Part shown: positions 1 to 64,000 of the stretch, piece by piece
Position numbering within the stretch: position 1 is the first letter of the stretch
Layout: every line of letters starts with the position of its first letter
Assembly (NCBI GenBank): GCA_030431635.1
Contig: JAUIIL010000002.1
Location: forward strand, 1 to 64,000
From: Bacteriovoracia bacterium
GTDB taxonomy: Bacteria > Bdellovibrionota > Bacteriovoracia > Bacteriovoracales > Bacteriovoracaceae
Reading direction: 5' to 3'
DNA: 64,000 nucleotides
The notes under the pieces: generated by a model
The model's database searches: none
What the model saw: the letters and a program-made list of their open reading frames with translations, nothing else
What the model was told of the DNA's origin: nothing
Program-made: the position numbers and the translations under genes

Positions 1-2
1 TC

Positions 3-92
3 GTTTGCAGCGTGGGTTTAGATGAGCAAACTATAAAACGGTACGTTGAATACCAGGGGCGCCAGGATGAAGGGGAGCTCATCGAGCTCTAA
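3..92 (+). CDS. IS200/IS605-family transposase, C-terminal end (partial)
   Basis: Only the last 29 codons are inside the window; the 5' part lies upstream of base 1. The residues VGLDEQTIKRYVEYQG resemble the C-terminal helix of Y1 (HUH) single-strand transposases of the IS200/IS605 family, which often reads VG-x-(D/N)E-x-x-I-x-x-Y-x-x-x-Q. The stop is followed 9 bases later by a perfect GC-rich palindrome at 102-119, as expected for the subterminal hairpin such transposases recognise. The catalytic HUH and Tyr residues are not visible, so activity cannot be judged. A REP-associated tyrosine transposase is the alternative. Confidence 0.6.
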   Translation, partial: VCSVGLDEQTIKRYVEYQGRQDEGELIEL

Positions 93-101
93 CGGTAAGG
101 G

Positions 102-119
102 CCCCGGGCATGCCCGGGG
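102..119. repeat. GC-rich perfect palindrome, likely IS200/IS605 right-end hairpin
   Basis: The 18 bases CCCCGGGCATGCCCGGGG are a perfect palindrome, strikingly GC-rich in an AT-rich window. They lie between the transposase-like stop codon and the next gene. IS200/IS605 elements end in such a hairpin close to the cleavage site, so the element boundary is probably within about 20 bases downstream. The hairpin could also act as a transcription terminator stem, but no T-run follows. Confidence 0.6.
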
Positions 120-125
120 GAATCT

Positions 126-866
126 ATGATGTTGTTTAAACTTTTTTATTTATTAAAAGCACCTAAAGAATTTGATAAGCTGTTACTCGCTTCTGTGAAC
201 TCTTCTTGTTATAAAGAGTTTTGTTTAAAAGTCTATGGCGAGGATTTTTCGCAGTTTAATATTGTTGATGAAGAGTCTTTTTCTTTTTTCTTGAAAACGT
301 TAGAAAAAATAAAGGTAAGGTCTGCTCTCGATCTTGGTTGTGGTAATGGAGTATTAACAACCTATCTGGCCCAAAAACTAGACTGTCATATAACAGGAGT
401 TGATTTCTCTCCCCAAATAACAGTTTTTAATCAAAATAAATCAAATAAGAAGAACTCTTTTCAAAGAGGAGTACTTGAATTTTACTCCTCCAAAGAGATA
501 TTTGATCTTATCTATTCACTTGATGGTCTTTATTCGATTAAAAAAAAGAAGAGCTTTTTTACAAAAATAAAAAAAATGCTCTCGCCTAATGGAATGTTCC
601 TTTTTTTTCAAACAGAAGTTTCAGGAGCCAGAGGCCAGATAATAGATGCTTTAAAGGAAACAGGGTTCAAAGTTGAGCAAAAAGATTTTTCTTTCAATGA
701 GCAAAGGCTATGGGAGAGGGTTCTTAAAATTGGTAAAGAAATGGAAGGGGATTTTAAAAAAGAAGGAAATCTCTCTCTCCTTCACACACGGATGGCGGAG
801 GCGAAAAGAAGTCTTTATTTTTACCAGCAAAACCTTGCTTCAAGACACTTATTTATCGCTCGATAG
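126..866 (+). CDS. Class I SAM-dependent methyltransferase
   Basis: The protein has 246 residues. The SAM-binding motif I LDLGCGNG lies at about residues 68-75, followed by an acidic residue ending strand 2 in GVDFSP and a later FDLIYSLDGLYSI stretch typical of motif II/post-I. This is the Rossmann core of a class I methyltransferase; the substrate cannot be told, and the C-terminal third is not recognised. Two ATGs (126, 129) are possible. The only purine-rich tract upstream is the GGGGG that belongs to the IS-end palindrome, so insertion may have replaced the native leader. The gene is monocistronic in appearance. Confidence 0.8.
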   Translation: MMLFKLFYLLKAPKEFDKLLLASVNSSCYKEFCLKVYGEDFSQFNIVDEESFSFFLKTLEKIKVRSALDLGCGNGVLTTYLAQKLDCHITGVDFSPQITVFNQNKSNKKNSFQRGVLEFYSSKEIFDLIYSLDGLYSIKKKKSFFTKIKKMLSPNGMFLFFQTEVSGARGQIIDALKETGFKVEQKDFSFNEQRLWERVLKIGKEMEGDFKKEGNLSLLHTRMAEAKRSLYFYQQNLASRHLFIAR

Positions 867-882
867 TTTTACTTAAGTAAAA
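867..882 (+). terminator. AT-rich palindrome after methyltransferase gene, possible weak terminator
   Basis: TTTTACTTAAGTAAAA is a perfect 16-base palindrome directly after the stop codon, followed by a T-rich stretch. The stem is AT-rich and would be weak, so termination is only a possibility. Confidence 0.25.
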
Positions 883-938
883 GTTTCTTAACTCTCTTTT
901 TATTAAGATGAAAAGACGAATTAATCGATAAGGCTTTT

Positions 939-1553
939 ATGCTTTATAAGAAAGATTTTTTCATAAAAGTGTTGTTCAGTGTTTGGTTTTTTGGAATTGG
1001 AGTTGGATTATATCAATTATGGTCTTATATGAATACACCTGGAGAATTAGGAGAAATTCCTTATTTCTGGCCAGAGAGTTCTCAAATTGAATTTCAGGAC
1101 AAAGCTAAACTAGTGATATTTGTTCATCCTCACTGTCCATGCAGTAGGGCAAGCTTAAACGAACTTTCAAGAATTCTTCCCCATAATCAAGAAAAAATAG
1201 ACGTACATATTATTTTTTATCATCCTTCGAAATTTGATTTGAATTGGGTACATTCTGACTTATGGGAGATCGCTAAAACTTTTCCTAAAACAACATTGCA
1301 TATAGATTCTAAATCTCATGAAATAAAAACCTTTTCACCAAAAACATCAGGACAAGTGTACCTCTTTAGCAGAGATAAAGAGTTACTTTATGTTGGAGGA
1401 ATTACTAATTCGAGAGGGCATGAGGGAACAAGTATAGGCAAAGACGCAATTATTAATTGGTTAAAAGAGGGAAAAAAACCACCTCAGAAATCTTTTGTAT
1501 TTGGATGCAGTTTATTTCATTCAGGAGAAAAAGAGATACTGGAAAAAAGTTAA
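939..1553 (+). CDS. RedB-like thioredoxin-fold membrane-anchored protein
   Basis: The protein has 204 residues: an N-terminal membrane anchor (about residues 8-27), then a periplasmic domain beginning with the strand KLVIFVHPHCPCSRAS. The CPC pair (Cys66, Cys68) sits where thioredoxin-fold proteins carry CxxC, and the arrangement matches proteins annotated RedB. The later VYLFSRDKELLYVGGIT and RGHEG stretches fit the second half of that fold. It ends 4 bases before a hybrid histidine kinase, and the two are probably co-transcribed, suggesting redox or metal sensing at the membrane. AAGG at 930-933 can serve as ribosome binding site. The biochemical role is not established here. Confidence 0.7.
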   Translation: MLYKKDFFIKVLFSVWFFGIGVGLYQLWSYMNTPGELGEIPYFWPESSQIEFQDKAKLVIFVHPHCPCSRASLNELSRILPHNQEKIDVHIIFYHPSKFDLNWVHSDLWEIAKTFPKTTLHIDSKSHEIKTFSPKTSGQVYLFSRDKELLYVGGITNSRGHEGTSIGKDAIINWLKEGKKPPQKSFVFGCSLFHSGEKEILEKS

Positions 1554-1557
1554 CGAG

Positions 1558-3366
1558 ATGGGACAATTGGAGAAAGAAAAACAGATTCAAGACTTTATAG
1601 AAAGAGAACAAAAAATTGTTTCTCAAAATGCTGATCGTTCTTTTCGATATCTGTTGATGATAGAATGGGTATTTGGAATTGTTACGGCTCTTTTTATTTC
1701 TCCAAAAACTTGGTCTGGACAGATGAGTGAAGTTCATCTTCACTTATGGTCCTCTATTCTTCTTGGAGGAATCATTGTTTCATTTCCTATTATCCTGACC
1801 TATATAAGACCAGGAAGTAAAGCTTCCATGTATGCCATATCATCAGGACAAATGCTCTTTGGAGCTCTTCTTATTCATTTAATGGGAGGGCGTATTGAAG
1901 CCCATTTTTATATTTTTGGAACCCTTGCTTTTCTTGCAACCTATAGGAGATGGGATGTTCTTATTCCCGCAACTGTTATTATTGCGATTGATCATATCAT
2001 TAGAGGCATCTATTGGCCTCAATCAGTTTATGGAGTCTTGACTGGCCAAGAGTGGAGATTTTTAGAGCATGCTGCTTGGGTTTTATTTGAAGATGCTTTT
2101 CTTGTTGTTTCAATCATTCAGGGCCAGAAAGACATGAGAAGAATTGCAACAACATCAATTGAATTGAAAGATTTACAGCAAGGACTTCAAAGAAAAGTAG
2201 AAGAGAGAACTTCAGAATATCTTAAAGCAAAAGAAGTTGCAGAAGAAGCTCTTGAAGTGAAAGCAAAATTTTTGGCCAATATGAGTCACGAGATAAGAAC
2301 TCCGATGAACGCAGTTCTTTCATGTACAAGTCTTTTGCAAGATAATTTAAAAAACTCAGAGAATATTGAACTAGTTTCTATTCTTAAAAAATCAGGTGAT
2401 AATCTTTTAAACATCATTGATGATATCCTTGATTTTTCTAAAATGGAGGCTGGTGTATTAAAGTTAGAATTTAAAAGAATAGATATAGAAGAAATTGTAA
2501 AAGATGTCTTTCATCTCATGTCTGGGAAAGCTTCTCTTTTAGGAATTAATATCAATTACAAAAATACTTCATCCTCTATTCCGCTTTTAATGGGAGATGA
2601 ATATCGCTTAAAGCAAGTCCTTATAAATTTAGTTAATAATGCCTTAAAGTTTTCTTCTAAAAAGGTAGATATTCTTTATGAAAGTAAAAAAATCAATGGC
2701 TTTTTTGAAGTAAGTATTTCTGTTATTGATGATGGAATTGGAATATCAAATAAAAATCAAGAGGTTTTATTTAAAGAATTTAGTCAGGTTGATGCTTCTA
2801 CGACAAGGAAATTTGGAGGAACAGGGCTAGGGCTTTCCATTTGTAAAGGAATTGTTGATACGATGGGTGGAGAAATAGGTCTACAGAGTGAAGAAGGAAA
2901 AGGGGCTTGTTTTTATTTCAAAGTTAAATTGAAACCAGCTCCAATAAATGAAAGTTTAAAAGAACCAGAGACAAGTTTAATCGATGAAAATTTTGCTCAA
3001 AAACACCCTCTAAAAATCTTATTGGCCGAAGATAATCAAGTGAATCAAGTAGTTGCAAAAAAACTACTATCCAAACTTGGCTACCAAATTGATATAGTCA
3101 ATAATGGAAAAGAAGCCATCGAGAAAATAGAAGAACTTCATTACGATGTCATTTTAATGGATCAGCACATGCCAGAAATGGACGGAGTTGAAGCTACTAT
3201 TGCAATTAGAAAGAAAAAAATTAAACAACCTTATATTATAGCTGTTACAGCGAGTGTTCTTGAAGAAGATAAACAAAAATGTTTTCAAGCAGGTATGGAT
3301 CATTTTATTGAAAAACCAATTAAACTAAACTATTTAGCAAAAATATTAAACTCCTTGAACTCTTAG
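1558..3366 (+). CDS. Hybrid sensor histidine kinase with membrane N-terminus and C-terminal receiver
   Basis: The protein has 602 residues from the ATG at 1558. That start is chosen because an earlier one at 1495 would overlap the redB-like gene by about 60 bases. Order: five or six hydrophobic segments (about 28-190), a coiled-coil linker, HisKA with SHEIRTP (phosphorylated His about 244), HATPase_c with NLVNNALKFS, DDGIGI and GGTGLGLSI, then a receiver domain with KILLAEDN and phosphoacceptor Asp about 535 in LMDQHMPEMDG. This is a complete phosphorelay kinase of inner-membrane type. Its downstream partner is not evident, and the adjacent RedB-like protein is the best candidate for an input component. 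Confidence 0.9.
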   Translation: MGQLEKEKQIQDFIEREQKIVSQNADRSFRYLLMIEWVFGIVTALFISPKTWSGQMSEVHLHLWSSILLGGIIVSFPIILTYIRPGSKASMYAISSGQMLFGALLIHLMGGRIEAHFYIFGTLAFLATYRRWDVLIPATVIIAIDHIIRGIYWPQSVYGVLTGQEWRFLEHAAWVLFEDAFLVVSIIQGQKDMRRIATTSIELKDLQQGLQRKVEERTSEYLKAKEVAEEALEVKAKFLANMSHEIRTPMNAVLSCTSLLQDNLKNSENIELVSILKKSGDNLLNIIDDILDFSKMEAGVLKLEFKRIDIEEIVKDVFHLMSGKASLLGININYKNTSSSIPLLMGDEYRLKQVLINLVNNALKFSSKKVDILYESKKINGFFEVSISVIDDGIGISNKNQEVLFKEFSQVDASTTRKFGGTGLGLSICKGIVDTMGGEIGLQSEEGKGACFYFKVKLKPAPINESLKEPETSLIDENFAQKHPLKILLAEDNQVNQVVAKKLLSKLGYQIDIVNNGKEAIEKIEELHYDVILMDQHMPEMDGVEATIAIRKKKIKQPYIIAVTASVLEEDKQKCFQAGMDHFIEKPIKLNYLAKILNSLNS

Positions 3367-3415
3367 CCAAAAAAATGAATAATTAAAGAAGAAGACTTTG
3401 ACTCTGGAGTACTCG

Positions 3416-3838
3416 ATGAAATTAATTATTGCTTCTGATCACGCAGCCTTTCAAGAAAAAGAATCTCTTAAAAAATACTTAGAAGATAAAGCTTATGAAG
3501 TGAAAGACTTAGGCACAAACTCTGAACAGAGTACACACTATCCACTTTATGCTCACAAGCTTTCGCAAGAAGTTTTAAACGAGAAAAACTCTATGGGAAT
3601 CCTTTTATGTGGTTCAGGGATTGGTGTTTCAATGGTGGCCAATAGAACAAAAGGGATTAGAGCGGCGTTATGTCGGAGTGAATGGGACGCGAGGATGTCT
3701 AGACTCCATAACGATGCAAATGTCATCTGTTTAGGAGGAAGAGTTTCTAGTCTTGAAGAAATGAAGAAAATGATAGATGTTTTTCTCTCTACAGAGTTTG
3801 AGGGAGGAAGACACCAGATGAGAATTGATTTATTTTAA
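3416..3838 (+). CDS. rpiB: Ribose-5-phosphate isomerase B (RpiB/LacAB family)
   Basis: The protein has 140 residues from ATG 3416, preceded at proper spacing by GGAG; an upstream in-frame ATG at 3398 lacks this. RpiB interconverts ribose 5-phosphate and ribulose 5-phosphate in the pentose phosphate pathway. Visible family signatures are the phosphate-binding IIASDHAAF near the N-terminus, the catalytic cysteine in LLCGSGIG, HNDANVICLGGR, and the closing EGGRHQMRID. Length is normal for the family (about 140-150). Its 3' end overlaps by 9 bases the 3' end of the convergent exported-protein gene. Confidence 0.93.
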   Translation: MKLIIASDHAAFQEKESLKKYLEDKAYEVKDLGTNSEQSTHYPLYAHKLSQEVLNEKNSMGILLCGSGIGVSMVANRTKGIRAALCRSEWDARMSRLHNDANVICLGGRVSSLEEMKKMIDVFLSTEFEGGRHQMRIDLF

Positions 3839-5419
3839 TTTTTTAGAACCACTTACTTTATAGCGTCTTGAAATAGTCTCAAACAAAGACGCTTCATTGT
3901 CTTTATTTATCTCAGCTTCTTCTTGGGCCATTTGTGAAAACTCAACCACATCAATGTTACCAGTCTTTTCTTCTTTTTTCTTTTGTAAACCAAAGTTAGC
4001 AAAAGGATTTGAAGCTCCACTTCCAGATGGTGAGTTCTGTTTTCTTTGAGCAGTTCCAGGAGCAAATGTTAATGTTGTTATATTTGAGGCTTCATTTGTC
4101 TTCTTCTTTATATCCCCTGAACTTAATTGAGGAGCTCCTCCACCAGAAGAGAGTTTCGCGATGGCCGAAGCCGAGTGAGGAAGAGAGGCTCCAAAAGCTG
4201 AGAGCTTAGGAGGAAGACCCATTTTACTGAGAGTCAGAGCATCTTCTTTTTGTTCAGGAGATAAATCAACAGTGGGAATATCCTCAGGATCTTTTAAACC
4301 TTTTTGAGCAATGGCGCTCCAAGATTTTGCCTGGTTATCAATTGCTCCTCCATTGTAGACGCCATCAAAAAGAGTTGAAGTATTTCCAAGGTTGTTAACA
4401 ATATTAGGATCAAGACCTAGCGTTCTGGTTTGAATAGCAATTTGCTCATCAAGGCAAGAGTTATTTGTTTTACAGGTACAGTTTGGATCGGCCTTAAGAT
4501 TTGAATCAACACATATCATTGCTGTTTGTGGATTTGTTCTAGTCTTCATTTCTTCTGTTATACAATACTTAAGATAGTTGCTGGCATCATAGCTATAAGA
4601 GGTTTCTTCAGAGCAAAAACAATGGGTTTGTGTATGAGGATTACAATCTCCCTTGCCTGGCATTTTATCAATAACTCCTTGAACATATTTGGCATAGCTT
4701 TGATGTCTAACAACTTTTTCACGATAAAAAGCAGCCAGAACTGTTGAAGCCGCGAGTTTGGCGTAAAGACCAAACGTTGGTCTAAAATTGGCCATATTAA
4801 GAAGAATATATCCAGTGTAACAAGCTGATGAAGCTGCAAAGCCAGCGGTTTGAACTTTAGCAGCTTTAGAGCGCTGTTTATGAATACTTTTTAACTGGTA
4901 AAGAGACTCTGTTTGAGCGTAAGCCCCTTCAAGACTAGGGGAGTTCAAATTGACTGATGATTGCATCATTGCGTTTCCAACAAGCTCTGTCCCAATAGGA
5001 ATCACTGAACACCAGTCTTCTAAATCTTTACCCGGTTTTGAGTCTTTACCAACTTTAATATCTTTTACTCCTTCAGCACTTTTACCCTCTTTAAGGACAA
5101 ATTTACTTGTAGGGAGTTTGCCTCCAGCAAGAGATTTGGCACCAAAGAAGCTGGTATAAAGACCAGAAATTGCCCGTGCTACATTTTCATCAATTCCCCA
5201 AACAGTTGAGACTTCGGCACTAGAGAGAGCTTCGTCACAGTTGTGAGCTCCTTTTTTACTGCATTCTGTATAAAGGGTATCTTGGGCCTTGCCTTGATGG
5301 ACATAGTTTTGGGCTTCATAGGCTTCTTTATCAGAGAGTTTATTATTAATAGTTTCAAAGGCTTCTTCTTGGCAGAAGAGCATTGTTGAAGCAAGAAGAA
5401 TAAATAATTGTACTTTCAT
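3830..5419 (-). CDS. Large exported protein of unknown function
   Basis: The protein has 529 residues and starts with a signal peptide (MKVQLFILLASTMLFC, possible cleavage just after). No known domain is recognised. The middle has a hydrophobic alanine-rich stretch (about 185-230) and a cysteine-rich patch with CFC and CTC pairs (about 255-320). The C-terminal third is low-complexity, rich in Ser, Gly, Pro and Lys. The cysteines suggest a disulfide-bonded periplasmic or surface protein. The gene stands alone, with its own promoter region shared divergently with the DtxR-like gene, and overlaps rpiB at the 3' end. Confidence 0.6.
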   Translation of the reverse strand: MKVQLFILLASTMLFCQEEAFETINNKLSDKEAYEAQNYVHQGKAQDTLYTECSKKGAHNCDEALSSAEVSTVWGIDENVARAISGLYTSFFGAKSLAGGKLPTSKFVLKEGKSAEGVKDIKVGKDSKPGKDLEDWCSVIPIGTELVGNAMMQSSVNLNSPSLEGAYAQTESLYQLKSIHKQRSKAAKVQTAGFAASSACYTGYILLNMANFRPTFGLYAKLAASTVLAAFYREKVVRHQSYAKYVQGVIDKMPGKGDCNPHTQTHCFCSEETSYSYDASNYLKYCITEEMKTRTNPQTAMICVDSNLKADPNCTCKTNNSCLDEQIAIQTRTLGLDPNIVNNLGNTSTLFDGVYNGGAIDNQAKSWSAIAQKGLKDPEDIPTVDLSPEQKEDALTLSKMGLPPKLSAFGASLPHSASAIAKLSSGGGAPQLSSGDIKKKTNEASNITTLTFAPGTAQRKQNSPSGSGASNPFANFGLQKKKEEKTGNIDVVEFSQMAQEEAEINKDNEASLFETISRRYKVSGSKKLK

Positions 5420-5486
5420 AGCTAAACCCTTTAAAAGACTACTTTTTGTATTTTAGCATAAACATAGACACTCTGAGTTGAGGTAA

Positions 5487-5500
5487 AAATGAATTCATTT
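5487..5500. promoter_or_regulatory. 14-bp palindrome in divergent promoter region
   Basis: AAATGAATTCATTT is a perfect palindrome in the 197-base gap between the divergent exported-protein gene and the DtxR/MntR-like regulator. Metal-dependent repressors bind AT-rich palindromes, so an autoregulatory operator is possible but unproven. A TATAAT at 5607-5612 lies only 5 bases from the regulator start codon, so a leaderless transcript is conceivable. Confidence 0.3.
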
Positions 5501-5616
5501 GAAATAGAGTAAAATCAACAACTTAGGTAGGTTATAGATAAAATTGATAGTAAAAAAGGCGTCAAGGAAAAATGGCGATTTGACCAAAAGCTTCAATAAT
5601 ACTACTTATAATAATT

Positions 5617-6141
5617 ATGCCAGATGGAAAAAAATCAATTCAACACACTCATGACCATGATTTAACTCACTCAATGGTTCATTACTTGTTAACAATCCAT
5701 AAACTTAAAGAGAGTAATGGTTATGCTCGTGTGACTGATATTGCGAAAGAGATGAGTTTAACCAAGGGAAGCGTCTCAACAGCAGTAAATAACTTGAAAA
5801 AAAGAGACTTGGTTGTTGAAGATGAAAGTAAGTTTCTCTCTCTGTCTTCTTCAGGCCATGAAGAAGTTCATAATATTCTCTCATCTCGCACTCTTCTTTA
5901 TTATTTTCTAAAAGATTTTCTAGGAGTTAGTGAAGAAGCTGCTCATAAAGACTCTTGTTTAATGGAGCATTTGTTAAGTGAGGAGACTAGAGATCGTTTT
6001 TTCTCTTTTATGAAAGTTATGTCTAAAGATCCGAGTAAAGTTGAAATTGAAACAACCCTAGATCTGACTCAATATTCTAATCCTGAAGAGTTTCTTCATG
6101 ATCAAAAAGGTGATTCTTACTTAAAACCTGATCATGAATGA
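5617..6141 (+). CDS. DtxR/MntR-family metal-dependent transcriptional regulator
   Basis: The protein has 174 residues. Residues about 22-75 form a winged helix-turn-helix (VTDIAKEMSLTKGSVSTAVNNLKKRDLV), followed by a dimerisation/metal domain whose RTLLYYFLKDFLGVSEEAAHKD and LMEHLLSEETRDR match the DtxR second domain. The His-rich N-terminus (HTHDHD) is unusual and may add metal ligands. No Shine-Dalgarno is seen before ATG 5617. The gene overlaps the transporter by 8 bases, so it probably controls that transporter in response to Mn, Fe or a similar metal. Which metal cannot be decided. Confidence 0.8.
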   Translation: MPDGKKSIQHTHDHDLTHSMVHYLLTIHKLKESNGYARVTDIAKEMSLTKGSVSTAVNNLKKRDLVVEDESKFLSLSSSGHEEVHNILSSRTLLYYFLKDFLGVSEEAAHKDSCLMEHLLSEETRDRFFSFMKVMSKDPSKVEIETTLDLTQYSNPEEFLHDQKGDSYLKPDHE

Positions 6142-7357
6142 ACTAATATCTTATTTTAAATCGCAAGATAGAAATAAGAGAAAAGCAATTATCAACATTT
6201 TCATTAGTTATTGCCTTATTCTCTTTACCTATCCTTTTTTTAGAGTGGCTTCAACAACACTCTTTTTTGATACATATGGAGCAAAATTCTCTCCACATGC
6301 ATGGGTTAGTTCCATTTTACTTATTTCAGGTACGATTTTTATTTTTAATAGAACTCTTAAAAAATATGGAGTGCATAAACTCTTTCAATTTTTTTCTTTA
6401 ATTGTTATGGCTTTATTTCTTTTGGCTTCATTTTCATATCAATTGTTTCATTTTAAACAGCTTGGTTTTTTTCTTTTTGTTCTTAAAGAAGCCTATATTG
6501 TTATTGTTGTTCATCTCATCATTGGTTATTGCAATAATTTTTTCTCTGAAAAAGAGGTAAAACTTCTCTATGGTCCATTGGGGGGATTTTCCTCACTGGC
6601 AGCTTCTGTGGGAGGGTTTGTGACAGCGAATCTTTCTCGCTTGATTGGAGTTGAAAATATTTTCTATCCTGGCATTTTCTTTTTTCTTATCAGTATTTAT
6701 TTTTTTAAACAAACGCCTATTATGGGACAAAAAAAATCTGAAGAAAGTGAAAAAAGAAATCCTCTTGCGGCCATCTCGGACATAAAAGAATATGCTCTAC
6801 TTATTGCACTTATTATCGCTATTTCACAATTCATTATTACCATCGTAGAAATGAAGTTTAATTTAAGCTTTGAGACCCTTGTTCCAAATTCTGAACAGAG
6901 ATCTGAAAAACTGGGGTATATTTACTCGATTATTAATATTGTTTCTGTCGTTGTTCAGTTTGTTGTGATCCCTTTTGTTGCTACTAGATTTAGCAATAAA
7001 GCGATATGTTACTTTATTCCACTTTTTTATCTTCTCTCTTATGTTACCGGGATTGGAATGGGAGTAGGAATGGTTTATGCAGTAGCAGGAACCTTCATTC
7101 TTTTTAAAGGAATTGATTACTCTCTCTTTGCTATTGCTAAAGAAGTTTTGTACCAAAAACTCAATTCAATGCAGAAGTATGGAGCTAAATATATAGCGGA
7201 TATGTTTTCCTATAGAACATCAAAAGCAGTTATCTCGATTTTTCTAATCGGGTTTCAGTCACCAGATTTGCTCAACGTGTTAGTCTACAGCTTTTTAATA
7301 GCTTGGATGATTTGTCTTTATCTTATTTTTTACTTTCAGCGTAAGTACTTTCAATAA
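6134..7357 (+). CDS. Npt1/TLC-like (ATP/ADP translocase-related) multi-spanning transporter
   Basis: The protein has 407 residues with about 10-12 hydrophobic segments. The stretches EKEVKLLYGPLGGFSSLAASVGGF and KYGAKYIADMFSYRTSKAV resemble conserved segments of MFS-like proteins related to the Npt1/TLC nucleotide transporter family, found in obligate intracellular bacteria and also in free-living ones with unknown substrates. Translationally coupled (8-base overlap) to the DtxR-like regulator, so a metal or metal-linked substrate is as plausible as nucleotides. It is shorter than classical ATP/ADP translocases (about 500 residues). Membrane location is certain; substrate is unknown. Confidence 0.6.
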   Translation: MNELISYFKSQDRNKRKAIINIFISYCLILFTYPFFRVASTTLFFDTYGAKFSPHAWVSSILLISGTIFIFNRTLKKYGVHKLFQFFSLIVMALFLLASFSYQLFHFKQLGFFLFVLKEAYIVIVVHLIIGYCNNFFSEKEVKLLYGPLGGFSSLAASVGGFVTANLSRLIGVENIFYPGIFFFLISIYFFKQTPIMGQKKSEESEKRNPLAAISDIKEYALLIALIIAISQFIITIVEMKFNLSFETLVPNSEQRSEKLGYIYSIINIVSVVVQFVVIPFVATRFSNKAICYFIPLFYLLSYVTGIGMGVGMVYAVAGTFILFKGIDYSLFAIAKEVLYQKLNSMQKYGAKYIADMFSYRTSKAVISIFLIGFQSPDLLNVLVYSFLIAWMICLYLIFYFQRKYFQ

Positions 7358-7376
7358 ATACTATCAGTGTTATAAT
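7349..7376 (+). promoter_or_regulatory. Possible sigma70 promoter for M3 peptidase gene
   Basis: A perfect TATAAT (7371-7376) lies 25 bases upstream of ATG 7401, with a poor -35 (TTTCAA, 7349-7354) at 16-base spacing. AGAGGT at 7391-7396 serves as the ribosome binding site. Confidence 0.35.
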
Positions 7377-7400
7377 GATCTCTTAAAGTGAGAGGTAGAA

Positions 7401-9404
7401 ATGAAACACTTGTTAGAACTTTCAAATAATCCCTACAATGCGGTTGATTTCGATAAAATTCGAGCAGAAAACTTTATCCCTGCTTTGAAGGAAGCCATCC
7501 AACTCGCAGATGAAGAAATTTTAAAATATAAAAAAATAACAGAAATTGATTTTGATAGCTGTATTTTGAAATTAGAAGAAGTGAGTGAGAAGGTTGATTA
7601 CATTGCTACCATTTTTTATGCTTTATACGCAGCAAATGCGACTAAAGAAATCCAAGAAATTTCAGAAGAAGTCTCTTCACTTCTAACTAAGTTTTCAAAT
7701 AATATAACACTCGATTCTGAGGTCTTTGAAAAAGTGAAAAAATGTTATGAAGTGAAAGGGGAATTAAGCCTAACGTCAGAGCAAGAAAAGGTTTTAGAAT
7801 CGTATTATTTAGACTTCACGCGTAATGGAGCCTTATTAAATGAAGAAGATAAGACAATTTTGAGAGATATCGATGAGAAACTTTCAACCTTGAATCTTAA
7901 GTTTTCTAAAAATGTTCTCGATGCCACCAATGCATTCGAGCTTCATATTCAAGATGAAAAGCAATTGCAAGGTTTACCAGAAAGTTCAGTAGAAGCAGCG
8001 AAAGAACTGGCCAATTCAAAAAACAAAGAAGGATGGATTTTTACTCTTCAATACCCAAGCTATATTCCATTCATTACGTATTGTGATGATCCCGAACTAA
8101 GAGAAAAGATGGCCAGAGCAGCTGGAGAGAAAGCTTTTGGAGGAGAGTTTGATAATCAAAAAAATATTATTGAAATAGTTTCATTGAAAGAAAAACGAGC
8201 TCATTTGCTAGGTTTTGAAAATCATGCCGATTTTGTCTTACAAAAAAGAATGGCCCAATCTCCTCATAAAGTTTTTTCATTTTTAGACGATCTTTTAGAA
8301 AAGGCCCTTCCTGCCGCTCAAAAAGAGAAGAAACGTATTGAGGATATGGCCGGAAAGCCACTCGATAGATGGGATGTGACTTACTATAGTGAAAAACTTA
8401 AAAAGAAAGAACTCGATCTTGATGAAGAAATGCTTCGTCCTTATTTTAAATTAGAAAATGTTGTTAAAGGTGTTTTTGATGTTGCTCATAAACTATACGG
8501 AATTAAGTTTCAACAAATAGATGTTCCAGTTTATCATCCAGAAGTTAAAGCCTACAAAGTTTTAGATGAAAAGGATGAGTATGTAGGACTTTTTTATACT
8601 GATTTTTTTCCAAGAGAAACGAAAAGAGGTGGGGCTTGGATGACGGAGCTTTTTGGCCAAGGGCATTTTCAAGGAGAGGTGAGAAGACCGCATATTTCAA
8701 TTGTTTGCAATTTTACTAAACCAACCGCTTCAAAGCCATCTTTACTTACCTTTAATGAGGTCACCACACTTTTCCATGAATTTGGCCACGCGTTACATGG
8801 TCTACTTACTCAATGCCAATATAGAAAGCTCTCTGGAACTTCTGTTTTTTGGGATTTTGTTGAACTGCCATCGCAAATAATGGAGAACTGGGTACAGGAA
8901 AAAGATTGTTTAGATTTATTTGCTGTTCATTATGAAACAGGTGAGAAAATGCCTGTTGAATTAATTGAAAAGATAAAAAAGAGTGGAAAGTTTCTTCAAG
9001 GTTTAGCAACAATAAGACAGCTTAGTTTTGGTTTAGTTGATATGGCTTGGCATACATCAAAAGCAAATGAAATTAATGATGTTGTAAAATTTGAACGCGA
9101 ACACATGTCAAAGGCCGATGTTTTTTCACCTATTGAAGGATCATGTTTTAGTACCGCTTTTTCTCATATTTTTGCAGGAGGGTATTCGGCGGGATACTAC
9201 TCCTACAAATGGGCCGAGGTTTTGGATGCCGATGCTTTTGATTTTTTTAAACAAAAAGGAATTTTCAATAAAGAGGTTGCGAATAAATTTAAAACATTTA
9301 TTCTCGAAAAAGGTGGAACTGAGCATCCGATGGAGCTTTATAAAAAATTCAGAGGAAGCGAGCCTAAAGTTGAAGCCTTGTTAAAGCGAGCAGGTCTAAG
9401 TTAA
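7401..9404 (+). CDS. M3 family zinc oligopeptidase (oligopeptidase A / Dcp-like)
   Basis: The protein has 667 residues, the usual length for M3A peptidases, and no signal peptide, so it is probably cytoplasmic. The catalytic signature TLFHEFGHALH gives zinc ligands His459 and His463 with base Glu460, and Glu488 in FVELPSQ is placed as the third ligand (25 residues after the second His). The N-terminal helical region and the late FSHIFAGGYSAGYYSYKWA stretch are typical of this family. Such enzymes degrade short peptides. In a peptide-feeding bacterium it would act on peptides imported by systems such as the ABC importer at 35901-41269; that link is inference. Confidence 0.92.
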   Translation: MKHLLELSNNPYNAVDFDKIRAENFIPALKEAIQLADEEILKYKKITEIDFDSCILKLEEVSEKVDYIATIFYALYAANATKEIQEISEEVSSLLTKFSNNITLDSEVFEKVKKCYEVKGELSLTSEQEKVLESYYLDFTRNGALLNEEDKTILRDIDEKLSTLNLKFSKNVLDATNAFELHIQDEKQLQGLPESSVEAAKELANSKNKEGWIFTLQYPSYIPFITYCDDPELREKMARAAGEKAFGGEFDNQKNIIEIVSLKEKRAHLLGFENHADFVLQKRMAQSPHKVFSFLDDLLEKALPAAQKEKKRIEDMAGKPLDRWDVTYYSEKLKKKELDLDEEMLRPYFKLENVVKGVFDVAHKLYGIKFQQIDVPVYHPEVKAYKVLDEKDEYVGLFYTDFFPRETKRGGAWMTELFGQGHFQGEVRRPHISIVCNFTKPTASKPSLLTFNEVTTLFHEFGHALHGLLTQCQYRKLSGTSVFWDFVELPSQIMENWVQEKDCLDLFAVHYETGEKMPVELIEKIKKSGKFLQGLATIRQLSFGLVDMAWHTSKANEINDVVKFEREHMSKADVFSPIEGSCFSTAFSHIFAGGYSAGYYSYKWAEVLDADAFDFFKQKGIFNKEVANKFKTFILEKGGTEHPMELYKKFRGSEPKVEALLKRAGLS

Positions 9405-9413
9405 AGTTAGTCA

Positions 9414-11018
9414 TTACTCTTTTGCCATGGGTAAGGTTAGTTTAGTAATGGCGCCTTGCCCTCTTCCTCCGCTTAATATCTCAATTTTACCACCGTTGTT
9501 TTTCATGTAATTGGCACAGTTATGTAAGCCAAAACCAGAACCTCTCTCTTTGGTTGAGTAGCCGTACTTAAATAAATTATTTAAAACTTCTTCCTCGATA
9601 CCAATTCCATTATCTTCAATAAATAATTCTACTGAATCTTCATTTCTCTTCGTATAAATAACAATATAGTAATAATCCTTTTGAAATAGAGCATAATCTT
9701 CATCCATGGCCTCAACAGCATTAACAATAGCATTTGAAATAGTTTGAGAAAGTCCTATCTTTTCAACAAAAACCTCAGCGTCATTGATGTCAAAAATAAG
9801 GTTTATGTTTCTTTTTTGTATTCGATGCTCATGCATAACAACACAATCTTGTATGATACCCTCAAGAGAGAACTTTGATTTGATCTGAGTTTTAAGATTC
9901 GCGTATTGTTGCTGGGTCGTGATGATATCACCTATATGCTTACATTCTTTAGCAATATAATTATTGGCCTCAAAAAAAATAGATTGGTGACTTTGAAAAT
10001 AGGAGCTAAGCTCTTTCATTAATGCTCCTAGTTGTTTTAGTTTGTTCTCATCCATTTCTTGCCGAAACTCAGGACTTTCAAGTTTGCTGGCCATTTGACT
10101 AAGAAGTTGTGTGTTTCTATTTAATATTTCACTTTCATTCTTTGTCGTAATTTTACCCATAATAGAAGTTAAAACATTTCCAATATTGTGCAAAACTTGA
10201 ATGGCGTTTTCGGCAACACCTTGAGAATAAGCTTGTTTAACCAGTTCATCTTGTAGTTCTTGTTTTTCAGTTTCAGACTTTATCCTTTGTGTAATGTTAA
10301 ATCCGTAAACATGTATATAGTTTAATTCTGGAATGCCTTTAAAACTCATAACATAGTATTCATTTCCTAATAGAATTGTCTCCGAAAGTGAACCTCCATT
10401 CTTTGAAAGGTTTAATATTTCTTGAGAGTCTGTTTTTTTGAAAAGATCTAAAAAACTTTTCTCAGGATGGGATTCTGAGAGTTTTTTCTCTGCGGAAGGA
10501 TTCATTTGTATAATTTTGCCTTGATGATTTAGTCTTAAAATTGGAGCAGGGTTAAAGCGAGCGAATGAAGCAAAATCATTTTCTATTTTTTTGATCTCGC
10601 TAAGATCTTTAAATGAAAGAATATAGTTTTCATTTTTATTGTTAGTAATCGTAGATTGACTGAGATAAACAGGGATAAATTGCCCATCGATGTTTTTAAG
10701 ATAAAGTTCATAATCAACACCATTTTCGAGTTCATGCTCAGGTTTAGATTCGCAATCTTCCCAAATGAAGGATTCAACAGGTGGAAGGTCGTCACCATAT
10801 TCAATATTCATCATTTGATAGAATGTTTTATTAGCTTTAACAAGCTCCCGATTACTATTAAGAATAAGAATTCCATTTTGGAGAGAATCGATAATATTTT
10901 CTAAAAACTCGTTACTTTGAAAAAGCTCTCTTGTCGTTTTTTCAATCTCTCCTTCAAGGAGTAGACGAGCTTCTTTTTCTCTATCAAGTTTCTTTTTTAG
11001 AATTTCTTCGTTAAGCAT
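9414..11018 (-). CDS. PAS-domain sensor histidine kinase, H-NOX associated
   Basis: The protein has 534 residues and is soluble (no membrane segments). Order: short coiled coil (1-40), PAS (about 40-140), second PAS-like domain (about 150-245), a dimerisation helix with atypical H-box VLHNIGNVL (His277), and HATPase_c ending with FIEDNGIGI, GYSTKERGSGFGLHNCA. The HNIGN type of H-box differs from classical HE-x-x-TP kinases. It lies 8 bases downstream of the H-NOX gene in the same operon, making it the likely direct partner whose autophosphorylation the H-NOX protein modulates. Last gene of the cluster, convergent with the M3 peptidase. Confidence 0.85.
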   Translation of the reverse strand: MLNEEILKKKLDREKEARLLLEGEIEKTTRELFQSNEFLENIIDSLQNGILILNSNRELVKANKTFYQMMNIEYGDDLPPVESFIWEDCESKPEHELENGVDYELYLKNIDGQFIPVYLSQSTITNNKNENYILSFKDLSEIKKIENDFASFARFNPAPILRLNHQGKIIQMNPSAEKKLSESHPEKSFLDLFKKTDSQEILNLSKNGGSLSETILLGNEYYVMSFKGIPELNYIHVYGFNITQRIKSETEKQELQDELVKQAYSQGVAENAIQVLHNIGNVLTSIMGKITTKNESEILNRNTQLLSQMASKLESPEFRQEMDENKLKQLGALMKELSSYFQSHQSIFFEANNYIAKECKHIGDIITTQQQYANLKTQIKSKFSLEGIIQDCVVMHEHRIQKRNINLIFDINDAEVFVEKIGLSQTISNAIVNAVEAMDEDYALFQKDYYYIVIYTKRNEDSVELFIEDNGIGIEEEVLNNLFKYGYSTKERGSGFGLHNCANYMKNNGGKIEILSGGRGQGAITKLTLPMAKE

Positions 11019-11026
11019 ATAAATCC

Positions 11027-11554
11027 TTATTTAAAGGTTATGTGAAATTTGTAATTTTCTAGATCTTGTTCCCATTTAAGAGATACATCTTTACCAAAAT
11101 AATCCGCTAATCCATAAATAAGACCTTCCACTAAGTAGGGAAGATTTCTTTTAGAAATATAGGTGAGTTCTAAATTTTCATCATCAATTCTTTTGGCAAT
11201 AAACTTAGGAGTTTCGGCTCCTTTAAATATTTTCCTTACTTCAACATGGATAATTCCATCTAATTCCTCAAGAAGTGAAATAGGATTATCATATTTTTCA
11301 ACCAAGTGATGAGAGTGTTTGGCCAGTTTTGAAAAGGCAAATCGTCCAAAAGAAACAAGAGTTTTCTCGATAGGTAATTGCTTTAATTGAAGAGCTGTGT
11401 TTAGTAGAGTCGCAAAAATATTATCATCATAACTTCTGGGTGAAATAAAAACTGTTTCATCAACACAGCTATCTTCTAATATTTCTTCCCATGCTTCATC
11501 ATTAAAGTTTTTAATTATAAAACTTTCAAAAATATTAAACATGATCCCTTTCAT
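11027..11554 (-). CDS. H-NOX heme nitric oxide sensor protein
   Basis: The protein has 175 residues from ATG 11554, chosen because GGAGGGGAAT directly precedes it and the N-terminus MKGIMFNIFESFI then matches the family (MKG-(I/V)-x-F/N). Heme ligand His103 is in DGIIHVEV, and the propionate-binding Y-x-S-x-R motif is Tyr132-Ser134-Arg136 (YISKR). The position matching the O2-binding distal tyrosine of the Thermoanaerobacter (Caldanaerobacter) protein aligns to Leu141, suggesting selective NO binding. Soluble stand-alone sensor overlapping the upstream REC-kinase by 20 bases and followed by a PAS kinase. Confidence 0.9.
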   Translation of the reverse strand: MKGIMFNIFESFIIKNFNDEAWEEILEDSCVDETVFISPRSYDDNIFATLLNTALQLKQLPIEKTLVSFGRFAFSKLAKHSHHLVEKYDNPISLLEELDGIIHVEVRKIFKGAETPKFIAKRIDDENLELTYISKRNLPYLVEGLIYGLADYFGKDVSLKWEQDLENYKFHITFK

Positions 11555-12722
11555 ATTCCCCTCCATTGTATAATGGGAAAATAAGATTAAATAAACTTCC
11601 TTCTCCTGGTGTTGACTCCACTTCAATTCGTCCATTTTGTAGTGTTGTAAGTTCTTTTGTGATGGCAAGCCCAAGACCTAAGCCTGGTTTTGTATGCGAT
11701 AGATTTTCAACACGATGAAATTTATCAAATATAAACTCTAACTGTTCTTGAGGAATTCCAATTCCTGTATCTTGAACTGAGAAATAAACTTCATCTTCCT
11801 TTTGTGTACATGAAACCTGGACAAAACCAGAGTCCGTGAATTTAATAGCATTATTGGTTAAATTGATAAGACATTGAAGAACTCTGTTGTAATCAAGCTC
11901 TGTATAGATTTCTTCTTCACAGGGAATAAAGTTTATCTCAATATTATTATCATTAATTATTTTACTAGAAATAATTTTGTATAAATCCTCCAGGATATCT
12001 TTTGTTCGTATAGGAGCAAGATTTAGTTTTACTTTTTTCTTTGAAATAGAAGAAATATCAAAGAGATCATCAATGAGAACCTTCATTAGGTGAGCATTTT
12101 TTTTCATAATTGTAATGAACTCTTTCGCCTCATCTTGAACTTCCTCTTCTTCCAGTAAATCAGTAAAGCCAATAATTGATGAAAGAGGTGTTTTTAATTC
12201 GTGAGAAAGACTAGATAGAAAATCGTCTTTTATTTGGTTGTTGCGATACTTGACACAGAGATTAAGAGCGACTTGCTCGATCTCCTCAGAAGCAAAAGGT
12301 TTTTTTAAATAAAGAAGTTTATCGGGCTGTCCAATTTTTTTTACAATATCATTGAGATTTGTATCTGAATATGCAGTGACTATGACTATTTCAACTTTAG
12401 GATCAAGCTCTCTAATCCTCTTTGCCGTTTCCGCTCCATCTATTCCTGGGGGCATCCTCATGTCTACAAAAACAACTTGAATGGGGTTGTTATTTAAATT
12501 CTCTTCAACAATTTTAACTCCATCAATTCCTTGGTTAGCAGTAAAAATATCAAAAACAATATCATCAAAAGAGCTTTCTTGATTTTCAACAGCAATATCT
12601 TTTTCCTCAAAAAAGCTAGCAGCTAGATTATCAATTTCTGAATTGTTAGTTTTTTCAAAGATTTTTTTGTAAGCATTAATAACCTCATTTTCATCATCGA
12701 TAAAAAGAATTTTATTGTTCAT
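11535..12722 (-). CDS. Receiver-histidine kinase hybrid (REC-HisKA-HATPase)
   Basis: The protein has 395 residues from ATG 12722, which has AGGAAAT immediately upstream. The N-terminal receiver carries acidic pocket DDE (9-11) and phosphoacceptor Asp87 in VFVDMRMP, Thr in IVTAYSD and Lys in LKKPF. An insertion of about 35 residues between the first helix and the second strand makes it longer than usual. Then HisKA with SLSHELKTP (His174) and HATPase_c with NLTNNAIKF, QDTGIGIP and GLGLGLAI. Cytoplasmic. A receiver preceding a kinase implies it is driven by another kinase in the cluster, i.e. a phosphorelay. It overlaps its neighbours by 11 and 20 bases. Confidence 0.88.
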   Translation of the reverse strand: MNNKILFIDDENEVINAYKKIFEKTNNSEIDNLAASFFEEKDIAVENQESSFDDIVFDIFTANQGIDGVKIVEENLNNNPIQVVFVDMRMPPGIDGAETAKRIRELDPKVEIVIVTAYSDTNLNDIVKKIGQPDKLLYLKKPFASEEIEQVALNLCVKYRNNQIKDDFLSSLSHELKTPLSSIIGFTDLLEEEEVQDEAKEFITIMKKNAHLMKVLIDDLFDISSISKKKVKLNLAPIRTKDILEDLYKIISSKIINDNNIEINFIPCEEEIYTELDYNRVLQCLINLTNNAIKFTDSGFVQVSCTQKEDEVYFSVQDTGIGIPQEQLEFIFDKFHRVENLSHTKPGLGLGLAITKELTTLQNGRIEVESTPGEGSLFNLIFPLYNGGEYERDHV

Positions 12723-13410
12723 ATATTTCCTCACAGGTTGTTGCTACTGATCTTAGTTTTTGAGAGAGGTTTTCTGTTAAACCGATAAAGCTGGCCTTTG
12801 TCTTAAATTCTCTTCCTTCTCGCTCACAAGAGTATGTTCTTATGAGAACATTATCATCGAGTTTTAAAACTTGTTTCATAATCTTGGAAGAGAGCATAAT
12901 TTTGGCATTTAAGGGAAGCTCAATTGGAGATAAGAACTGAATATCAAATTCAGAAAAAGAAGTTATGCTAACTTTAATATTTCCGCTTGGCTTTAATAAA
13001 AACCCATCGGATAAAGTTTGAACAGATGAAAAATTTCCATTGCTGGTACCTGTTAATAGTTGATGAATTTTTTCTTGCAATAATTGTTTATCAATCGGTT
13101 TTATGAGGTAATCGTCGGCTCCATTTTTTAGACATTCTTTAATATCATCTTTAAGATTCTTTGCTGTTAACATGCAAATTTTAAATGAACGACAAGGGAT
13201 TTTTTTGATGTAGAGGAGAAAACTCTTTCCATCCATAATAGGCATCATAATATCAAGTAAAACAACATCGATGTCACTATTAAGGACAAGGGCTTGAATA
13301 GCTTGCTCTCCATTACAGGACTCAAGGACAATATGCTTATCTCTTATAAGCATTGTCTTAAGCATTAGTCTTATGTTGTCGTTATCTTCAACGATAAGAA
13401 TCTTGCCCAT
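12712..13410 (-). CDS. Response regulator with PilZ-like C-terminal domain
   Basis: The protein has 232 residues. The receiver spans about 1-120 (KILIVEDND, Asp53 in LLDIMMPIMDG, Lys in LIKPID). The C-terminal 100 residues, with alternating beta strands and LPLNAKIMLSS...FKTKASFIGL, look like a PilZ beta barrel but lack the canonical RxxxR and D/NxSxxG c-di-GMP-binding motifs. So it may be a non-binding PilZ-fold output. Start supported by GGAGGGGAAT before ATG 13410. It overlaps the REC-kinase by 11 bases. In the NO cluster it could carry the response to motility or surface machinery; that is inference. Confidence 0.7.
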   Translation of the reverse strand: MGKILIVEDNDNIRLMLKTMLIRDKHIVLESCNGEQAIQALVLNSDIDVVLLDIMMPIMDGKSFLLYIKKIPCRSFKICMLTAKNLKDDIKECLKNGADDYLIKPIDKQLLQEKIHQLLTGTSNGNFSSVQTLSDGFLLKPSGNIKVSITSFSEFDIQFLSPIELPLNAKIMLSSKIMKQVLKLDDNVLIRTYSCEREGREFKTKASFIGLTENLSQKLRSVATTCEEIYEQ

Positions 13411-13465
13411 ATTCCCCTCCTGAGAGTATTAAAGCATTTTCTTGTTAAGAGAATATGGATAAGAG

Positions 13466-13479
13466 TGGAGATCTCTCCA
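13466..13479. promoter_or_regulatory. Inverted repeat between two signalling genes
   Basis: TGGAGA-TC-TCTCCA forms a perfect 6-bp inverted repeat in the 94-base gap separating the OmpR-like gene from the REC-PilZ-like gene, the only real gap of the cluster. It may be a regulator operator or an RNA stem. No T-run follows in the minus direction, so simple termination is unlikely. Confidence 0.3.
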
Positions 13480-13504
13480 TAATGTAGGAGTAAGTTATTG
13501 AAAG

Positions 13505-14185
13505 TTAAGGGGTTTTTACTAAATACCCCTCTCCGTAAACAGTGAGAATTTCGACTTTGCTAGGCTTGAGTTTACTTCGTAAATGGCTAATATGACTATC
13601 GATGGTTCTATCTGTCATTTCTGAATCGTGATAAGCAATGTGAAAAATAATGGCTTCACGTGAAAAAATACGATCGGGATTTTGAAGAAAAAGCTCTAGC
13701 ATTCTAAATTCTGTTGGAGTTAAAGTTATTAAGTTGTTCTTCAATTTTAATGAATGATTTTTTAAGTTTAACTCTAGATCTTGAAACTGTATTTTCTCAC
13801 TAACTTGTTCATTCACAAATTGTTTGAGAATACTTTTCACAATAACTTTTATTTCACTCAAAGAAGTTGGTTTGGAAATGTAGTTAATGGCACCAAGACT
13901 ATAGCCTGTAAGTTTTGAAGAATTATCTTGTTTAGCAGAATGAAAAATAATAGGAGTTTGCTCACTTATTTTTTCATTTTTGGCCCTGGTGCAAACTTCA
14001 TATCCGCTCATATCAGGCATCATGATGTCCAGAATAACGAGAGAGGGTTTTTCTTTATGCCAAACTTTCAAGGCTTCTTCGCCATTAGAGGCCAGTAAAA
14101 TATGATATTCTTCCTTGAGTCCTTCTCCAAGAAACTTTCTTATATCTTCATTATCATCAACAATTAAAATCTTATGCTTGGTCAT
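13505..14185 (-). CDS. OmpR/PhoB-family response regulator
   Basis: The protein has 226 residues. The receiver (KILIVDDNED, Asp53 in VILDIMMPDMSG, Lys in ISKPTS) is followed by a winged helix DNA-binding domain with LTPTEFRMLELFLQNP, DRTIDSHISHLRSKL and VYGEGYLVKTP, the standard PhoB signature. It is the only DNA-binding output of the cluster, so it probably mediates its transcriptional response. It overlaps the upstream nitronate monooxygenase gene by 14 bases. No kinase is fused; candidates are the two kinases downstream. Confidence 0.92.
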   Translation of the reverse strand: MTKHKILIVDDNEDIRKFLGEGLKEEYHILLASNGEEALKVWHKEKPSLVILDIMMPDMSGYEVCTRAKNEKISEQTPIIFHSAKQDNSSKLTGYSLGAINYISKPTSLSEIKVIVKSILKQFVNEQVSEKIQFQDLELNLKNHSLKLKNNLITLTPTEFRMLELFLQNPDRIFSREAIIFHIAYHDSEMTDRTIDSHISHLRSKLKPSKVEILTVYGEGYLVKTP

Positions 14186-15155
14186 TCTTCAACACATCAA
14201 AAGCAGTTTGATACTCACTTATAAGTCTATCGACGACTTCTTTGATAGTCTCTTCTTTGTGACTGAATTCAATAGAGGAGCCCGCGCACCAAACTGATTT
14301 ATAGGTGGCGCCGAACGCTGCTTTTTCAAGCAGTTTCATTCCTTTGTAAAAAGTCAGCATCTTGGCATATTTTTTAATTTTTTTATTCTTATTTAAAAAA
14401 GACTCAATCGGGTTTTGTTCAACACCAATATTTTGAACATAAGGTGTGTTAATGACAGTACAGGGTGTGCCAGAGAGCTTTGTCGTAACGACAATATCTT
14501 GAGCCCCATATTGAATACAGGCTTCTTTATATTCTGGAGTAACGCCACATTCTTTTGTTGGGATAAATGGAGATCCGATAGAAAAACCATCTGCTCCTAA
14601 AGCCAGCATAGAAAGGAGTCCACTGCCAGTATTGACTCCTCCAGCAGAAATGACTGGAACAGAAAATTCTCTCTTTAACATAGGAACGAGGAGAGACGCT
14701 GGAATTTTACCGAGGTGGCCACCTGCTCCACTATTAACAGCAACTAGCGCATCAGCACCAAAATCAACAACTTTTTGAGCGTATTTTTTATCAGTCACAT
14801 CACAGAAGACTTTGATATTTTTTTGATGAGAGCGTTCAATGACTTCAAGAGGATTTCCGAGTGAAGTGATAAAGTAATCAACCTGATAATCAAGGCAAGC
14901 TTCTAACTGTTGTTTATAAAGAGGATTTGACTGGTTAACAATAAGGTTAATGCCAATAGGGCCAGAAGAGTTCTTCTTTAAAAAATCTAGAGCTTCTTTA
15001 AGTTCATCAATCGTTCTAAAGTTGTGGGCAGGAATACAGCCGGTTATCCCTGCTTGAGAAGCAGCAATAAGCATCTCTTTGTTCGTGACCAAGAACATTG
15101 GGGCCATAATAATAGGAAATTCTATTCCTAGAAGTTTTTGTAGTTTTGTTTTCAT
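14172..15155 (-). CDS. Nitronate monooxygenase-like flavoprotein
   Basis: The protein has 327 residues from ATG 15155; an in-frame GTG at 15179 is a weaker alternative. The FMN-dependent TIM barrel of the nitronate monooxygenase / 2-nitropropane dioxygenase family is visible as LGIEFPIIMAPMF near the N-terminus, GAGGHLG (phosphate-binding), PVISAGGVNTG and ADGFSIGSPFI. These enzymes oxidise alkyl nitronates; the similar enoyl-reductase FabK fold cannot be excluded without alignment. First gene of the H-NOX cluster, overlapping the OmpR-like regulator by 14 bases, which suggests a nitro- or nitrosative-stress theme. Confidence 0.82.
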   Translation of the reverse strand: MKTKLQKLLGIEFPIIMAPMFLVTNKEMLIAASQAGITGCIPAHNFRTIDELKEALDFLKKNSSGPIGINLIVNQSNPLYKQQLEACLDYQVDYFITSLGNPLEVIERSHQKNIKVFCDVTDKKYAQKVVDFGADALVAVNSGAGGHLGKIPASLLVPMLKREFSVPVISAGGVNTGSGLLSMLALGADGFSIGSPFIPTKECGVTPEYKEACIQYGAQDIVVTTKLSGTPCTVINTPYVQNIGVEQNPIESFLNKNKKIKKYAKMLTFYKGMKLLEKAAFGATYKSVWCAGSSIEFSHKEETIKEVVDRLISEYQTAFDVLKNDQA

Positions 15156-15261
15156 AGGCTTCAAGTATAGCTCTGGCACCTAATGTAAGGCAACGAAAGA
15201 CTTATTTACTATTCTTTTAGATTGCATAGAGATAGCTTAAAGATTCAAACAAGGAGAGTTT

Positions 15262-16434
15262 ATGAAAATAATAGGGATGTTAATCAGTTTATCATTCTTT
15301 TGCTTTGCGCAAGAACCTGAATACCAATGGATCAGCATTGGAACTGATGCAGTAGAGAGTCTTAATCAGAAAAGTTTTCCTGAGGCAAAATTATTTGCTG
15401 GAAATCAAATGGCATCAGTTATGAGGGTGAAGAAAAACCAAATTAAAGCTATCTCGCATTTGATGCATGAGAAGTATGAGCGTTGTGCTGGCTTTATGGC
15501 CCATAAGACAGAAGAGGAAGCTCTGGAAGCAGCCTCTTTTAACTCGGAAAAAAATAGAGCTGGTAGTGCTATTTTTGCTAATTATTCTATCGATATGGCT
15601 TCAACAGTTGAGCCAATGATTCAAGAGGTGAAAGAAACCAATATTAGAAACACGATTATTAAACTCTCTAATTTTGAAAATAGGTATTATCTCAATCAAA
15701 CCGGAGTTGAGTCTCAAAATTGGGTAAAAGATCTTTGGAGTAAATACCTAGCAGCAAGAAGTGATGCAAAAGTTGAGTTTTTTCAACATAAAAATTGGCC
15801 ACAGCCTTCTGTTGTCGCAACTATTCAAGGGGAGCAAATTCCTAATGAAGTAATTGTTATTGGAGGACATGCCGATTCTATTAATAGAAGAAGTTCAAGA
15901 GCTCCAGGAGCAGATGATAATGCTTCTGGAATTGCTACCATTTCAGAAGTCATAAGAGTATTGGCCGAAACTGGCTATCGACCATCACGAACTATTAAGT
16001 TTATAGGGTATGCAGCAGAAGAAGTGGGCCTTCTTGGTTCGCAAGAAATAGCTAAAGACTTTAAATTAAATAATAAAGAAGTCATTGGAGTTATGCAGCT
16101 TGATATGACAAACCATAAAGGGACCCATGATAAAGACATTGTCATGATGACAGACTTTACTAATAAGCCTCAAAATCAATTTTTAGGACAAGTTATTGAT
16201 ACATACCTAAAAATACCATGGGGATATTCTCAATGTGGCTATGGGTGTTCAGATCATGCTTCTTGGTACAGACAAGGGTATCCAGCCTCTATGCCTTTTG
16301 AATCAAAAATGGAAGATATTAACCATAAAATTCACACGAATCAAGATACAATCGATGCTTCAGGTGGGACTGCTGAGCATGCAACGAAATTCGCGAAAAT
16401 GGCAACGGCTTACATGGTTGAGCTTGCTAAGTAA
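15262..16434 (+). CDS. Secreted M28 aminopeptidase, Vibrio/Aeromonas leucyl aminopeptidase type
   Basis: The protein has 390 residues with signal peptide MKIIGMLISLSFFCFA. After a propeptide-like segment comes the M28 domain, with cocatalytic zinc ligands and base at His203 (GGHADSI), Asp218 (PGADDN), Glu253/Glu254 (YAAEEVGLLGSQ), Asp281 (QLDMTN) and His358 (KIHT). Cys325 and Cys329 (CGYGCSDHASW) match the disulfide pair of the Vibrio proteolyticus enzyme, and overall similarity to that enzyme is high. It would release N-terminal hydrophobic residues from peptides outside the cytoplasm, useful to a predator or protein-eater. AGGAGAG precedes ATG 15262. Confidence 0.93.
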   Translation: MKIIGMLISLSFFCFAQEPEYQWISIGTDAVESLNQKSFPEAKLFAGNQMASVMRVKKNQIKAISHLMHEKYERCAGFMAHKTEEEALEAASFNSEKNRAGSAIFANYSIDMASTVEPMIQEVKETNIRNTIIKLSNFENRYYLNQTGVESQNWVKDLWSKYLAARSDAKVEFFQHKNWPQPSVVATIQGEQIPNEVIVIGGHADSINRRSSRAPGADDNASGIATISEVIRVLAETGYRPSRTIKFIGYAAEEVGLLGSQEIAKDFKLNNKEVIGVMQLDMTNHKGTHDKDIVMMTDFTNKPQNQFLGQVIDTYLKIPWGYSQCGYGCSDHASWYRQGYPASMPFESKMEDINHKIHTNQDTIDASGGTAEHATKFAKMATAYMVELAK

Positions 16435-16452
16435 CTTTTAAAAAGATAATAT

Positions 16453-16479
16453 GGAGCAAAACAAAAAAGGTTTTGCTCC
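16453..16479 (+). terminator. Perfect 10-bp hairpin between aminopeptidase and helicase genes
   Basis: GGAGCAAAAC and GTTTTGCTCC form a perfect 10-bp stem around the loop AAAAAAG. It lies 18 bases after the aminopeptidase stop and ends exactly one base before the TTG start of the helicase gene. No strong T-run follows (TTGTC), so it is an imperfect terminator. It contains the only purine-rich tract (AAAAAAGG) available as helicase ribosome binding site, partly in the loop, so it may regulate helicase translation. Confidence 0.5.
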
Positions 16480-19098
16480 TTGTCTGAACTCTCATTCGAA
16501 GAAATTAACAACTCACTTGAACTCTCTTCCAAAGGATTTGAAGCCTCTGGTTATGATGAAGACTCTGGACTTAGAAGTTTAAATAACGCCTTTGTCGTTC
16601 TTAAAACATTAGAATTTTTTTATCATCGCTCGAAAGAGCTTTTTCAAAAACAAGAGAGTTTAGTCAGTCTTTTTAATAAGGAAATCGCATCTTTTGAAGA
16701 AACATTCATAAGAGAGCAAATTATTCAAATTTGTTTTTTGGAAGATTATCTTTTCCCTGAAACACAAAGTTATCCTATTGAAATAGATGGTGTCTTTTCA
16801 AGTGAAACTCTTGAGGCCCACCAAAGAGCTTTTTCTGATTGGTGTGAACTTAAGTATGAGCTTCATGAGAAAACACAAAAAAAATTAAGAGAAGAGTTTC
16901 GTTTAGAAATAACTCAAGGGAGTCTCGAATGCTCGTGTCATTTATGTATTGGTGACTATAGAGCAAAAGTTCGAGACGGTATTTTTTATGAACAACGCAA
17001 TCAACTTGAAAAACTTGAAAGTTTTTTGCATGAACAAATTTTAACGAAAAATATTAATCAAATAAGTGAAGTTATAGCTCAATATAGAAAGAAATTTGAA
17101 AAAACGTTAAATTCTCTAAGGTATAAACTTAAAAGAGGTTCATTAAAAAAACTCGACTTTGAATTAAAAGAGCTTTTCAAACAAAAATTTCATCCTAACA
17201 GTGAGCTGGGAAGAACTTATAGAGAAAAACTAAAATCACACTTTAACTCAATTTTAACCGAACAAGGCCATCATGTTGATATCATCAACGAAGATGAATA
17301 CGAGAGGTTTTTTGAACAATTAGGAGTTTCGCTTTGGAGAAACCAGCAATATTTAGATAGAGAATTCCTAAAACTCTTGCGAAGTATAACAGCCCTAAAA
17401 AGAAAAGATATATCAGCTTCTATTTTACAAGAATATCTTGGCCAGTTCTGGATGCATTCAGAAGCAAGAACTCTGAATCGTAAAATTATTTATCACATGG
17501 GACCTACTAACTCTGGGAAAACCTATCATGCTATTGAGGCCCTTTGTCAGGCAAAAACGGGATGCTATCTGGCTCCTCTGCGTTTGTTGGCCAGTGAGCT
17601 CTTCGATACCATGAATAATAAAAATGTTAAAACAACATTACTTACTGGTGAAGAAGTTGTTGAAATTGAAGGAGCGACACATTTTTCTTCCACAATTGAA
17701 ATGGCCAAATTGAATGAGAAGTTTGAGTGTTGTGTTATTGATGAAATTCAAATGATATCTGATCCTCAAAGAGGTTGGGCTTGGACGAGAGCTCTTGTAA
17801 ATTTAAATTCTCCAGAAGTCCATCTTTGCGGAGATCCTTCTGTTCTCAAAAAAGTTGAAGAAATTTTAAAATTAACAGGTGATACACTTGAAGTTAAACA
17901 TTATGAAAGAATGACAGAGTTGGAAGTGATGGATAAAACAATCACTCTTTCATCATTGCAAAAATCAGACGCTCTAATCTGTTTTTCAAGAAGAAATGCT
18001 CTTAAATACAAGTCTGACCTTGAACAGCTAGGGTTTAAAGTCTCTATTGTCTATGGAAGACTTTCTCCAGAAGTTAGAAGGGAGCAGGCCAGAAAATTTG
18101 ATGAAGGTGAAACTGATATAATGGTAAGTACAGATGCTATTGCCATGGGAATGAACTTGCCTGTGAGAAGAATTGTTTTCTCAACTCTTTCAAAATTTAT
18201 TAACTCAAAAGAGTTTGTCATAACCCCAAGTGAAATAAAACAAATCGCTGGAAGAGCCGGACGTTTTAAGCGATTTCCAGTTGGGTATGTCACTTGTTTA
18301 TCACGAGTAGAGAATGGGATAAGCCAAGTAAGACAAGCTTTAGAGATGCAATTAGGCCAACAAAGCAGAGTAATGGTTGGACCTGACCTGGAAATTTATT
18401 CCAAAGTAAATAGTGCTCTTGAAGAAAACAATCTTAACAAATTGAAACTTTCAGAGTTTCTATTGTTGTTTAATGCAATGACTTTTCAAAAACCTTTTTA
18501 CTGTGTCGAGCTTAAAGAAATGATCGAGTTAGCTGAGATGGTAGAAGAAGCTGATGAGAATGAAATCCTTAGCTCTGCTGAAATTTTTGGTTTTGCTTGT
18601 GCTCCAGTTAACTTAGGCCTAATCGATCACGTTCAATATTATATCTGGATTCTTAATCATTACGTTCACTCTCATCCTATTCAATGTGAAGAAGTTGATT
18701 CTCAATCAGATAATATTGACTATCTTGAGACAGCGATTAAATGTGTTGAGCTCTACCAGTGGCTTGCTCGTCACTTTTCTGGAAAAAACTTTAGTTTTGA
18801 TGAGAAAGATCTTCTTTCCAATAAAAGTTTGGCCATAGAAAGGCTTAATCAATTGTTAAGCGAAAAAACTCAACGCCACTGCTCGAGTTGTGGTAAAAAT
18901 CTCCCTGATAAACATGAGTTTAATATTTGCGAAGAATGTTTTCAGGAAAGACGTAAAAGTTTTAAAAGACATAAAAGAAACGATTTTTCCCCTAAAAATA
19001 AGAATAAATCAAAACGCTCTCCTGGGCCATCAGGTTTACCCAAGAGAAAAAACAAAAGAGCTAAGTCAAAAGCATCAGCTTTTAAAAAATTCAGGTAA
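16480..19098 (+). CDS. SUV3-like DExH superfamily 2 RNA/DNA helicase with C-terminal zinc finger
   Basis: The protein has 872 residues. The helicase core closely resembles mitochondrial SUV3 (SUPV3L1): Walker A GPTNSGKT (341-348), LTGEE, motif II DEIQ (421-424) followed by M-x-x-D-x-x-RGWAWTRAL, VHLCGDP, ICFSRRNA, VSTDAIAMGMNL and motif VI QIAGRAGRF (588-596). A 300-residue N-terminal region with C-x-C-x-x-C (151-156) and a C-terminal four-Cys knuckle (801, 804, 817, 820) plus a Lys/Arg-rich tail are extra. It probably unwinds RNA, perhaps with an RNase. The only upstream in-frame start is TTG 16480; no Met occurs in the first 300 residues of the N-terminal region. Confidence 0.85.
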   Translation: MSELSFEEINNSLELSSKGFEASGYDEDSGLRSLNNAFVVLKTLEFFYHRSKELFQKQESLVSLFNKEIASFEETFIREQIIQICFLEDYLFPETQSYPIEIDGVFSSETLEAHQRAFSDWCELKYELHEKTQKKLREEFRLEITQGSLECSCHLCIGDYRAKVRDGIFYEQRNQLEKLESFLHEQILTKNINQISEVIAQYRKKFEKTLNSLRYKLKRGSLKKLDFELKELFKQKFHPNSELGRTYREKLKSHFNSILTEQGHHVDIINEDEYERFFEQLGVSLWRNQQYLDREFLKLLRSITALKRKDISASILQEYLGQFWMHSEARTLNRKIIYHMGPTNSGKTYHAIEALCQAKTGCYLAPLRLLASELFDTMNNKNVKTTLLTGEEVVEIEGATHFSSTIEMAKLNEKFECCVIDEIQMISDPQRGWAWTRALVNLNSPEVHLCGDPSVLKKVEEILKLTGDTLEVKHYERMTELEVMDKTITLSSLQKSDALICFSRRNALKYKSDLEQLGFKVSIVYGRLSPEVRREQARKFDEGETDIMVSTDAIAMGMNLPVRRIVFSTLSKFINSKEFVITPSEIKQIAGRAGRFKRFPVGYVTCLSRVENGISQVRQALEMQLGQQSRVMVGPDLEIYSKVNSALEENNLNKLKLSEFLLLFNAMTFQKPFYCVELKEMIELAEMVEEADENEILSSAEIFGFACAPVNLGLIDHVQYYIWILNHYVHSHPIQCEEVDSQSDNIDYLETAIKCVELYQWLARHFSGKNFSFDEKDLLSNKSLAIERLNQLLSEKTQRHCSSCGKNLPDKHEFNICEECFQERRKSFKRHKRNDFSPKNKNKSKRSPGPSGLPKRKNKRAKSKASAFKKFR

Positions 19099-19103
19099 TA
19101 ATT

Positions 19104-19673
19104 TTAAAGAGTAATTTGATGACTTTTAATACCTTGGAAGAAAGGAGATTTATTTGTTGCATCTTCTTTTGCTAGGTAATTTAAATTGTAGCAATCCTCA
19201 ATATTTTTTGAAGAGTCTTTGGCACTAGTGCAAAGTTGATGCTTTTTGATTGTGAGATTCACACAACTATTCATGAAATTAGGAATAAGCTTTTTATATT
19301 CCAGTGCTAGATTTGATAGGGCCATAGATTTAATAATGACCTTTTTTTGCATTTCATTTTCTTCACTAATTAACTTCATGACTTTACTCATATAATTAAC
19401 AGTCATGATATCTGTTTTATGGTTAAAAACAGGAGGAATATTAATGAAATCAAATTTCTTTCTTTCTACAGGTGCTTTTTGGGAGAGTTCAGAAAGAGAA
19501 CGATCAAGTCTATTCAAGTTCTTAATTCGGTAGTTACTCTCTTGGACTAAGTGAAGTTTCTCAGAGATAAGCTCATAGGCCAATTCTGTACATGAAATTT
19601 CGTAATCCTTAACATCTGCTCGAGATAAGCTAATAGTAAGAGCAATAAAAGCAATAAGAACAAGGATTCTCAT
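19104..19673 (-). CDS. Exported protein of unknown function
   Basis: The protein has 189 residues with a clear signal peptide (MRILVLIAFIALTISLSRA). The mature part is helical with scattered cysteines (about 5), including ISCTELAY near the start, NSCVNL, QLCTS and EDCYNL towards the end, suggesting disulfides. No family recognised. Ends 5 bases from the convergent helicase gene. A 296-base gap upstream (19674-19969) separates it from the divergent DUF455 gene and holds no convincing gene. Confidence 0.6.
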   Translation of the reverse strand: MRILVLIAFIALTISLSRADVKDYEISCTELAYELISEKLHLVQESNYRIKNLNRLDRSLSELSQKAPVERKKFDFINIPPVFNHKTDIMTVNYMSKVMKLISEENEMQKKVIIKSMALSNLALEYKKLIPNFMNSCVNLTIKKHQLCTSAKDSSKNIEDCYNLNYLAKEDATNKSPFFQGIKSHQITL

Positions 19674-19969
19674 TTTTCTCCTTCAACAACTTTGGTTCAC
19701 GTTCCTACTTGTATACTTCAAGTAAGACCTACCCATCATATTGCAAATGAGCATCCAAAAATAGAGCTTTGGGCAAAGATACATAGCTGTGTCTAAGATC
19801 TAGACAACAGGGGAGAGTTAGACAGTTTTTAATATTGTAAGTTATTGTTTTTACATGAAAAAAACAGTTGTGAAAGAAATTTATTGAGAAGAAAAGATAA
19901 GGATAACCGGTTTCAAAACGCTCCAGAGTAGCCTTTACAAAGGGCATTTTGATTCATTATGCTGGCAAA

Positions 19970-20791
19970 ATGAACCTAACAGACTGGGCAAATGAACTTG
20001 TAAAAGGTGAGTGTTTGAAATCAAAACTACTCTGTGTAAGTGAATGTTCAGAGTCCAGGTTCAGTAAGAAGCAAACTCGTTTGCAAATAGATTTACCAGG
20101 AAGAGAGAGACGTCTAAAGTTTTCTGAAAAAAAGCTTAAATTTCCTAAAAAAAACAGTTTTCATCTTAATGAAAAAAAAGCCTTGGCCCTTCATAGCTTT
20201 GCTAATCATGAACTTCTTGCTATCGAAATGATGGCCTTGGCCCTGATTAAATTTCCCCACCAAACAACTGAAGAAAAAGAGTTGAAAATGGCCATTGTTT
20301 CAACAATTGAAGACGAACAAAAGCATTTAAAGCTCTATATTCATAGATTAAATGAACTAGGCTTTGAGTTGGGAGACTTTCCACTAAATGATTATTTCTG
20401 GCGTCGAATGAATGGGCTTGAAACAATTCAAGAATTCTTGGCTTCAATGTCTTTAACCTTTGAATCGGCAAACCTTGATTTTTCTCTTTATTATTCAAAA
20501 ATATTTTTAGAGCATGGGGATAATAAAACGGCCAATATTATGGATGTGGTTTTTCGTGATGAAATCAAACATGTTGCTTTAGGGGCCCATTATTTGAATC
20601 TATGGAAGAGAGAGAGAAGTTTATGGGATTATTATCAAGAAATATTGCCTTTTCCATTAACGCCAGCTCGAGCTAAAGGGACTTTTTTTGATAGAGGCTC
20701 AAGAGAGAAAGCTGGTTTGCCACAAGATTTTGTGAATAAGCTTGAAAATTATATTGGTGATTTTCAAATAACAAATAGAAGACAATGGTGA
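19970..20791 (+). CDS. DUF455 ferritin-like diiron protein
   Basis: The protein has 273 residues from ATG 19970; an in-frame TTG at 19949 with AAAGGG ahead is an alternative. It is a four-helix ferritin-like protein of the DUF455 type, with iron-ligand pattern Glu in ANHELLAIEMM, E-x-x-H in EDEQKHLKL, Glu in TFESANLD and E-x-x-H in RDEIKHVALG, then the family-typical FDRGSREKAGL. DUF455 proteins are related to the tRNA hydroxylase MiaE fold, but their reaction is not established. Its 3' end overlaps by 7 bases an ATP-grasp-like gene, suggesting joint action. Confidence 0.82.
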   Translation: MNLTDWANELVKGECLKSKLLCVSECSESRFSKKQTRLQIDLPGRERRLKFSEKKLKFPKKNSFHLNEKKALALHSFANHELLAIEMMALALIKFPHQTTEEKELKMAIVSTIEDEQKHLKLYIHRLNELGFELGDFPLNDYFWRRMNGLETIQEFLASMSLTFESANLDFSLYYSKIFLEHGDNKTANIMDVVFRDEIKHVALGAHYLNLWKRERSLWDYYQEILPFPLTPARAKGTFFDRGSREKAGLPQDFVNKLENYIGDFQITNRRQW

Positions 20792-21714
20792 GTTCTCTAA
20801 GTTATCAAGTAAATTTTGATTTTGAGTATCAACTCTTTGACAAAAATTACTCTAGAGAAAGATACTCAAAGTTTAATAGAGAGTGGGAGTTTCTCTATTG
20901 GTTTTCAGGCGAGAAATCCCCTCTGCTATCTCAAAGAAGCTATGACGCTGATTATCTCAAGAAAGTTGAAAAAATAACTAGGAACAAACCTTCTTTCTCT
21001 CAAGACAAAGAGAGCCTTTATTGGAATGGAGAGGTAACTTCACTTGCAAAAATCTTAAACTCTCGAAGAACTTCAGCAGAATTTGCTATCAAAAACAAAT
21101 TTGCTCACGAAACAACTCAAATAAATAAAATGGGAGAAACTAATCAAGATTATCTTATTAAATATGAGGGTGGCTTATCTGGTCGAAATATAAAAAAAAA
21201 CCATCATCCCAATCAAGACTTTTTTATCTTTGAAAAACATCTTGAACGTGTATTTGATTTTTCTATCTTGTTTGTAGGAGAGAGAAAATATTGCTACCAA
21301 AACATTGTGAATGATAAGTTTCAATATAAAGGCAGTCGTATTTTAAGCGCAAATAAATTTCAATCTCAAATGCTTAATTTTTTAAGTGGATACGATTTGT
21401 TTGATAAATATTTTGATAATTCAGTAGAGAAAATATTTAACTTCTATGAAGAACTCGCTTCAGGTAATGGAGTCTGGAATATAGATGGTTTTATTTTTTT
21501 AGAAAAAGATGTGCCCAAACTTTATTTAATGAGCGAAGTGAATTATAGAAAAACAATGGGGTATTGTTTTATTATGTTTCTTGAAAACATTTGGAAAGAA
21601 AGTTTTCAAAAGGCAGAGTTTTTAATAAATCCTTTAAAAGAAGATTTAACAAAAAATTATATAAAACTCTCTCCTGAAGGAAATTTATTCAATCTCTATT
21701 TCCACTGGCAATAA
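20785..21714 (+). CDS. ATP-grasp-like protein, partner of DUF455 protein
   Basis: The protein has 309 residues. The family is not certain, but several segments fit an ATP-grasp ligase fold: DYLIKYEGGLSGRNIKK (nucleotide-binding strand and loop), FFIFEKHLERVFDFSILF (hinge Glu), and WNIDGFIFLE...LYLMSEVNYRKTMGY, comparable to the metal-binding E-x-N-x-R-x-x-MG end motif. The N-terminal 100 residues are unrecognised. It is translationally coupled (7-base overlap) to the DUF455 diiron protein, so a two-step modification pathway is possible. The 3' end overlaps the convergent aldolase-like gene by 26 bases. Confidence 0.55.
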   Translation: MVSSLSYQVNFDFEYQLFDKNYSRERYSKFNREWEFLYWFSGEKSPLLSQRSYDADYLKKVEKITRNKPSFSQDKESLYWNGEVTSLAKILNSRRTSAEFAIKNKFAHETTQINKMGETNQDYLIKYEGGLSGRNIKKNHHPNQDFFIFEKHLERVFDFSILFVGERKYCYQNIVNDKFQYKGSRILSANKFQSQMLNFLSGYDLFDKYFDNSVEKIFNFYEELASGNGVWNIDGFIFLEKDVPKLYLMSEVNYRKTMGYCFIMFLENIWKESFQKAEFLINPLKEDLTKNYIKLSPEGNLFNLYFHWQ

Positions 21715-22312
21715 AGTTTCGATACTGCTCTAAAAGCAAGTTTCCAACAATATTTTCATCATCTCCATAGGCCATTATCCCATCTTGATGACCTTTCATG
21801 ACAAAGAAGCCACAGTTCTTATTATTAACACATCTCTTAGCTTCCTCGGCCATTTCAATTGTTCCATAGCTTACGCTCTCAGAAGTGCTCTCAACTTTAT
21901 TTTCAATGAACATATTCCATAAACCTTCATGATGAATATGAAAAACAAATTTAATCTTAGGGTTTGCTAAATAAAGAGCGTAGTGAGTAAGAGACTCGCT
22001 AGAAGGAGGACAAATACCTTTGGCCATAACTCTCATTTTTTCTAAATCACACTTGGTAACAGTTGTATATTGAGAAGGATTAAGATGGGGATATTTTCCT
22101 GTTTGTGTACCAGTTATAACAAAGTGATTTTCAGAATTAATTTTCATCGAAAGATTTCCATAACCAACATTATCAGTTTCATATTCTCCTATGAAGCCAA
22201 TTTTATAAAAGATGGCCCTCCATTTTTCGAGCGTATGGACAGTTTTTTTTTCAGGAGGAGAGCTTTTTTTCAATTCATAGCGGAATTTATGTACACCCTC
22301 AAGTTCTTTCAT
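21689..22312 (-). CDS. Class II aldolase/adducin-like protein
   Basis: The protein has 207 residues. Family segments are GYGNLSMKI, FVITGTQTGK, a PSSESLTHYALY stretch with the acidic catalytic residue, FHIHH with metal-binding histidines, and FFVMKGHQDGIMAYG with the third His. This is the class II aldolase / ribulose-5-phosphate 4-epimerase fold, which uses zinc to cleave or epimerise sugar phosphates. The start of the domain is slightly divergent and the substrate is unknown. It is a single gene facing the ATP-grasp-like gene. Confidence 0.75.
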   Translation of the reverse strand: MKELEGVHKFRYELKKSSPPEKKTVHTLEKWRAIFYKIGFIGEYETDNVGYGNLSMKINSENHFVITGTQTGKYPHLNPSQYTTVTKCDLEKMRVMAKGICPPSSESLTHYALYLANPKIKFVFHIHHEGLWNMFIENKVESTSESVSYGTIEMAEEAKRCVNNKNCGFFVMKGHQDGIMAYGDDENIVGNLLLEQYRNFIASGNRD

Positions 22313-22380
22313 TTAATCTCCTAATAAAAATCCGAAAAAATAGACACAGACATATTATACTATACCTGAAGGTTAAGTTA

Positions 22381-23295
22381 ATGGATATTGAACAGTTTAA
22401 AGAGAAATTGCTCGAAAAAATTCCCTCTCTCGCACGCTTTATTTCTAAGAAAGAAGTTGATGATACAGAGACTGAACAAACGCAGGAAGAGGCTGGGAAA
22501 GAGAATGATGACAAAACAGGTGTCGTTGAAGTTGATGATTTAAAACTAGAAAGAGAGAAACCATCGAGCATTCTAGAGCAGATAAAGTCTGATCCAGAGA
22601 AAAGAAGAAAAGCGATTATGATAGCTGCTGTTATTGCAACTGGTTGGCTCTTACTTGATGAAGAGCCTGAAGTTGCCGTTCAGGAGCCAACTCGACAAGT
22701 TAAAGTCGCTAGAAAAAAGAAAAGAGAGACAAAGAAGGCTCAACTAGATCAGCCAAAAGAAAAAAATGAAGAGGTGAAAGAAGATGCTGCAGAAAGGCTC
22801 TCAATTCCAAAAGAAGAGATTGATTTAGGTCTAGATACAGATTCGACTCAACAAATTGCTATTGAAGAACCTGAAATTGAAGACAAGCAAGAAGAAAATG
22901 TTGCAGAGTCAGTTGGTGAAGATAGTCTTGAAAAAGATGAACTGGGTTTAGATGTTCAAGAAAATATAGGAGAGGATAAAACAAATGAAGTACTCTCTAT
23001 TCTTGAAAATAAACTCTCTCAAAATATGGAAGAAAAAAAGACTCTTATTTATACAACTCCTCGGTATGATATCTCTGGAAGAGGTCTTGTTTATAGCTGT
23101 AAGGGAGGGCATTGGGCCTGTATTGATGGCGAAAATTATGGGAAATGTGAAAAAAACTATGATTTTACCTCAAAACTAGAAAAGACAACGGAGTGTGTTC
23201 CAAAAGAAGTTTATGTTTCAAATAAGGATTGTTCTTTAGCTCAACAGGAAAAAATTGATAAAAATAATCCTGTAGATTTTTGTAAAAAAATTTAA
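22381..23295 (+). CDS. Acidic single-pass membrane protein with C-terminal cysteine domain, unknown
   Basis: The protein has 304 residues: a charged cytoplasmic N-terminus (1-78), one membrane span (about 79-95, IMIAAVIATGWLLL), a long Glu/Lys-rich low-complexity linker (about 95-215), then a conserved-looking C-terminal domain. That domain carries cysteines in SCKGGHWACIDG, GKCEKN, TECVPK, KDCSLA and FCKKI, probably disulfide-bonded. The architecture (cytoplasmic tail, TM, extended linker, periplasmic domain) recalls TonB-like or cell-envelope spanning proteins, but no family is recognised. Its stop abuts the convergent HD-GYP gene with no gap. Confidence 0.6.
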   Translation: MDIEQFKEKLLEKIPSLARFISKKEVDDTETEQTQEEAGKENDDKTGVVEVDDLKLEREKPSSILEQIKSDPEKRRKAIMIAAVIATGWLLLDEEPEVAVQEPTRQVKVARKKKRETKKAQLDQPKEKNEEVKEDAAERLSIPKEEIDLGLDTDSTQQIAIEEPEIEDKQEENVAESVGEDSLEKDELGLDVQENIGEDKTNEVLSILENKLSQNMEEKKTLIYTTPRYDISGRGLVYSCKGGHWACIDGENYGKCEKNYDFTSKLEKTTECVPKEVYVSNKDCSLAQQEKIDKNNPVDFCKKI

Positions 23296-24027
23296 TTAAG
23301 CAGCTTTCTTTGTGAATTCTTCATCCATAACGTCAATGTAGAAAGTTTCAGTTCCTCTTTCATTTTCTTTCTGCATACCTTGAATAAATAGAGGAACTAG
23401 TTTTGGATCAAATTGAGTTCCGGCACAATCTCGTAGTTCTTGAAAGGCAACGTCGTGTGGTAAGCCTTCTCTATAAGGTCTTGTTGATGTCATAGCATCA
23501 AATGTATCTGCAATAAGAATAATTCTTGAAAATAGAGGAATGTCTTCGCCTTGAAGAGCATCAGGATAACCCCTACCATCAAATCTCTCATGATGGTGTC
23601 TTGCATTTCGAGCAATTCTTTCAAACCCTTTGAAGCCATCAAGAATTTCAGCTGACTTAACAGGATGTTGTTTCATTATCTGAAATTCTTCTTCTGTAAG
23701 TCTTTCATCTTTAAGTAAAATCCTGTCTGGAGTTCCAATTTTTCCAATATCATGAAATAAAGTTGAGAGTTGAAGTTCGTACATTTGCTCGTCATCAAGG
23801 CCTAATTCTCGACCAAGGACCATTGCATAAAAAGTAACTCTCATACTATGTCCGAAGGTATAATGATCTTTACAGTCAAGAGCATGTAAAATGGCCCTGG
23901 CTGCCATTTCACTAACTTGTTTTTGTTGCTCTTTTAACTCTTCGATCTTTTTTGAAAGTTCATACAGCGCCACAGTTGTGATTGGCGATGGTAGAGCAAT
24001 AACATTATTTTTCTTTTCAGCACTCAT
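23296..24027 (-). CDS. HD-GYP domain c-di-GMP phosphodiesterase
   Basis: The protein has 243 residues from ATG 24027, preceded by GAGGTG; a GTG at 24036 is less likely. The full HD-GYP signature is present: His60 in FGHSMRV, HD at 92-93 (LFHDIGKIG), RHHHERFDGRGYP (GYP loop 151-155) and SRIILIADTFDAMTSTRPYR. No sensor domain; only a short N-terminal helix. Intact motifs predict hydrolysis of c-di-GMP, which in related predators governs motility and lifestyle switching. Single gene with its own promoter region of 100 bases shared divergently with the SpoIIE-like gene. Confidence 0.93.
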   Translation of the reverse strand: MSAEKKNNVIALPSPITTVALYELSKKIEELKEQQKQVSEMAARAILHALDCKDHYTFGHSMRVTFYAMVLGRELGLDDEQMYELQLSTLFHDIGKIGTPDRILLKDERLTEEEFQIMKQHPVKSAEILDGFKGFERIARNARHHHERFDGRGYPDALQGEDIPLFSRIILIADTFDAMTSTRPYREGLPHDVAFQELRDCAGTQFDPKLVPLFIQGMQKENERGTETFYIDVMDEEFTKKAA

Positions 24028-24127
24028 GTAAAACACCTCATGACCTCTTCACTCATCGGTTGTTTTAAAAAAAAATCAAATGTAGAATGAAAGTAATTTT
24101 AGTAGTTTATTACGATATGAGTTAATA

Positions 24128-25306
24128 ATGAGTTCTAATATTTTAATGATTGAAGCAGAAAAAAAACTGATTGATTTTGTCAGAGACCTATCTATAGGTA
24201 GTGAGACTGAGATAAAATTTCTTCAAATAAGTGACTTCTACATGGAATCTAAAAGATATGAAGTCGCTTTTGCTTTCCTTGAGCCCAAATGGTTAGAAAA
24301 AGAAGATCTTGATAAGCTGTTTTCTCATATTAAAAATTTAAAAAACTGTGTTTTATTTTATTCAAAAGAAAAATCTAATAATATGCTCGAAAAAATTATT
24401 ATGAGTATGATTAAAAATTGTCCCAACATAACAGGATGTTTTAATATTGATAATTCGTTTAAAAATCCTTTTTTATTAAGAAATTTTATAAGTAATTTAA
24501 TATCTCAGATGGATGAAAGTATAAAATTAAAATCTCAAGTTATCAGACTTAATAATGAAGTTAATGAGATAACAACCTTTTTAAATAAAGAGTTATTAAA
24601 AATCAAAAAAGTTCATGAACAAGTTTTTCCTCAATCTTCGTCAGGTTTTAAAGGGTTGAATGTTTTAAGTAAGTTTGAAGCTGGTATTTCTTCTGGTGGA
24701 GAATTTTTTGATATCATTAAAAATGGTAGTAAAGTTTTGATAATGATGAGCTCCTGCGATTCATATTTAAAATCAACTTCAATACTCTCTCTCTTTTCTG
24801 CACTTAAAGATAAAAAAGTTTTCGATGATAATATTTTAATAAATTTTATAAAAGAGATTGAATCGCAGTTTATTCAGCTTTCTGATGTCAAAAGCTCTCT
24901 ATTAAATAATTCATTATTGCTTCTTGTTCTCGATACAAAAAGATTAGAAGCGGCTGGGTATTGTTTTGGTCCATTTCAATTAATTAGAAGTCATCCAGAA
25001 ATGTCAATAAAAGGAAATAAGGTAAATATTAGCTATTCATCTCTTAAAAAAGCATCATTTTACACTAAGCTCATACGTGGAGAGAAAATTTTTGTTATCT
25101 CCCCGGGGTTAATAAACAATTGGAGAAAACTTAAGAAAGAAGTTTCGTTGGATCTTTTTATTAGTGATCATCTTTTTATTCCCGGCCAAGAAATAATAAA
25201 TGAAGTTTTTTATCAAGTGAAAAAAGATACACAGGACGATTTTTTAGATTATGATTCATCTGCTTTATTACTGGAGGTAAGTAAAAATGCAATTTCTCAA
25301 GTATAG
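24128..25306 (+). CDS. Degenerate SpoIIE/PP2C-like phosphatase-domain protein
   Basis: The protein has 392 residues. The N-terminal 120 residues look receiver-like without the phosphoacceptor pattern, followed by a coiled coil (about 130-165). The C-terminal part resembles SpoIIE-type PP2C domains: FEAGISSGGEFFDII takes the place of the metal-binding GGDYYD, then SKVLIMMSSCDSYLKS replaces the D-x-x-GHG segment. Loss of these aspartates suggests a catalytically weak or inactive, regulatory domain. The 3' end overlaps by 20 bases the gene for a small exported protein. Function unknown. Confidence 0.5.
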   Translation: MSSNILMIEAEKKLIDFVRDLSIGSETEIKFLQISDFYMESKRYEVAFAFLEPKWLEKEDLDKLFSHIKNLKNCVLFYSKEKSNNMLEKIIMSMIKNCPNITGCFNIDNSFKNPFLLRNFISNLISQMDESIKLKSQVIRLNNEVNEITTFLNKELLKIKKVHEQVFPQSSSGFKGLNVLSKFEAGISSGGEFFDIIKNGSKVLIMMSSCDSYLKSTSILSLFSALKDKKVFDDNILINFIKEIESQFIQLSDVKSSLLNNSLLLLVLDTKRLEAAGYCFGPFQLIRSHPEMSIKGNKVNISYSSLKKASFYTKLIRGEKIFVISPGLINNWRKLKKEVSLDLFISDHLFIPGQEIINEVFYQVKKDTQDDFLDYDSSALLLEVSKNAISQV

Positions 25307-25913
25307 CTTTCTTCTTTTTTTTATTTACTTTAACTCCAACCACAGCTGGGGATGGACTATTAAAGAATGTGCTTTATCAAATTTTGAAAGTGATATTGTT
25401 CATAAAGCTGAAGTTTTTGGCTTGATAAAGCATGAATTTAAAATAAAAAAAGAGCGTTGTATTCTTCATGTTTCAAGAAAAAGGGTTCTTGAAAAGAAAT
25501 GGATAATTGATGTTTGTCGTGAGCCCATTCATATCAAAAAAAGCTCCAATGGAGGAATTGATGTCTTAAAAAGAAACCAAGATTGCTCTTTAGAAAAAGA
25601 GAGCAGTAGTTTTTGTGAAGAGCTGGATGATATTCTTGAAATTATACAAGATGATGGTTTGATTTTTGCAAAAGGGGAGAGGCAATCCTTATCATCTGAG
25701 CATGGACAGGTGTACTGCAGTTTTCTATTGATTAAGAATTATTTAGAAAAAGGGAAAGTACTTGACCCTAATAATCCGAGTCTAGAGTTATTTGAAGATA
25801 AAAAAGACTCGTGTGTAACCGAAGCCGTAAGAGAGAAGGAAACGTTTTCATCTGAAACTAAAGTAATTGAGTCAGACAAAAATAAAGAAATGGAAAAAAC
25901 AGGAAGTTTTTAG
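25287..25913 (+). CDS. Small exported cysteine-containing protein, unknown
   Basis: The protein has 208 residues with signal peptide MQFLKYSFLLFFIYFNSNHSWG. The mature protein contains cysteines in KECALS, ERCILH, DVCREP, QDCSLE, FCEEL and YCSFL, consistent with disulfides, and a charged low-complexity tail from about residue 165. No family recognised. The start overlaps the preceding SpoIIE-like gene by 20 bases; GGAGG at 25272-25276 gives a strong ribosome binding site. Confidence 0.55.
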   Translation: MQFLKYSFLLFFIYFNSNHSWGWTIKECALSNFESDIVHKAEVFGLIKHEFKIKKERCILHVSRKRVLEKKWIIDVCREPIHIKKSSNGGIDVLKRNQDCSLEKESSSFCEELDDILEIIQDDGLIFAKGERQSLSSEHGQVYCSFLLIKNYLEKGKVLDPNNPSLELFEDKKDSCVTEAVREKETFSSETKVIESDKNKEMEKTGSF

Positions 25914-25929
25914 CCTTCCTTGCCGATAG
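25902..25929 (+). promoter_or_regulatory. FliA (sigma28)-like promoter before His-rich lipoprotein gene
   Basis: GGAAGTTT (25902-25909), 12-base spacer, GCCGATAG (25922-25929) matches the flagellar sigma28 consensus TAAAGTTT-N11-GCCGATAA well at -10 and moderately at -35. It would start transcription about 75 bases before the lipoprotein gene at 26010. Confidence 0.4.
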
Positions 25930-26009
25930 AGTGAGTGAAGATTTTACTTCACTTGCTCAGAGTTCAATCAACGATAGAATAAGTGTATCAACAGTTCACA
26001 GGAGGGGAA

Positions 26010-26399
26010 ATGAAATTATTATTGGGAACTTTAATCAGTCTATTTATAGTGTCTTGTTCGACAACTAGTGAAATGCATCAGCACCAGTTTGCTAGTCATA
26101 AAAACCATGTGCATGGGAAAAGTTGTAGGCATACAAAAATAGAGCATGATGATCATGTTGATTATGTTCATGGGAACGAATTTCATAAAGAAATGAATAA
26201 TGGTGAATACGCAATTCATGGAATGAGTCAAGATCTTGGAAGAAAGTTTGCTTCAACTGAGCATACTCATAAACACCATAAAAATTGTGGACATGAGAGA
26301 GTTAAGCATGGCATGCACTGGGATTATATCCATGATGGTAATTACCACTGGCCACATAAAAACCATGTTGATCAGCACGGAGATACAAGAGATTTATAA
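26010..26399 (+). CDS. Histidine-rich lipoprotein
   Basis: The protein has 129 residues. ATG 26010 follows the strong ribosome site AGGAGGGGAA and opens a lipoprotein signal (MKLLLGTLISLFIVSC, lipid-anchored Cys in VSCS). The mature part has more than 25 histidines arranged in two imperfect repeats of about 27 residues, each with C-x-H, H-x-x-(D/M)-H-x-DY-(V/I)-H and further His residues (about residues 38-65 and 87-115). This strongly suggests Zn, Ni or Cu binding at the outer membrane or periplasm. No named family recognised. A terminator follows directly. Confidence 0.75.
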   Translation: MKLLLGTLISLFIVSCSTTSEMHQHQFASHKNHVHGKSCRHTKIEHDDHVDYVHGNEFHKEMNNGEYAIHGMSQDLGRKFASTEHTHKHHKNCGHERVKHGMHWDYIHDGNYHWPHKNHVDQHGDTRDL

Positions 26400-26431
26400 A
26401 AAAAAGCCCTCAGTTGAGGGCTTTTTTTTTA
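26398..26431. terminator. Bidirectional rho-independent terminator
   Basis: GCCCTCA-GT-TGAGGGC (26406-26421) forms a strong stem flanked on the left by a run of A and on the right by nine T. It can therefore terminate the lipoprotein gene on the plus strand and the transsulfuration operon on the minus strand, whose last stop codon overlaps it. Confidence 0.9.
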
Positions 26432-27589
26432 TACTGCTTTGAATCCTTTTTTTAAGTCACTAATAAGATCATCTACATCTTCGATACCAACAGAGAGACG
26501 AATCAGGTTGTCTGTAATACCAAGTTGTTGTCTTATTTTAGGAGGAATCGAAGCGTGAGTCATAATAGCAGGATGTTCAATGAGGCTTTCTACTCCACCT
26601 AAACTTTCCGCCAAAGAAAAATATTCAACATTTTCTAAGAATTTTTTTGCAGCACGAATACCACCTTTAATGAAGAAAGTGATCATTCCTCCAAACCCAT
26701 TCATTTGTGTGCTTGCAAGCTTAAACTGAGGGTGGGATTTTAATCCAGGGTAAATAACTCGTTCAACTTGTGGATGTTGTTCGAGAAAATGGGCTATCTT
26801 CACCGCATTTTCTTGATGTGTTCTCATCCTCACTGCAAGGGTTTTTAATCCTCTTAGCACAAGCCAGCTATCAAAAGGAGACTGACTTGGACCAATTGAG
26901 TTTTGCAAGGTGAATAGTTTTTCGTAGTTTTTCTTATTATTTAAAATGATAGCACCACCTACAACATCACTATGCCCATTAATATATTTTGTAAGAGAGT
27001 GAACAACAATATCAATCCCAAGAGAAAGAGGGTTTTGAAAAAAGGGACTCATAAAAGTATTATCAACTACTGTAACGGCACCCTCTTTTTTGGCCGCTTC
27101 GGCAAGGGCCTTAAGGTCAGTAATTTTTAATAGAGGATTAGTTGGTGTTTCAAGCCAAATAAGTTGTGGCTTTTCTTTTTTTATAACTTTTTTTACATTT
27201 TTAGTGTCAGTTGTATCAAGGAAAATAAATTGATGTCTTTCGTGAAAGACAGTTGTAAATAATCGATAAGTCCCACCATAAACATCATCCCCACAGATAA
27301 TTTTTGAATTTGCTGGGAGCATATGCATGATAAGCATGATGGCAGACATTCCACTTGCGGTGGCTAATGCGAATTTTCCATTTTCAATCGCAGCTAAGTT
27401 TTCTTCGAGTCTTGTACGAGTCGGGTTATGAGAGCGAGTGTATTCATATCCGTTATGTTTTCCTGGTGATTTTTGAATATAAGTAGATGTTTGATAAATA
27501 GGAGGAGTTATAGCTCCGCTTCCTTCTTCAGGATGGTTTCCGGCATGAAGAACTTTTGTGGCGATATTTTTTTTATGATATTTTTTCAT
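26429..27589 (-). CDS. PLP-dependent cystathionine gamma-lyase/synthase
   Basis: The protein has 386 residues, the usual length of the Cys/Met-metabolism PLP family. Signatures are TASGMSAI, GDDVYGGT, VVDNTFMSP and the PLP lysine Lys201 in HSLTKYINGHSDVVGG. The family includes cystathionine gamma-synthase (MetB), beta-lyase and gamma-lyase, which sequence reading alone cannot separate. Coupling by ATGA overlap to a cystathionine beta-synthase gene and to gshA favours gamma-lyase, releasing cysteine for glutathione. Last gene of a long minus-strand operon. Confidence 0.88.
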   Translation of the reverse strand: MKKYHKKNIATKVLHAGNHPEEGSGAITPPIYQTSTYIQKSPGKHNGYEYTRSHNPTRTRLEENLAAIENGKFALATASGMSAIMLIMHMLPANSKIICGDDVYGGTYRLFTTVFHERHQFIFLDTTDTKNVKKVIKKEKPQLIWLETPTNPLLKITDLKALAEAAKKEGAVTVVDNTFMSPFFQNPLSLGIDIVVHSLTKYINGHSDVVGGAIILNNKKNYEKLFTLQNSIGPSQSPFDSWLVLRGLKTLAVRMRTHQENAVKIAHFLEQHPQVERVIYPGLKSHPQFKLASTQMNGFGGMITFFIKGGIRAAKKFLENVEYFSLAESLGGVESLIEHPAIMTHASIPPKIRQQLGITDNLIRLSVGIEDVDDLISDLKKGFKAV

Positions 27590-28626
27590 AGTTTAACTCC
27601 GCTATCATTTAACACTTGAAGAACCGTATCCTTCAGTTGATTGTTTTCTAGAACATTGTAATTGTTTTTCTTCATCCAATCGTCATTGAAAATTTTGGAT
27701 GAATACCGGTTTCCTGAATCTGGTAGTATCACGAGAATTCTCTCTTTTTTCTTCGAGCGTTCAGCATATCTAATGGCCCCAAGTAGTGCCGAACCACAAC
27801 TCCCTCCACTATAGATAGCTTCTTCTGTAAGCATTTTTCTTGTCATTTGAAATGACTCTTCATCTTCAACAACAACAAAGTCATCAATGACATCAAACTT
27901 AACATTGTCTGGTAAAAAATCTTCACCGATACCTTCAAGCACGTATGAATGAGCTTGAGTCATCTCTCCTGTTTTATGGTAGTGAGCGAGAATTGAACCT
28001 TTGCAGTCGACTCCAACAACTTTTAGGTGCGGCATTTTTTCCTTAAGAAACTTTCCTGCTCCTGTTAAAGTTCCTCCAGTTCCCACACTGGCCATATAAA
28101 CGTCAAAATCGCCCTCTGTTTGATCGAAAATTTCAGGTCCTGTCCAGGTGTAATGGGTTTCGAAGTTATCAGGGTTAGCATATTGATTCAGATGAATACA
28201 GTTAGGTAATTTTTCTCCTAACAAAGCAGCAACACTATAGTAAGAACGAGGATCTTCTGGTTCGACATTTGTTGGGCAAGTAATAACTTCAGCTCCGTAA
28301 GCTCTAAGAGCATCTTGTTTTTCCTTTGATTGCTTATCGGCCATGACGAAAACGGCTTTATAGCCATGAATGGCACAAAACATTGCAATGCCCACTCCTG
28401 TATTTCCACTTGTTCCTTCAAGAAAAATTCCCCCAGGCTTGATATCGCCTCTTTCTACTGCCTTTTTACACATGTAATAACCAAGCCTATCTTTGACAGA
28501 GCCACCAGGGTTCATAAATTCAAGTTTGACATAAATGTCGGACTCAACATGATTGGCCAATTTATTAATTTTGATAATAGGAGTGTTGCCTATAATGTCT
28601 AAAATATTTTTATCAAATTTCTTCAT
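27586..28626 (-). CDS. Cystathionine beta-synthase (catalytic domain only)
   Basis: The protein has 346 residues. PLP lysine Lys45 is in NPGGSVKDR, the substrate loop is EGTSGNTG, and the phosphate-binding loop is SVGTGGTLTG. Segments EDPRSYYSVA, GSILAHY, YVLEGIGEDFLP and the end SSKIFNDDWM resemble cystathionine beta-synthases more than CysK/CysM. The C-terminal regulatory CBS-domain pair is absent, so no AdoMet control is expected. It joins serine and homocysteine to cystathionine in the cytoplasm. ATGA overlaps on both sides couple it to gshA and the gamma-lyase gene. Confidence 0.88.
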   Translation of the reverse strand: MKKFDKNILDIIGNTPIIKINKLANHVESDIYVKLEFMNPGGSVKDRLGYYMCKKAVERGDIKPGGIFLEGTSGNTGVGIAMFCAIHGYKAVFVMADKQSKEKQDALRAYGAEVITCPTNVEPEDPRSYYSVAALLGEKLPNCIHLNQYANPDNFETHYTWTGPEIFDQTEGDFDVYMASVGTGGTLTGAGKFLKEKMPHLKVVGVDCKGSILAHYHKTGEMTQAHSYVLEGIGEDFLPDNVKFDVIDDFVVVEDEESFQMTRKMLTEEAIYSGGSCGSALLGAIRYAERSKKKERILVILPDSGNRYSSKIFNDDWMKKNNYNVLENNQLKDTVLQVLNDSGVKL

Positions 28627-29843
28627 AAAACTTCCTTTATTTCATAAGCTGAGGCGAGCGCTGATAATCTTGCTATCGTTGAATAGATGGCTTCCTTGGC
28701 CTTATGATCACAATTTTCTCTTATTTCACTAATACAGTATTTTTGATAAACCATTCCTTTGGAATTTAAATTACTTTGAGAATCTTTAAGGGGATTTGCT
28801 CTCATAAATCCTCCAACGCTCTCGCCGTTAATAAGATAAATAGTTACTTCCGCTGGCACATCATTATATTTGATAACCGTCTCAACACCTTCTTGAATGA
28901 GAATCGAAGTAAATTTTAATTTATTTTTTCCAATATCCATTTTATTTCTTTTTTTTCTATTCATACTTAAAACTTCATCACCGGAATAGACAACTGAAAT
29001 TCCCATCCCGTAAGTTCCTTGACTAGCTTTAATAAAAATAGGAGTGCCTTGCGGAAGGTCTTTTAAGAGTGAATCTGTTTCAGTTGCGAGCTTTTCTAGG
29101 CCATCTTTTGTCACGAAATCGATTCCATCTACTTTGGTGAATTTGGCTTGAAGTAAATTAGGGTTAACTCCAAATTCTTTGCAGAACTCATTAACGACGG
29201 TTTCGTAAAAGCTAAAGTGGGCTACCTTTTGTCTTCTAAACCAACCGATCTCTGGAGTTGGAACAACTGGAGTTTTGAGTTGTTTCCAATCAATTGGTAA
29301 AGGATTGGATTGATCATTGTTAAGAATGGCCAGATCTATCTTTTTTCCTTGGATAAAGAATTCTTTTTCTTTTAATTCAATTCGCTCGATTTTAATTGGC
29401 CATTGTGATTGAGAAGTAAGTTCTAATGTTGTTTGTTCTGAAAATAATTCTTCATCAACACTTCCAATAAAAACATTAAAGCCTGCTCTTAAGAGTGTTT
29501 GCTGTAGAGTATAGAGATGATCTAGATAAAATAAATTTTTAGTATGAGATTCTGGAATGATAACAATATCTTTAGTCTCGGGGTATTTATGAGAGATAAG
29601 AGATTTAAATTTTTCGCTACATATGAGTAAATCAAGAGAACAGACGTTATTAAAGCCTGCTGGGTAAATATTATTATCAACTGGAGCAAATTTGTTAATA
29701 CTTTCCCTGATATCAACACTAGAGTAGAGAGGCAGAGGTAGATTCTGTCCTTTTGCATCTAAGTACTTATTAATTTGTTTCCATTTTTTAGTAATAAAAC
29801 TCTCTAGTTCTAATTTTGTATTTACTTGATAGGACATATTCAC
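28623..29843 (-). CDS. gshA: Glutamate-cysteine ligase, proteobacterial GshA type
   Basis: The protein has 406 residues from a GTG at 29843 that overlaps the preceding stop as GTGA; an ATG two codons later is an alternative. Family (Pfam GshA) traits are DIRESINKFAPVDNNIYPAGFNN, a KTPVVPTPEIGWFRRQK segment, and an ATP-grasp-like end with FIKASQGTYGMGISV and EVTIYLINGESVGGFMR. The enzyme makes gamma-glutamylcysteine, the first step of glutathione synthesis; no gshB is in the window. It sits between the ArsA-like and transsulfuration genes, so cysteine supply and use are co-expressed. Confidence 0.85.
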   Translation of the reverse strand: MNMSYQVNTKLELESFITKKWKQINKYLDAKGQNLPLPLYSSVDIRESINKFAPVDNNIYPAGFNNVCSLDLLICSEKFKSLISHKYPETKDIVIIPESHTKNLFYLDHLYTLQQTLLRAGFNVFIGSVDEELFSEQTTLELTSQSQWPIKIERIELKEKEFFIQGKKIDLAILNNDQSNPLPIDWKQLKTPVVPTPEIGWFRRQKVAHFSFYETVVNEFCKEFGVNPNLLQAKFTKVDGIDFVTKDGLEKLATETDSLLKDLPQGTPIFIKASQGTYGMGISVVYSGDEVLSMNRKKRNKMDIGKNKLKFTSILIQEGVETVIKYNDVPAEVTIYLINGESVGGFMRANPLKDSQSNLNSKGMVYQKYCISEIRENCDHKAKEAIYSTIARLSALASAYEIKEVL

Positions 29844-30853
29844 CAGCTTTTTGCTAAAACAATCACATGCTCCATAGGCGACTTTTCAAAAACTTCGTTA
29901 AAATAAAGGAGTTTATCAAAAAATTTCTTTACTAGAGCGGTAATATTTTTTTCTTTTTCTATTGAGACATTTCTCAGTTTTTCTATATTAGAATTTTTAC
30001 CTGATGGACCAAGAGCAGTCCATAATTTTAAGCCGCTTTTATTTAAACAAACATAGCAATCTTCGTGTAAGAAATCTTTTACATGGGCCTTAAAATCTAA
30101 AATTTCGGTATATTTTGAATGTTCAACTGAAGTGACTAAAAACCAATTTGAAAGCGAAGAATCTTTAAACTTATTTTGCAGGCTTATTGCGTCAAGAAAA
30201 CCTTCTTTTGCACTGTAAATGCTATCCAATGAATCGATAAAATCCTCTATAAACTCAGCTCCCGTGACCTGTTTAAGATAATTAAGTAACTTTTTTACAC
30301 CAGATGAAACAATATTCTTTAAGAGTTTAAAGCTTCCGTTCTGTCCCTTGTTAGCAAAATAGTGAAAGATTTCAACAAAGCTTTTATCAAAAAAACTCTG
30401 AATTTTATTACAACTGTGAAGAAAATCAACAAAATGGTTCCCTGGAGGGGTATCCAGGACAATACAATCATAAGAACCTGACTGGTAATGAAAATTGAGT
30501 TCTATGAGAGAGAGTATTTCGTTCATCCCTCCATAAGGTTTAGAAAGGATATCAAGAATTCTATTACTCGCTAGTTTTGGTTTTTCTAGTCTTTGAGACA
30601 TCTTGGTCAAAGTTTTCCTTGGAGACATTAAAAGAGCATCAAAATGAGCATCGTTGAGTTCTATCTTTGTCACATTACCAGCTTCTTTATCATCCATTTG
30701 TAGAACTTCTTTGAGTCGTTTCGACGGATCGATGGTAATGAGAAGAACTTTGTGGTTGTTCTGTGCTAAATAGAGCGCTCTCGATGTGGCGAGGGTCGTC
30801 TTGCCAACACCGCCGGTGCCACAAAAAATCTCAAACTGTTTGGCTTTGACCAT
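29840..30853 (-). CDS. ArsA/GET3-like ATPase (first of a pair)
   Basis: The protein has 337 residues. The deviant Walker A GTGGVGKT (12-19) with signature lysine, switch I-like ITIDPSKRL and switch II DTPPGNH place it in the ArsA/GET3 branch of SIMIBI ATPases. These dimeric soluble ATPases drive arsenite efflux or deliver membrane proteins. No ArsB pump or arsR is visible. It lies 6 bases downstream of a second, divergent paralogue, so a heterodimer is likely. Coupled by GTGA to gshA. Confidence 0.85.
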   Translation of the reverse strand: MVKAKQFEIFCGTGGVGKTTLATSRALYLAQNNHKVLLITIDPSKRLKEVLQMDDKEAGNVTKIELNDAHFDALLMSPRKTLTKMSQRLEKPKLASNRILDILSKPYGGMNEILSLIELNFHYQSGSYDCIVLDTPPGNHFVDFLHSCNKIQSFFDKSFVEIFHYFANKGQNGSFKLLKNIVSSGVKKLLNYLKQVTGAEFIEDFIDSLDSIYSAKEGFLDAISLQNKFKDSSLSNWFLVTSVEHSKYTEILDFKAHVKDFLHEDCYVCLNKSGLKLWTALGPSGKNSNIEKLRNVSIEKEKNITALVKKFFDKLLYFNEVFEKSPMEHVIVLAKSW

Positions 30854-30859
30854 AGCTAT

Positions 30860-31684
30860 TTATACAAGATTTTCCATGTAGGGTAAAAGGTCTTCAACGA
30901 TTTCTTCGTTGCCCTCTTTCAAAATAAATGGAACTTGAAAGATACTTGTTTGATCGCTTGTTATTTCTCTCTCAATGGCCATTTTTTTCTTTAAAAAACT
31001 AGGTAGTTCTTCTTTTTCGGAATTAAATAAATGACCCATAGTGTTGTTGAAGTAAATTTCCGAAGAAATATTGCTTACTTTTTCAAGATCTAATTTAAGC
31101 TCTTTGGCTTCACTAAAAGAGAGTTGAGTTGGGATAGATAGTATATTAATTTTAGCAAAATTGTTTTGATTAAGAAGTTCTAACATTTTTTGAGTATCAT
31201 CAAAAATAGCTCCTGAGCCAAAAATATTTTGAAAGTTTTTCACCGATTCAAGCATCGTTAGAACATGTCCTGACGAAGGAGAATCAAGTACGATAGTCAG
31301 TCCATCGTTTGAATCTTGGATACTTTGTAAAACTTGGCCTAAATAAATGAGGTAGCCAAAACCTGGTAGCATATTAATAAGTGAGCGAAAAAAAGGAGTT
31401 TTAATAATTGCTTTGGAAATGAGTGAGGAGCGAAGCTTTTTCGTCATGTAGTTATGAGCACAATTTTCAAGAGAAAGGCCTAGGCTGGGAATATTAAGAT
31501 CTTGAGCAATACTTTCTCCCATAGAGACGGGCTTGTCTTCTTTGAGAAGAGAATTTTTTTGAAAATAAGTATAACAAGCATTAATATTTTTTTGGCAAAG
31601 GTATTTGGTCAAAGACAAAGAGATAATGCTTTTACCAACGCCCCCTTTGCCTGTGACGATATAGAGACGAGATGGTTTTTTCAT
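30860..31684 (-). CDS. ArsA/GET3-like ATPase, divergent second member
   Basis: The protein has 274 residues, shorter than its partner. Walker A GKGGVGKS (12-19) is intact and switch II is DSPSSGH, but the switch I-like segment is changed (YTYFQKNSLL instead of DPSK). That suggests weaker or altered hydrolysis and a regulatory half of a heterodimer. Soluble. Placed 2 bases after the barrel protein gene and 6 bases before the first ArsA-like gene, inside the phaR-to-lyase gene run. Confidence 0.8.
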   Translation of the reverse strand: MKKPSRLYIVTGKGGVGKSIISLSLTKYLCQKNINACYTYFQKNSLLKEDKPVSMGESIAQDLNIPSLGLSLENCAHNYMTKKLRSSLISKAIIKTPFFRSLINMLPGFGYLIYLGQVLQSIQDSNDGLTIVLDSPSSGHVLTMLESVKNFQNIFGSGAIFDDTQKMLELLNQNNFAKINILSIPTQLSFSEAKELKLDLEKVSNISSEIYFNNTMGHLFNSEKEELPSFLKKKMAIEREITSDQTSIFQVPFILKEGNEEIVEDLLPYMENLV

Positions 31685-31686
31685 TA

Positions 31687-32313
31687 TTAAAAAGCGCGCA
31701 TTAAAGTAACAAGTAATTTAGAATAGGAACCTCTCACTGACCCCATCCTGTCTTGTTTAACTTTGAAGGGGTTGTGATAAGAGGCCATTAATCCAATAGT
31801 GTAGGAATCATTAAGTTCTAGGTCCACTCCGGCTCCAAAATTAAAGCCAAAAGTGTACTTTCCCTCTGATTCTTGAAAGTTATTAACTCCAACCTGCCTT
31901 GTAACCTTGGGTCTGTAAAACCCCAATCCTCCTAAAACGTAAGGAGAAAAAGAGTCAAAATTAAAAACTCTTGATTTTATCGAAGAGGAAAATCCCAGGA
32001 GTTGTGTTTGTTTTCCTCTTAATTCATGTTGAGTATAGTGACCAGTTAGTAGGAGATCAAAAGTTCGGCTTGCATTGTAGCTGTAGAGAAGATCAAATGT
32101 AATAGAATCATCTCCCGTTTCTCTAAAGTCTCCAAAAAGAAACGTTTGCCCCATTCCAACCCCAATTGAGCTTTTCCCACTCGACGAAGATGAAGAGCTT
32201 GAGCTTGCGACAGAAGCAGTACTTGTGCTTGTTTCAGCTGCATGGAGGTTGATAAAAAAAGCCCCCACCATAAAAAGAGTGAGGGCATATTTAAAACGAT
32301 TTTTCAATTTCAT
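31687..32313 (-). CDS. Outer-membrane beta-barrel protein
   Basis: The protein has 208 residues from ATG 32313 with AGGA upstream. Signal peptide (about 1-26, ending LHAAE), then a Ser/Thr low-complexity linker (about 27-46), then about eight amphipathic strands alternating with turns, such as IGVGMGQTFLFGDF and FGFNFGAGVDLEL, and a C-terminal Phe (LMRAF) that is the usual BAM signal. This fits a small OmpA/OmpW-like barrel. Role unknown. Its place upstream of the two ArsA-like ATPases may be transcriptional only. Confidence 0.78.
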   Translation of the reverse strand: MKLKNRFKYALTLFMVGAFFINLHAAETSTSTASVASSSSSSSSSGKSSIGVGMGQTFLFGDFRETGDDSITFDLLYSYNASRTFDLLLTGHYTQHELRGKQTQLLGFSSSIKSRVFNFDSFSPYVLGGLGFYRPKVTRQVGVNNFQESEGKYTFGFNFGAGVDLELNDSYTIGLMASYHNPFKVKQDRMGSVRGSYSKLLVTLMRAF

Positions 32314-32350
32314 CAAAAAAATCCTGTTTACATTGAACTTACTTCTAAGT

Positions 32351-32773
32351 TTAGTTCAAAGTACTAGGAGTTTCAATGCTTGAGCTGTTGCTGAAGGATG
32401 AATTGTTAACAAAAGAAGACGTAAAATCAGCTGATTCTGTTTTTTCTTCTTTAGCAGGAGCTGAAGAAGCGAAATCAAGGTTTAATTGAGCTTCAAGTCC
32501 TTTAATGTAACCAGTTAGTGTCCCTTCTTCAGAACGAATAACTCTCTTAAGAAGTTCTGTGTCGCCTGGTTTTAGTGATTTTCTTTCTTGATCAAAAAGA
32601 AGTTGAATTTGAGTCATGTAAGTAATGTCATTCTTGGTTTTGTTGTCAATAACTTGAATCTCATTACCTTCCCTTACGATCTGAGCAATCTCTTCAAGCG
32701 TTACATAACAGCTTTGGAATGTGTCATAAAGCTTGCGGTTTTGATACCTTTTAATGATTCTTACGTCTTTCAT
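32351..32773 (-). CDS. phaR: PhaR-type polyhydroxyalkanoate synthesis regulator
   Basis: The protein has 140 residues. The N-terminal 60 residues (RIIKRYQNRKLYDT, YVTLEEIAQIVREG, IDNKTKNDITYMTQIQL) are the characteristic PHB/PHA accumulation regulator DNA-binding domain. The C-terminal 40 residues are a low-complexity Ser/Thr/Ala tail rather than the usual second domain. The family represses phasin and PHA genes and itself, and is released by binding PHA granules. No phaC or phasin gene is in the window. The ribosome site GGGGAAG precedes ATG 32773. It heads the minus-strand run. Confidence 0.85.
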   Translation of the reverse strand: MKDVRIIKRYQNRKLYDTFQSCYVTLEEIAQIVREGNEIQVIDNKTKNDITYMTQIQLLFDQERKSLKPGDTELLKRVIRSEEGTLTGYIKGLEAQLNLDFASSAPAKEEKTESADFTSSFVNNSSFSNSSSIETPSTLN

Positions 32774-32795
32774 GTTCGTCTTCCCCTATAAAATT

Positions 32796-32806
32796 TGCCA
32801 ATGGCA
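32796..32806. promoter_or_regulatory. Short palindrome TGCCA-A-TGGCA upstream of phaR
   Basis: An 11-bp palindrome with TGC and GCA at its ends lies 23 bases before the phaR start, within its leader. PhaR proteins are reported to bind TGC/GCA-type palindromes, so autoregulation is possible; spacing differs from published sites and the match is weak. Confidence 0.3.
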
Positions 32807-32813
32807 TTATTCA

Positions 32814-32835
32814 ATTTAGTTTTTCAAAACTAAAT
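32814..32835. promoter_or_regulatory. Long AT-rich palindrome upstream of phaR
   Basis: ATTTAGTTTT-TC-AAAACTAAAT, perfect 10-bp arms around a 2-base centre, lies 41-62 bases before the phaR ATG. Position and symmetry suit an operator for a dimeric regulator. In the plus direction it has no T-run and no upstream gene, so termination is not its role. Confidence 0.4.
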
Positions 32836-33179
32836 AAAAATTATATTACAAAAACCAGCTGTCGGTGCGAATTAATGCCTCGCTAGCAGGTGAATGACTC
32901 TATAAACCAAAGTTGATAAACCCTGTCAACCCAGCCCGTCAAAAAAAAAAGTTTTTTAAAGGACTGTAAAAAAGCACCTTAAATTTTTACTCATGAGATG
33001 AAAAAAAAGAAAAAAATGTAGTTTAAATAATTGATTTTACTGATTATTTTTTGCGTGAAGCCATTACTCACTCAAAGTGGAAAAAACTGCAGTAGGAGGT
33101 TAATTCAGTCATTTTTTTCATGAATCCACCGAGATGTTTATCGAGAACGAGCATGGAGCTCGACCAGGAAACAAGTTTG

Positions 33180-35027
33180 ATGCTTAAAGTTTTATTGATA
33201 AATAGTTTGTTTTTGCTTCTTTTGTCATGTTCGACAACAAAAATAGAGCAACAACAAAACAAAAAAACAGCAGATATTGAAAAAAACGAAAGTAAGAGTT
33301 CATTAAAGGAAGCTTCTGCAAAGCTTAAAGAGCTTGTTAAATCGGCGAAAAAAGCAGGAGATGGCTCAGTTCGCTTTTTGGCAAGCGATATGTTCTTGAA
33401 GGCCAACTCCGCTCAGCTCAGAGGAGATTATGTCACCGCCAATTTTATTTATTCCCATCTTTTAGAATTAAATCCTCATGATAGATTCCTAAGAAAGAAA
33501 TATGCTGTCTCTCTGATAAAAGCTGGAGATTTGCCAACTTCTGAGCAGATTATGAGCGGGCTTTACGAAGAAAAAAAAGAAGATGAAAAAATAGCTCTCA
33601 TCTTGGCCGGTATCAAAAGCGGTTTAGGTAAGGTTGAGCAAGCCAAACAAATTTACCAGAGTATTTTGAAGTTAAATCCAAAAAGTGAAGATGGTTGCCT
33701 CTTTTTAGGAAAAATCTATTCAATAGAGGGAAAAACACAGGAAGCGATGAAAACCTTCAAAAGATGTGAGAAGAAAGCATCTGCTGAGAGTCGCTCTTTA
33801 TTTACTTATCAAAGAGGAAGAATTTATTTAGAGAAAGGAGAGCTCGATGAGGCTCAGGTTCTGTTTAAAAAAGCTTACCAACTTGATAATGAAAATTCAG
33901 AAGCAGCACTTGCCATAGGTCTCATTTACGAAGAAAGCAATCAGTTAAAGAAAGCTCTCTCTCACTATAAGAAACATATAAAGAAGTTTCCAGGAGATGT
34001 GATTGTACTTACTAGGACTGTGACACTACTTTTTGCAGAAGAAAAATTTGATGATGTTCTTGAGTACGCAGAGAAACTTGTTGATTTAGAACCAGATAAT
34101 CTTAACTTGAAAGTAAAGATGGGGGTTATTTATTCTGATCAGAAAAATTATCCTAAGGCCATTAGTCTTTTTAAAGATGTTCTCCAATACGCACCAAAAT
34201 CAGATAGAATTCTCTACTACTTGGCAGCGATTTATCAAGAAATGCGTGACTATGAAAACGCAATAGAGTTTTTCAATCAAGTTGATTCTCAAAGCCCATT
34301 ATTCTCAGACAGTATTTTGCAAATTGCTAATATTATGAGTACTTTTGCTCTAGGCACTCAAGGAGAAGATTCTCAAAAGGCCAAAGAGCAGTTTTTTAGC
34401 TTTATTGAAAAAAATAGGAGCAAAAACGAAACACTTAATGTTGAGCTTGCAATGGCAAAAGCTAATTTTCTTGAAAAAGAAGGAAATTTTGAGTTTGCCA
34501 TATCAACTCTTTTGCCTTTGAAGCAAAATGAGGATTTTGTTTCTAATCATAAATATTATTTAGCTTCTCTTTATGAGAAAATTGGAAACTATCAAGAGTC
34601 AGAAAGTCTTATACTTGATGTTATTGAAGAGGACCCTGATAATGCTCATGCTTGGAATTTTCTAGGATACTCATATCTAGAAAGAGGGGTTCAACTCGAG
34701 AAAGCTTATCAATATATCTCTAAAGCAGTCTCTCTTAATCCAGATGATGGCTACATAAGAGATTCCTTGGGATGGTATCATTTCAAACAAGGTGAAATGG
34801 AAAAAGCTTTAAAAGAACTTAAGATGGCCAATAAAAGCAATCCTGGTGACTCAATTATAACAAAGCATTTGGCCCAGGTTTATCATGCGATGAAAAGGTT
34901 TAAAGAAGCCAAGCTTTATTACCTTCAAGCTCTCAAGGTAAGCAAGGAAGAAGTGGAAAAAAAAGAAATTCAATCACTGATCCAGCATGTTGAGAAGAAA
35001 AGAATGCCTGCCAACCTCAATCATTAA
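33180..35027 (+). CDS. TPR-repeat lipoprotein
   Basis: The protein has 615 residues from ATG 33180, chosen because it starts a lipoprotein signal (MLKVLLINSLFLLLLSC, lipobox LLSC) and AGGAAA lies upstream. An ATG at 33120 would put 20 unrelated residues first. About 12 or more tetratricopeptide repeats follow (for example AQVLFKKAYQLDNENSEAAL and NAHAWNFLGYSYLERG), covering residues about 60-590. Such lipoproteins scaffold envelope protein complexes. It is followed 42 bases later by another lipoprotein gene, likely one operon. Confidence 0.85.
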   Translation: MLKVLLINSLFLLLLSCSTTKIEQQQNKKTADIEKNESKSSLKEASAKLKELVKSAKKAGDGSVRFLASDMFLKANSAQLRGDYVTANFIYSHLLELNPHDRFLRKKYAVSLIKAGDLPTSEQIMSGLYEEKKEDEKIALILAGIKSGLGKVEQAKQIYQSILKLNPKSEDGCLFLGKIYSIEGKTQEAMKTFKRCEKKASAESRSLFTYQRGRIYLEKGELDEAQVLFKKAYQLDNENSEAALAIGLIYEESNQLKKALSHYKKHIKKFPGDVIVLTRTVTLLFAEEKFDDVLEYAEKLVDLEPDNLNLKVKMGVIYSDQKNYPKAISLFKDVLQYAPKSDRILYYLAAIYQEMRDYENAIEFFNQVDSQSPLFSDSILQIANIMSTFALGTQGEDSQKAKEQFFSFIEKNRSKNETLNVELAMAKANFLEKEGNFEFAISTLLPLKQNEDFVSNHKYYLASLYEKIGNYQESESLILDVIEEDPDNAHAWNFLGYSYLERGVQLEKAYQYISKAVSLNPDDGYIRDSLGWYHFKQGEMEKALKELKMANKSNPGDSIITKHLAQVYHAMKRFKEAKLYYLQALKVSKEEVEKKEIQSLIQHVEKKRMPANLNH

Positions 35028-35069
35028 GCACGTATTGCATTCGTTAGATTCTAGTCATAGGATAAACCT

Positions 35070-35783
35070 ATGAGATTAATTTTTTTCATCATGCCATTTT
35101 TAATAGGTTGCTCTCTCTTTAGAGTACCGAAGAGTCATCATGTTACAGTTGGAAAAACCCCAAAAGAAGATATAAAAAAATATGTGGATAAAAATTGCTT
35201 AAGTTCAGAAGGGATTGGCAAACTTGAGTACGGGGACAAGAGCTATCAGTTTGACTACGAATCAGTTCATAATAAAAAAGAAAATAATTGGTCGATTGGA
35301 TTTTATTTTCCTATGCTTGGAGAAGAAATTCTCAGAGTTAAGTACGACCATCAGAAAATATCAGGTAGCTTATATAGGAGAATTGAGTCTCTATTAGTAA
35401 AAAATGAAAAACCTGAGAAAGTAGGAGCTTTAGTCGATCATATTAAGGCTTCTTTATCTATAGGTCTTAGGCTTATAAGTGATATAGCCAAATCTGAATA
35501 TGCTTCAAGATGTGTTATTGACAAATTTAATCAAAAACGAGGTTACTTAAAATTTACTTGCTATGACAGGTTTACTGGTTTTGAAAAAAAAGTAATTGGG
35601 GAATTTAGACAAGATGTCGTTTCGCTTGTGATTCCTTTTGAAAACTCTTACGAGATGGTTATTGAATTTAGTGATTGGCATGAAGGGAAATTAAGAAGAA
35701 GTGATATTTTGCTGCGCAAAAATACATGGTGGTCGAAATTTGAGCTGATGAACATTGTGATGCGCTCAAAAGTCTGTTCTTAA
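35070..35783 (+). CDS. Lipoprotein of unknown function (possibly LolB-like)
   Basis: The protein has 237 residues. Lipoprotein signal MRLIFFIMPFLIGCS with lipobox LIGC. The mature part is rich in alternating beta strands (GIGKLEYGDKSYQFDYESV, WSIGFYFPMLGEEILRVKY), the general pattern of the LolB/DUF4292 half-barrel that carries lipid, but key residues cannot be assigned. It follows the TPR lipoprotein. Outer-membrane inner-leaflet location is expected. Family assignment is tentative. Confidence 0.5.
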   Translation: MRLIFFIMPFLIGCSLFRVPKSHHVTVGKTPKEDIKKYVDKNCLSSEGIGKLEYGDKSYQFDYESVHNKKENNWSIGFYFPMLGEEILRVKYDHQKISGSLYRRIESLLVKNEKPEKVGALVDHIKASLSIGLRLISDIAKSEYASRCVIDKFNQKRGYLKFTCYDRFTGFEKKVIGEFRQDVVSLVIPFENSYEMVIEFSDWHEGKLRRSDILLRKNTWWSKFELMNIVMRSKVCS

Positions 35784-35900
35784 ATGTTTAGTGTAAGAGT
35801 TTATTAGGTCTGTTGACTGGAGTTGGTAATACAATTCTAGTATGTATAGTCTTAGGATATGTTTAGGATGCTCGCCAATGGGGAGATTGGGAGAGTGTCA

Positions 35901-37667
35901 ATGAAAGCTTCATTTCTTTTTGTTCAGGTATTTTTTTGCCTGTGCGTTCTTTTTTCGTGTTCAAAAAAATTAGATTTATCTCAAAAAGTTCTTTATCAAA
36001 GAGTTAAAGCTGAGATTAAAGGCTTCGATCCTATTCACGCGAGTGACTCATACTCTGCTAGAGAAGTTTCAAAAGTCTATGAAGGTTTATTCGAGTATCA
36101 CTATTTGAAAAGACCCTACACATTAGCGCCTAACCTCGCCGATGGTATGCCTCATATTGCCGATGATGGTCTTACTTATACTTTTAAAATAAGGAGAGGC
36201 GTTTATTTTCACGATAATCCGTGTTTTGAAAACGGACAGGGAAGAGAGCTTACGGCAGAGGACTTTGTTTATTCGATAATGAGGCTTGCTGATCCTAAAA
36301 ATTCTTCCCCAGGTTGGTGGGTTTTAGATGAAAAAATTAAAGGACTTAATGAATGGAGAGATTTACAAAAAACGGCTGAAATGAGTGACTATAATCTTTC
36401 TATTGAAGGTTTGAAAGCTCTGGATAAATATACATTACAATTTATTCTGAAGCGTCCTTTTCCTCAATTTCTTTACTCATTGGCCATGCAGTTTACTTCA
36501 GTTGTTCCAAAAGAAGCTGTTAAGAAATACAAGAGCGAGTTTATTAATAATCCGGTTGGTACTGGAGCTTATATGACAGAAACATTTAATGCTCTATCTA
36601 ATAAGATTGTTTATGTTGCCAACCCTAAATTTCGAGAAAAATTTTACCCAACAGAAGGTAGTGAAGGAGATGAAGAGAGAGGACTGCTAAAAGCAGCAGG
36701 GAAGAGAGTTCCTTTTATTAAAAAAATTGTTACTTATATAATGCCTGAGCATTCACCTGCTTGGTTGTCTTTTTTAAAGGGGGAAGTTGATGAACTTGAA
36801 ATACCAAAAGATAACTTTGATCAAGCGATTGCACCTGATAAAAGCGTAACAAATAATCTTTCACAAAAAGGAGTTGAGGTTGAAGTTGAAAATGCACTCG
36901 ATGTAACATACTTCGCTTTTAATCATACCAATCCACTTCTTCAAAATCTTAATTTAAGAAGAGCGATGTCATTGGCAATTAATAGGGATAAGTTAAACGA
37001 ACTTTTTTATCATGGACTTGGAATTAAGGCCCAGACACCGATTCCTCCAGGGATTAAAGGATATGATGAAAGTTATAAAAACAAATACACCGCCTATAAT
37101 ATTCAAGAAGCAAAATCTTTATTAGAGCAAGCGGGGTATAAAGATGGGAAAGGATTGCCTGAGATCGCTTACGATACAATTTCAACTACTGTTTATAGAC
37201 AAATAGCGGAGTTTTTTGTCAAAGAGATGGCCCAAATTGGAGTAAAGGTAAAACCTAATTTTAATACTTGGCCTCAATTACTAAAAAAAATAAAAACAAG
37301 ACAAACCCAAATTCATGCTATCTCTTGGGTAGCTGATTATCCTGATGCTGAAAACTTTTTACAATTGCTCTATGGGCCTAATAGTGCACCGGGAGCAAAT
37401 GGTTCGAACTTTAACGATTCTATTTTTAACCAAAAGTTCTCACATGTTTCTCTCATGCAAGATTCATCAGAGAGAACAAAGCTTTATGTGCAATTGGCCC
37501 AAGAAGTAGCTGAAAAAGTTCCTTGGATTCTGGGAGTTCATAGAACTAATTTTCGATTAAAACATGGTTGGATAAAGAACTATAAAGGGACAGAGTTTAA
37601 ACATGGAATTGAGCAATATTGGGATATCGATCTGGATAAGAAAAAAGAACTTATTGCAAAATTTTAA
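35901..37667 (+). CDS. Peptide ABC importer substrate-binding lipoprotein (family 5)
   Basis: The protein has 588 residues from ATG 35901, preceded by GGGAGAG; an ATG at 35859 would add an unrelated leader. The lipoprotein signal ends VLFSC. Family 5 (Opp/Dpp) signatures are FDPIHASDSYS, LADGMPHIADDGLTYTFKIRRGVYFHD, LTAEDFVYSIMRLADP, NPVGTGAYM and LRRAMSLAINRDKL. It captures oligopeptides outside the inner membrane for the permease genes immediately downstream (9-base gap). A first gene of a four-gene importer operon. Confidence 0.93.
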   Translation: MKASFLFVQVFFCLCVLFSCSKKLDLSQKVLYQRVKAEIKGFDPIHASDSYSAREVSKVYEGLFEYHYLKRPYTLAPNLADGMPHIADDGLTYTFKIRRGVYFHDNPCFENGQGRELTAEDFVYSIMRLADPKNSSPGWWVLDEKIKGLNEWRDLQKTAEMSDYNLSIEGLKALDKYTLQFILKRPFPQFLYSLAMQFTSVVPKEAVKKYKSEFINNPVGTGAYMTETFNALSNKIVYVANPKFREKFYPTEGSEGDEERGLLKAAGKRVPFIKKIVTYIMPEHSPAWLSFLKGEVDELEIPKDNFDQAIAPDKSVTNNLSQKGVEVEVENALDVTYFAFNHTNPLLQNLNLRRAMSLAINRDKLNELFYHGLGIKAQTPIPPGIKGYDESYKNKYTAYNIQEAKSLLEQAGYKDGKGLPEIAYDTISTTVYRQIAEFFVKEMAQIGVKVKPNFNTWPQLLKKIKTRQTQIHAISWVADYPDAENFLQLLYGPNSAPGANGSNFNDSIFNQKFSHVSLMQDSSERTKLYVQLAQEVAEKVPWILGVHRTNFRLKHGWIKNYKGTEFKHGIEQYWDIDLDKKKELIAKF

Positions 37668-37676
37668 GGTGAAAAT

Positions 37677-38618
37677 ATGAATAATCTTATTTATTTTATC
37701 AGAAGATTTCTTTATTTAATCCCGGTTTTACTAGGGGTTTGTCTGATTATCTTTTTTCTTTTTAATATTGTCGTTGGAGACCCAACACCATTATTACTAG
37801 GAAAAAATGCAACAATTGAACAAATGGAAACATTAAGAGAGGAACTTGGACTTAATAGAGCTCTTTATCTTCAATACTTTGATATTGTGAAGTCAGCTTT
37901 CACTCTAGATTTTGGGCGCTCTTGGGCAACCAAGCAGCAAATATCTCAAATGATTATAAATGGTGTTGTTCCAACTCTATCTATGACGTTGCCTGCTTTT
38001 TTTCTTTCGACTTTTATATCGCTAATTGTTGCTATTGTGGTTGCTTTTTATAGAGGAGGAAAAGTGGATTTTGTTGTAAGAGCAGCTTGCATTGCTGGTA
38101 TGAGTATTCCTTCTCTTTCTTATATTTTATTTTTTCAATACTACCTTGCTTATCAAGAAGGTTTATTTCCTATTCAAGGATATGATTATGGCTTTCCCCA
38201 CTTTATTCCTTTTATTATACTTCCTGCTCTCATTTGGATTATTCTTAGCATTGGGCCAGATGTAAGGTTTTTTAGAACTGTAATTCTGGATGAACTTTAT
38301 CAGGATTATGTAAGAACGGCTAAGGCCAAGGGGCTATCTCAAGTAAATATTTTATTTAAGCATGTCCTGAGAAACTCACTTATCCCTGTTATTACATATG
38401 TCGTTATACAGCTCCCATACCTGATTTTAGGGGCCATTTTACTTGAGAATTTCTTTAGTATACCAGGAATTGGGAGCATGATTCTAAGTGCACTTAATTC
38501 AAATGATTTTCCAGTACTTAAATCGTTGGCTGTTATTACATCTTTGGCCCTCATTATTTTTTCCCTTTTAACAGATTTTCTCTACACCTTGGTCGATCCA
38601 AGAGTGAAATTAAGCTAA
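37677..38618 (+). CDS. Peptide ABC importer permease (OppB/DppB-like)
   Basis: The protein has 313 residues with six predicted membrane segments: first at about 9-30, then a periplasmic loop, then five more from about 100. The EAA loop contacting the ATPase is DYVRTAKAKGLSQVNILFKH. The N-terminus IRRFLYLIPVLLGVCLIIFFL and GDPTPLLLGKNAT are typical of OppB/DppB. Ribosome site AAGGTGA. It pairs with the next permease. Confidence 0.93.
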   Translation: MNNLIYFIRRFLYLIPVLLGVCLIIFFLFNIVVGDPTPLLLGKNATIEQMETLREELGLNRALYLQYFDIVKSAFTLDFGRSWATKQQISQMIINGVVPTLSMTLPAFFLSTFISLIVAIVVAFYRGGKVDFVVRAACIAGMSIPSLSYILFFQYYLAYQEGLFPIQGYDYGFPHFIPFIILPALIWIILSIGPDVRFFRTVILDELYQDYVRTAKAKGLSQVNILFKHVLRNSLIPVITYVVIQLPYLILGAILLENFFSIPGIGSMILSALNSNDFPVLKSLAVITSLALIIFSLLTDFLYTLVDPRVKLS

Positions 38619-38627
38619 GGATAAGTT

Positions 38628-39551
38628 ATGATAGAAGCTATAATGAAAAAAGAATCAGCCCTAAATAAAATGAATGAAAAAACCTATTTAATAGAGAGAA
38701 GTAAGTCTCTTTACCAAGATGCATTTGAAAGACTATTAAAGGATAAAGCCGCCGTTGCAGCTGCCGTAGTTGTTTTTTTCTATTCCGTTATTGCTATCTT
38801 AAGTTCAATGGGAATTATTGCTGCTGATTGGAATACTGAAGTTGGTCCTTCATATTCACCTCCAAGCGCAAGTTTTTGGCTTGGAACAGATATTTTTGGA
38901 AGAGATGTTTTCACTAAAATTATTCATGGAACTCAAGTGGCAATGTCAGTTGGGCTTTTTACTTCCCTCATTGCTATTCCTGTCGGGGTTATCCTGGGAG
39001 CTATTTCTGGTTATTATGGTGGGTTAGTGGATGAATTGATCGTTTGGTTTTATACAACAATTAGTTCAATCCCTTCAATTATGCTCATTATATCAATCTC
39101 ATTAATTATGGGAAAAGGGCTTGTTGCCGTTTATGTGGCCTTGGGAACAACAAGTTGGGTAAGTCTATGCCGGCTTATTCGAGGTGAAGTCATGAAACAT
39201 AAAAATAGAGATTATGTTCAAGCAGCTCAAGCTCTTGGTGGAAGTAAACTACGACAGCTTTTTAAGCACATTCTTCCTAATGTCACTCATATTGTTATTA
39301 TTAACGCCTCTTTACAATTTCAAATTGCGATTAAATCGGAAGTAATTCTTTCTTTTTTGGGTATCGGAGTTCAATCACAACCTAGTTGGGGAACAATGAT
39401 TGATGATGCAAAATTGGAATTAGTCGGAAGAGGTGTTTGGTGGCAACTTGTTGGTGCTACGATTGCTATGTTTATTATTGTCCTGGCTTTTAATATACTG
39501 GGAGATGCGCTTAGAGATGCACTTGATCCAAAACTAAAAGGAAAAAATTAA
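38628..39551 (+). CDS. Peptide ABC importer permease (OppC/DppC-like)
   Basis: The protein has 307 residues: a cytoplasmic N-terminus, the first membrane span at about 45-65, then SFWLGTDIFGRDVFTKIIHGTQ typical of OppC, and four to five further spans. EAA loop NRDYVQAAQALGGSKLRQLFKHILPN. Likely ATG 38628 with AGGA upstream; internal ATGs at 38643 and 38670 are possible. Its stop overlaps the ATG of the ATPase gene by one base. Confidence 0.93.
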   Translation: MIEAIMKKESALNKMNEKTYLIERSKSLYQDAFERLLKDKAAVAAAVVVFFYSVIAILSSMGIIAADWNTEVGPSYSPPSASFWLGTDIFGRDVFTKIIHGTQVAMSVGLFTSLIAIPVGVILGAISGYYGGLVDELIVWFYTTISSIPSIMLIISISLIMGKGLVAVYVALGTTSWVSLCRLIRGEVMKHKNRDYVQAAQALGGSKLRQLFKHILPNVTHIVIINASLQFQIAIKSEVILSFLGIGVQSQPSWGTMIDDAKLELVGRGVWWQLVGATIAMFIIVLAFNILGDALRDALDPKLKGKN

Positions 39552-41269
39552 TGAGCTTGTTGTTAGATGTAAAAAATTTAAATATTGAATTTCATACTCA
39601 GGAAAATATCGTAAAAGCTGTTAATAATGTTTCTTTCTCTATTAAAGAAGGGCAAACGATTGGACTTGTGGGAGAGTCAGGCTCTGGTAAAAGTGTCACT
39701 TCTCTGGCTTGTATGCGTCTTATCCCAACCCCTCCTGGAAAAATTACTTCTGGAGAAATTCTTTTTCAGGGAGAGGATTTACTTAAAAAATCTCAAGAAG
39801 AAATGAGAAAAATTAGAGGTAATGATATCTCAATGATTTTTCAGGAACCAATGACTTCTCTTAATCCTGTCTTTAAGGTTGGGGAACAAATTTCAGAAGC
39901 TTTAATGCTTCATAAAGCGATGACCAAAAAACAAGCATGGGCCCGAACCATTGAGCTTTTAGATCAAGTGGGAATTCCTAATCCCTCACAAAAAGCACAT
40001 GCTTATCCTCATGAAATGTCAGGAGGACAAAAGCAAAGAGTCATGATTGCCATGGCCATCTCTTGTGAACCTAAATTATTAATTGCAGATGAACCAACGA
40101 CTGCACTAGATGTAACGATTCAAAAACAAGTTTTGGAACTTATGTTCAAGCTTCAAGAAGAATACAAAATGGGAATGCTCTTTATTACTCACGACCTAGG
40201 AGTTATTGCTGATATCGCTGATGAAGTAGTTGTTATGTATAGAAGTGAGATAATGGAGAGAAATTTAACTCAAGAAATTTTTAAAAAACCAACTCATCCT
40301 TATACTAAAGGGCTATTGGCCTGTAGACCTTCACTTGATAAAAACCCCAAGAGGCTCCTAACTGTTAGTGATTTTATGACAGAGCAAGGAGCAGAAAAAG
40401 AAATTAACAAAGAGTTATTGCATCCTTATGAGAAATCTTTTTCTTTTGATGAAGAAAAGAACCCCGTTTTATTAGAGGTGAAAGATTTGAAAACATATTT
40501 TCCAATTAAGGGAGGATTATTTGGTCAAACAATAGCCGACGTTAAAGCGGTAGATGGAGTGAGTTTTCAATTAAGAAAAGGGAAAACTCTTGGACTAGTA
40601 GGCGAATCAGGATGTGGAAAAACAACTTTAGGTAGATCAATTTTGCGATTAGTGGAGCCAACTCAAGGAAGTGTTATTTATGATGGAATTGATATTACTT
40701 CTCTTGATGCTCCGGCAATGAGAGAAATGAGATCGAGAATGCAAATTATTTTTCAAGATCCTTACTCTTCTTTAAACCCAAGGATGACAATTGCGGAAAC
40801 TCTACTAGAACCAATGGATATCCATGGAATTGGTGAAAATAAAAAACAAAAACTAGATAAGGCCAAGTGGTTGATGAACAAAGTGGGGTTAAACGCGAAT
40901 CAACTTAATCGATATCCTCATGAATTTTCTGGTGGGCAAAGACAAAGAATTAGTATCGCGAGAGCACTTACTTTAAACCCAGAGTTTATTATTTGTGATG
41001 AATCTGTTTCTGCCTTAGATGTTTCTGTTCAGGCACAGGTTCTAAACTTACTTCTTGATTTACAAGAAGAATTTGGATTGACTTATATTTTTATTTCACA
41101 TGATTTGAGTGTAGTGAATTTCATTTCTGATGAAGTGGGAGTAATGAATGCTGGAAAAATTGTTGAGATGAACAATGCCGATGAAGTCTATCATCGCCCA
41201 CAACAAGAGTATACTCGTTCGTTATTAGAAGCCATTCCAAAAGGAATTCCTAACGAGATTCTTTTTTAG
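39551..41269 (+). CDS. Fused two-domain peptide ABC importer ATPase (OppD-OppF type)
   Basis: The protein has 572 residues carrying both nucleotide-binding domains that are usually separate proteins. Domain 1: Walker A GESGSGKS (about 39-46), signature MSGGQKQR, Walker B LLIADEPTTALD, and an Opp-type C-terminal tail. Domain 2: Walker A GESGCGKT (about 350-357), signature FSGGQRQR, Walker B FIICDESVSALDVS, where Ser replaces the usual Pro after DE. Both appear competent. The 3' end overlaps the convergent symporter gene by 20 bases. Confidence 0.94.
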   Translation: MSLLLDVKNLNIEFHTQENIVKAVNNVSFSIKEGQTIGLVGESGSGKSVTSLACMRLIPTPPGKITSGEILFQGEDLLKKSQEEMRKIRGNDISMIFQEPMTSLNPVFKVGEQISEALMLHKAMTKKQAWARTIELLDQVGIPNPSQKAHAYPHEMSGGQKQRVMIAMAISCEPKLLIADEPTTALDVTIQKQVLELMFKLQEEYKMGMLFITHDLGVIADIADEVVVMYRSEIMERNLTQEIFKKPTHPYTKGLLACRPSLDKNPKRLLTVSDFMTEQGAEKEINKELLHPYEKSFSFDEEKNPVLLEVKDLKTYFPIKGGLFGQTIADVKAVDGVSFQLRKGKTLGLVGESGCGKTTLGRSILRLVEPTQGSVIYDGIDITSLDAPAMREMRSRMQIIFQDPYSSLNPRMTIAETLLEPMDIHGIGENKKQKLDKAKWLMNKVGLNANQLNRYPHEFSGGQRQRISIARALTLNPEFIICDESVSALDVSVQAQVLNLLLDLQEEFGLTYIFISHDLSVVNFISDEVGVMNAGKIVEMNNADEVYHRPQQEYTRSLLEAIPKGIPNEILF

Positions 41270-42698
41270 AAAAAAGGGTGATTAAAAAAATGGCCAATAA
41301 CGAAGAGGATGTTCCGTAGTAAACATTCCAAGACCAGTTGCTTTCAAGAACGACATAATTGATATAAACCCCTAGAATGCCCATAAAAAGAACAAAAAGA
41401 GTTGTAAAAAGATTAAGAGAAAAGTCGAGCGTTGATTGAAAAACCATTTTAGCAAGAAAAATAGCAAAAATCGTTCCTCCAGTCCAAGAGGCAACTTTTA
41501 AACCTAAAAGTAAAAGTCCATCGCTATGAGAAGAAGCGTAAGCAACGATAAGCATTAAGAACGTAATAAGTAGAGTGTCTTGTTGGTAATAACGCTTGAG
41601 TTTCTCTAGTGAACGATTAAGAAAAATATCATTCTGGAGACAACTGCAAAGAGCATTAATTGAAGAATCAAGAGTACTCATCGTTGCAGCAAGTGCTCCC
41701 GCGACCATGAGTCCTTTAAGCCCTACAGGAAAATAATGAGTAATGAAATAAGCAAAAAGAAAATCAGGCTTTACTGGTGGCTCAACTGGCGTCGATTGGT
41801 AATAAGACCAAAGAAGTGCCCCCACTCCAAGAAAAAGGGCGCCGACAGCAATTGAAGCAAAGGATGAGAGAAAAATGGCCCTTTGAGCACTCTTTAGACT
41901 TCTATTGGCAATCAATCTTTGAATATAGTCTTGATCTGTTCCGTGGGTGCAGATATCGAATAAAAAACCACCCGCAATTCCAACAAAGAAGCTGTAAGGG
42001 GAACTTAGGTCAAATAAAGAGAGTTTTCCAGCTTCAAAAGCTTGGGTCATCATATCTGACCAGGCTGAGTTCGCTACATCCGGAATAATGGAGTGAGCAA
42101 CAATTCCTCCTGTAATAAAAAGACCCATTTGAATGATATCAGTTCTAACAACTGCTTTTAGTCCTCCTATTAAGGTATAGAAGAATGTCACAACACAAAT
42201 TACGATCAATGCGATATTAATATTAATAGAAAAAAACTCAGCAACAAGAATAGAGCCTGAATATAGTCTAACTCCTACGGATAAGATTTTAACGACAATA
42301 TAAATAGAACTAAGTGCTTTATGTCCATTAGGAGTGGAGCGAGACTGAGAGATAATCCCATACAAAGTAAGGCCTTTATCATAAATACGAGGAAGAATAA
42401 GCTTTGCAATAATGAATCTTCCCCAAATGGCCCCGATATAAACCTGGAGGAAAGAGAAGTCTTTTGTAAAAGCGTAAGAAGGGATACCAACAAAAGTCAA
42501 AGCAGAAACCTCTGTGGCAATAATCGAGCAAATTGATTCAGTAAAAGTAAGGCTTTTATTGGCCAGATATTGTTTTGATAAAATATCTTCAGATTGAGGG
42601 TCTGCTGTCTTTTTACTTGAGGAAAAAGCTAGGGCGAAAACACCGATAAGATAGATAAGAATGACACTATAATCCCATAATTGCGCAGTAAATTCCAT
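41250..42698 (-). CDS. Sodium:solute symporter family transporter
   Basis: The protein has 482 residues with about 13 hydrophobic segments, the normal SSS fold. Family segments are SICSIIATEVSALTFVGIPSYAF (Na-site region), IYDKGLTLYGII, FYTLIGGLKAVVRTDIIQ and GLKGLMVAGALAATMSTLDSSINALCS. It couples sodium entry to uptake of a sugar, amino acid, nucleoside, vitamin or similar solute, not identifiable here. Single gene, overlapping the peptide ATPase gene by 20 bases at the 3' ends. Confidence 0.9.
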   Translation of the reverse strand: MEFTAQLWDYSVILIYLIGVFALAFSSSKKTADPQSEDILSKQYLANKSLTFTESICSIIATEVSALTFVGIPSYAFTKDFSFLQVYIGAIWGRFIIAKLILPRIYDKGLTLYGIISQSRSTPNGHKALSSIYIVVKILSVGVRLYSGSILVAEFFSININIALIVICVVTFFYTLIGGLKAVVRTDIIQMGLFITGGIVAHSIIPDVANSAWSDMMTQAFEAGKLSLFDLSSPYSFFVGIAGGFLFDICTHGTDQDYIQRLIANRSLKSAQRAIFLSSFASIAVGALFLGVGALLWSYYQSTPVEPPVKPDFLFAYFITHYFPVGLKGLMVAGALAATMSTLDSSINALCSCLQNDIFLNRSLEKLKRYYQQDTLLITFLMLIVAYASSHSDGLLLLGLKVASWTGGTIFAIFLAKMVFQSTLDFSLNLFTTLFVLFMGILGVYINYVVLESNWSWNVYYGTSSSLLAIFLITLFSKKESR

Positions 42699-42767
42699 TT
42701 GAATCCTGAGTATAATTATTTATTTTATTGCATTCTACTCAATTTAGTCCACTTCTTAAAAAGATGT

Positions 42768-42794
42768 CAAAACAAGAGGTCAAATTACCGATAA
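42768..42794 (+). promoter_or_regulatory. Weak FliA-like promoter before degenerate HD-GYP gene
   Basis: ACCGATAA (42787-42794) matches the sigma28 -10 (GCCGATAA) in 7 of 8 positions, but the -35 region 11 bases upstream (CAAAACAA) matches poorly. The putative start site would be about 15 bases before ATG 42816. Confidence 0.25.
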
Positions 42795-42815
42795 AAAGGT
42801 GAGGAGAAGTCATTT

Positions 42816-43910
42816 ATGACTGACAAAAATTACAGATTAAAAAATCTTTCTTTTTCGAAGGAAGATTTAGATATTATTACTCTAGATGATCTAGAGAGAG
42901 AACAGGTTTGTCCAGGGCATATAATCTTTCTTTCTTCAAAATTCAATAAACCTGTACTTTTAATGAGAGCAGGGGATTTTGTTGATCCTGATTTTATTCA
43001 AAGATATAAGAAGAAAGGGCAAAAATCTTTTTATATTTATAAAGTTTCAAATGATGAAAATATCCAAACATTCAATCAACTTTGGATTACTTTAAAAACA
43101 GCAAAACTAGAAACAGAAAGGCTAATAGCGAGAAAAAAACTTCTAACTCATTTTTGTGAGCTGTTTTGGTTTGAGCAAAACAAAGCAAGAGTTTTAGATT
43201 TTTATCTTTCCACTTTTAATACTTTTAATCGTTTTGATGATGAGATAATTGTTCAATTAAGAGAAACAGACACTCTTTTATGTGAAAGAGGTATTCAAGC
43301 AGCATCCTTCTCCTCAATCGTTGCTTTGATTCTTGGATACACAGACTTTCAATTATTGAGCGATATTTTTCATGTAACATTTCTTCTTGATCTAGGACTT
43401 GTTGAAAAAAATTACAGCTATTTTATTGCACAAGCTTGTGAGCAAGAAAGACAAAAACCTGGAGAAGGTTTGCATTTTTTAAAAAAAATGAACGTCTCTA
43501 AGTCTGAGTACTCTTTGTTTTACTATCATCCTGTGGAAAGTATGAAGATAGCTAAAAAACGATGTATAGGTGTTTTTTACCACCCAGATGTCATTAAAAT
43601 TATTAGTTATCAGCACGAGCTTTTTAATGGAAAAGGATTCCCAAGTAAAATTAATTACTGGGGGCTTTCTGAATACGAAACAATCCCAATCCTCGTGGAT
43701 GCTTTTGTTCCTTTCGAAGAAACATTTTATACCGAATCCTCAGAGGCTGGAATTTTTAAAAAATATGTAGAGAGTTTAAACGAAAACACTAAAGCGGAAC
43801 TCCTCCCACTTAGAAAAAGCTTAAATCGATTAACTCTCGAGTTAAATAAGATTCTAATTGAAGAGAATGAAAATGAAAGTGATGATTCGCAAGTGAAGCT
43901 TGGAGCATGA
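42816..43910 (+). CDS. Degenerate HD-GYP-like protein
   Basis: The protein has 364 residues. The N-terminal 80 residues (ITLDDLEREQVCPGHIIFLS) resemble the domain that precedes HD-GYP in some proteins. The C-terminal half keeps the shape of HD-GYP (YYHPVESMKIAKK, ISYQHELFNGKGFP, LVDAFVPFEE), but the HD doublet is replaced (FLLDLGLV) and GYP reads GFP. Catalysis is therefore unlikely, while c-di-GMP or protein binding remains possible. ATG preceded by GAGGAGAAG. Its TGA overlaps the ATG of the giant coiled-coil gene, so the two proteins probably work together. Confidence 0.6.
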   Translation: MTDKNYRLKNLSFSKEDLDIITLDDLEREQVCPGHIIFLSSKFNKPVLLMRAGDFVDPDFIQRYKKKGQKSFYIYKVSNDENIQTFNQLWITLKTAKLETERLIARKKLLTHFCELFWFEQNKARVLDFYLSTFNTFNRFDDEIIVQLRETDTLLCERGIQAASFSSIVALILGYTDFQLLSDIFHVTFLLDLGLVEKNYSYFIAQACEQERQKPGEGLHFLKKMNVSKSEYSLFYYHPVESMKIAKKRCIGVFYHPDVIKIISYQHELFNGKGFPSKINYWGLSEYETIPILVDAFVPFEETFYTESSEAGIFKKYVESLNENTKAELLPLRKSLNRLTLELNKILIEENENESDDSQVKLGA

Positions 43911-46900
43911 TGAAGAAGAAGTTATTAAACCTATCAGGGGATTTGTCGGCGAGACTAAATTCCTTTTTCGAATCGGAGCAAATTGAGGTCGTTGCTCCAG
44001 AGATTCTTAGTGATGTGAAAGAAGTTTCTTTCATTCTCACTAAAGATGTTGATGATTTTAATGAAATTAATTTGCGTTATGAAACTATAAAAAATAATAT
44101 ACTCATTTTTTCACTCTCTCCAGTTAAAGATACAAGAGAGTTTCTTTTGATGGGTGGGAGAGCCGTTCTAGATGAAAGTTTTATGGACGAAAGAGTTGGG
44201 AATATTCTCCTAAGGAAATCATTTCAAGAGAGAGGGAGTATTCATTTAGACGAAATTTTTGGAAGTGAGTTTTCTCAATACGAAACATGTAAACTCTCAG
44301 ATCATTTAAGAATAGGACATTACAGTGATGAAATTAGTATAAGTGCTTTTGAAAATGATTTTAACATAGTTTCAGTCAGAGGGTTTATTTATAATATTAT
44401 TTATTATTACACCTATCTTCAGCAAGCAGGAATTGGCTCTGCTCCATTTGAAATAGAGTATGCCTCAAACGAAAATATTTTTGCTGTTAATTTACATTTG
44501 GCTGTGAAAAACTTTGTGGCCGAATATCTCTATGATTGTTTTGGGGAGTTAAATAGTAATGACCCCGTCAAATATCTATTGAAGTCGGCGTCTCTATTAG
44601 CTGATAACACAGATATTACTTATATAGAGAATCCATCAAAAATTGTCATAACAGGTTTTTGGTCAAAACAAGATGGAGAGAAGTCAGGGCATTCAGGGCA
44701 ATTTCTTCTTAATAATATAAAAAGCAGTAAGCATATTCTAGATGATATCAGCAACGAGATAGAAGATATTTATCTTATTGATCAAAGTTCAGCTGAGAAA
44801 AGAATAGAAGAACAAAATTTAAGAAGTAAACCTTTACCAGGTAATATAGTTGAAATGATGCTCAATAAAGGGGATCCTAATAGTGTTTTAAATAAAGAGC
44901 CACAAAAAGCAGTTTCTTTAATGTCTCATATTCATCACTCATTAGAGAAAGAGGGGATTAATCCTGCCTTAGCTACAATGGGACAAATTGAGCAAAGTAT
45001 AAAAAGTTTCGCTGACGATGATTTTATTAATCAAATATCAGATTCAGATAAAAAGAATATTTTAGAGAAAACTCAAAAGAAAAACTTAGCAGATGTTTTT
45101 GAAAAAGAAATTCAAAGAGCTAGAGGAGAGCTAGATAAAGACACTGAACATCTAAATAAAGTGAAAGATAGCGTTGCAGAAAATATCGCTGAAAAAATAA
45201 GCTCTGGTCTAGATGCTAGCTTCTTGAACTCAATAGTTTCAGGGTTTGAAGAAGAAGATAAAAACATAGCAATAGTTAAAGGGAAATTTGACCTTGATTT
45301 GGATGAGACTCAAATAATATCAGGAAAAGATGAAGATGATAAAACTTCGGTTCGAGTCAGTGGTAATAAAGACGAAGACAAAGGATTTAATACACTTGTG
45401 TCTGGAAACTTTGATATTGAAGAAGAGAGTACTTTAGTCAACGGAGTAAAGGAAGAAGAAGATAAAAGTCAGGTGAGAATTTCTAGTGGAAATGAGATTA
45501 AACCTGAAGATTTAAAAACAATCGTCTCAGGTCAGGAAATTGAAAAAGAAAAAACGACACTCGTGTTAGGAGGAAAAGAGAGCAATGAACAAAACTCTTT
45601 AGTTAAGGGCAGTTTTGAAAATGAGAACCATTTATCAGCTTTTTCTGTCCATTCAATACCAAAAGAAGATGAAGCCAGTTTTAAAAAAGAGAGTTATCAG
45701 CAGAGAGATTTAAACTCAATATCATTAGATAATCCAAGTCTTATAAATGGGGAATTACCTCCTCGGAATTTAGAACCACTGTCTTTTGAACAAAGCAAAC
45801 AGGCGTCAGTAGTGATTGAAAATGCTTTTAATATGGCGATGTCTAAAATTGATCCTGGGGAACAAACCATTGATTTTAACTCTTTCGCTAAAGAAATGAA
45901 AAACTTTATCGTAGGAAGTGATTTGGACTCAGAACTGGCAAATATTGTTGCGAAAAGCAGTGAGCATTTTATCCAAAAAGAGATGCTTAAAAATGAGGGG
46001 TTTTCGCTTAATGAAATACCTATGGATTACCTGAGTGACTTTAAACAAAACACCCTCCTTCCAACGATTGATACAGCGGTAAGTAAAATTAAAATAGAAC
46101 CAGAAGAGCCTGCTGTTCAAAACTTCCAAGAAAAACTTCAAACAACTTTGGCCAAAAACCTACATCCATTTTCCTTAGATGAAAATGGTCAAAGAAGAGA
46201 GTTAACAGAGGAAGATATTCAATCAAATGATTTTCAAAAAGCCTTGCAATCTTCAGTGAAAGAAGTCTTTCAAGAGCAACTTAAAGTAGGTGGCTCTGGA
46301 GAAGAAAAATTTGATTATTTAAAAAAACAACTAAAAGAAGCAATGTCTGAAAACTTTTCTTTTGATGAAGACTTTGTTAATGAAGTTGTTAATCAGAGTA
46401 TTTTAGACTCTCAGGGCCAGGAAGCTTTCTTCATTCAAGAGAATCTTTTTGATAATATTGATTTTAGTGCACCAATGATCATCTCTGATGAAGGCTATGA
46501 AAATGAATCCCATGATAGAGAAGAGCAGACAATTAAAAAAGCGGAGCCACTTGAAAATAATTTGATAAAGCAAAAAATGAAAGAAGCTATTGCTAATAAT
46601 AAAAAACTGGAAAGCCAGCTTCAGGTTTTGAAAAATGATCTCAGCGCAAAAGAAAAAACTATACAGAAGCTAAAAGAAATTGAAGACAAGGTAGGGCGAG
46701 ATATTTCTCAAGTCCAGGTTAAAGGAATTGATGAGAAACAACTAGAGAAGAGAACTGAAAAGCTTAAAAACGATATAGAGGGAAATACAAATTTATCAAA
46801 TGAAGATAAGAAACAAATTAAAGATTTATTAGAAAGAGAAAAGAAATTACTAAGCTTTACCAAAAAAGCAGAAATTGAGTTAAAAAAACTTCAAACAGAA

Positions 46901-49045
46901 AACTCTTCTCAAAAAAATAAGTTTACAGATGAAATTGCAACTCTAACAAAAACTCTTTCAAGTAAAGATGGGGCTTTGAATAAAGCCAAAGAGCACATTA
47001 AGGAAATTTCTAAAAAGAAAGAAAAGGAAGTGAAGGACTTAGAGCAAAGGATAGAGGCATTAAATAAAACAGCAGCGCAAAAAGTGGAAGGTGATGAATC
47101 CCAGGCAAAATTGAAGAAGCTAGAAAGAGAAAAACAAAATTTAGAAAAAATGCTTGAGCTCTATAAAAATAAATCAGTTTCTCATGATGAAAAGCAGCAA
47201 GTTGTAAGTAATGTAGGTGATTCTCCTGAGAGTAAAAACCGAGATTATGAATTGCAACTTAAGAGCCTCAATGGTGTTAAGAGTAAACTTGAATCAGAGT
47301 TAACAAAAGAGCAATCTCTTGGTGTTAAATTAAAAGAAAAAGTGAAAGAGCAGAGTCTTGAAAATAACAAGCTCAAGAAAGAGAAAGACGAGCTTGGTAA
47401 GCAACTTAAAAACTTAGGTCTCAAGTTAGACGAAAAAGGCAGTATTACTCCAGAAAATCTTGTTAAAGAAGAAAGTTCATCAAATAACAATAGCGAAACA
47501 CTAACTTTAAAAGCACAGCTTAACAAAGTTTCTCAAGATAAGAAAGAACTGGAAGGACATTTAAAGTCCCTGGAGTTGAAATCTCAAGAGGGTGAGTTAA
47601 GCAATAAAAAGCTAAAAGAGTTAATGGTAGAGAGCGACAAGCTTAAGAAAGAATTAAGAAGTGCACACAATAAAATGGAATTAAGCTCTAAACCAAACAG
47701 CACAACAAAGAATAATGCAGTTAATTCTGGAGAACTTTTGCAAACTCGCTCAGAACTTAAACATTTAAAAGAGCTTGAAAAGAAAAAAGATAAACAAATA
47801 GACCATCTTGAAAACGAGTTAAAAAAGGTTTTGAATAAACAAGTTGAGGATTCTCAGACTCAAAGTCCAGAAATCCAAAAACCTCTCGCTAATACTGAAG
47901 CAGCAAAGTTAAAATTGTCTCTTCTTGATTCAGAAAAAAAAGCAAGGAAATATGAAGAAAAAACGAAAGAGCTTGAAAGAAGGGTTGATGAGTTAAACAA
48001 AAAACTTTCTGAATCCACTATTGATAAAAACTTGGAGCAATCGAACTCTATTGGTGCTCAAAGACATGAGAGCCAAATTCAAAAAGAATTAGATCAAGCT
48101 CGAAAAACGAATAAATTTAATGAAGAAAGAATAAAAAAGCTTGAGACTGACTTAAGAAATATTTCACAAGAAACAGGCGATGCGAAAGAGGATAAGGTAA
48201 AGAAAGTTCTTCAAGATCAACTTGATGCAAGTAATAGTAAGGCTAAGAAATTTGAGCTTCAAGTTAAGGATTTGATGGCCAAAGTAGGTAGGCTAGAAGC
48301 TGATTTGAGAAAAGAAAAAGCAAGTGAAAATAAAACTCAACTACTTAATGAAGGAAAATATAAGACCGAATTATTAGCAGAGCAAAGAAAAGTAGCAGAA
48401 CTGGATGTAAAATTAAAAGATGCTCAAAAGAAGTTAGAGCAAGCTGAAGCCGCGAAAAAGAAGGCCTTCGATGATGTCAAAAGGCTTGGAGAGCAAAATC
48501 AAAAAGATAAATTAGAGCAGTCCTCAAAAGAAGCTCAAGTTATATCTAAACAAGATGATTCTGCAAACGAGAGAAAAGTTACAAACCTTGAGACACAAGT
48601 AAAAAATTATGAAAAACAAGTAGCAGACCTTAATGGAAAAGTAAGTAATATCAACCAACAGCTCTTGGCTGAACAAAAGAAGAGTGAGGCAACAGAAAAC
48701 CGCTTTAAGCAAGAGAGCTTATCTAGTAAGAGACAGATTCAAGAATATGAAAATAAAATGAAAGAAATGGAAAAGACACTCCAAGAAATGGGGGCAACGG
48801 CAAAAGGCGGTCAAGAGCAAGTTAATATGACTAAGTATAAACAACTAGAAACAAGTAATAAAACACTCATGAAAGAACTCTCTCTTGCTAAGCAAAGTAT
48901 GAACACAGGAAAATCAGAGGCCACAAAACTTAAGGCCGAAAACAATGCTCTTACTAATAAAATAAAACAACTGGAGAAAGAGGTTCAGAGAGCAAAAATA
49001 ATGGTCCAGAACCTTAATAAAACAAAAAAACGCAAAGCGTCGTAA
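43907..49045 (+). CDS. Giant coiled-coil protein with pseudo-receiver-like N-terminus (AglZ/FrzS-like architecture)
   Basis: The protein has 1712 residues. Residues 1-110 alternate strands and helices like a receiver domain but lack its acidic pocket. A second globular region extends to about 300. Residues about 441-575 hold some ten short repeats ending in (I/L)-V-(S/K/N)-G. Residues about 580-870 are helical, and from about 880 to the end there is an almost continuous Glu/Lys/Leu-rich coiled coil of about 830 residues with a basic tail (KKRKAS). Overall layout recalls Myxococcus AglZ and FrzS, which organise motility; sequence homology is not established. Coupled to the degenerate HD-GYP gene. 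Confidence 0.6.
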   Translation: MMKKKLLNLSGDLSARLNSFFESEQIEVVAPEILSDVKEVSFILTKDVDDFNEINLRYETIKNNILIFSLSPVKDTREFLLMGGRAVLDESFMDERVGNILLRKSFQERGSIHLDEIFGSEFSQYETCKLSDHLRIGHYSDEISISAFENDFNIVSVRGFIYNIIYYYTYLQQAGIGSAPFEIEYASNENIFAVNLHLAVKNFVAEYLYDCFGELNSNDPVKYLLKSASLLADNTDITYIENPSKIVITGFWSKQDGEKSGHSGQFLLNNIKSSKHILDDISNEIEDIYLIDQSSAEKRIEEQNLRSKPLPGNIVEMMLNKGDPNSVLNKEPQKAVSLMSHIHHSLEKEGINPALATMGQIEQSIKSFADDDFINQISDSDKKNILEKTQKKNLADVFEKEIQRARGELDKDTEHLNKVKDSVAENIAEKISSGLDASFLNSIVSGFEEEDKNIAIVKGKFDLDLDETQIISGKDEDDKTSVRVSGNKDEDKGFNTLVSGNFDIEEESTLVNGVKEEEDKSQVRISSGNEIKPEDLKTIVSGQEIEKEKTTLVLGGKESNEQNSLVKGSFENENHLSAFSVHSIPKEDEASFKKESYQQRDLNSISLDNPSLINGELPPRNLEPLSFEQSKQASVVIENAFNMAMSKIDPGEQTIDFNSFAKEMKNFIVGSDLDSELANIVAKSSEHFIQKEMLKNEGFSLNEIPMDYLSDFKQNTLLPTIDTAVSKIKIEPEEPAVQNFQEKLQTTLAKNLHPFSLDENGQRRELTEEDIQSNDFQKALQSSVKEVFQEQLKVGGSGEEKFDYLKKQLKEAMSENFSFDEDFVNEVVNQSILDSQGQEAFFIQENLFDNIDFSAPMIISDEGYENESHDREEQTIKKAEPLENNLIKQKMKEAIANNKKLESQLQVLKNDLSAKEKTIQKLKEIEDKVGRDISQVQVKGIDEKQLEKRTEKLKNDIEGNTNLSNEDKKQIKDLLEREKKLLSFTKKAEIELKKLQTENSSQKNKFTDEIATLTKTLSSKDGALNKAKEHIKEISKKKEKEVKDLEQRIEALNKTAAQKVEGDESQAKLKKLEREKQNLEKMLELYKNKSVSHDEKQQVVSNVGDSPESKNRDYELQLKSLNGVKSKLESELTKEQSLGVKLKEKVKEQSLENNKLKKEKDELGKQLKNLGLKLDEKGSITPENLVKEESSSNNNSETLTLKAQLNKVSQDKKELEGHLKSLELKSQEGELSNKKLKELMVESDKLKKELRSAHNKMELSSKPNSTTKNNAVNSGELLQTRSELKHLKELEKKKDKQIDHLENELKKVLNKQVEDSQTQSPEIQKPLANTEAAKLKLSLLDSEKKARKYEEKTKELERRVDELNKKLSESTIDKNLEQSNSIGAQRHESQIQKELDQARKTNKFNEERIKKLETDLRNISQETGDAKEDKVKKVLQDQLDASNSKAKKFELQVKDLMAKVGRLEADLRKEKASENKTQLLNEGKYKTELLAEQRKVAELDVKLKDAQKKLEQAEAAKKKAFDDVKRLGEQNQKDKLEQSSKEAQVISKQDDSANERKVTNLETQVKNYEKQVADLNGKVSNINQQLLAEQKKSEATENRFKQESLSSKRQIQEYENKMKEMEKTLQEMGATAKGGQEQVNMTKYKQLETSNKTLMKELSLAKQSMNTGKSEATKLKAENNALTNKIKQLEKEVQRAKIMVQNLNKTKKRKAS
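45229..45630 (+). repeat. In-gene short peptide repeats, consensus x-(I/L)-V-(S/K/N)-G
   Basis: Within the giant protein, ten copies occur at 12-17 residue intervals: SIVSG, AIVKG, QIISG, VRVSG, TLVSG, TLVNG, VRISSG, TIVSG, TLVLGG, SLVKG. Each is followed by an acidic stretch (EEED, DEDD, EEES, EKEK). The regular hydrophobic-glycine turn pattern could build a stack of short strands or a linear binding array. The DNA copies are diverged, so this is an old duplication. Confidence 0.6.
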
Positions 49046-49054
49046 GATAAATTC

Positions 49055-49083
49055 TTGTCAGTTTAGTTATAAGCCAGTAAAAA
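49055..49083 (+). promoter_or_regulatory. Sigma70-type promoter for tRNA-Leu
   Basis: TTGTCA (49055-49060), 17-base spacer, TAAAAA (49078-49083), ends 18 bases before the mature tRNA. The -35 matches in 5 of 6 positions and the spacing is ideal. Confidence 0.5.
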
Positions 49084-49101
49084 TACAGTCTAACTTAGAA
49101 A

Positions 49102-49184
49102 GCCGCAGTGGTGGAATTGGTAGACACGCTAGACTTAGGATCTAGTGCGCAAGCGTGGGGGTTCAAGTCCCTCCTGCGGCACCA
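49102..49184 (+). tRNA. tRNA-Leu (anticodon UAG)
   Basis: Acceptor stem GCCGCAG (49102-49108) pairs with CTGCGGC (49174-49180), followed by A and an encoded CCA (49182-49184). Anticodon stem CTAGA/TCTAG encloses loop CTTAGGA with anticodon TAG at 49136-49138. The D-arm has TGGTAGACA, the variable arm is TGCGCAAGCGT (long, class II), and the T-arm carries GTTCAAGTC. It reads CUN leucine codons, mainly CUA/CUG. It lies alone between the coiled-coil gene and a minus-strand operon. Confidence 0.97.
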
Positions 49185-49195
49185 TCAATATTAGG

Positions 49196-49220
49196 TCCAT
49201 TCTGGACACATAGGTTACAG
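49196..49220. other. Possible remnant of an insertion-sequence end beside the tRNA
   Basis: On the minus strand this reads CTGTAACCTATGTGTCCAGA and on, resembling from memory the TGTAA-x-CTATGT-x-TCC ends of IS481/IS21-like elements. No transposase or matching second end is present in the 182-base gap, so this is at most a scar. Confidence 0.2.
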
Positions 49221-49366
49221 TTTATTCGACTCTACACACTTAATGGTGGAACACACCGCACTCAGACCCTAAGAACAGGCATATAGAACTTTCAACCGAT
49301 AGTTTACAAAGCCCCAATGGCCGTTAATTCTCAAGTATAAAAAAGTTATCCTTCACAGATGACTTG

Positions 49367-50083
49367 TTAATAAGGATCGACAATGTATAGCTTATCACTG
49401 ACTGAGTAAAGAATGTTGTCACGTTTTATAAATAGATTAATCGGCTTAGGGCCAAAGTCTTTGTCCAAAACTCTTACCTGAATCCCTGCCTCTCCACTCA
49501 GTCCAATCTTTAAGTCATCTCTGTATTTTAATTTAAGGTTTGTATTTATTAAATGATTAAAACTTTTTAAAAATTTATTAAACTTTTGAGAAGCTTTACT
49601 TTTTACTGATTGATTAACGTGAGTGTTAGTATCTAATGAAGTTAAAGGACTTCCTTGTAAATCTTCCATATGGAGATTATTTTCAAAATCAGTTCTTCTT
49701 ACCTTTGCTATTTCTATACCTTGCATTTCTTGTGGGTAATTAGCCTTAATTGATTCTAAAAATTTAAAGGCAGTATAATCTCTTTCTAGTACCTCCGAAC
49801 TTTCATAATGTTTAAGAATATAAGGAGGATTATTGTGTGGAATTATCCTATACACTTTACCATTAGAGCCGCCACCAAGAAAGTATACAGTAGCGTCATC
49901 GAAGTTTAAAAGCCTGAGTCCTGATAAAACAGGAATGTTTAATTCCAATTTTTCTGTATCTCTATTAAAAGATGGAGGCAATTTCAAAGATTCGAAAAGG
50001 AATGAGTTGCAATTATTCTGATAGTTTACTGAATAAGCCCCAGCAAGATTAATGAAAAGAAATAGCAAAATAAAATACTTCAT
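49367..50083 (-). CDS. Exported protein with kinase-like glycine-loop, unknown
   Basis: The protein has 238 residues and begins with signal peptide MKYFILLFLFINLAGAYS. The region FLGGGSNGKVYRII, then YILKHYESSEVLERDYTAFKFLE, resembles the Gly-rich loop, the catalytic Lys and helix C acidic residue of the protein-kinase fold. The C-terminal INLFIKRDNILY and LYIVDPY could stand for the catalytic loop and the DFG-like metal site. The length is short for a full kinase and the catalytic Asp is uncertain. An exported kinase-like protein is unusual. Five bases downstream of a diheme cytochrome gene, same operon. Confidence 0.5.
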   Translation of the reverse strand: MKYFILLFLFINLAGAYSVNYQNNCNSFLFESLKLPPSFNRDTEKLELNIPVLSGLRLLNFDDATVYFLGGGSNGKVYRIIPHNNPPYILKHYESSEVLERDYTAFKFLESIKANYPQEMQGIEIAKVRRTDFENNLHMEDLQGSPLTSLDTNTHVNQSVKSKASQKFNKFLKSFNHLINTNLKLKYRDDLKIGLSGEAGIQVRVLDKDFGPKPINLFIKRDNILYSVSDKLYIVDPY

Positions 50084-50088
50084 AAAAT

Positions 50089-51711
50089 TTACAGTTTTTT
50101 TAGATATTCAAGAAGATCGATTTTTTCCTTTTCTGTTAACTTATCTCCAACGTTATGGCCCTGGTTTGAGCGACCATATTCCTGAGTGTTATAAATCCTT
50201 CTAAAGGAGAGGTGTTTTCTCTTGAGAGAATTTTGTTTATGTTTCTTCTTTAACTTTAAATAATTTTTAGAAGATATTTCTTTATAGATAAGACCGACAT
50301 CATTTTGATTGTAAGAGAACGGATCGATTTCAATTTGCCAGATAAGGGGTCTTTTAGCTGCGTCTAAAACTCCCGCGAGAGTTGGGACTGAACCATTATG
50401 AAAGTAAGGAGCAGAGGCCCAAATACCTTTTAAAGGAGGAGGTGAATAACCAGGGGCTTCAGGGATTCTTGCAATAAAATTTTCTCCACTAGCGTAATAT
50501 CCTTTGTTTTTATAAGAGCTGAACACCAAGTCCGCTTGCTGATAGAGAGGACGCAAGGATTGTAGGACATTTGAATATTCTGGGTCTGTTCCCATATCAA
50601 CTTGTTCTTTATTAGGAAAATCTTCTTCTTTTAATTCACCATCTTCACTATAGATACCGTGGCATTTAAAGCAGCGTCCATTGGAATGAAAAACTTGATA
50701 TCCTCTTTGGGCCCTTTCTTCATTAATAGGAAAAGGGTAAGTAGGGCTTTTTATGGAACGTGCGTAATCGAGGTGTGTTTTTGTTCTATCCATCCTTTGT
50801 TGAGCCTGGTTCTTATTTTCTTCATGATGATCAAGCAAATTTAGTGAAAAAGTAGTCGGGGATAAGTGAGTTACATCACTTAACCAAAAAGATCTTTTTT
50901 TATACTTTAGGTTCCACCAAGGTGAAGGTGTAATTTGAGGAAAAATAGTGTTACTCAAAAGCTTCTTCTCAAGTTCTGTCTTCTTCGTTACATCAGAAAT
51001 CTCAAGACCATTCGGAGGGTCAGAGAGCTTGGCTATTGTATGCCACACAACCCATGGGCCAGAATTATCACCCCGAAGAATCGTGTTTTTTGAAGCGGGT
51101 TTGATTATGTGTTCAAAATAATCCATAAAGCCAGAAAGATGTTCGTCTTGTTGTTTGTTGAGAAGGATTTTTCTAAGTGTGTTATGAAAAAACTTTTTAA
51201 GATTTTTAGAATCTTTCTGGTACATGGGTAATAACTTGTCTGTTTGTATAATTTGGTTATGTGGATCAAAGTTTGTAGAGGGGAGTCCTGCAATCACTTT
51301 TCCAGCAACGACTCCCGCATGACATGAAAAACAGTTCGTGTTAACAATCCTCTCGCCATTTCTTTCAAACGAGCTAAGACCTAAGGGTAGCTTTTTAAAC
51401 TTTCCGACGTCTCGTCTAAAGTCAGATAAATAAAGTTTTTCATTTTTTGATGAAGGAGAAGGAATATTCCCTAGTTCCCATAATTTTTTTTGTGAAAAAC
51501 GGGAAAAATTAATTTTGAAAATTTTCTCAGGAATACCATAAAAGTATTCATCTCCTCTTAAAATCGACTCAAGGCCTCTTCTCTCTTCTTTTCCCTCGGC
51601 ATTAAAACCAATGAATTCAAGCTTGTTGAGATCATACTTATCTTCCTTTTCTTTGGAGAAAAGACCAGGAGAAGCCCATGATAAAAAAATCCAAAAGTAG
51701 AGACTGCGCAT
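50089..51711 (-). CDS. Periplasmic diheme cytochrome c oxidoreductase
   Basis: The protein has 540 residues with signal peptide MRSLYFWIFLSWASPGLFS. Two heme c sites are seen: NCFSCHAG (about residue 122) and RCFKCHG (about 340). The C-terminal LKGIWASAPYFHNGSVPTLAGVLD resembles diheme cytochrome peroxidases of the MauG/CcpA superfamily and also RoxA/RoxB rubber oxygenases, which are of similar large size. The reaction is therefore open: peroxidase or an organic-substrate oxidase. It heads a two-gene operon with the exported kinase-like protein. Confidence 0.8.
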   Translation of the reverse strand: MRSLYFWIFLSWASPGLFSKEKEDKYDLNKLEFIGFNAEGKEERRGLESILRGDEYFYGIPEKIFKINFSRFSQKKLWELGNIPSPSSKNEKLYLSDFRRDVGKFKKLPLGLSSFERNGERIVNTNCFSCHAGVVAGKVIAGLPSTNFDPHNQIIQTDKLLPMYQKDSKNLKKFFHNTLRKILLNKQQDEHLSGFMDYFEHIIKPASKNTILRGDNSGPWVVWHTIAKLSDPPNGLEISDVTKKTELEKKLLSNTIFPQITPSPWWNLKYKKRSFWLSDVTHLSPTTFSLNLLDHHEENKNQAQQRMDRTKTHLDYARSIKSPTYPFPINEERAQRGYQVFHSNGRCFKCHGIYSEDGELKEEDFPNKEQVDMGTDPEYSNVLQSLRPLYQQADLVFSSYKNKGYYASGENFIARIPEAPGYSPPPLKGIWASAPYFHNGSVPTLAGVLDAAKRPLIWQIEIDPFSYNQNDVGLIYKEISSKNYLKLKKKHKQNSLKRKHLSFRRIYNTQEYGRSNQGHNVGDKLTEKEKIDLLEYLKKL

Positions 51712-51915
51712 AATACGGTGATTATATCTTTGGATAAGGAGTAATTAGAGGGCAATTGTATCTTTTTCAGTTCTGTTTAAAAAATAGGCACTCCTGGAGA
51801 GGACGAGGTGAGATTTTTATTCAACACTTCGCTTCATAGCTCTTGCCTATATACAACATAGTTTCTTGCAACTTATTGAATTCACGCATAATATAAAGAT
51901 AAATAGGGGAAGTTC

Positions 51916-52818
51916 ATGTCTGAATATGAAAACGGTCATTCTTTAATTGATGGTCTTGACGAGATCCACTACAACGATCTGCTTAATGAGCAACATCCCT
52001 CTTGTTACATTGTAAATGATGAACTTGAAGTTCTTATCTCAAGAACTCTTACCCTGAATGAGAATTCTCTTGGTACCATTTCTAACGGTTATATTATTAA
52101 GAATAACACGATATACAAATTTGATAGAGAGAAAGAGTTTTTAGAAGAATTTAATAATGGTTTTAAATCTCTTTATAAAGAACTTGATAGAGACCACACT
52201 AAGAATAAGCATATTATTGAAAGTTATAAAGAAGAAGTGGATAAACTTGAAGACTTTTTATTTGAAAGAGACGTACCTCGCTTCTTCATGGATATGTGGT
52301 TTGATATGAGAAAATCTTTTTCAAGAATTGATAGATACTATGAAAGAACTCTCTCCGTATTAAGAGAATTTGTTAAAAAAAATGAAGGCAATAAAAAATT
52401 TTCTTTAATGCATTTTAATGATTTGATACAGGAAATTCAGTTTAATGTCTCAAACGTGAAATCTCAATTAAATCGTTTAGATGGTCTTCATAACTACTAT
52501 AGTTCTATTAAGTCAGATAAACTCAACGAAAACATCTTCTTACTGACAATCTTATCAGCTGTTTTTCTTCCGTTAAATTTAATTGTTGGTTTTTTTGGAA
52601 TGAATACAGAAGGACTTTTCTTTAAAGAGCAACCAGATGCCACATTAAGAGTTGTTTATATACTATTAGGGATAACAGTTGTTTTGTTGTTGGGAATAAG
52701 ATTAGTTAAACTCATTGATAAATATTTCCTTCAGTTTATTTTTAGGAAATATAGCTTTTATAAAAATTTTAAAAACAAAGTAGAGTCTTTTGATAAAAGA
52801 TTTAAAATAAACGAGTAA
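51916..52818 (+). CDS. CorA-like divalent metal transporter
   Basis: The protein has 300 residues: a soluble N-terminal region with long helices (about 1-205) and two C-terminal membrane spans (about 207-228 and 244-262) separated by the selectivity motif GMNTEG, as in CorA-type Mg/Co/Zn channels (canonical GMN). Length is slightly below the usual 315. GGGGAAG lies before ATG 51916. It is followed 4 bases later by a Ser/Thr kinase gene and then a PP2C gene, suggesting that transport may be controlled by phosphorylation. Confidence 0.85.
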   Translation: MSEYENGHSLIDGLDEIHYNDLLNEQHPSCYIVNDELEVLISRTLTLNENSLGTISNGYIIKNNTIYKFDREKEFLEEFNNGFKSLYKELDRDHTKNKHIIESYKEEVDKLEDFLFERDVPRFFMDMWFDMRKSFSRIDRYYERTLSVLREFVKKNEGNKKFSLMHFNDLIQEIQFNVSNVKSQLNRLDGLHNYYSSIKSDKLNENIFLLTILSAVFLPLNLIVGFFGMNTEGLFFKEQPDATLRVVYILLGITVVLLLGIRLVKLIDKYFLQFIFRKYSFYKNFKNKVESFDKRFKINE

Positions 52819-52822
52819 GCAA

Positions 52823-53560
52823 GTGGTTTCAAAAAATAAAGGTATTCAAAAATTTGAGTTTGGCGAGAACGATATTATATCTGATAAATATCGTATAATT
52901 GAAAAACTAGGAGAAGGGTGGGAAGGAGCAGTCTATAAAACCTATGAATTAACTACTGGAATAGAAAGAGCTTTAAAGTTTTTCCTTCCTCATCGAAATG
53001 TAAATAACCGTTCGGCAAGGTTTTATGCCAAAAAACTCCATAAATTGAGAGGGTGTCCGATTCTTATTAAGTATATCTCTCAAGATGTTATTTATATTAA
53101 CGATGTTAAAGTAACTTATCTTGTTTCAGATTATGTTGAAGGAGAAACGCTTACTAATTTTTTGAAAAAACAAAAAGGCAAAAAACTTCCCCCTTTTCAA
53201 GCTGTTCATCTGCTTCATACCCTTGTTAAGGGGCTGGAAGATATTCATGGTATGAGAGAGTATCATGGAGATTTGCACTCCGATAATATATTAGTTCAGC
53301 GTTATGGTTTAGGTTTTGAATTAAAATTATTAGACATGTTTTATTGGGGAAGTGCAAAATCTCAAGACTTAAAAGATGATCTCTGTGATGCAATTCGAAT
53401 TTTTTATGATGTCCTTGGAGGTGGGAAAAACTATAAAAACCAACCCAAGGAAGTGAAGGAAATTTGCTGTGGTCTTAAGAAACAGCTTATTCTTAAAAAG
53501 TTTAAAAATTTATCTCAGTTGAGAATTTATCTTGAAAACCTAACTTGGGAGTTAAATTGA
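52823..53560 (+). CDS. Hanks-type Ser/Thr protein kinase, soluble
   Basis: The protein has 245 residues from GTG 52823. Kinase elements: Gly-rich loop LGEGWEGAVYK (29-39), probable catalytic Lys52 in ALKFF, catalytic loop HGDLHSDNIL (Asp150, Asn155), and metal-binding DMF (171-173) in place of DFG. The C-lobe is compact, below the usual 260-280 residues. No membrane span or PASTA domain. HGDL replaces the classical HRDL, as in several atypical bacterial kinases. It overlaps the PP2C gene start by 4 bases and follows corA-like by 4 bases: a kinase/phosphatase/transporter operon. Confidence 0.82.
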   Translation: MVSKNKGIQKFEFGENDIISDKYRIIEKLGEGWEGAVYKTYELTTGIERALKFFLPHRNVNNRSARFYAKKLHKLRGCPILIKYISQDVIYINDVKVTYLVSDYVEGETLTNFLKKQKGKKLPPFQAVHLLHTLVKGLEDIHGMREYHGDLHSDNILVQRYGLGFELKLLDMFYWGSAKSQDLKDDLCDAIRIFYDVLGGGKNYKNQPKEVKEICCGLKKQLILKKFKNLSQLRIYLENLTWELN

Positions 53561-54336
53561 AAGTAGAATCTTTTTTCTTTCAGGAAGAAAATTGTAAAAA
53601 AGAACATTCTTTCTCAAATGGACACGCTTTTTTTTATAGTATTAAATCTGTTTTTCAAAAACCAAATCAAGATTGCTTAGGTTTTTTTCAAATAGATGAA
53701 AAATGCCAAATAGCACTTGTTTCTGATGGAATGGGAGGGCATTCCTCTGGAGAAAAAGCTTCTAAATTAACATATGAGTGTTTTGAGAAAGCATTAAAAA
53801 AAGCGTCTTCGAAGACAAATTTTAGAGAGCTTATTCTTGACTCAATTGAAGAAGCTGATCAGAGAATTAAAGAAATGAAAATTGGTGCGGGAGCAACAAT
53901 TGTGGCCTTCCTCATAGAGCAGGATAAAGTTCAATTTTTCAACTGTGGTGACTCCACTGGAGCTCTTTATGGAAGTCGTGGAAAACTTAAATATAAAACA
54001 ATTGAACATTCACCTATAGGTTTTGGCATTGAATCGGGTCTTATAACTGAAGACCAGTCACTATTAGAGGATAACATCGTTTCAAATGGACTTGGATTCC
54101 AGCCAATGCATACGGAAGTTAGTCAGAAAATAGAACTAAGTGACGGAGATATTGTTCTCATCACTTCAGATGGATTTTCTAAGTTTATGTCTTTTGAGTC
54201 TTTGTCTGAAGTTGTCTCAACAGGGCTATTTGAATCTAGGGTGGAGAGCCTTTATCAAAAACTGATGGAACAAAAAGAAGAAAAGCTTATAGATGATAAT
54301 ACTCTTTTTCTTTTTAAATATAAGCTTAATAAGTAG
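53557..54336 (+). CDS. PP2C-family protein phosphatase
   Basis: The protein has 259 residues. TTG 53557 is preferred because GGGAG lies 5 bases ahead and TTGA overlaps the kinase stop; a TTG at 53545 is an alternative. PP2C motifs in order: VSDGMGGHSSGEKAS (metal Asp), GAGATIV, FNCGDSTG, SDGDIVLITSDGF and DDNTLFLF near the end. All metal-binding aspartates appear present, so it should be active and would reverse the action of the adjacent kinase. Soluble. Confidence 0.88.
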   Translation: MKVESFFFQEENCKKEHSFSNGHAFFYSIKSVFQKPNQDCLGFFQIDEKCQIALVSDGMGGHSSGEKASKLTYECFEKALKKASSKTNFRELILDSIEEADQRIKEMKIGAGATIVAFLIEQDKVQFFNCGDSTGALYGSRGKLKYKTIEHSPIGFGIESGLITEDQSLLEDNIVSNGLGFQPMHTEVSQKIELSDGDIVLITSDGFSKFMSFESLSEVVSTGLFESRVESLYQKLMEQKEEKLIDDNTLFLFKYKLNK

Positions 54337-54424
54337 TTAAATTAACTAATTTAAATAAGTTCATAGATAAAAACAATTATTACAAATTATAATATTTGCT
54401 TATTATTTCTTATAAAGGGGTTTT

Positions 54425-55372
54425 ATGAAACTAACTATTTTTTTCTTTGTTTTAAGTTTTTCGTTATTATCTCAAGAATTGGATATGGCCGAAGTCAAAG
54501 AGCTTTTTAAGCCTCTTCCAGACTCTCTTATTGATACAAAAAAGAATGCAGATATGATTTCCCTTGGTAAGAAACTCTATTTTGAAAAGAAACTATCAGT
54601 TAATAATAAAATTTCGTGTAATAGTTGTCATCAGATAGATAATTTTGGAGTTGATAATGAGGCAACTTCTCCGGGACATGATGGAAAGCGTGGAGAGAGA
54701 AACTCACCGACAAGTTTTAATGCAGCTCTTCACATTGCTCAGTTCTGGGACGGAAGGGCCAAAGATCTTAAAGAGCAAGCACTAGGTCCGATTCTTAATC
54801 CTGTGGAAATGGGGATGCCAAGTGAGAAGAGTGTTATTGAAAAGTTATCAAAGGAAGCAGAGTATGTTTCTCTTTTTAAGAAAGCTTTTCCTAAAGATAA
54901 AGAAAGTCTAACTTACAATAACGTTGGCCTTGCAATTGAAGCCTTTGAAAAAACTCTTTTAACTCCAAGTCGTTTTGATGATTTTTTAAAGGGTAATAAA
55001 AATGCCCTGACTGCAATTGAAAAAAGAGGCTTATCAAAGTTTATGGAAGTTGGCTGTACAACTTGTCATAATGGAGTTGCCATTGGAGGAAATAGTTATC
55101 AAATGATTGGGGCTGCTAATGAATATAAAACTCATGATTTAGGTCGCTATAGTGTTACTAAAAAAGAAGAAGACAAAAAAGTTTTTAAAGTTCCTTCGCT
55201 GAGAAATGTAGAAAAGACTTTTCCGTATTTTCATGATGGTTCAATAAAAACTCTAGATGAAGCAATTTCATTGATGGGTTATCACCAACTTGATGAAAAA
55301 CTCGATAAGAAATCTATCTCTGAAATCAAAGCTTTTCTTAGCTCTCTCACGTCTAATAAAAAGTTTAACTAG
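54425..55372 (+). CDS. Diheme cytochrome c peroxidase (MauG/CcpA family)
   Basis: The protein has 315 residues with signal peptide MKLTIFFFVLSFSLLSQ. Two heme c motifs: SCNSCH (about residue 60) and GCTTCH (about 211). LGKKLYFEKKLSVNNKISCNSCH, NSPTSFNAALHIAQFWDGRAKDLKEQALGPILNPVEMGM, and KVPSLRNVEKTFPYFHDG are hallmarks of bacterial cytochrome c peroxidase. It detoxifies H2O2 in the periplasm using electrons from c-type cytochromes. Single gene; AAAGGGG precedes ATG 54425. Confidence 0.92.
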   Translation: MKLTIFFFVLSFSLLSQELDMAEVKELFKPLPDSLIDTKKNADMISLGKKLYFEKKLSVNNKISCNSCHQIDNFGVDNEATSPGHDGKRGERNSPTSFNAALHIAQFWDGRAKDLKEQALGPILNPVEMGMPSEKSVIEKLSKEAEYVSLFKKAFPKDKESLTYNNVGLAIEAFEKTLLTPSRFDDFLKGNKNALTAIEKRGLSKFMEVGCTTCHNGVAIGGNSYQMIGAANEYKTHDLGRYSVTKKEEDKKVFKVPSLRNVEKTFPYFHDGSIKTLDEAISLMGYHQLDEKLDKKSISEIKAFLSSLTSNKKFN

Positions 55373-55445
55373 AACTAAATAATAAGTACCTGAATGTTTT
55401 TTCAAGTACTTACACTCTCTTTTTGATAAAACCAGTCAAGAAATT

Positions 55446-55472
55446 TAATAATTTAGAGGATTTATCCGATAA
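55446..55472 (+). promoter_or_regulatory. FliA (sigma28)-type promoter of flagellin gene
   Basis: TAATAATT (55446-55453), 11-base spacer, TCCGATAA (55465-55472): 7 of 8 matches at -10 and 5 of 8 at -35, ideal spacing. The predicted start is only about 13 bases before ATG 55492, giving a very short leader with GGGA as ribosome site. Confidence 0.6.
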
Positions 55473-55491
55473 AGTATTGGGAAAATAATTT

Positions 55492-56322
55492 ATGGGTTTA
55501 AGAGTTAACACCAACATTTCCTCTATGGCTTCCCAAAGAACACTTGGGCAAACCAATAGAGAGCTAGAAAAAGACATGAGAAGTCTCTCTTCTGGCTCAA
55601 GAATCATCCAAGCTTCAGACGATGCGGCTGGTTTGGCCATCAGTGAAAAAATGAAATCTGTTATTCGTAGTGCGAGACAGGCCAAGAGAAACGCAACTGA
55701 CAGTGTTTCGATGATGCAAGTTGCTGAAGGGGGGATGAACGAAATTCAAAATATCATGTCTAGACTCAGAGAGCTTTCCGTTCAAAACGCTTCAGATACG
55801 ATGGGTGATACTGAAAGAAGAATGAGTGATATGGAATATCAGCAATTAAAAAATGAAGTAGAAAGGATTGCTCGTTCAACAAAATACAATGGAAGAAGTC
55901 TTTTAGATGGAAATGCAGGAAGCTATCAGTTTCAAGTAGACATTAATAATGGCAATGCAAGTAAAATCAACTTCGATGCTTCCCAAGCAGATATGACTTT
56001 GAGTTCATTAAATATAGATTCTTTAGATGTCACTAATAAATCTGGAGCACAATCATCTCTCGCTAAAATTGATAATGCGATGGGTGTTATTTCTAGACAA
56101 CGTTCAACACTAGGCTCTATTCAATCAAGATTATCTTCAAGTTCAAACAACCTTTATGTCTTTGAACAAAGCCAATCTGAAGCGAACTCAAGAATCCGTG
56201 ATGTTGATTATGCTCAAGCTTCTGCTAGTAAAGTAAAGAATACTCTTTTGAAAACTGCAGGAACAGAAGTTTTATCTCAAGCCAATAACTTAGGTGGAAA
56301 TGTTGAGAAATTATTATTTTAA
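55492..56322 (+). CDS. fliC: Flagellin
   Basis: The protein has 276 residues. Conserved N-terminal D0/D1 region (MGLRVNTNISSMASQRTL, SLSSGSRIIQASDDAAGLAISEKM, AEGGMNEIQNIMSRLRELSVQ) and C-terminal region (DNAMGVISRQRSTLGSIQSRL, NSRIRDVDYAQASASKVKNTLL), with only a short D2 core in the middle. This is the compact flagellin typical of delta-group and Bdellovibrio-like bacteria, which often have several flagellin genes. It is exported by the flagellar type III system without signal peptide and forms the filament. Confidence 0.96.
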   Translation: MGLRVNTNISSMASQRTLGQTNRELEKDMRSLSSGSRIIQASDDAAGLAISEKMKSVIRSARQAKRNATDSVSMMQVAEGGMNEIQNIMSRLRELSVQNASDTMGDTERRMSDMEYQQLKNEVERIARSTKYNGRSLLDGNAGSYQFQVDINNGNASKINFDASQADMTLSSLNIDSLDVTNKSGAQSSLAKIDNAMGVISRQRSTLGSIQSRLSSSSNNLYVFEQSQSEANSRIRDVDYAQASASKVKNTLLKTAGTEVLSQANNLGGNVEKLLF

Positions 56323-56344
56323 TAAAAACCATCTGAGTTAAAGT

Positions 56345-56371
56345 TAAACTTTTCCTTACAAATGCCGATAG
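56345..56371 (+). promoter_or_regulatory. FliA (sigma28)-type promoter before pseudo-receiver TPR gene
   Basis: TAAACTTT (56345-56352), exactly 11 bases, GCCGATAG (56364-56371): 14 of 16 consensus positions. The predicted start (about 56378) coincides with the start codons ATG 56376/56379, implying a leaderless transcript or a start at a downstream site. Confidence 0.55.
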
Positions 56372-56375
56372 TGGG

Positions 56376-57737
56376 ATGATGGAAAGCAAGCTTAATCCCT
56401 CTGAATTGAAAAAAGTTTCAAGCTATTTAAAAAATAGAACAGCTCTTATTGCTTCGACAACACAAAATGCAAGAGTTGTTATTAGAAAACTTCTAACTGA
56501 TTATGGTGTGCTCAACGAAAATATTTCAATGGCCAATAACTATGCTGAAGCAGTTGAAATGCTTCAAAGCACTAGAGCTGATATTTTTTTTAGTGAAAAA
56601 AATATTCATGGCAAAAACATTACAGATCCAGAACTTCTTAAAAAAGATGGATTTGATTTAATCGAACTTCATTCTAAGGTATCTCCCAATAAGCTCACAT
56701 CTATAAACTGTCTTATTTATGAGGAAGAATCAACAGAGCTTTTAAGTAAATGTTTTGAAAGTGATATTGATTTGAAAATTCAAAAACCGATTTCCTATCA
56801 AATTATAGAGTCTGACTTTGTTCCGTTGGTAATGAGCAAAACGAAAACGAATCTGGAAAGTAAGTTGGTTGAAAAGCTTCGAGAAGCGGTAATCAAAAAA
56901 GATGACAAGATTGTCTTACAATTAATTGAAAAGCTTGTAGCGTCTGGTACAAAATCATTAGATGCTGCATATCTGATGGGTAAGTATTATTATGAGAAAG
57001 GTGAAAACGATTTAGCGGAAGAAGCTCTTTTACAGATAGATGTGAAAGGACAAAAACATTACAAGTATACATGTTTGTTAAACGAAGTTTTGTTTCAAGT
57101 TGGAAACTTTGAAGAAGCCTTTGAGGCCGTTGTAACCTTAACAGAGTCCTTTCCTTTAAGTATTCAAAGAATTCCTTTGATGCTTAAGACAACTATTGCT
57201 TCCAGGAATTTTTCTTACATCAGAGAAATAAGTGAAGCTTTTAGGAGAAGTGGAATTGAATGTTCAGACAGTAATAAGCAAATTGCAGCGGGTCTAATTG
57301 TAAGTTCTAAAAGTTTAATTGAAGAGCGAAGGCAAAGAGATGCTCTTTCAAATTTAAAAGAAGCGATCGAGTTGAGTAAATACGATGGACTTATTACAAA
57401 AAAAGCAATTGAAAATATGCTCTCGATTGATGCTTTAAATGATGTCAAAGATATTATTGATAAAGTTGAATATGATAATGATGGTGATCTTGATAAAGAC
57501 TACCAATTACTTCGATTAAAACTATACATGAAAGAAGAAAACTTCTCTCTTGCATTAACAACAGGGCAATCACTTATTGATAATGGTATAAAAGAGAAAG
57601 AGTTTTTTTATATTTGTTTAGAATCTTCTGTTCAAATGGGAAGGAAAAAAACTTTAGTGGAAGACATCGTTCATAAAGCTATTCAAGTCTTTCCTGAATC
57701 TAAAAATGATTTTGAAAAATACCTCTCAAAACTTTAA
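56376..57737 (+). CDS. Pseudo-receiver TPR protein
   Basis: The protein has 453 residues. The N-terminal 140 residues align with a receiver domain, but the acidic pocket is gone (IASTTQ) and Glu74 stands in for the phosphoacceptor Asp (FFSEKN), as if locked in an active-like state. The conserved Lys is kept in IQKPIS. The rest is helical TPR-like repeats. A paralogue with an intact receiver lies at 61458-62789. It sits 53 bases after flagellin behind a FliA-type promoter, so a motility-linked scaffold is likely. No signal peptide or DNA-binding domain. Confidence 0.7.
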   Translation: MMESKLNPSELKKVSSYLKNRTALIASTTQNARVVIRKLLTDYGVLNENISMANNYAEAVEMLQSTRADIFFSEKNIHGKNITDPELLKKDGFDLIELHSKVSPNKLTSINCLIYEEESTELLSKCFESDIDLKIQKPISYQIIESDFVPLVMSKTKTNLESKLVEKLREAVIKKDDKIVLQLIEKLVASGTKSLDAAYLMGKYYYEKGENDLAEEALLQIDVKGQKHYKYTCLLNEVLFQVGNFEEAFEAVVTLTESFPLSIQRIPLMLKTTIASRNFSYIREISEAFRRSGIECSDSNKQIAAGLIVSSKSLIEERRQRDALSNLKEAIELSKYDGLITKKAIENMLSIDALNDVKDIIDKVEYDNDGDLDKDYQLLRLKLYMKEENFSLALTTGQSLIDNGIKEKEFFYICLESSVQMGRKKTLVEDIVHKAIQVFPESKNDFEKYLSKL

Positions 57738-58327
57738 TGTTCAATAATGTATGAGCTTATTTTTAAGATTAAACCTTTTGCTTGTAAAAATTTAAAGCAA
57801 AGAGGTTCAGAACTGGAAGAAAAAGAATGACCTTTAAAAACAGCAACATGGTTTTTTTCTAATATATAGGATTCTTTTTTCTCAAAAACAACCCATTCAA
57901 AACAAGGTTGAAGATAGGAGCAAACTAAGTTGAGTTCATCATTTGATGAGTGGATAGATGTTTCTTCAATATGACTTAAAAGTTCGATTTTTAAACTTTT
58001 CCTTGGGTTCAATGGGGTAAGCATCTTTAAAAAAGAAATGACTTCTTCTTTAAGTAATTCATGTCCTTTTCTCATGTCATCATAGTCCCTAGGAAGCTCT
58101 TTAAAAAAATCATCAAGTAACGTATCTTCAAGTGCATTGCTAATAATGAGTGTTTGTTTAAATTGATAATGACTTATGTCTTTAAGATACTCAGATAGGT
58201 TTGCATTTTTCTCTCTAAGCAAAATAAAAGCATTTACCTCTGGTACTTCCAAATCGTAAATACTCCTAGGGCGAGAAGACAGGGACTGTTTAGTGATATT
58301 TTTGTTTCTTTTATAAAATTCCATCAT
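57734..58327 (-). CDS. Protein of unknown function (weakly DUF1826-like)
   Basis: The protein has 197 residues, cytoplasmic. The C-terminal half (SLKIELLSHIEE, ELNLVCSYLQPCFEWV, HVAVFKGHSF) is reminiscent of DUF1826 proteins, which pair the strands L-x-x-CTY-x-GP-x-x-EW and VAIFKG, but this is from memory and weak. It begins MMEFYKRNKNI; either Met may start. Convergent overlap of 4 bases with the pseudo-receiver gene. Confidence 0.45.
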   Translation of the reverse strand: MMEFYKRNKNITKQSLSSRPRSIYDLEVPEVNAFILLREKNANLSEYLKDISHYQFKQTLIISNALEDTLLDDFFKELPRDYDDMRKGHELLKEEVISFLKMLTPLNPRKSLKIELLSHIEETSIHSSNDELNLVCSYLQPCFEWVVFEKKESYILEKNHVAVFKGHSFSSSSEPLCFKFLQAKGLILKISSYIIEH

Positions 58328-58438
58328 ATGCCTATACGGCAGTTTTCAAGTTTTTATAATAATTAGATTTAGAAAGGAAAATTTGGCCCATTAATAGATT
58401 ATTTCTATCAGATTTAAAGCCTAATTGCCCTGTTCATA

Positions 58439-58467
58439 TTGACCTCTTTTTCATCAACAAGTATGCT
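58439..58467 (+). promoter_or_regulatory. Sigma70 promoter of superoxide dismutase gene
   Basis: TTGACC (58439-58444), 17-base spacer, TATGCT (58462-58467): 5 of 6 and 4 of 6 matches with ideal spacing. The start site would be about 58474, with AAGGAG before ATG 58507. Confidence 0.6.
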
Positions 58468-58506
58468 GCCTTTAGATAGAAACCAACTTTATATAAGGAG
58501 AATATA

Positions 58507-59118
58507 ATGAGTTTTACATTTCCTGAATTGCCTTATTCTTATGATGCCCTTGAACCTCATATTGATGCTCAAACAATGGAGCTGCACTATAGTAAGCACC
58601 ACAATGGATACTTCACAAAATTTATGGCCGCTATCGAAGGAACGAATTTAGCTTCTCAATCTCTTGAAGATATTTTTGCTAAAATTGATACCCATTCAGC
58701 TGGTGTTAGAAATAATGGCGGCGGTTATTATAACCACATTGTTTTTTGGAATAGTCTTTCACCTAATGGAGGAGGAGCGCCTACTGGAGAGCTAGGAGAT
58801 GCAATTCTGGCAAAATGGGGAAGCCTTGATAAGTTTAAGGAAGAGTTTTCGAATGCTGCAGCAACTCAATTTGGCTCTGGATTCGCATGGTTGATTGTGA
58901 ATGATAAGGGAGAGCTTGAAATTACTTCAACTTCAAACCAAGACAATCCACTTATGAACACTGAAAAGAAAAGAGGAACTCCAGTACTTGGATTAGATGT
59001 ATGGGAGCATGCCTACTACTTGAAGTATCAAAATAAGAGACCTGACTATATTCAGGCTTTTTGGAGTGTTGTTAATTGGGATTACGCAGCAGCAGAGTAT
59101 CAAAAAGCAAAAAAATAG
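58507..59118 (+). CDS. sodA: Superoxide dismutase, Fe/Mn family (Mn-type features)
   Basis: The protein has 203 residues. Metal ligands are His27 (MELHYSKHH), His77 (YYNHIVFW), Asp164 and His168 (LDVWEHAYY). The NNGGG stretch and NQDNPLM are typical of Mn-preferring enzymes, although metal preference cannot be fixed from sequence. Dismutates superoxide to H2O2 and O2 in the cytoplasm (no signal peptide). Monocistronic with its own sigma70 promoter and a strong terminator. Confidence 0.94.
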
Positions 59119-59140
59119 TTTAAAACGATCATTTTGAGTA

Positions 59141-59171
59141 AAAAGGGCCCTTTCATGAGGGCCTTTTTTTT
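59141..59171 (+). terminator. Rho-independent terminator of sodA
   Basis: GGCCCT-TTCATG-AGGGCC (59146-59163) followed by eight T and preceded by a run of A; it lies 23 bases after the sodA stop. Confidence 0.92.
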
Positions 59172-59178
59172 ACTTAAA

Positions 59179-59208
59179 TTGACAAAGGGCCGACATTCTC
59201 AATAGTTT
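59179..59208 (+). promoter_or_regulatory. Possible sigma70 promoter of kinase/regulator pair
   Basis: A perfect -35 TTGACA (59179-59184) lies 18 bases before a weak -10 TAGTTT (59203-59208), just upstream of the sensor kinase gene. Confidence 0.4.
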
Positions 59209-59218
59209 ATTTTGATAT

Positions 59219-60796
59219 ATGAAAGATATGAGAATTACCATTGTTCTAGTTCTTATTGCAATATCGATGGCCTTTGCAACAGGATACTATGCCCTCTTTA
59301 TACAAGGCAATTATAGCGTAAGTAGTGATGATATTTTCCGTATTAAAAATTTAAAAAAAGAATTTAGAAAAAAGCATGAACCAGTTCTAATTATAAATTT
59401 TAATTCTCTTTATTCTAGCAGGGCCCACCTTGAACTGTTGAAACCGCTTTCTCAAATAGGAAGTGCCGGTCTAAGAGATAAAGGAATTCTGTATAGCTCA
59501 AGTAAAGACTGTTTTAAAGATATATATAATATCGCTAATTCTGTTAATTTTGAAAAAGTTGTTCTATGGGAAGAGTTTCGTTGCAATAGAAGAAAAAAAC
59601 TACCTTCCCAGTTTTTCTCTATGCCTCCTTATTTACATCCTTCTGGAAAAAGCTACGCCTATCTTGCCTACGAAACTAAAAAGAATCCTTTTATCTCTCA
59701 GCGTTGGATTGAAGAACATTATCAATATTTTCATCTATCAGAGTTAAAAAAAATATCTCAACTTAAACATATGCCATCTTACTTTAATGTCCTTAGCCAA
59801 CTGGAAGGAGATGTTTTAAATGGACTTGTTAAAGGGGATGATAGTCTGATTACAAATGAGTTTTACCTCGAAAAAAACAGGGATATATTTGTCTTTTTTG
59901 ACCTCGAATACAAAGTTTATCCAGTGAGTCTCCTGAAAGACTTTATAGAGAATTCTCCCTATCGCATTAAGAAATACGACAAGAATCTAAGATGTCTCTA
60001 TAAAGATGGAAACATTTGCTGGCGTTTTGATGTTGTTCACATTTTAAGCGCAACAAATAAGAGAAACGTTTTCATTATTGTTATCTCGATTATTCTAATC
60101 CTGATTTTGGTCTATTTCCTTTATGTAAAACTTAAGGCCCAAAGGCTAGAGGATAATAAAAGACGTCTTGCCTTGCAGGTTTTAACTCATGAGTTTAGGA
60201 CTCCCGTGACAAGCTTACTGCTATCGGCTGAGGAAGCACAAAAAAAGTTTGAAGAGTTTGATGAAGAATCGCAAGAAATTTTATTAAGGCTCTCGTCAGA
60301 TATTCACAGGCTATATCGCTTAGTGGAAGCGAGTCGAAATTATCTAAAGCTAGATCAAGGAAAAAAACTCATTACATTCCAAAATAGGGAAATCTCATCC
60401 GTGAATCATTTTTTTGAGTATATTCTTTCTCCGTATTTGGATGATATTACTTTTTCTCCTCTTGGTAATGATAAAGCCTTTTATTTAGATGAGTATTGGG
60501 TTTCAATTTGTGTGAAAAATCTTGTTGAAAATGCTCTTAAGCATGGCTCTCATCCTGTGGAACTAAAACTTTCTGCGGCAAACGCGGCTGAGCTTCGAAT
60601 TGATGTCATCGACTCTGGTGAAGCCGCATTTGAGAAGTTATCAGAAGTAACAGGAGAATTTGTAAAAGGAAATAAAAGTGAAGGTTCTGGACTTGGATTG
60701 AATATTGTTAAAAAGGTCCTTCAGGATATGAAGGCACAGTTTTTATTTAAAAAGAATCCAACAACATTTAGTATAATTTTAAAGGAAGCAAAATGA
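59219..60796 (+). CDS. Membrane sensor histidine kinase (VxrA-like)
   Basis: The protein has 525 residues: N-terminal membrane span or signal anchor (about 5-27), a periplasmic sensor domain of about 250 residues, second span (about 282-304), HisKA with LTHEFRTPVTSL (His324) and HATPase_c with LVENALKHG, VIDSGEAAFEKL (degenerate G1 box) and GSGLGLNI. The RLSSDIHRLYRLVEASRNYL segment and size resemble Vibrio VxrA/DUF3404 kinases; this is a resemblance only. It overlaps its response regulator by 4 bases. No ribosome site is obvious; ATG 59228 is an alternative. Confidence 0.82.
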   Translation: MKDMRITIVLVLIAISMAFATGYYALFIQGNYSVSSDDIFRIKNLKKEFRKKHEPVLIINFNSLYSSRAHLELLKPLSQIGSAGLRDKGILYSSSKDCFKDIYNIANSVNFEKVVLWEEFRCNRRKKLPSQFFSMPPYLHPSGKSYAYLAYETKKNPFISQRWIEEHYQYFHLSELKKISQLKHMPSYFNVLSQLEGDVLNGLVKGDDSLITNEFYLEKNRDIFVFFDLEYKVYPVSLLKDFIENSPYRIKKYDKNLRCLYKDGNICWRFDVVHILSATNKRNVFIIVISIILILILVYFLYVKLKAQRLEDNKRRLALQVLTHEFRTPVTSLLLSAEEAQKKFEEFDEESQEILLRLSSDIHRLYRLVEASRNYLKLDQGKKLITFQNREISSVNHFFEYILSPYLDDITFSPLGNDKAFYLDEYWVSICVKNLVENALKHGSHPVELKLSAANAAELRIDVIDSGEAAFEKLSEVTGEFVKGNKSEGSGLGLNIVKKVLQDMKAQFLFKKNPTTFSIILKEAK

Positions 60797-61461
60797 ATAA
60801 ATTACTACTAGTTGAAGATGATGAAAACTTAGGCACTAGCTTAAAAAAATTTTTAGAAAGGGAAGGGTTTGTTGTTTCTCATGCTCAAAACCTTAGTGAT
60901 GCAAGAAAAATACTCAGTGAAAATGTGAATCTTATTATTCTTGATTGGATGCTTCCTGATGGGCAGGGTATAGATTTTCTTCGAGAAATAAGAAATGATG
61001 ATATCGAAGTTCCCATTATCATGCTAACAGCAAGGAATGAGTTAATTGATAAAGTACTTGGGCTTGAAACAGGTGCTAATGATTATGTCACCAAACCTTT
61101 TGAACCCAGAGAGCTTGTGGCGAGATTACGTGTCCAGTTACGTGAGAAAAAAACCTCATCAAAAATTCAAAAGATTAACGCGAAAGATTTACTTATCGAT
61201 CTTGAAACGAGAGAAGTCACTTATCAAGATGAAAAAATTGTTCTAACAAAGATGGAATTCGATTTACTCGCTCTCCTTGCGAGTAGCCCTGGTCGGGCCT
61301 ATTCTCGTGATGAACTTCTAAATAAAGTTTGGGGATTTGAGAACTACCCATCAACTCGGACTGTTGATACTCACATTTTGCAATTAAGACAAAAGTTTAC
61401 TGATGATATGTTTGAAACAGTTAGAAGCGTTGGATACCGCTTTAATAAACAATACTCTTAA
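60793..61461 (+). CDS. OmpR-family response regulator (VxrB-like)
   Basis: The protein has 222 residues. Receiver KLLLVEDDEN, Asp51 in IILDWMLPDGQG, Lys in VTKPFEPREL; then winged helix LTKMEFDLLALLASSPGRAYSRDELL, STRTVDTHILQLRQKF, VRSVGYRF. ATGA overlap with the kinase gene shows a dedicated pair. The regulon is unknown; Vibrio VxrB controls biofilm, type VI secretion and cell-wall functions, but transfer of that role would be speculative. It overlaps the convergent TPR gene by 4 bases. Confidence 0.94.
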   Translation: MNKLLLVEDDENLGTSLKKFLEREGFVVSHAQNLSDARKILSENVNLIILDWMLPDGQGIDFLREIRNDDIEVPIIMLTARNELIDKVLGLETGANDYVTKPFEPRELVARLRVQLREKKTSSKIQKINAKDLLIDLETREVTYQDEKIVLTKMEFDLLALLASSPGRAYSRDELLNKVWGFENYPSTRTVDTHILQLRQKFTDDMFETVRSVGYRFNKQYS

Positions 61462-62789
61462 GCAGCAGCTGAAGAAGGCGTGTAATCATATATCTCAATG
61501 ATTTCATCTTTCTTCTCAGGGAATAGTTCAACCATTCTTTGAGCTATATCTTTAGCCTTGCCCTCATATTCGCATTGAACAAGGCTCTCAAGCAAGACTT
61601 TAAAACACGAGTAATTTTCAATCTTTTGTTCAATAAGTTCATACCCCAATTGTATAATTTTTTCATCACTTTCATGGGTTGCCTGAAGGAGGAATTCTGA
61701 AATTAGATAGTCATGAGAAAGTTTTTCATCACTGTCAAATCGATTGATTATTTTCTCTGCTTCTTCTTCCATTTCATATTCGATTAGTGTTTCAATCATC
61801 GCTCTATAAAACTTAGTTTCTCCAGCAGAAGAAACAGCAATCTTACCAAATACTAGAAGTGCTTCATCTGGTTTACCTTGTATCAAATAATACTTTCCGG
61901 TTACGTATAAACCTGCACAAATATACTGAATTGTTTCTTTTTCTCTCATTTCAAGGGATTTAAAAATCTCGTAATAGTAGTTCATATCTTGAAAGTTTTC
62001 TGTAATAACGGCTAAGCGTACGATACTATTTAATCTATCTGGATTGGCCGGAAAGTATTTTGCGATATTTTTAACAATAGAATAGGCTTGGTCATACATT
62101 TTATCTTTATAATACAACTCATAAAGCCCTATTTGGCATTTATAATGAATTTTATTGAAAGAAATTCCTTCTTCATAATTATCAATGGCTTCCTCTTTAA
62201 TTTTCTGAATATAATGGCATTGACCAATATAAAAACAAGCTAAACTGGGTTTTTTACTGAGTTTTTTTGCTTCTTCAAACTTAGCGAGTGCTTCTTCATT
62301 TTTTGAATTAAAGAGTAACTCTTTTCCTTCATCAATTTTTTTTATGTAATCAGAGGGATGAATTTTTGTAATATAAGCACTAATGAGTCCCTCTGATAAT
62401 GTCTCAATCGTATAAGGTTTAATAATGAAAGAATCAACGTCTTCCTCTGCGGCTTTTGCAACCGCTGACTGAGAAACGTTAGAGGTAATAAGGACAAGAA
62501 CAGCACTTTTACTCTCTTCTGTTGCCATTTCTCTATATTTTCTAAAAAGATCAAAACCGGAACCATCACCTAAATGATAATCACTTAGAATAAGAGCTGG
62601 CTGTACAGTTTCTAGTGCTTTTGCTGCCTCATCATAACGAGAAAACATATGAACGTTTACCATTTTTGCGTCCAGTTCGCTTAAAGTTTTGGCCAAACGT
62701 CTTCTAGAAGCAGAGCTTTTATCTACAATCATAATTTTATTTTTAAATAAAAACTCTTTAAATAGTTTTTCTTTCTGTTTCTTATTCAT
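61458..62789 (-). CDS. Receiver-TPR protein
   Basis: The protein has 443 residues. An intact receiver (about 15-135): IMIVDKSSA, phosphoacceptor Asp70 in LILSDYHLGDGSG, LVLITSNVS, FIIKPY. Then a TPR-like helical array (about 150-430), for example NEEALAKFEEAKKLSKKPSLACFYIGQCHY. No DNA-binding domain, so output is through protein contacts. Paralogue of the gene at 56376-57737, whose receiver is defective. It overlaps the REC/PilZ-like gene upstream by 8 bases, so the two are expressed together. Confidence 0.8.
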   Translation of the reverse strand: MNKKQKEKLFKEFLFKNKIMIVDKSSASRRRLAKTLSELDAKMVNVHMFSRYDEAAKALETVQPALILSDYHLGDGSGFDLFRKYREMATEESKSAVLVLITSNVSQSAVAKAAEEDVDSFIIKPYTIETLSEGLISAYITKIHPSDYIKKIDEGKELLFNSKNEEALAKFEEAKKLSKKPSLACFYIGQCHYIQKIKEEAIDNYEEGISFNKIHYKCQIGLYELYYKDKMYDQAYSIVKNIAKYFPANPDRLNSIVRLAVITENFQDMNYYYEIFKSLEMREKETIQYICAGLYVTGKYYLIQGKPDEALLVFGKIAVSSAGETKFYRAMIETLIEYEMEEEAEKIINRFDSDEKLSHDYLISEFLLQATHESDEKIIQLGYELIEQKIENYSCFKVLLESLVQCEYEGKAKDIAQRMVELFPEKKDEIIEIYDYTPSSAAA

Positions 62790-63528
62790 TTGCTGCTTTT
62801 ATAAACTCGTTAGCTCTCATTTGTTTTTGAGATAAGTGTTCTATAATTTTTTTCCACTTAGCTTGAGATGATTTTTTAATTTCTAAATAAAGAATGAAAA
62901 GCTTGTCATCATCTTCATCAACTGAACATTCTGTTATTTTGGCTTCAAGAGAAATATCTTGTTCTATATCAAGAAAATTAGAGACAATGAACTGACAGTT
63001 ACTGTTAACAGCTACTTCAAAAGGTAGAGCACAAACGATACCGTCATCAAAGATTTCAAGAAAGTCTGAGTGATGAGTATTATCCTGCCCTAAATTAAGC
63101 TCTAAGGACATAGGTTTTTCATAAAGCTCACTAACATTTTCTGAAATATTAAATTGTTCACTAATTTCTTTTATATAAACTTCGCGTTCTTTTATTTTTC
63201 TTTTTGTTGTAAATACTTGCTTTTCTTCTTCTTCGATTTTGCGATTTTTTGCGATTAATATTCTGGTATTAATAACAAGATAGTAAGGAAGTTCTTTTTG
63301 AAATTTTTTACAAAAGCGATTGATTTTATACTTGAAGTTCTTGGGCATTGTGAACTCCATAAGTATAATTTCAATTTTGTTATCCTTAATAGCGAGTAGG
63401 GCTGATTTTAAATCTTCTGCGATATAAACGGTTGCATTTTTTTCGTGCACCAAAAAGTTTTTCAGATCTCTTGTCTGTATTGGACTATCATTAATGACCA
63501 AAATATTCTTATTTTCAAAGCGTCTCAT
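62782..63528 (-). CDS. Degenerate receiver with PilZ-like C-terminal domain
   Basis: The protein has 248 residues. The N-terminal part (NILVINDSPIQTRDLKNFLVHEKNATVYIAED, EIILMEFTMPKNF) is receiver-like, but the acidic pocket is partly lost (INDS) and Glu replaces the phosphoacceptor Asp (LMEFTMP). The C-terminal region from about 140 (FEVAVNSNCQFIVSNF, ITECSVDEDDDKLFILYLEI) looks like a PilZ-type beta barrel without RxxxR. The same REC plus PilZ-like layout occurs at 12712-13410. Co-transcribed with the receiver-TPR gene. Confidence 0.6.
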   Translation of the reverse strand: MRRFENKNILVINDSPIQTRDLKNFLVHEKNATVYIAEDLKSALLAIKDNKIEIILMEFTMPKNFKYKINRFCKKFQKELPYYLVINTRILIAKNRKIEEEEKQVFTTKRKIKEREVYIKEISEQFNISENVSELYEKPMSLELNLGQDNTHHSDFLEIFDDGIVCALPFEVAVNSNCQFIVSNFLDIEQDISLEAKITECSVDEDDDKLFILYLEIKKSSQAKWKKIIEHLSQKQMRANEFIKAANE

Positions 63529-63635
63529 TTTCTTCTACCTTTTAAACACACCCATACAGTCTTGTCGGTTTTCGTGGGAAAAATCTTAGGTTAGATTAAT
63601 GAGAATATTCAATAGGTTAGGTAAAGAAAGTAAGT

Positions 63636-64000
63636 TTAATTTAACTGAGCTGCTTTGTAGGTTTTTCTTTGAATGCGAACGTTATTAAGGCGCTTAAGAA
63701 GATATACTGGATAAGAAAGTAAGTTCACGCTGGCCACTTGTAAAACCTCATCTCCTTCTTCAAAGTTCATCAAACTTCGATAAAAATCAGTCAGAGACGC
63801 GTTTCTATGATGATATCTTTTGTCTTCCGCTTTTTTTTGGAAAACAGTATCTTTTACACTCGCTTTAAAAACAAAATTGTCTCGGTCAAATAAAGAATCT
63901 TCGTTAATGGCTATGGGCTCTCTGTAATGCAAGTCTATCTTTTCAGCTATTCGAAGGTGTTCTTTCGTTGGTGTTTTATGGCCAAAAGGTGATGGGAAAA
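63636..64000 (-). CDS. Unidentified protein, C-terminal part (5' end outside window)
   Basis: The frame stays open from the stop at 63636 to the window edge, giving at least 121 residues; the start lies beyond base 64000. Visible features are a proline-containing stretch SPFGHKTPT, then charged sequence and FYRSLMNFEEGDEVLQVASVN. No membrane span, repeats or known motif recognised. Separated by 107 bases from the downstream signalling genes. Confidence 0.55.
   Translation of the reverse strand, partial: FPSPFGHKTPTKEHLRIAEKIDLHYREPIAINEDSLFDRDNFVFKASVKDTVFQKKAEDKRYHHRNASLTDFYRSLMNFEEGDEVLQVASVNLLSYPVYLLKRLNNVRIQRKTYKAAQLN

Follow-up and report, generated by a model that had tools for sequence, protein, structure and literature searches.

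A predicted NO-responsive H-NOX cluster with two histidine kinases in a Bacteriovoracaceae genome

The window, a 64,000-nucleotide stretch of a Bacteriovoracaceae contig, holds six tightly packed open genes at positions 9,414-15,155, all on the minus strand. In the order in which they would be transcribed, these encode a flavoprotein of the nitronate monooxygenase (NMO/FabK-like) family (14,172-15,155; PF03060, 2.9e-40); an OmpR/PhoB-type response regulator (13,505-14,185; Pfam REC and Trans_reg_C, that is, a receiver and a winged helix); a second response regulator, in which a Pfam-assigned REC domain is joined to a PilZ-like barrel seen in an AF2 model (12,712-13,410); a 395-residue kinase with REC, HisKA and HATPase domains, all assigned by Pfam (11,535-12,722; "REC-kinase" below); an H-NOX protein of 175 residues (11,027-11,554; HNOB, PF07700, 1.2e-34); and a 534-residue PAS-PAS histidine kinase with Pfam-assigned PAS and HATPase domains (9,414-11,018; "PAS-kinase"). 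The REC-PilZ-like and REC-kinase genes overlap by 11 bp, the REC-kinase and H-NOX genes by 20 bp, and 8 bp separate H-NOX from the PAS-kinase. The sole real gap in the operon, 94 bp ahead of the REC-PilZ-like gene, contains a 14-bp near-palindrome, TGGAGA-GA-TCTCCA (13,466-13,479, no strand assigned); its reading as a possible operator is speculative, and it is not conserved at other loci. The initial annotation had described a multi-component cluster of six genes, with H-NOX and two kinases among them, and the open frames, their adjacency or overlap, their order and their domains bear this out.

Five of the six genes constitute a conserved core: the OmpR-type regulator, the REC-PilZ-like regulator, the REC-kinase, H-NOX and the PAS-kinase are found together in three other genera as well (four in total), and this recurrence argues that the arrangement is not due to chance. 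Orthologs of the OmpR-type regulator are present at all three related loci; those of the REC-kinase, approximately 42% identical, lie upstream of H-NOX, and that of the PAS-kinase lies immediately 3' of it in each of the three genera. (A technical note: contig searches succeeded with an alignment of four H-NOX proteins; one with the single H-NOX sequence gave no match.) The architecture had been claimed as novel, and this is partly so: what is unusual is that H-NOX shares its operon with a REC-PilZ-like regulator and with a second kinase that bears a receiver. A multi-output H-NOX/kinase network is already known from Shewanella oneidensis, where a single H-NOX/kinase pair passes its signal to several response regulators, a transcription factor among them (PMC8738867, PMC8846402).

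The two kinases are of different construction. The PAS-kinase has its putative phosphoacceptor, His277, in a non-canonical H-box (HNIGN); no HisKA domain is recognised in it, and its HATPase domain is intact. The REC-kinase carries an N-terminal receiver and a canonical H-box histidine, His174, which, together with Asp9, Asp10, Asp87, Thr116 and Lys141, is invariant across the four orthologs.

Which of the two does H-NOX address? The PAS-kinase opens with a helix of some 40 residues (LKKKLDREKEARLLLEGEIEKTTRELF; codons 1-41, positions 10,896-11,018, minus strand) of the kind found in genes directly 3' of KG-type H-NOX, whatever their output domain. A profile of this helix, built without the window protein or its orthologs, matches the PAS-kinase (E 1.3e-7) but not the REC-kinase; of the three orthologous PAS-kinases, those of L039 and L044 match it only weakly. 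Among 124 genomes of the family, each of the nine helix matches falls immediately 3' of an H-NOX gene, and none occurs in the more than 100 family genomes that lack H-NOX; among 369 genomes of the phylum, the same holds for 17 of 18. YG-type H-NOX genes precede HNOBA-type partners instead: KG-type pairs with the helix and YG-type with HNOBA-like partners (30 and 12 clean cases, sorted automatically; Fisher p ~1e-9). Two apparent fusions of H-NOX with the helix proved to be start-site artefacts: in L053 a stop separates the two genes in translation, and the H-NOX match of L058 lies in a different frame from the kinase.

Helix and downstream position together make the PAS-kinase the likely direct client of H-NOX, as read from sequence, and the REC-kinase the predicted second tier. 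The alternative, that H-NOX acts on the REC-kinase or on both kinases while the PAS-kinase serves as an independent input, is unlikely, even though the overlapping REC-kinase and H-NOX genes have been kept together in four genera and some relatives have kinases on both sides of H-NOX (L108, L110, L112): the partner helix is confined to the downstream kinase, and it is the downstream neighbour of H-NOX that is conserved on the same strand (51 of 53 loci), while the genes upstream differ from locus to locus, 28 being on the same strand and many unrelated.

The H-NOX protein itself is securely identified and single-copy in this genome: the HNOB profile scores 120 bits against a cut-off of 25.5 over positions 1-161 of 163. 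Its start is placed at 11,554 (MKGIMFN...); a longer frame from 11,674 is a mechanical extension. The initial annotation was right on the key residues: the proximal His103 and the YxSxR motif (Y132-S134-R136) are kept, and the column of Tyr140 in the O2-binding Tt/Cs H-NOX (a reference sequence confirmed with PDB 1u4h) holds Leu141. The other two residues that hydrogen-bond O2 are gone as well (Trp9 replaced by Phe9, Asn74 by Ala73), Tyr is absent from the Leu141 column in all the aligned homologues, and the AF2 model (pLDDT 90.7) finds its best structural match in S. oneidensis H-NOX (4u99, TM 0.93). The distal pocket is accordingly predicted, in agreement with the earlier assignment, to be of the apolar, NO-selective type that does not bind O2, and the protein is predicted to be a heme-containing sensor of nitric oxide.

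A missing distal Tyr is no guarantee of NO signalling: the Caulobacter H-NOX has an NO-type pocket and binds NO, yet the activity of its kinase is unchanged by NO, and it signals through Cys oxidation (PMC12329717). Might the window protein likewise sense O2, CO or redox state, its pocket merely barring a stable O2 complex? The organism looks aerobic, its two COX1 homologues being aa3 and cbb3 oxidases, but Phe9, Ala73 and Leu141 disfavour O2, and the Cys redox route is closed: the three-Cys zinc site of groups 2 and 3 (Cys near 139, 164 and 172) is missing, Cys30 being the only cysteine. Such a function is, on balance, improbable. (Candidate zinc-site cysteines are present in the H-NOX proteins of relatives, for example at L044.) The origin of the NO is a point against an NO-responsive circuit: qNOR/NorB was considered and rejected for both COX1 homologues, so that, with no NO-reductase-like COX1 homologue in the genome, an endogenous source of NO is not evident. 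Nor does this genome encode NosP/FIST as a second NO sensor.

The flavoprotein had been counted as part of the circuit; that it is a functional component, for example one releasing nitrite or removing nitro compounds tied to NO signalling, is highly improbable, for although its gene and the OmpR-type gene run on one strand and share 14 bp, no NMO homologue lies beside the L035 or L039 clusters (the two orthologous clusters with sequence on that side), NMO/FabK-like flavoproteins are common, and its best NCBIfam match is FabK, far below cut-off. It is probably an incidental, co-transcribed operon neighbour.

The "PilZ-like output" of the initial annotation is kept as a likeness of topology and weakened as a c-di-GMP output. 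The AF2 model of the regulator (pLDDT 87) shows a six-stranded barrel with a C-terminal helix, a PilZ-like topology. The window protein does not reach the PilZ profile; its homologues match PF07238 only below cut-off (E 0.0025-0.013); neither the RxxxR nor the [D/N]xSxxG c-di-GMP motif is found in its barrel or in ten aligned homologues; a profile search with the barrel only matched no PilZ structure; and the Foldseek list for the whole model is swamped by receiver domains. Read from these sequences, a c-di-GMP output is not supported. Regulators of this kind occur in 146 of the 369 phylum genomes and are, taken alone, not specific to H-NOX.

We regard the cluster as probably, though by no means assuredly, a two-component system of the HnoX-HnoK type, arranged in two tiers and responsive to NO. 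H-NOX would dock at the N-terminal helix of the PAS-kinase or close to it. NO inhibits kinase autophosphorylation in S. oneidensis, Vibrio cholerae and other Vibrio (PMC12329717, PMC7108781), and by analogy NO-bound H-NOX may do so here. The PAS-kinase would phosphorylate the receiver of the REC-kinase and so tune it, and both kinases would determine how far the OmpR-type regulator (a transcriptional output) and the REC-PilZ-like regulator (presumably a protein-protein output and not a reading of c-di-GMP) are phosphorylated. This putative order of phosphotransfer is drawn solely from the domains present and the order of the genes.

A wider generalisation is offered tentatively, at somewhat less than an even chance of being right: KG-type H-NOX may signal through one transferable N-terminal helix placed on a histidine kinase, a GGDEF-EAL enzyme or a SpoIIE phosphatase, YG-type H-NOX using HNOBA instead, and in Bacteriovoracaceae this adaptor would feed a kinase cascade of two tiers, its PilZ-fold output having ceased to read c-di-GMP. 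Bacterial NO signalling is poorly understood at the step where a stand-alone H-NOX engages and regulates the enzymes it works with; the helix, as a mark of the partner, offers a direct and inexpensive means of probing the docking site and of recognising H-NOX clients by their sequence. With this cluster, H-NOX circuits reach the relatives of bacterial predators; in the open-licence papers available no connection between H-NOX and Bdellovibrio was found.

The cluster is probably an HnoX-HnoK kind of system in a new arrangement. With the HnoX-HnoK-HnoB/HnoC/HnoD network of S. oneidensis and HnoX-HnoK-HnoB of V. cholerae it shares a stand-alone H-NOX that is of the KG type, has the same fold and lacks the distal Tyr, a predicted partner kinase, and several response regulators as putative outputs, a transcription factor among them. 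It differs from them in adding the second, REC-bearing kinase, in its outputs (OmpR-type and REC-PilZ-like in place of EAL, HnoC and HnoD), in an H-NOX without the zinc/Cys site, and in the HNIGN H-box of the PAS-kinase. As in Vibrio HqsK/HahK and Caulobacter H-NOX/HnoK, the H-NOX gene adjoins or overlaps a kinase gene and receivers come downstream of the kinase; in those systems the kinase carries the receiver at its own C-terminus, whereas here receivers are separate proteins and the N-terminus of a second kinase. Leptospira LvrA-LvrB, named from NCBIfam hits, would be a comparable two-tier arrangement, with a REC-kinase downstream of another kinase; that system has no H-NOX, and the likeness is one of domain order alone.

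The six-gene block that the initial annotation proposed at 9414-15155 is borne out, with all six genes on the minus strand. It consists of a PAS-PAS kinase (9414-11018), an H-NOX (11027-11554), a REC-kinase (11535-12722), a REC regulator whose C-terminal domain has no family assignment (12712-13410), an OmpR/PhoB-type regulator (13505-14185) and a flavoprotein of the nitronate monooxygenase (NMO) family (14172-15155), overlapping or abutting with the single exception of a 94-bp gap ahead of the REC regulator. On either side a peptidase gene (M3, 7401-9404; M28, 15262-16434) lies on the plus strand, making the block a discrete unit. The H-NOX is single-copy in this 3.3-Mb genome, and a search of 129 genomes of the order finds H-NOX in 21. 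Three of these 21, from three other genera, have the OmpR-type regulator, REC-PilZ-like regulator, REC-kinase, H-NOX and PAS-kinase clustered, each at ~30-44% identity to its window counterpart (loci L035, L039 and L044; orthologous contigs of the same family are labelled Bacteriovorax sp. and Bacteriovoracaceae); L035 has two copies of the REC-PilZ-like gene, with the OmpR gene after them. In the sequence available, no NMO gene adjoins these clusters (L044, which ends inside the OmpR gene, is uninformative). Thus the core is five genes, and the NMO, once counted in the circuit, is a passenger of the window operon.

What does the sensor bind? The heme motifs (His103, YxSxR) are intact, the S. 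oneidensis H-NOX aligns across nearly the full length, and the AF2 model (pLDDT 90.7) superimposes on 4u99 with a TM of 0.93. Aligned with the O2-binding Tt/Cs H-NOX (sequence identical to PDB 1u4h), the distal pocket has Leu141, Phe9 and Ala73 in place of Tyr140, Trp9 and Asn74, and none of the aligned relatives has Tyr in the Tyr140/Leu141 column. The pocket sequence thus supports the earlier prediction that the protein is unlikely to bind O2 stably. It is not proof of NO signalling, because the Caulobacter H-NOX, with the same pocket type, binds NO and yet, when NO-bound, leaves its own kinase unaffected (PMC12329717). Redox sensing in Shewanella and Vibrio H-NOX involves three zinc-ligating Cys residues (PMC7108781); these are absent from the window H-NOX, whose sole Cys is at position 30. 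At another locus, L046 (G033:C347:13480-14014), the H-NOX is split across two reading frames, likely a frameshift or a decaying gene; its genome, G033, shares a genus with G034.

Which kinase is the client? Across the collected loci, the genes immediately downstream of H-NOX encode proteins with two kinds of N-terminus. Those behind KG-type H-NOX (MKG...) start with a charged segment, consensus LKRxxEREKxARxxAExLLExKSRELY, whose pattern suggests a helix or coiled coil and for which we found no earlier description in the literature searched; the outputs it precedes include histidine kinases, a GGDEF-EAL protein (L056) and a SpoIIE-type phosphatase (L057). Those behind YG-type H-NOX (MYG...) are kinases with an HNOBA-like N-terminus (e.g., L026; PF07701). 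Automatic sorting gave 30 KG/helix, 12 YG/HNOBA-like and one apparent KG/HNOBA-like pair (Fisher p ~1e-9); the last, L119, is a sorting error, its N-terminus reading MYGLVNKG. A profile of 17 helices, the window and its orthologs left out, hits the window PAS-kinase at residues 3-40 (E 1.3e-7) and gives no match to the REC-kinase; the orthologous PAS-kinase of L035 scores strongly, those of L044 and L039 weakly. With the window helix included in the profile, 9/9 matches in 124 genomes of the family (one per genome) and 17/18 in 369 genomes of the phylum lie directly downstream of H-NOX; seeds are among these counts, and what matters is that matches elsewhere are nearly absent. The lone match away from H-NOX is a hybrid kinase in G187 (L126:6948-8684, near a divergent OmpR-type regulator gene), a genome that also has a regular copy; this kinase is possibly a paralogue that works in trans. 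From sequence, the PAS-kinase is the likely client of the H-NOX, and the partner helix is the one finding here that should be useful more widely.

In the PAS-kinase the ATP-binding motifs are intact; the conserved His277 sits in LHNIGNVLT rather than in a HisKA H-box, and a domain search detects no HisKA. In the REC-kinase the receiver is complete and the H-box canonical, and both are invariant across four orthologs. The L039 locus has three kinases in all, one of them divergent to the cluster (L039:4240-5625), whose H-box (LHAMGNTLT) is of the unusual PAS-kinase type. The "PilZ-like" label of the REC regulator fits its predicted topology: the C-terminal domain is modelled as a six-stranded barrel plus helix, as in PilZ, although the PilZ profile matches relatives only below threshold. 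A c-di-GMP role is not supported, neither of the two c-di-GMP motifs being seen in ten aligned homologues. REC-PilZ-like proteins are widespread in the phylum (146/369 genomes), yet their recurrence near H-NOX in other families of the phylum (L107, L114, L115, L120, L121) suggests repeated association.

Elsewhere in the window, 59219-61461 (+) encodes a histidine kinase with DUF3404 (PF11884), HisKA and HATPase, and a 222-aa ORF follows and overlaps it; DUF3404 serves as sensor domain in the VxrA/WigK kinases of cell-wall stress. At 35859-41269 (+) lies what looks like a peptide uptake operon (family 5 extracellular solute-binding protein; double ABC ATPase with oligopeptide-type C-terminal region), which together with the M3 and M28 peptidases nearby would fit a proteolytic lifestyle. 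A protein matching RoxA-like cytochrome c (PF21419) lies at 50089-51711 (-), and a 1712-aa ORF at 43907-49045 (+) has no Pfam match at E 0.001.

The genome encodes aa3 and cbb3 oxidases and one single-domain globin, with no NO-reductase-like COX1 homologue and no FIST/NosP; NO is therefore more likely encountered from outside, e.g., from prey or denitrifying neighbours. With components assigned from sequence, the best-supported circuit is a switch of the HnoX-HnoK type: once NO-bound, the H-NOX would inhibit the PAS-kinase, a direction taken from precedent. The PAS-kinase, we infer, would act on the REC-kinase receiver, on the two regulators or on both, the outputs being transcription and a protein-level PilZ-fold effector. 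The cluster's NO-sensor logic is ordinary; its arrangement is new.
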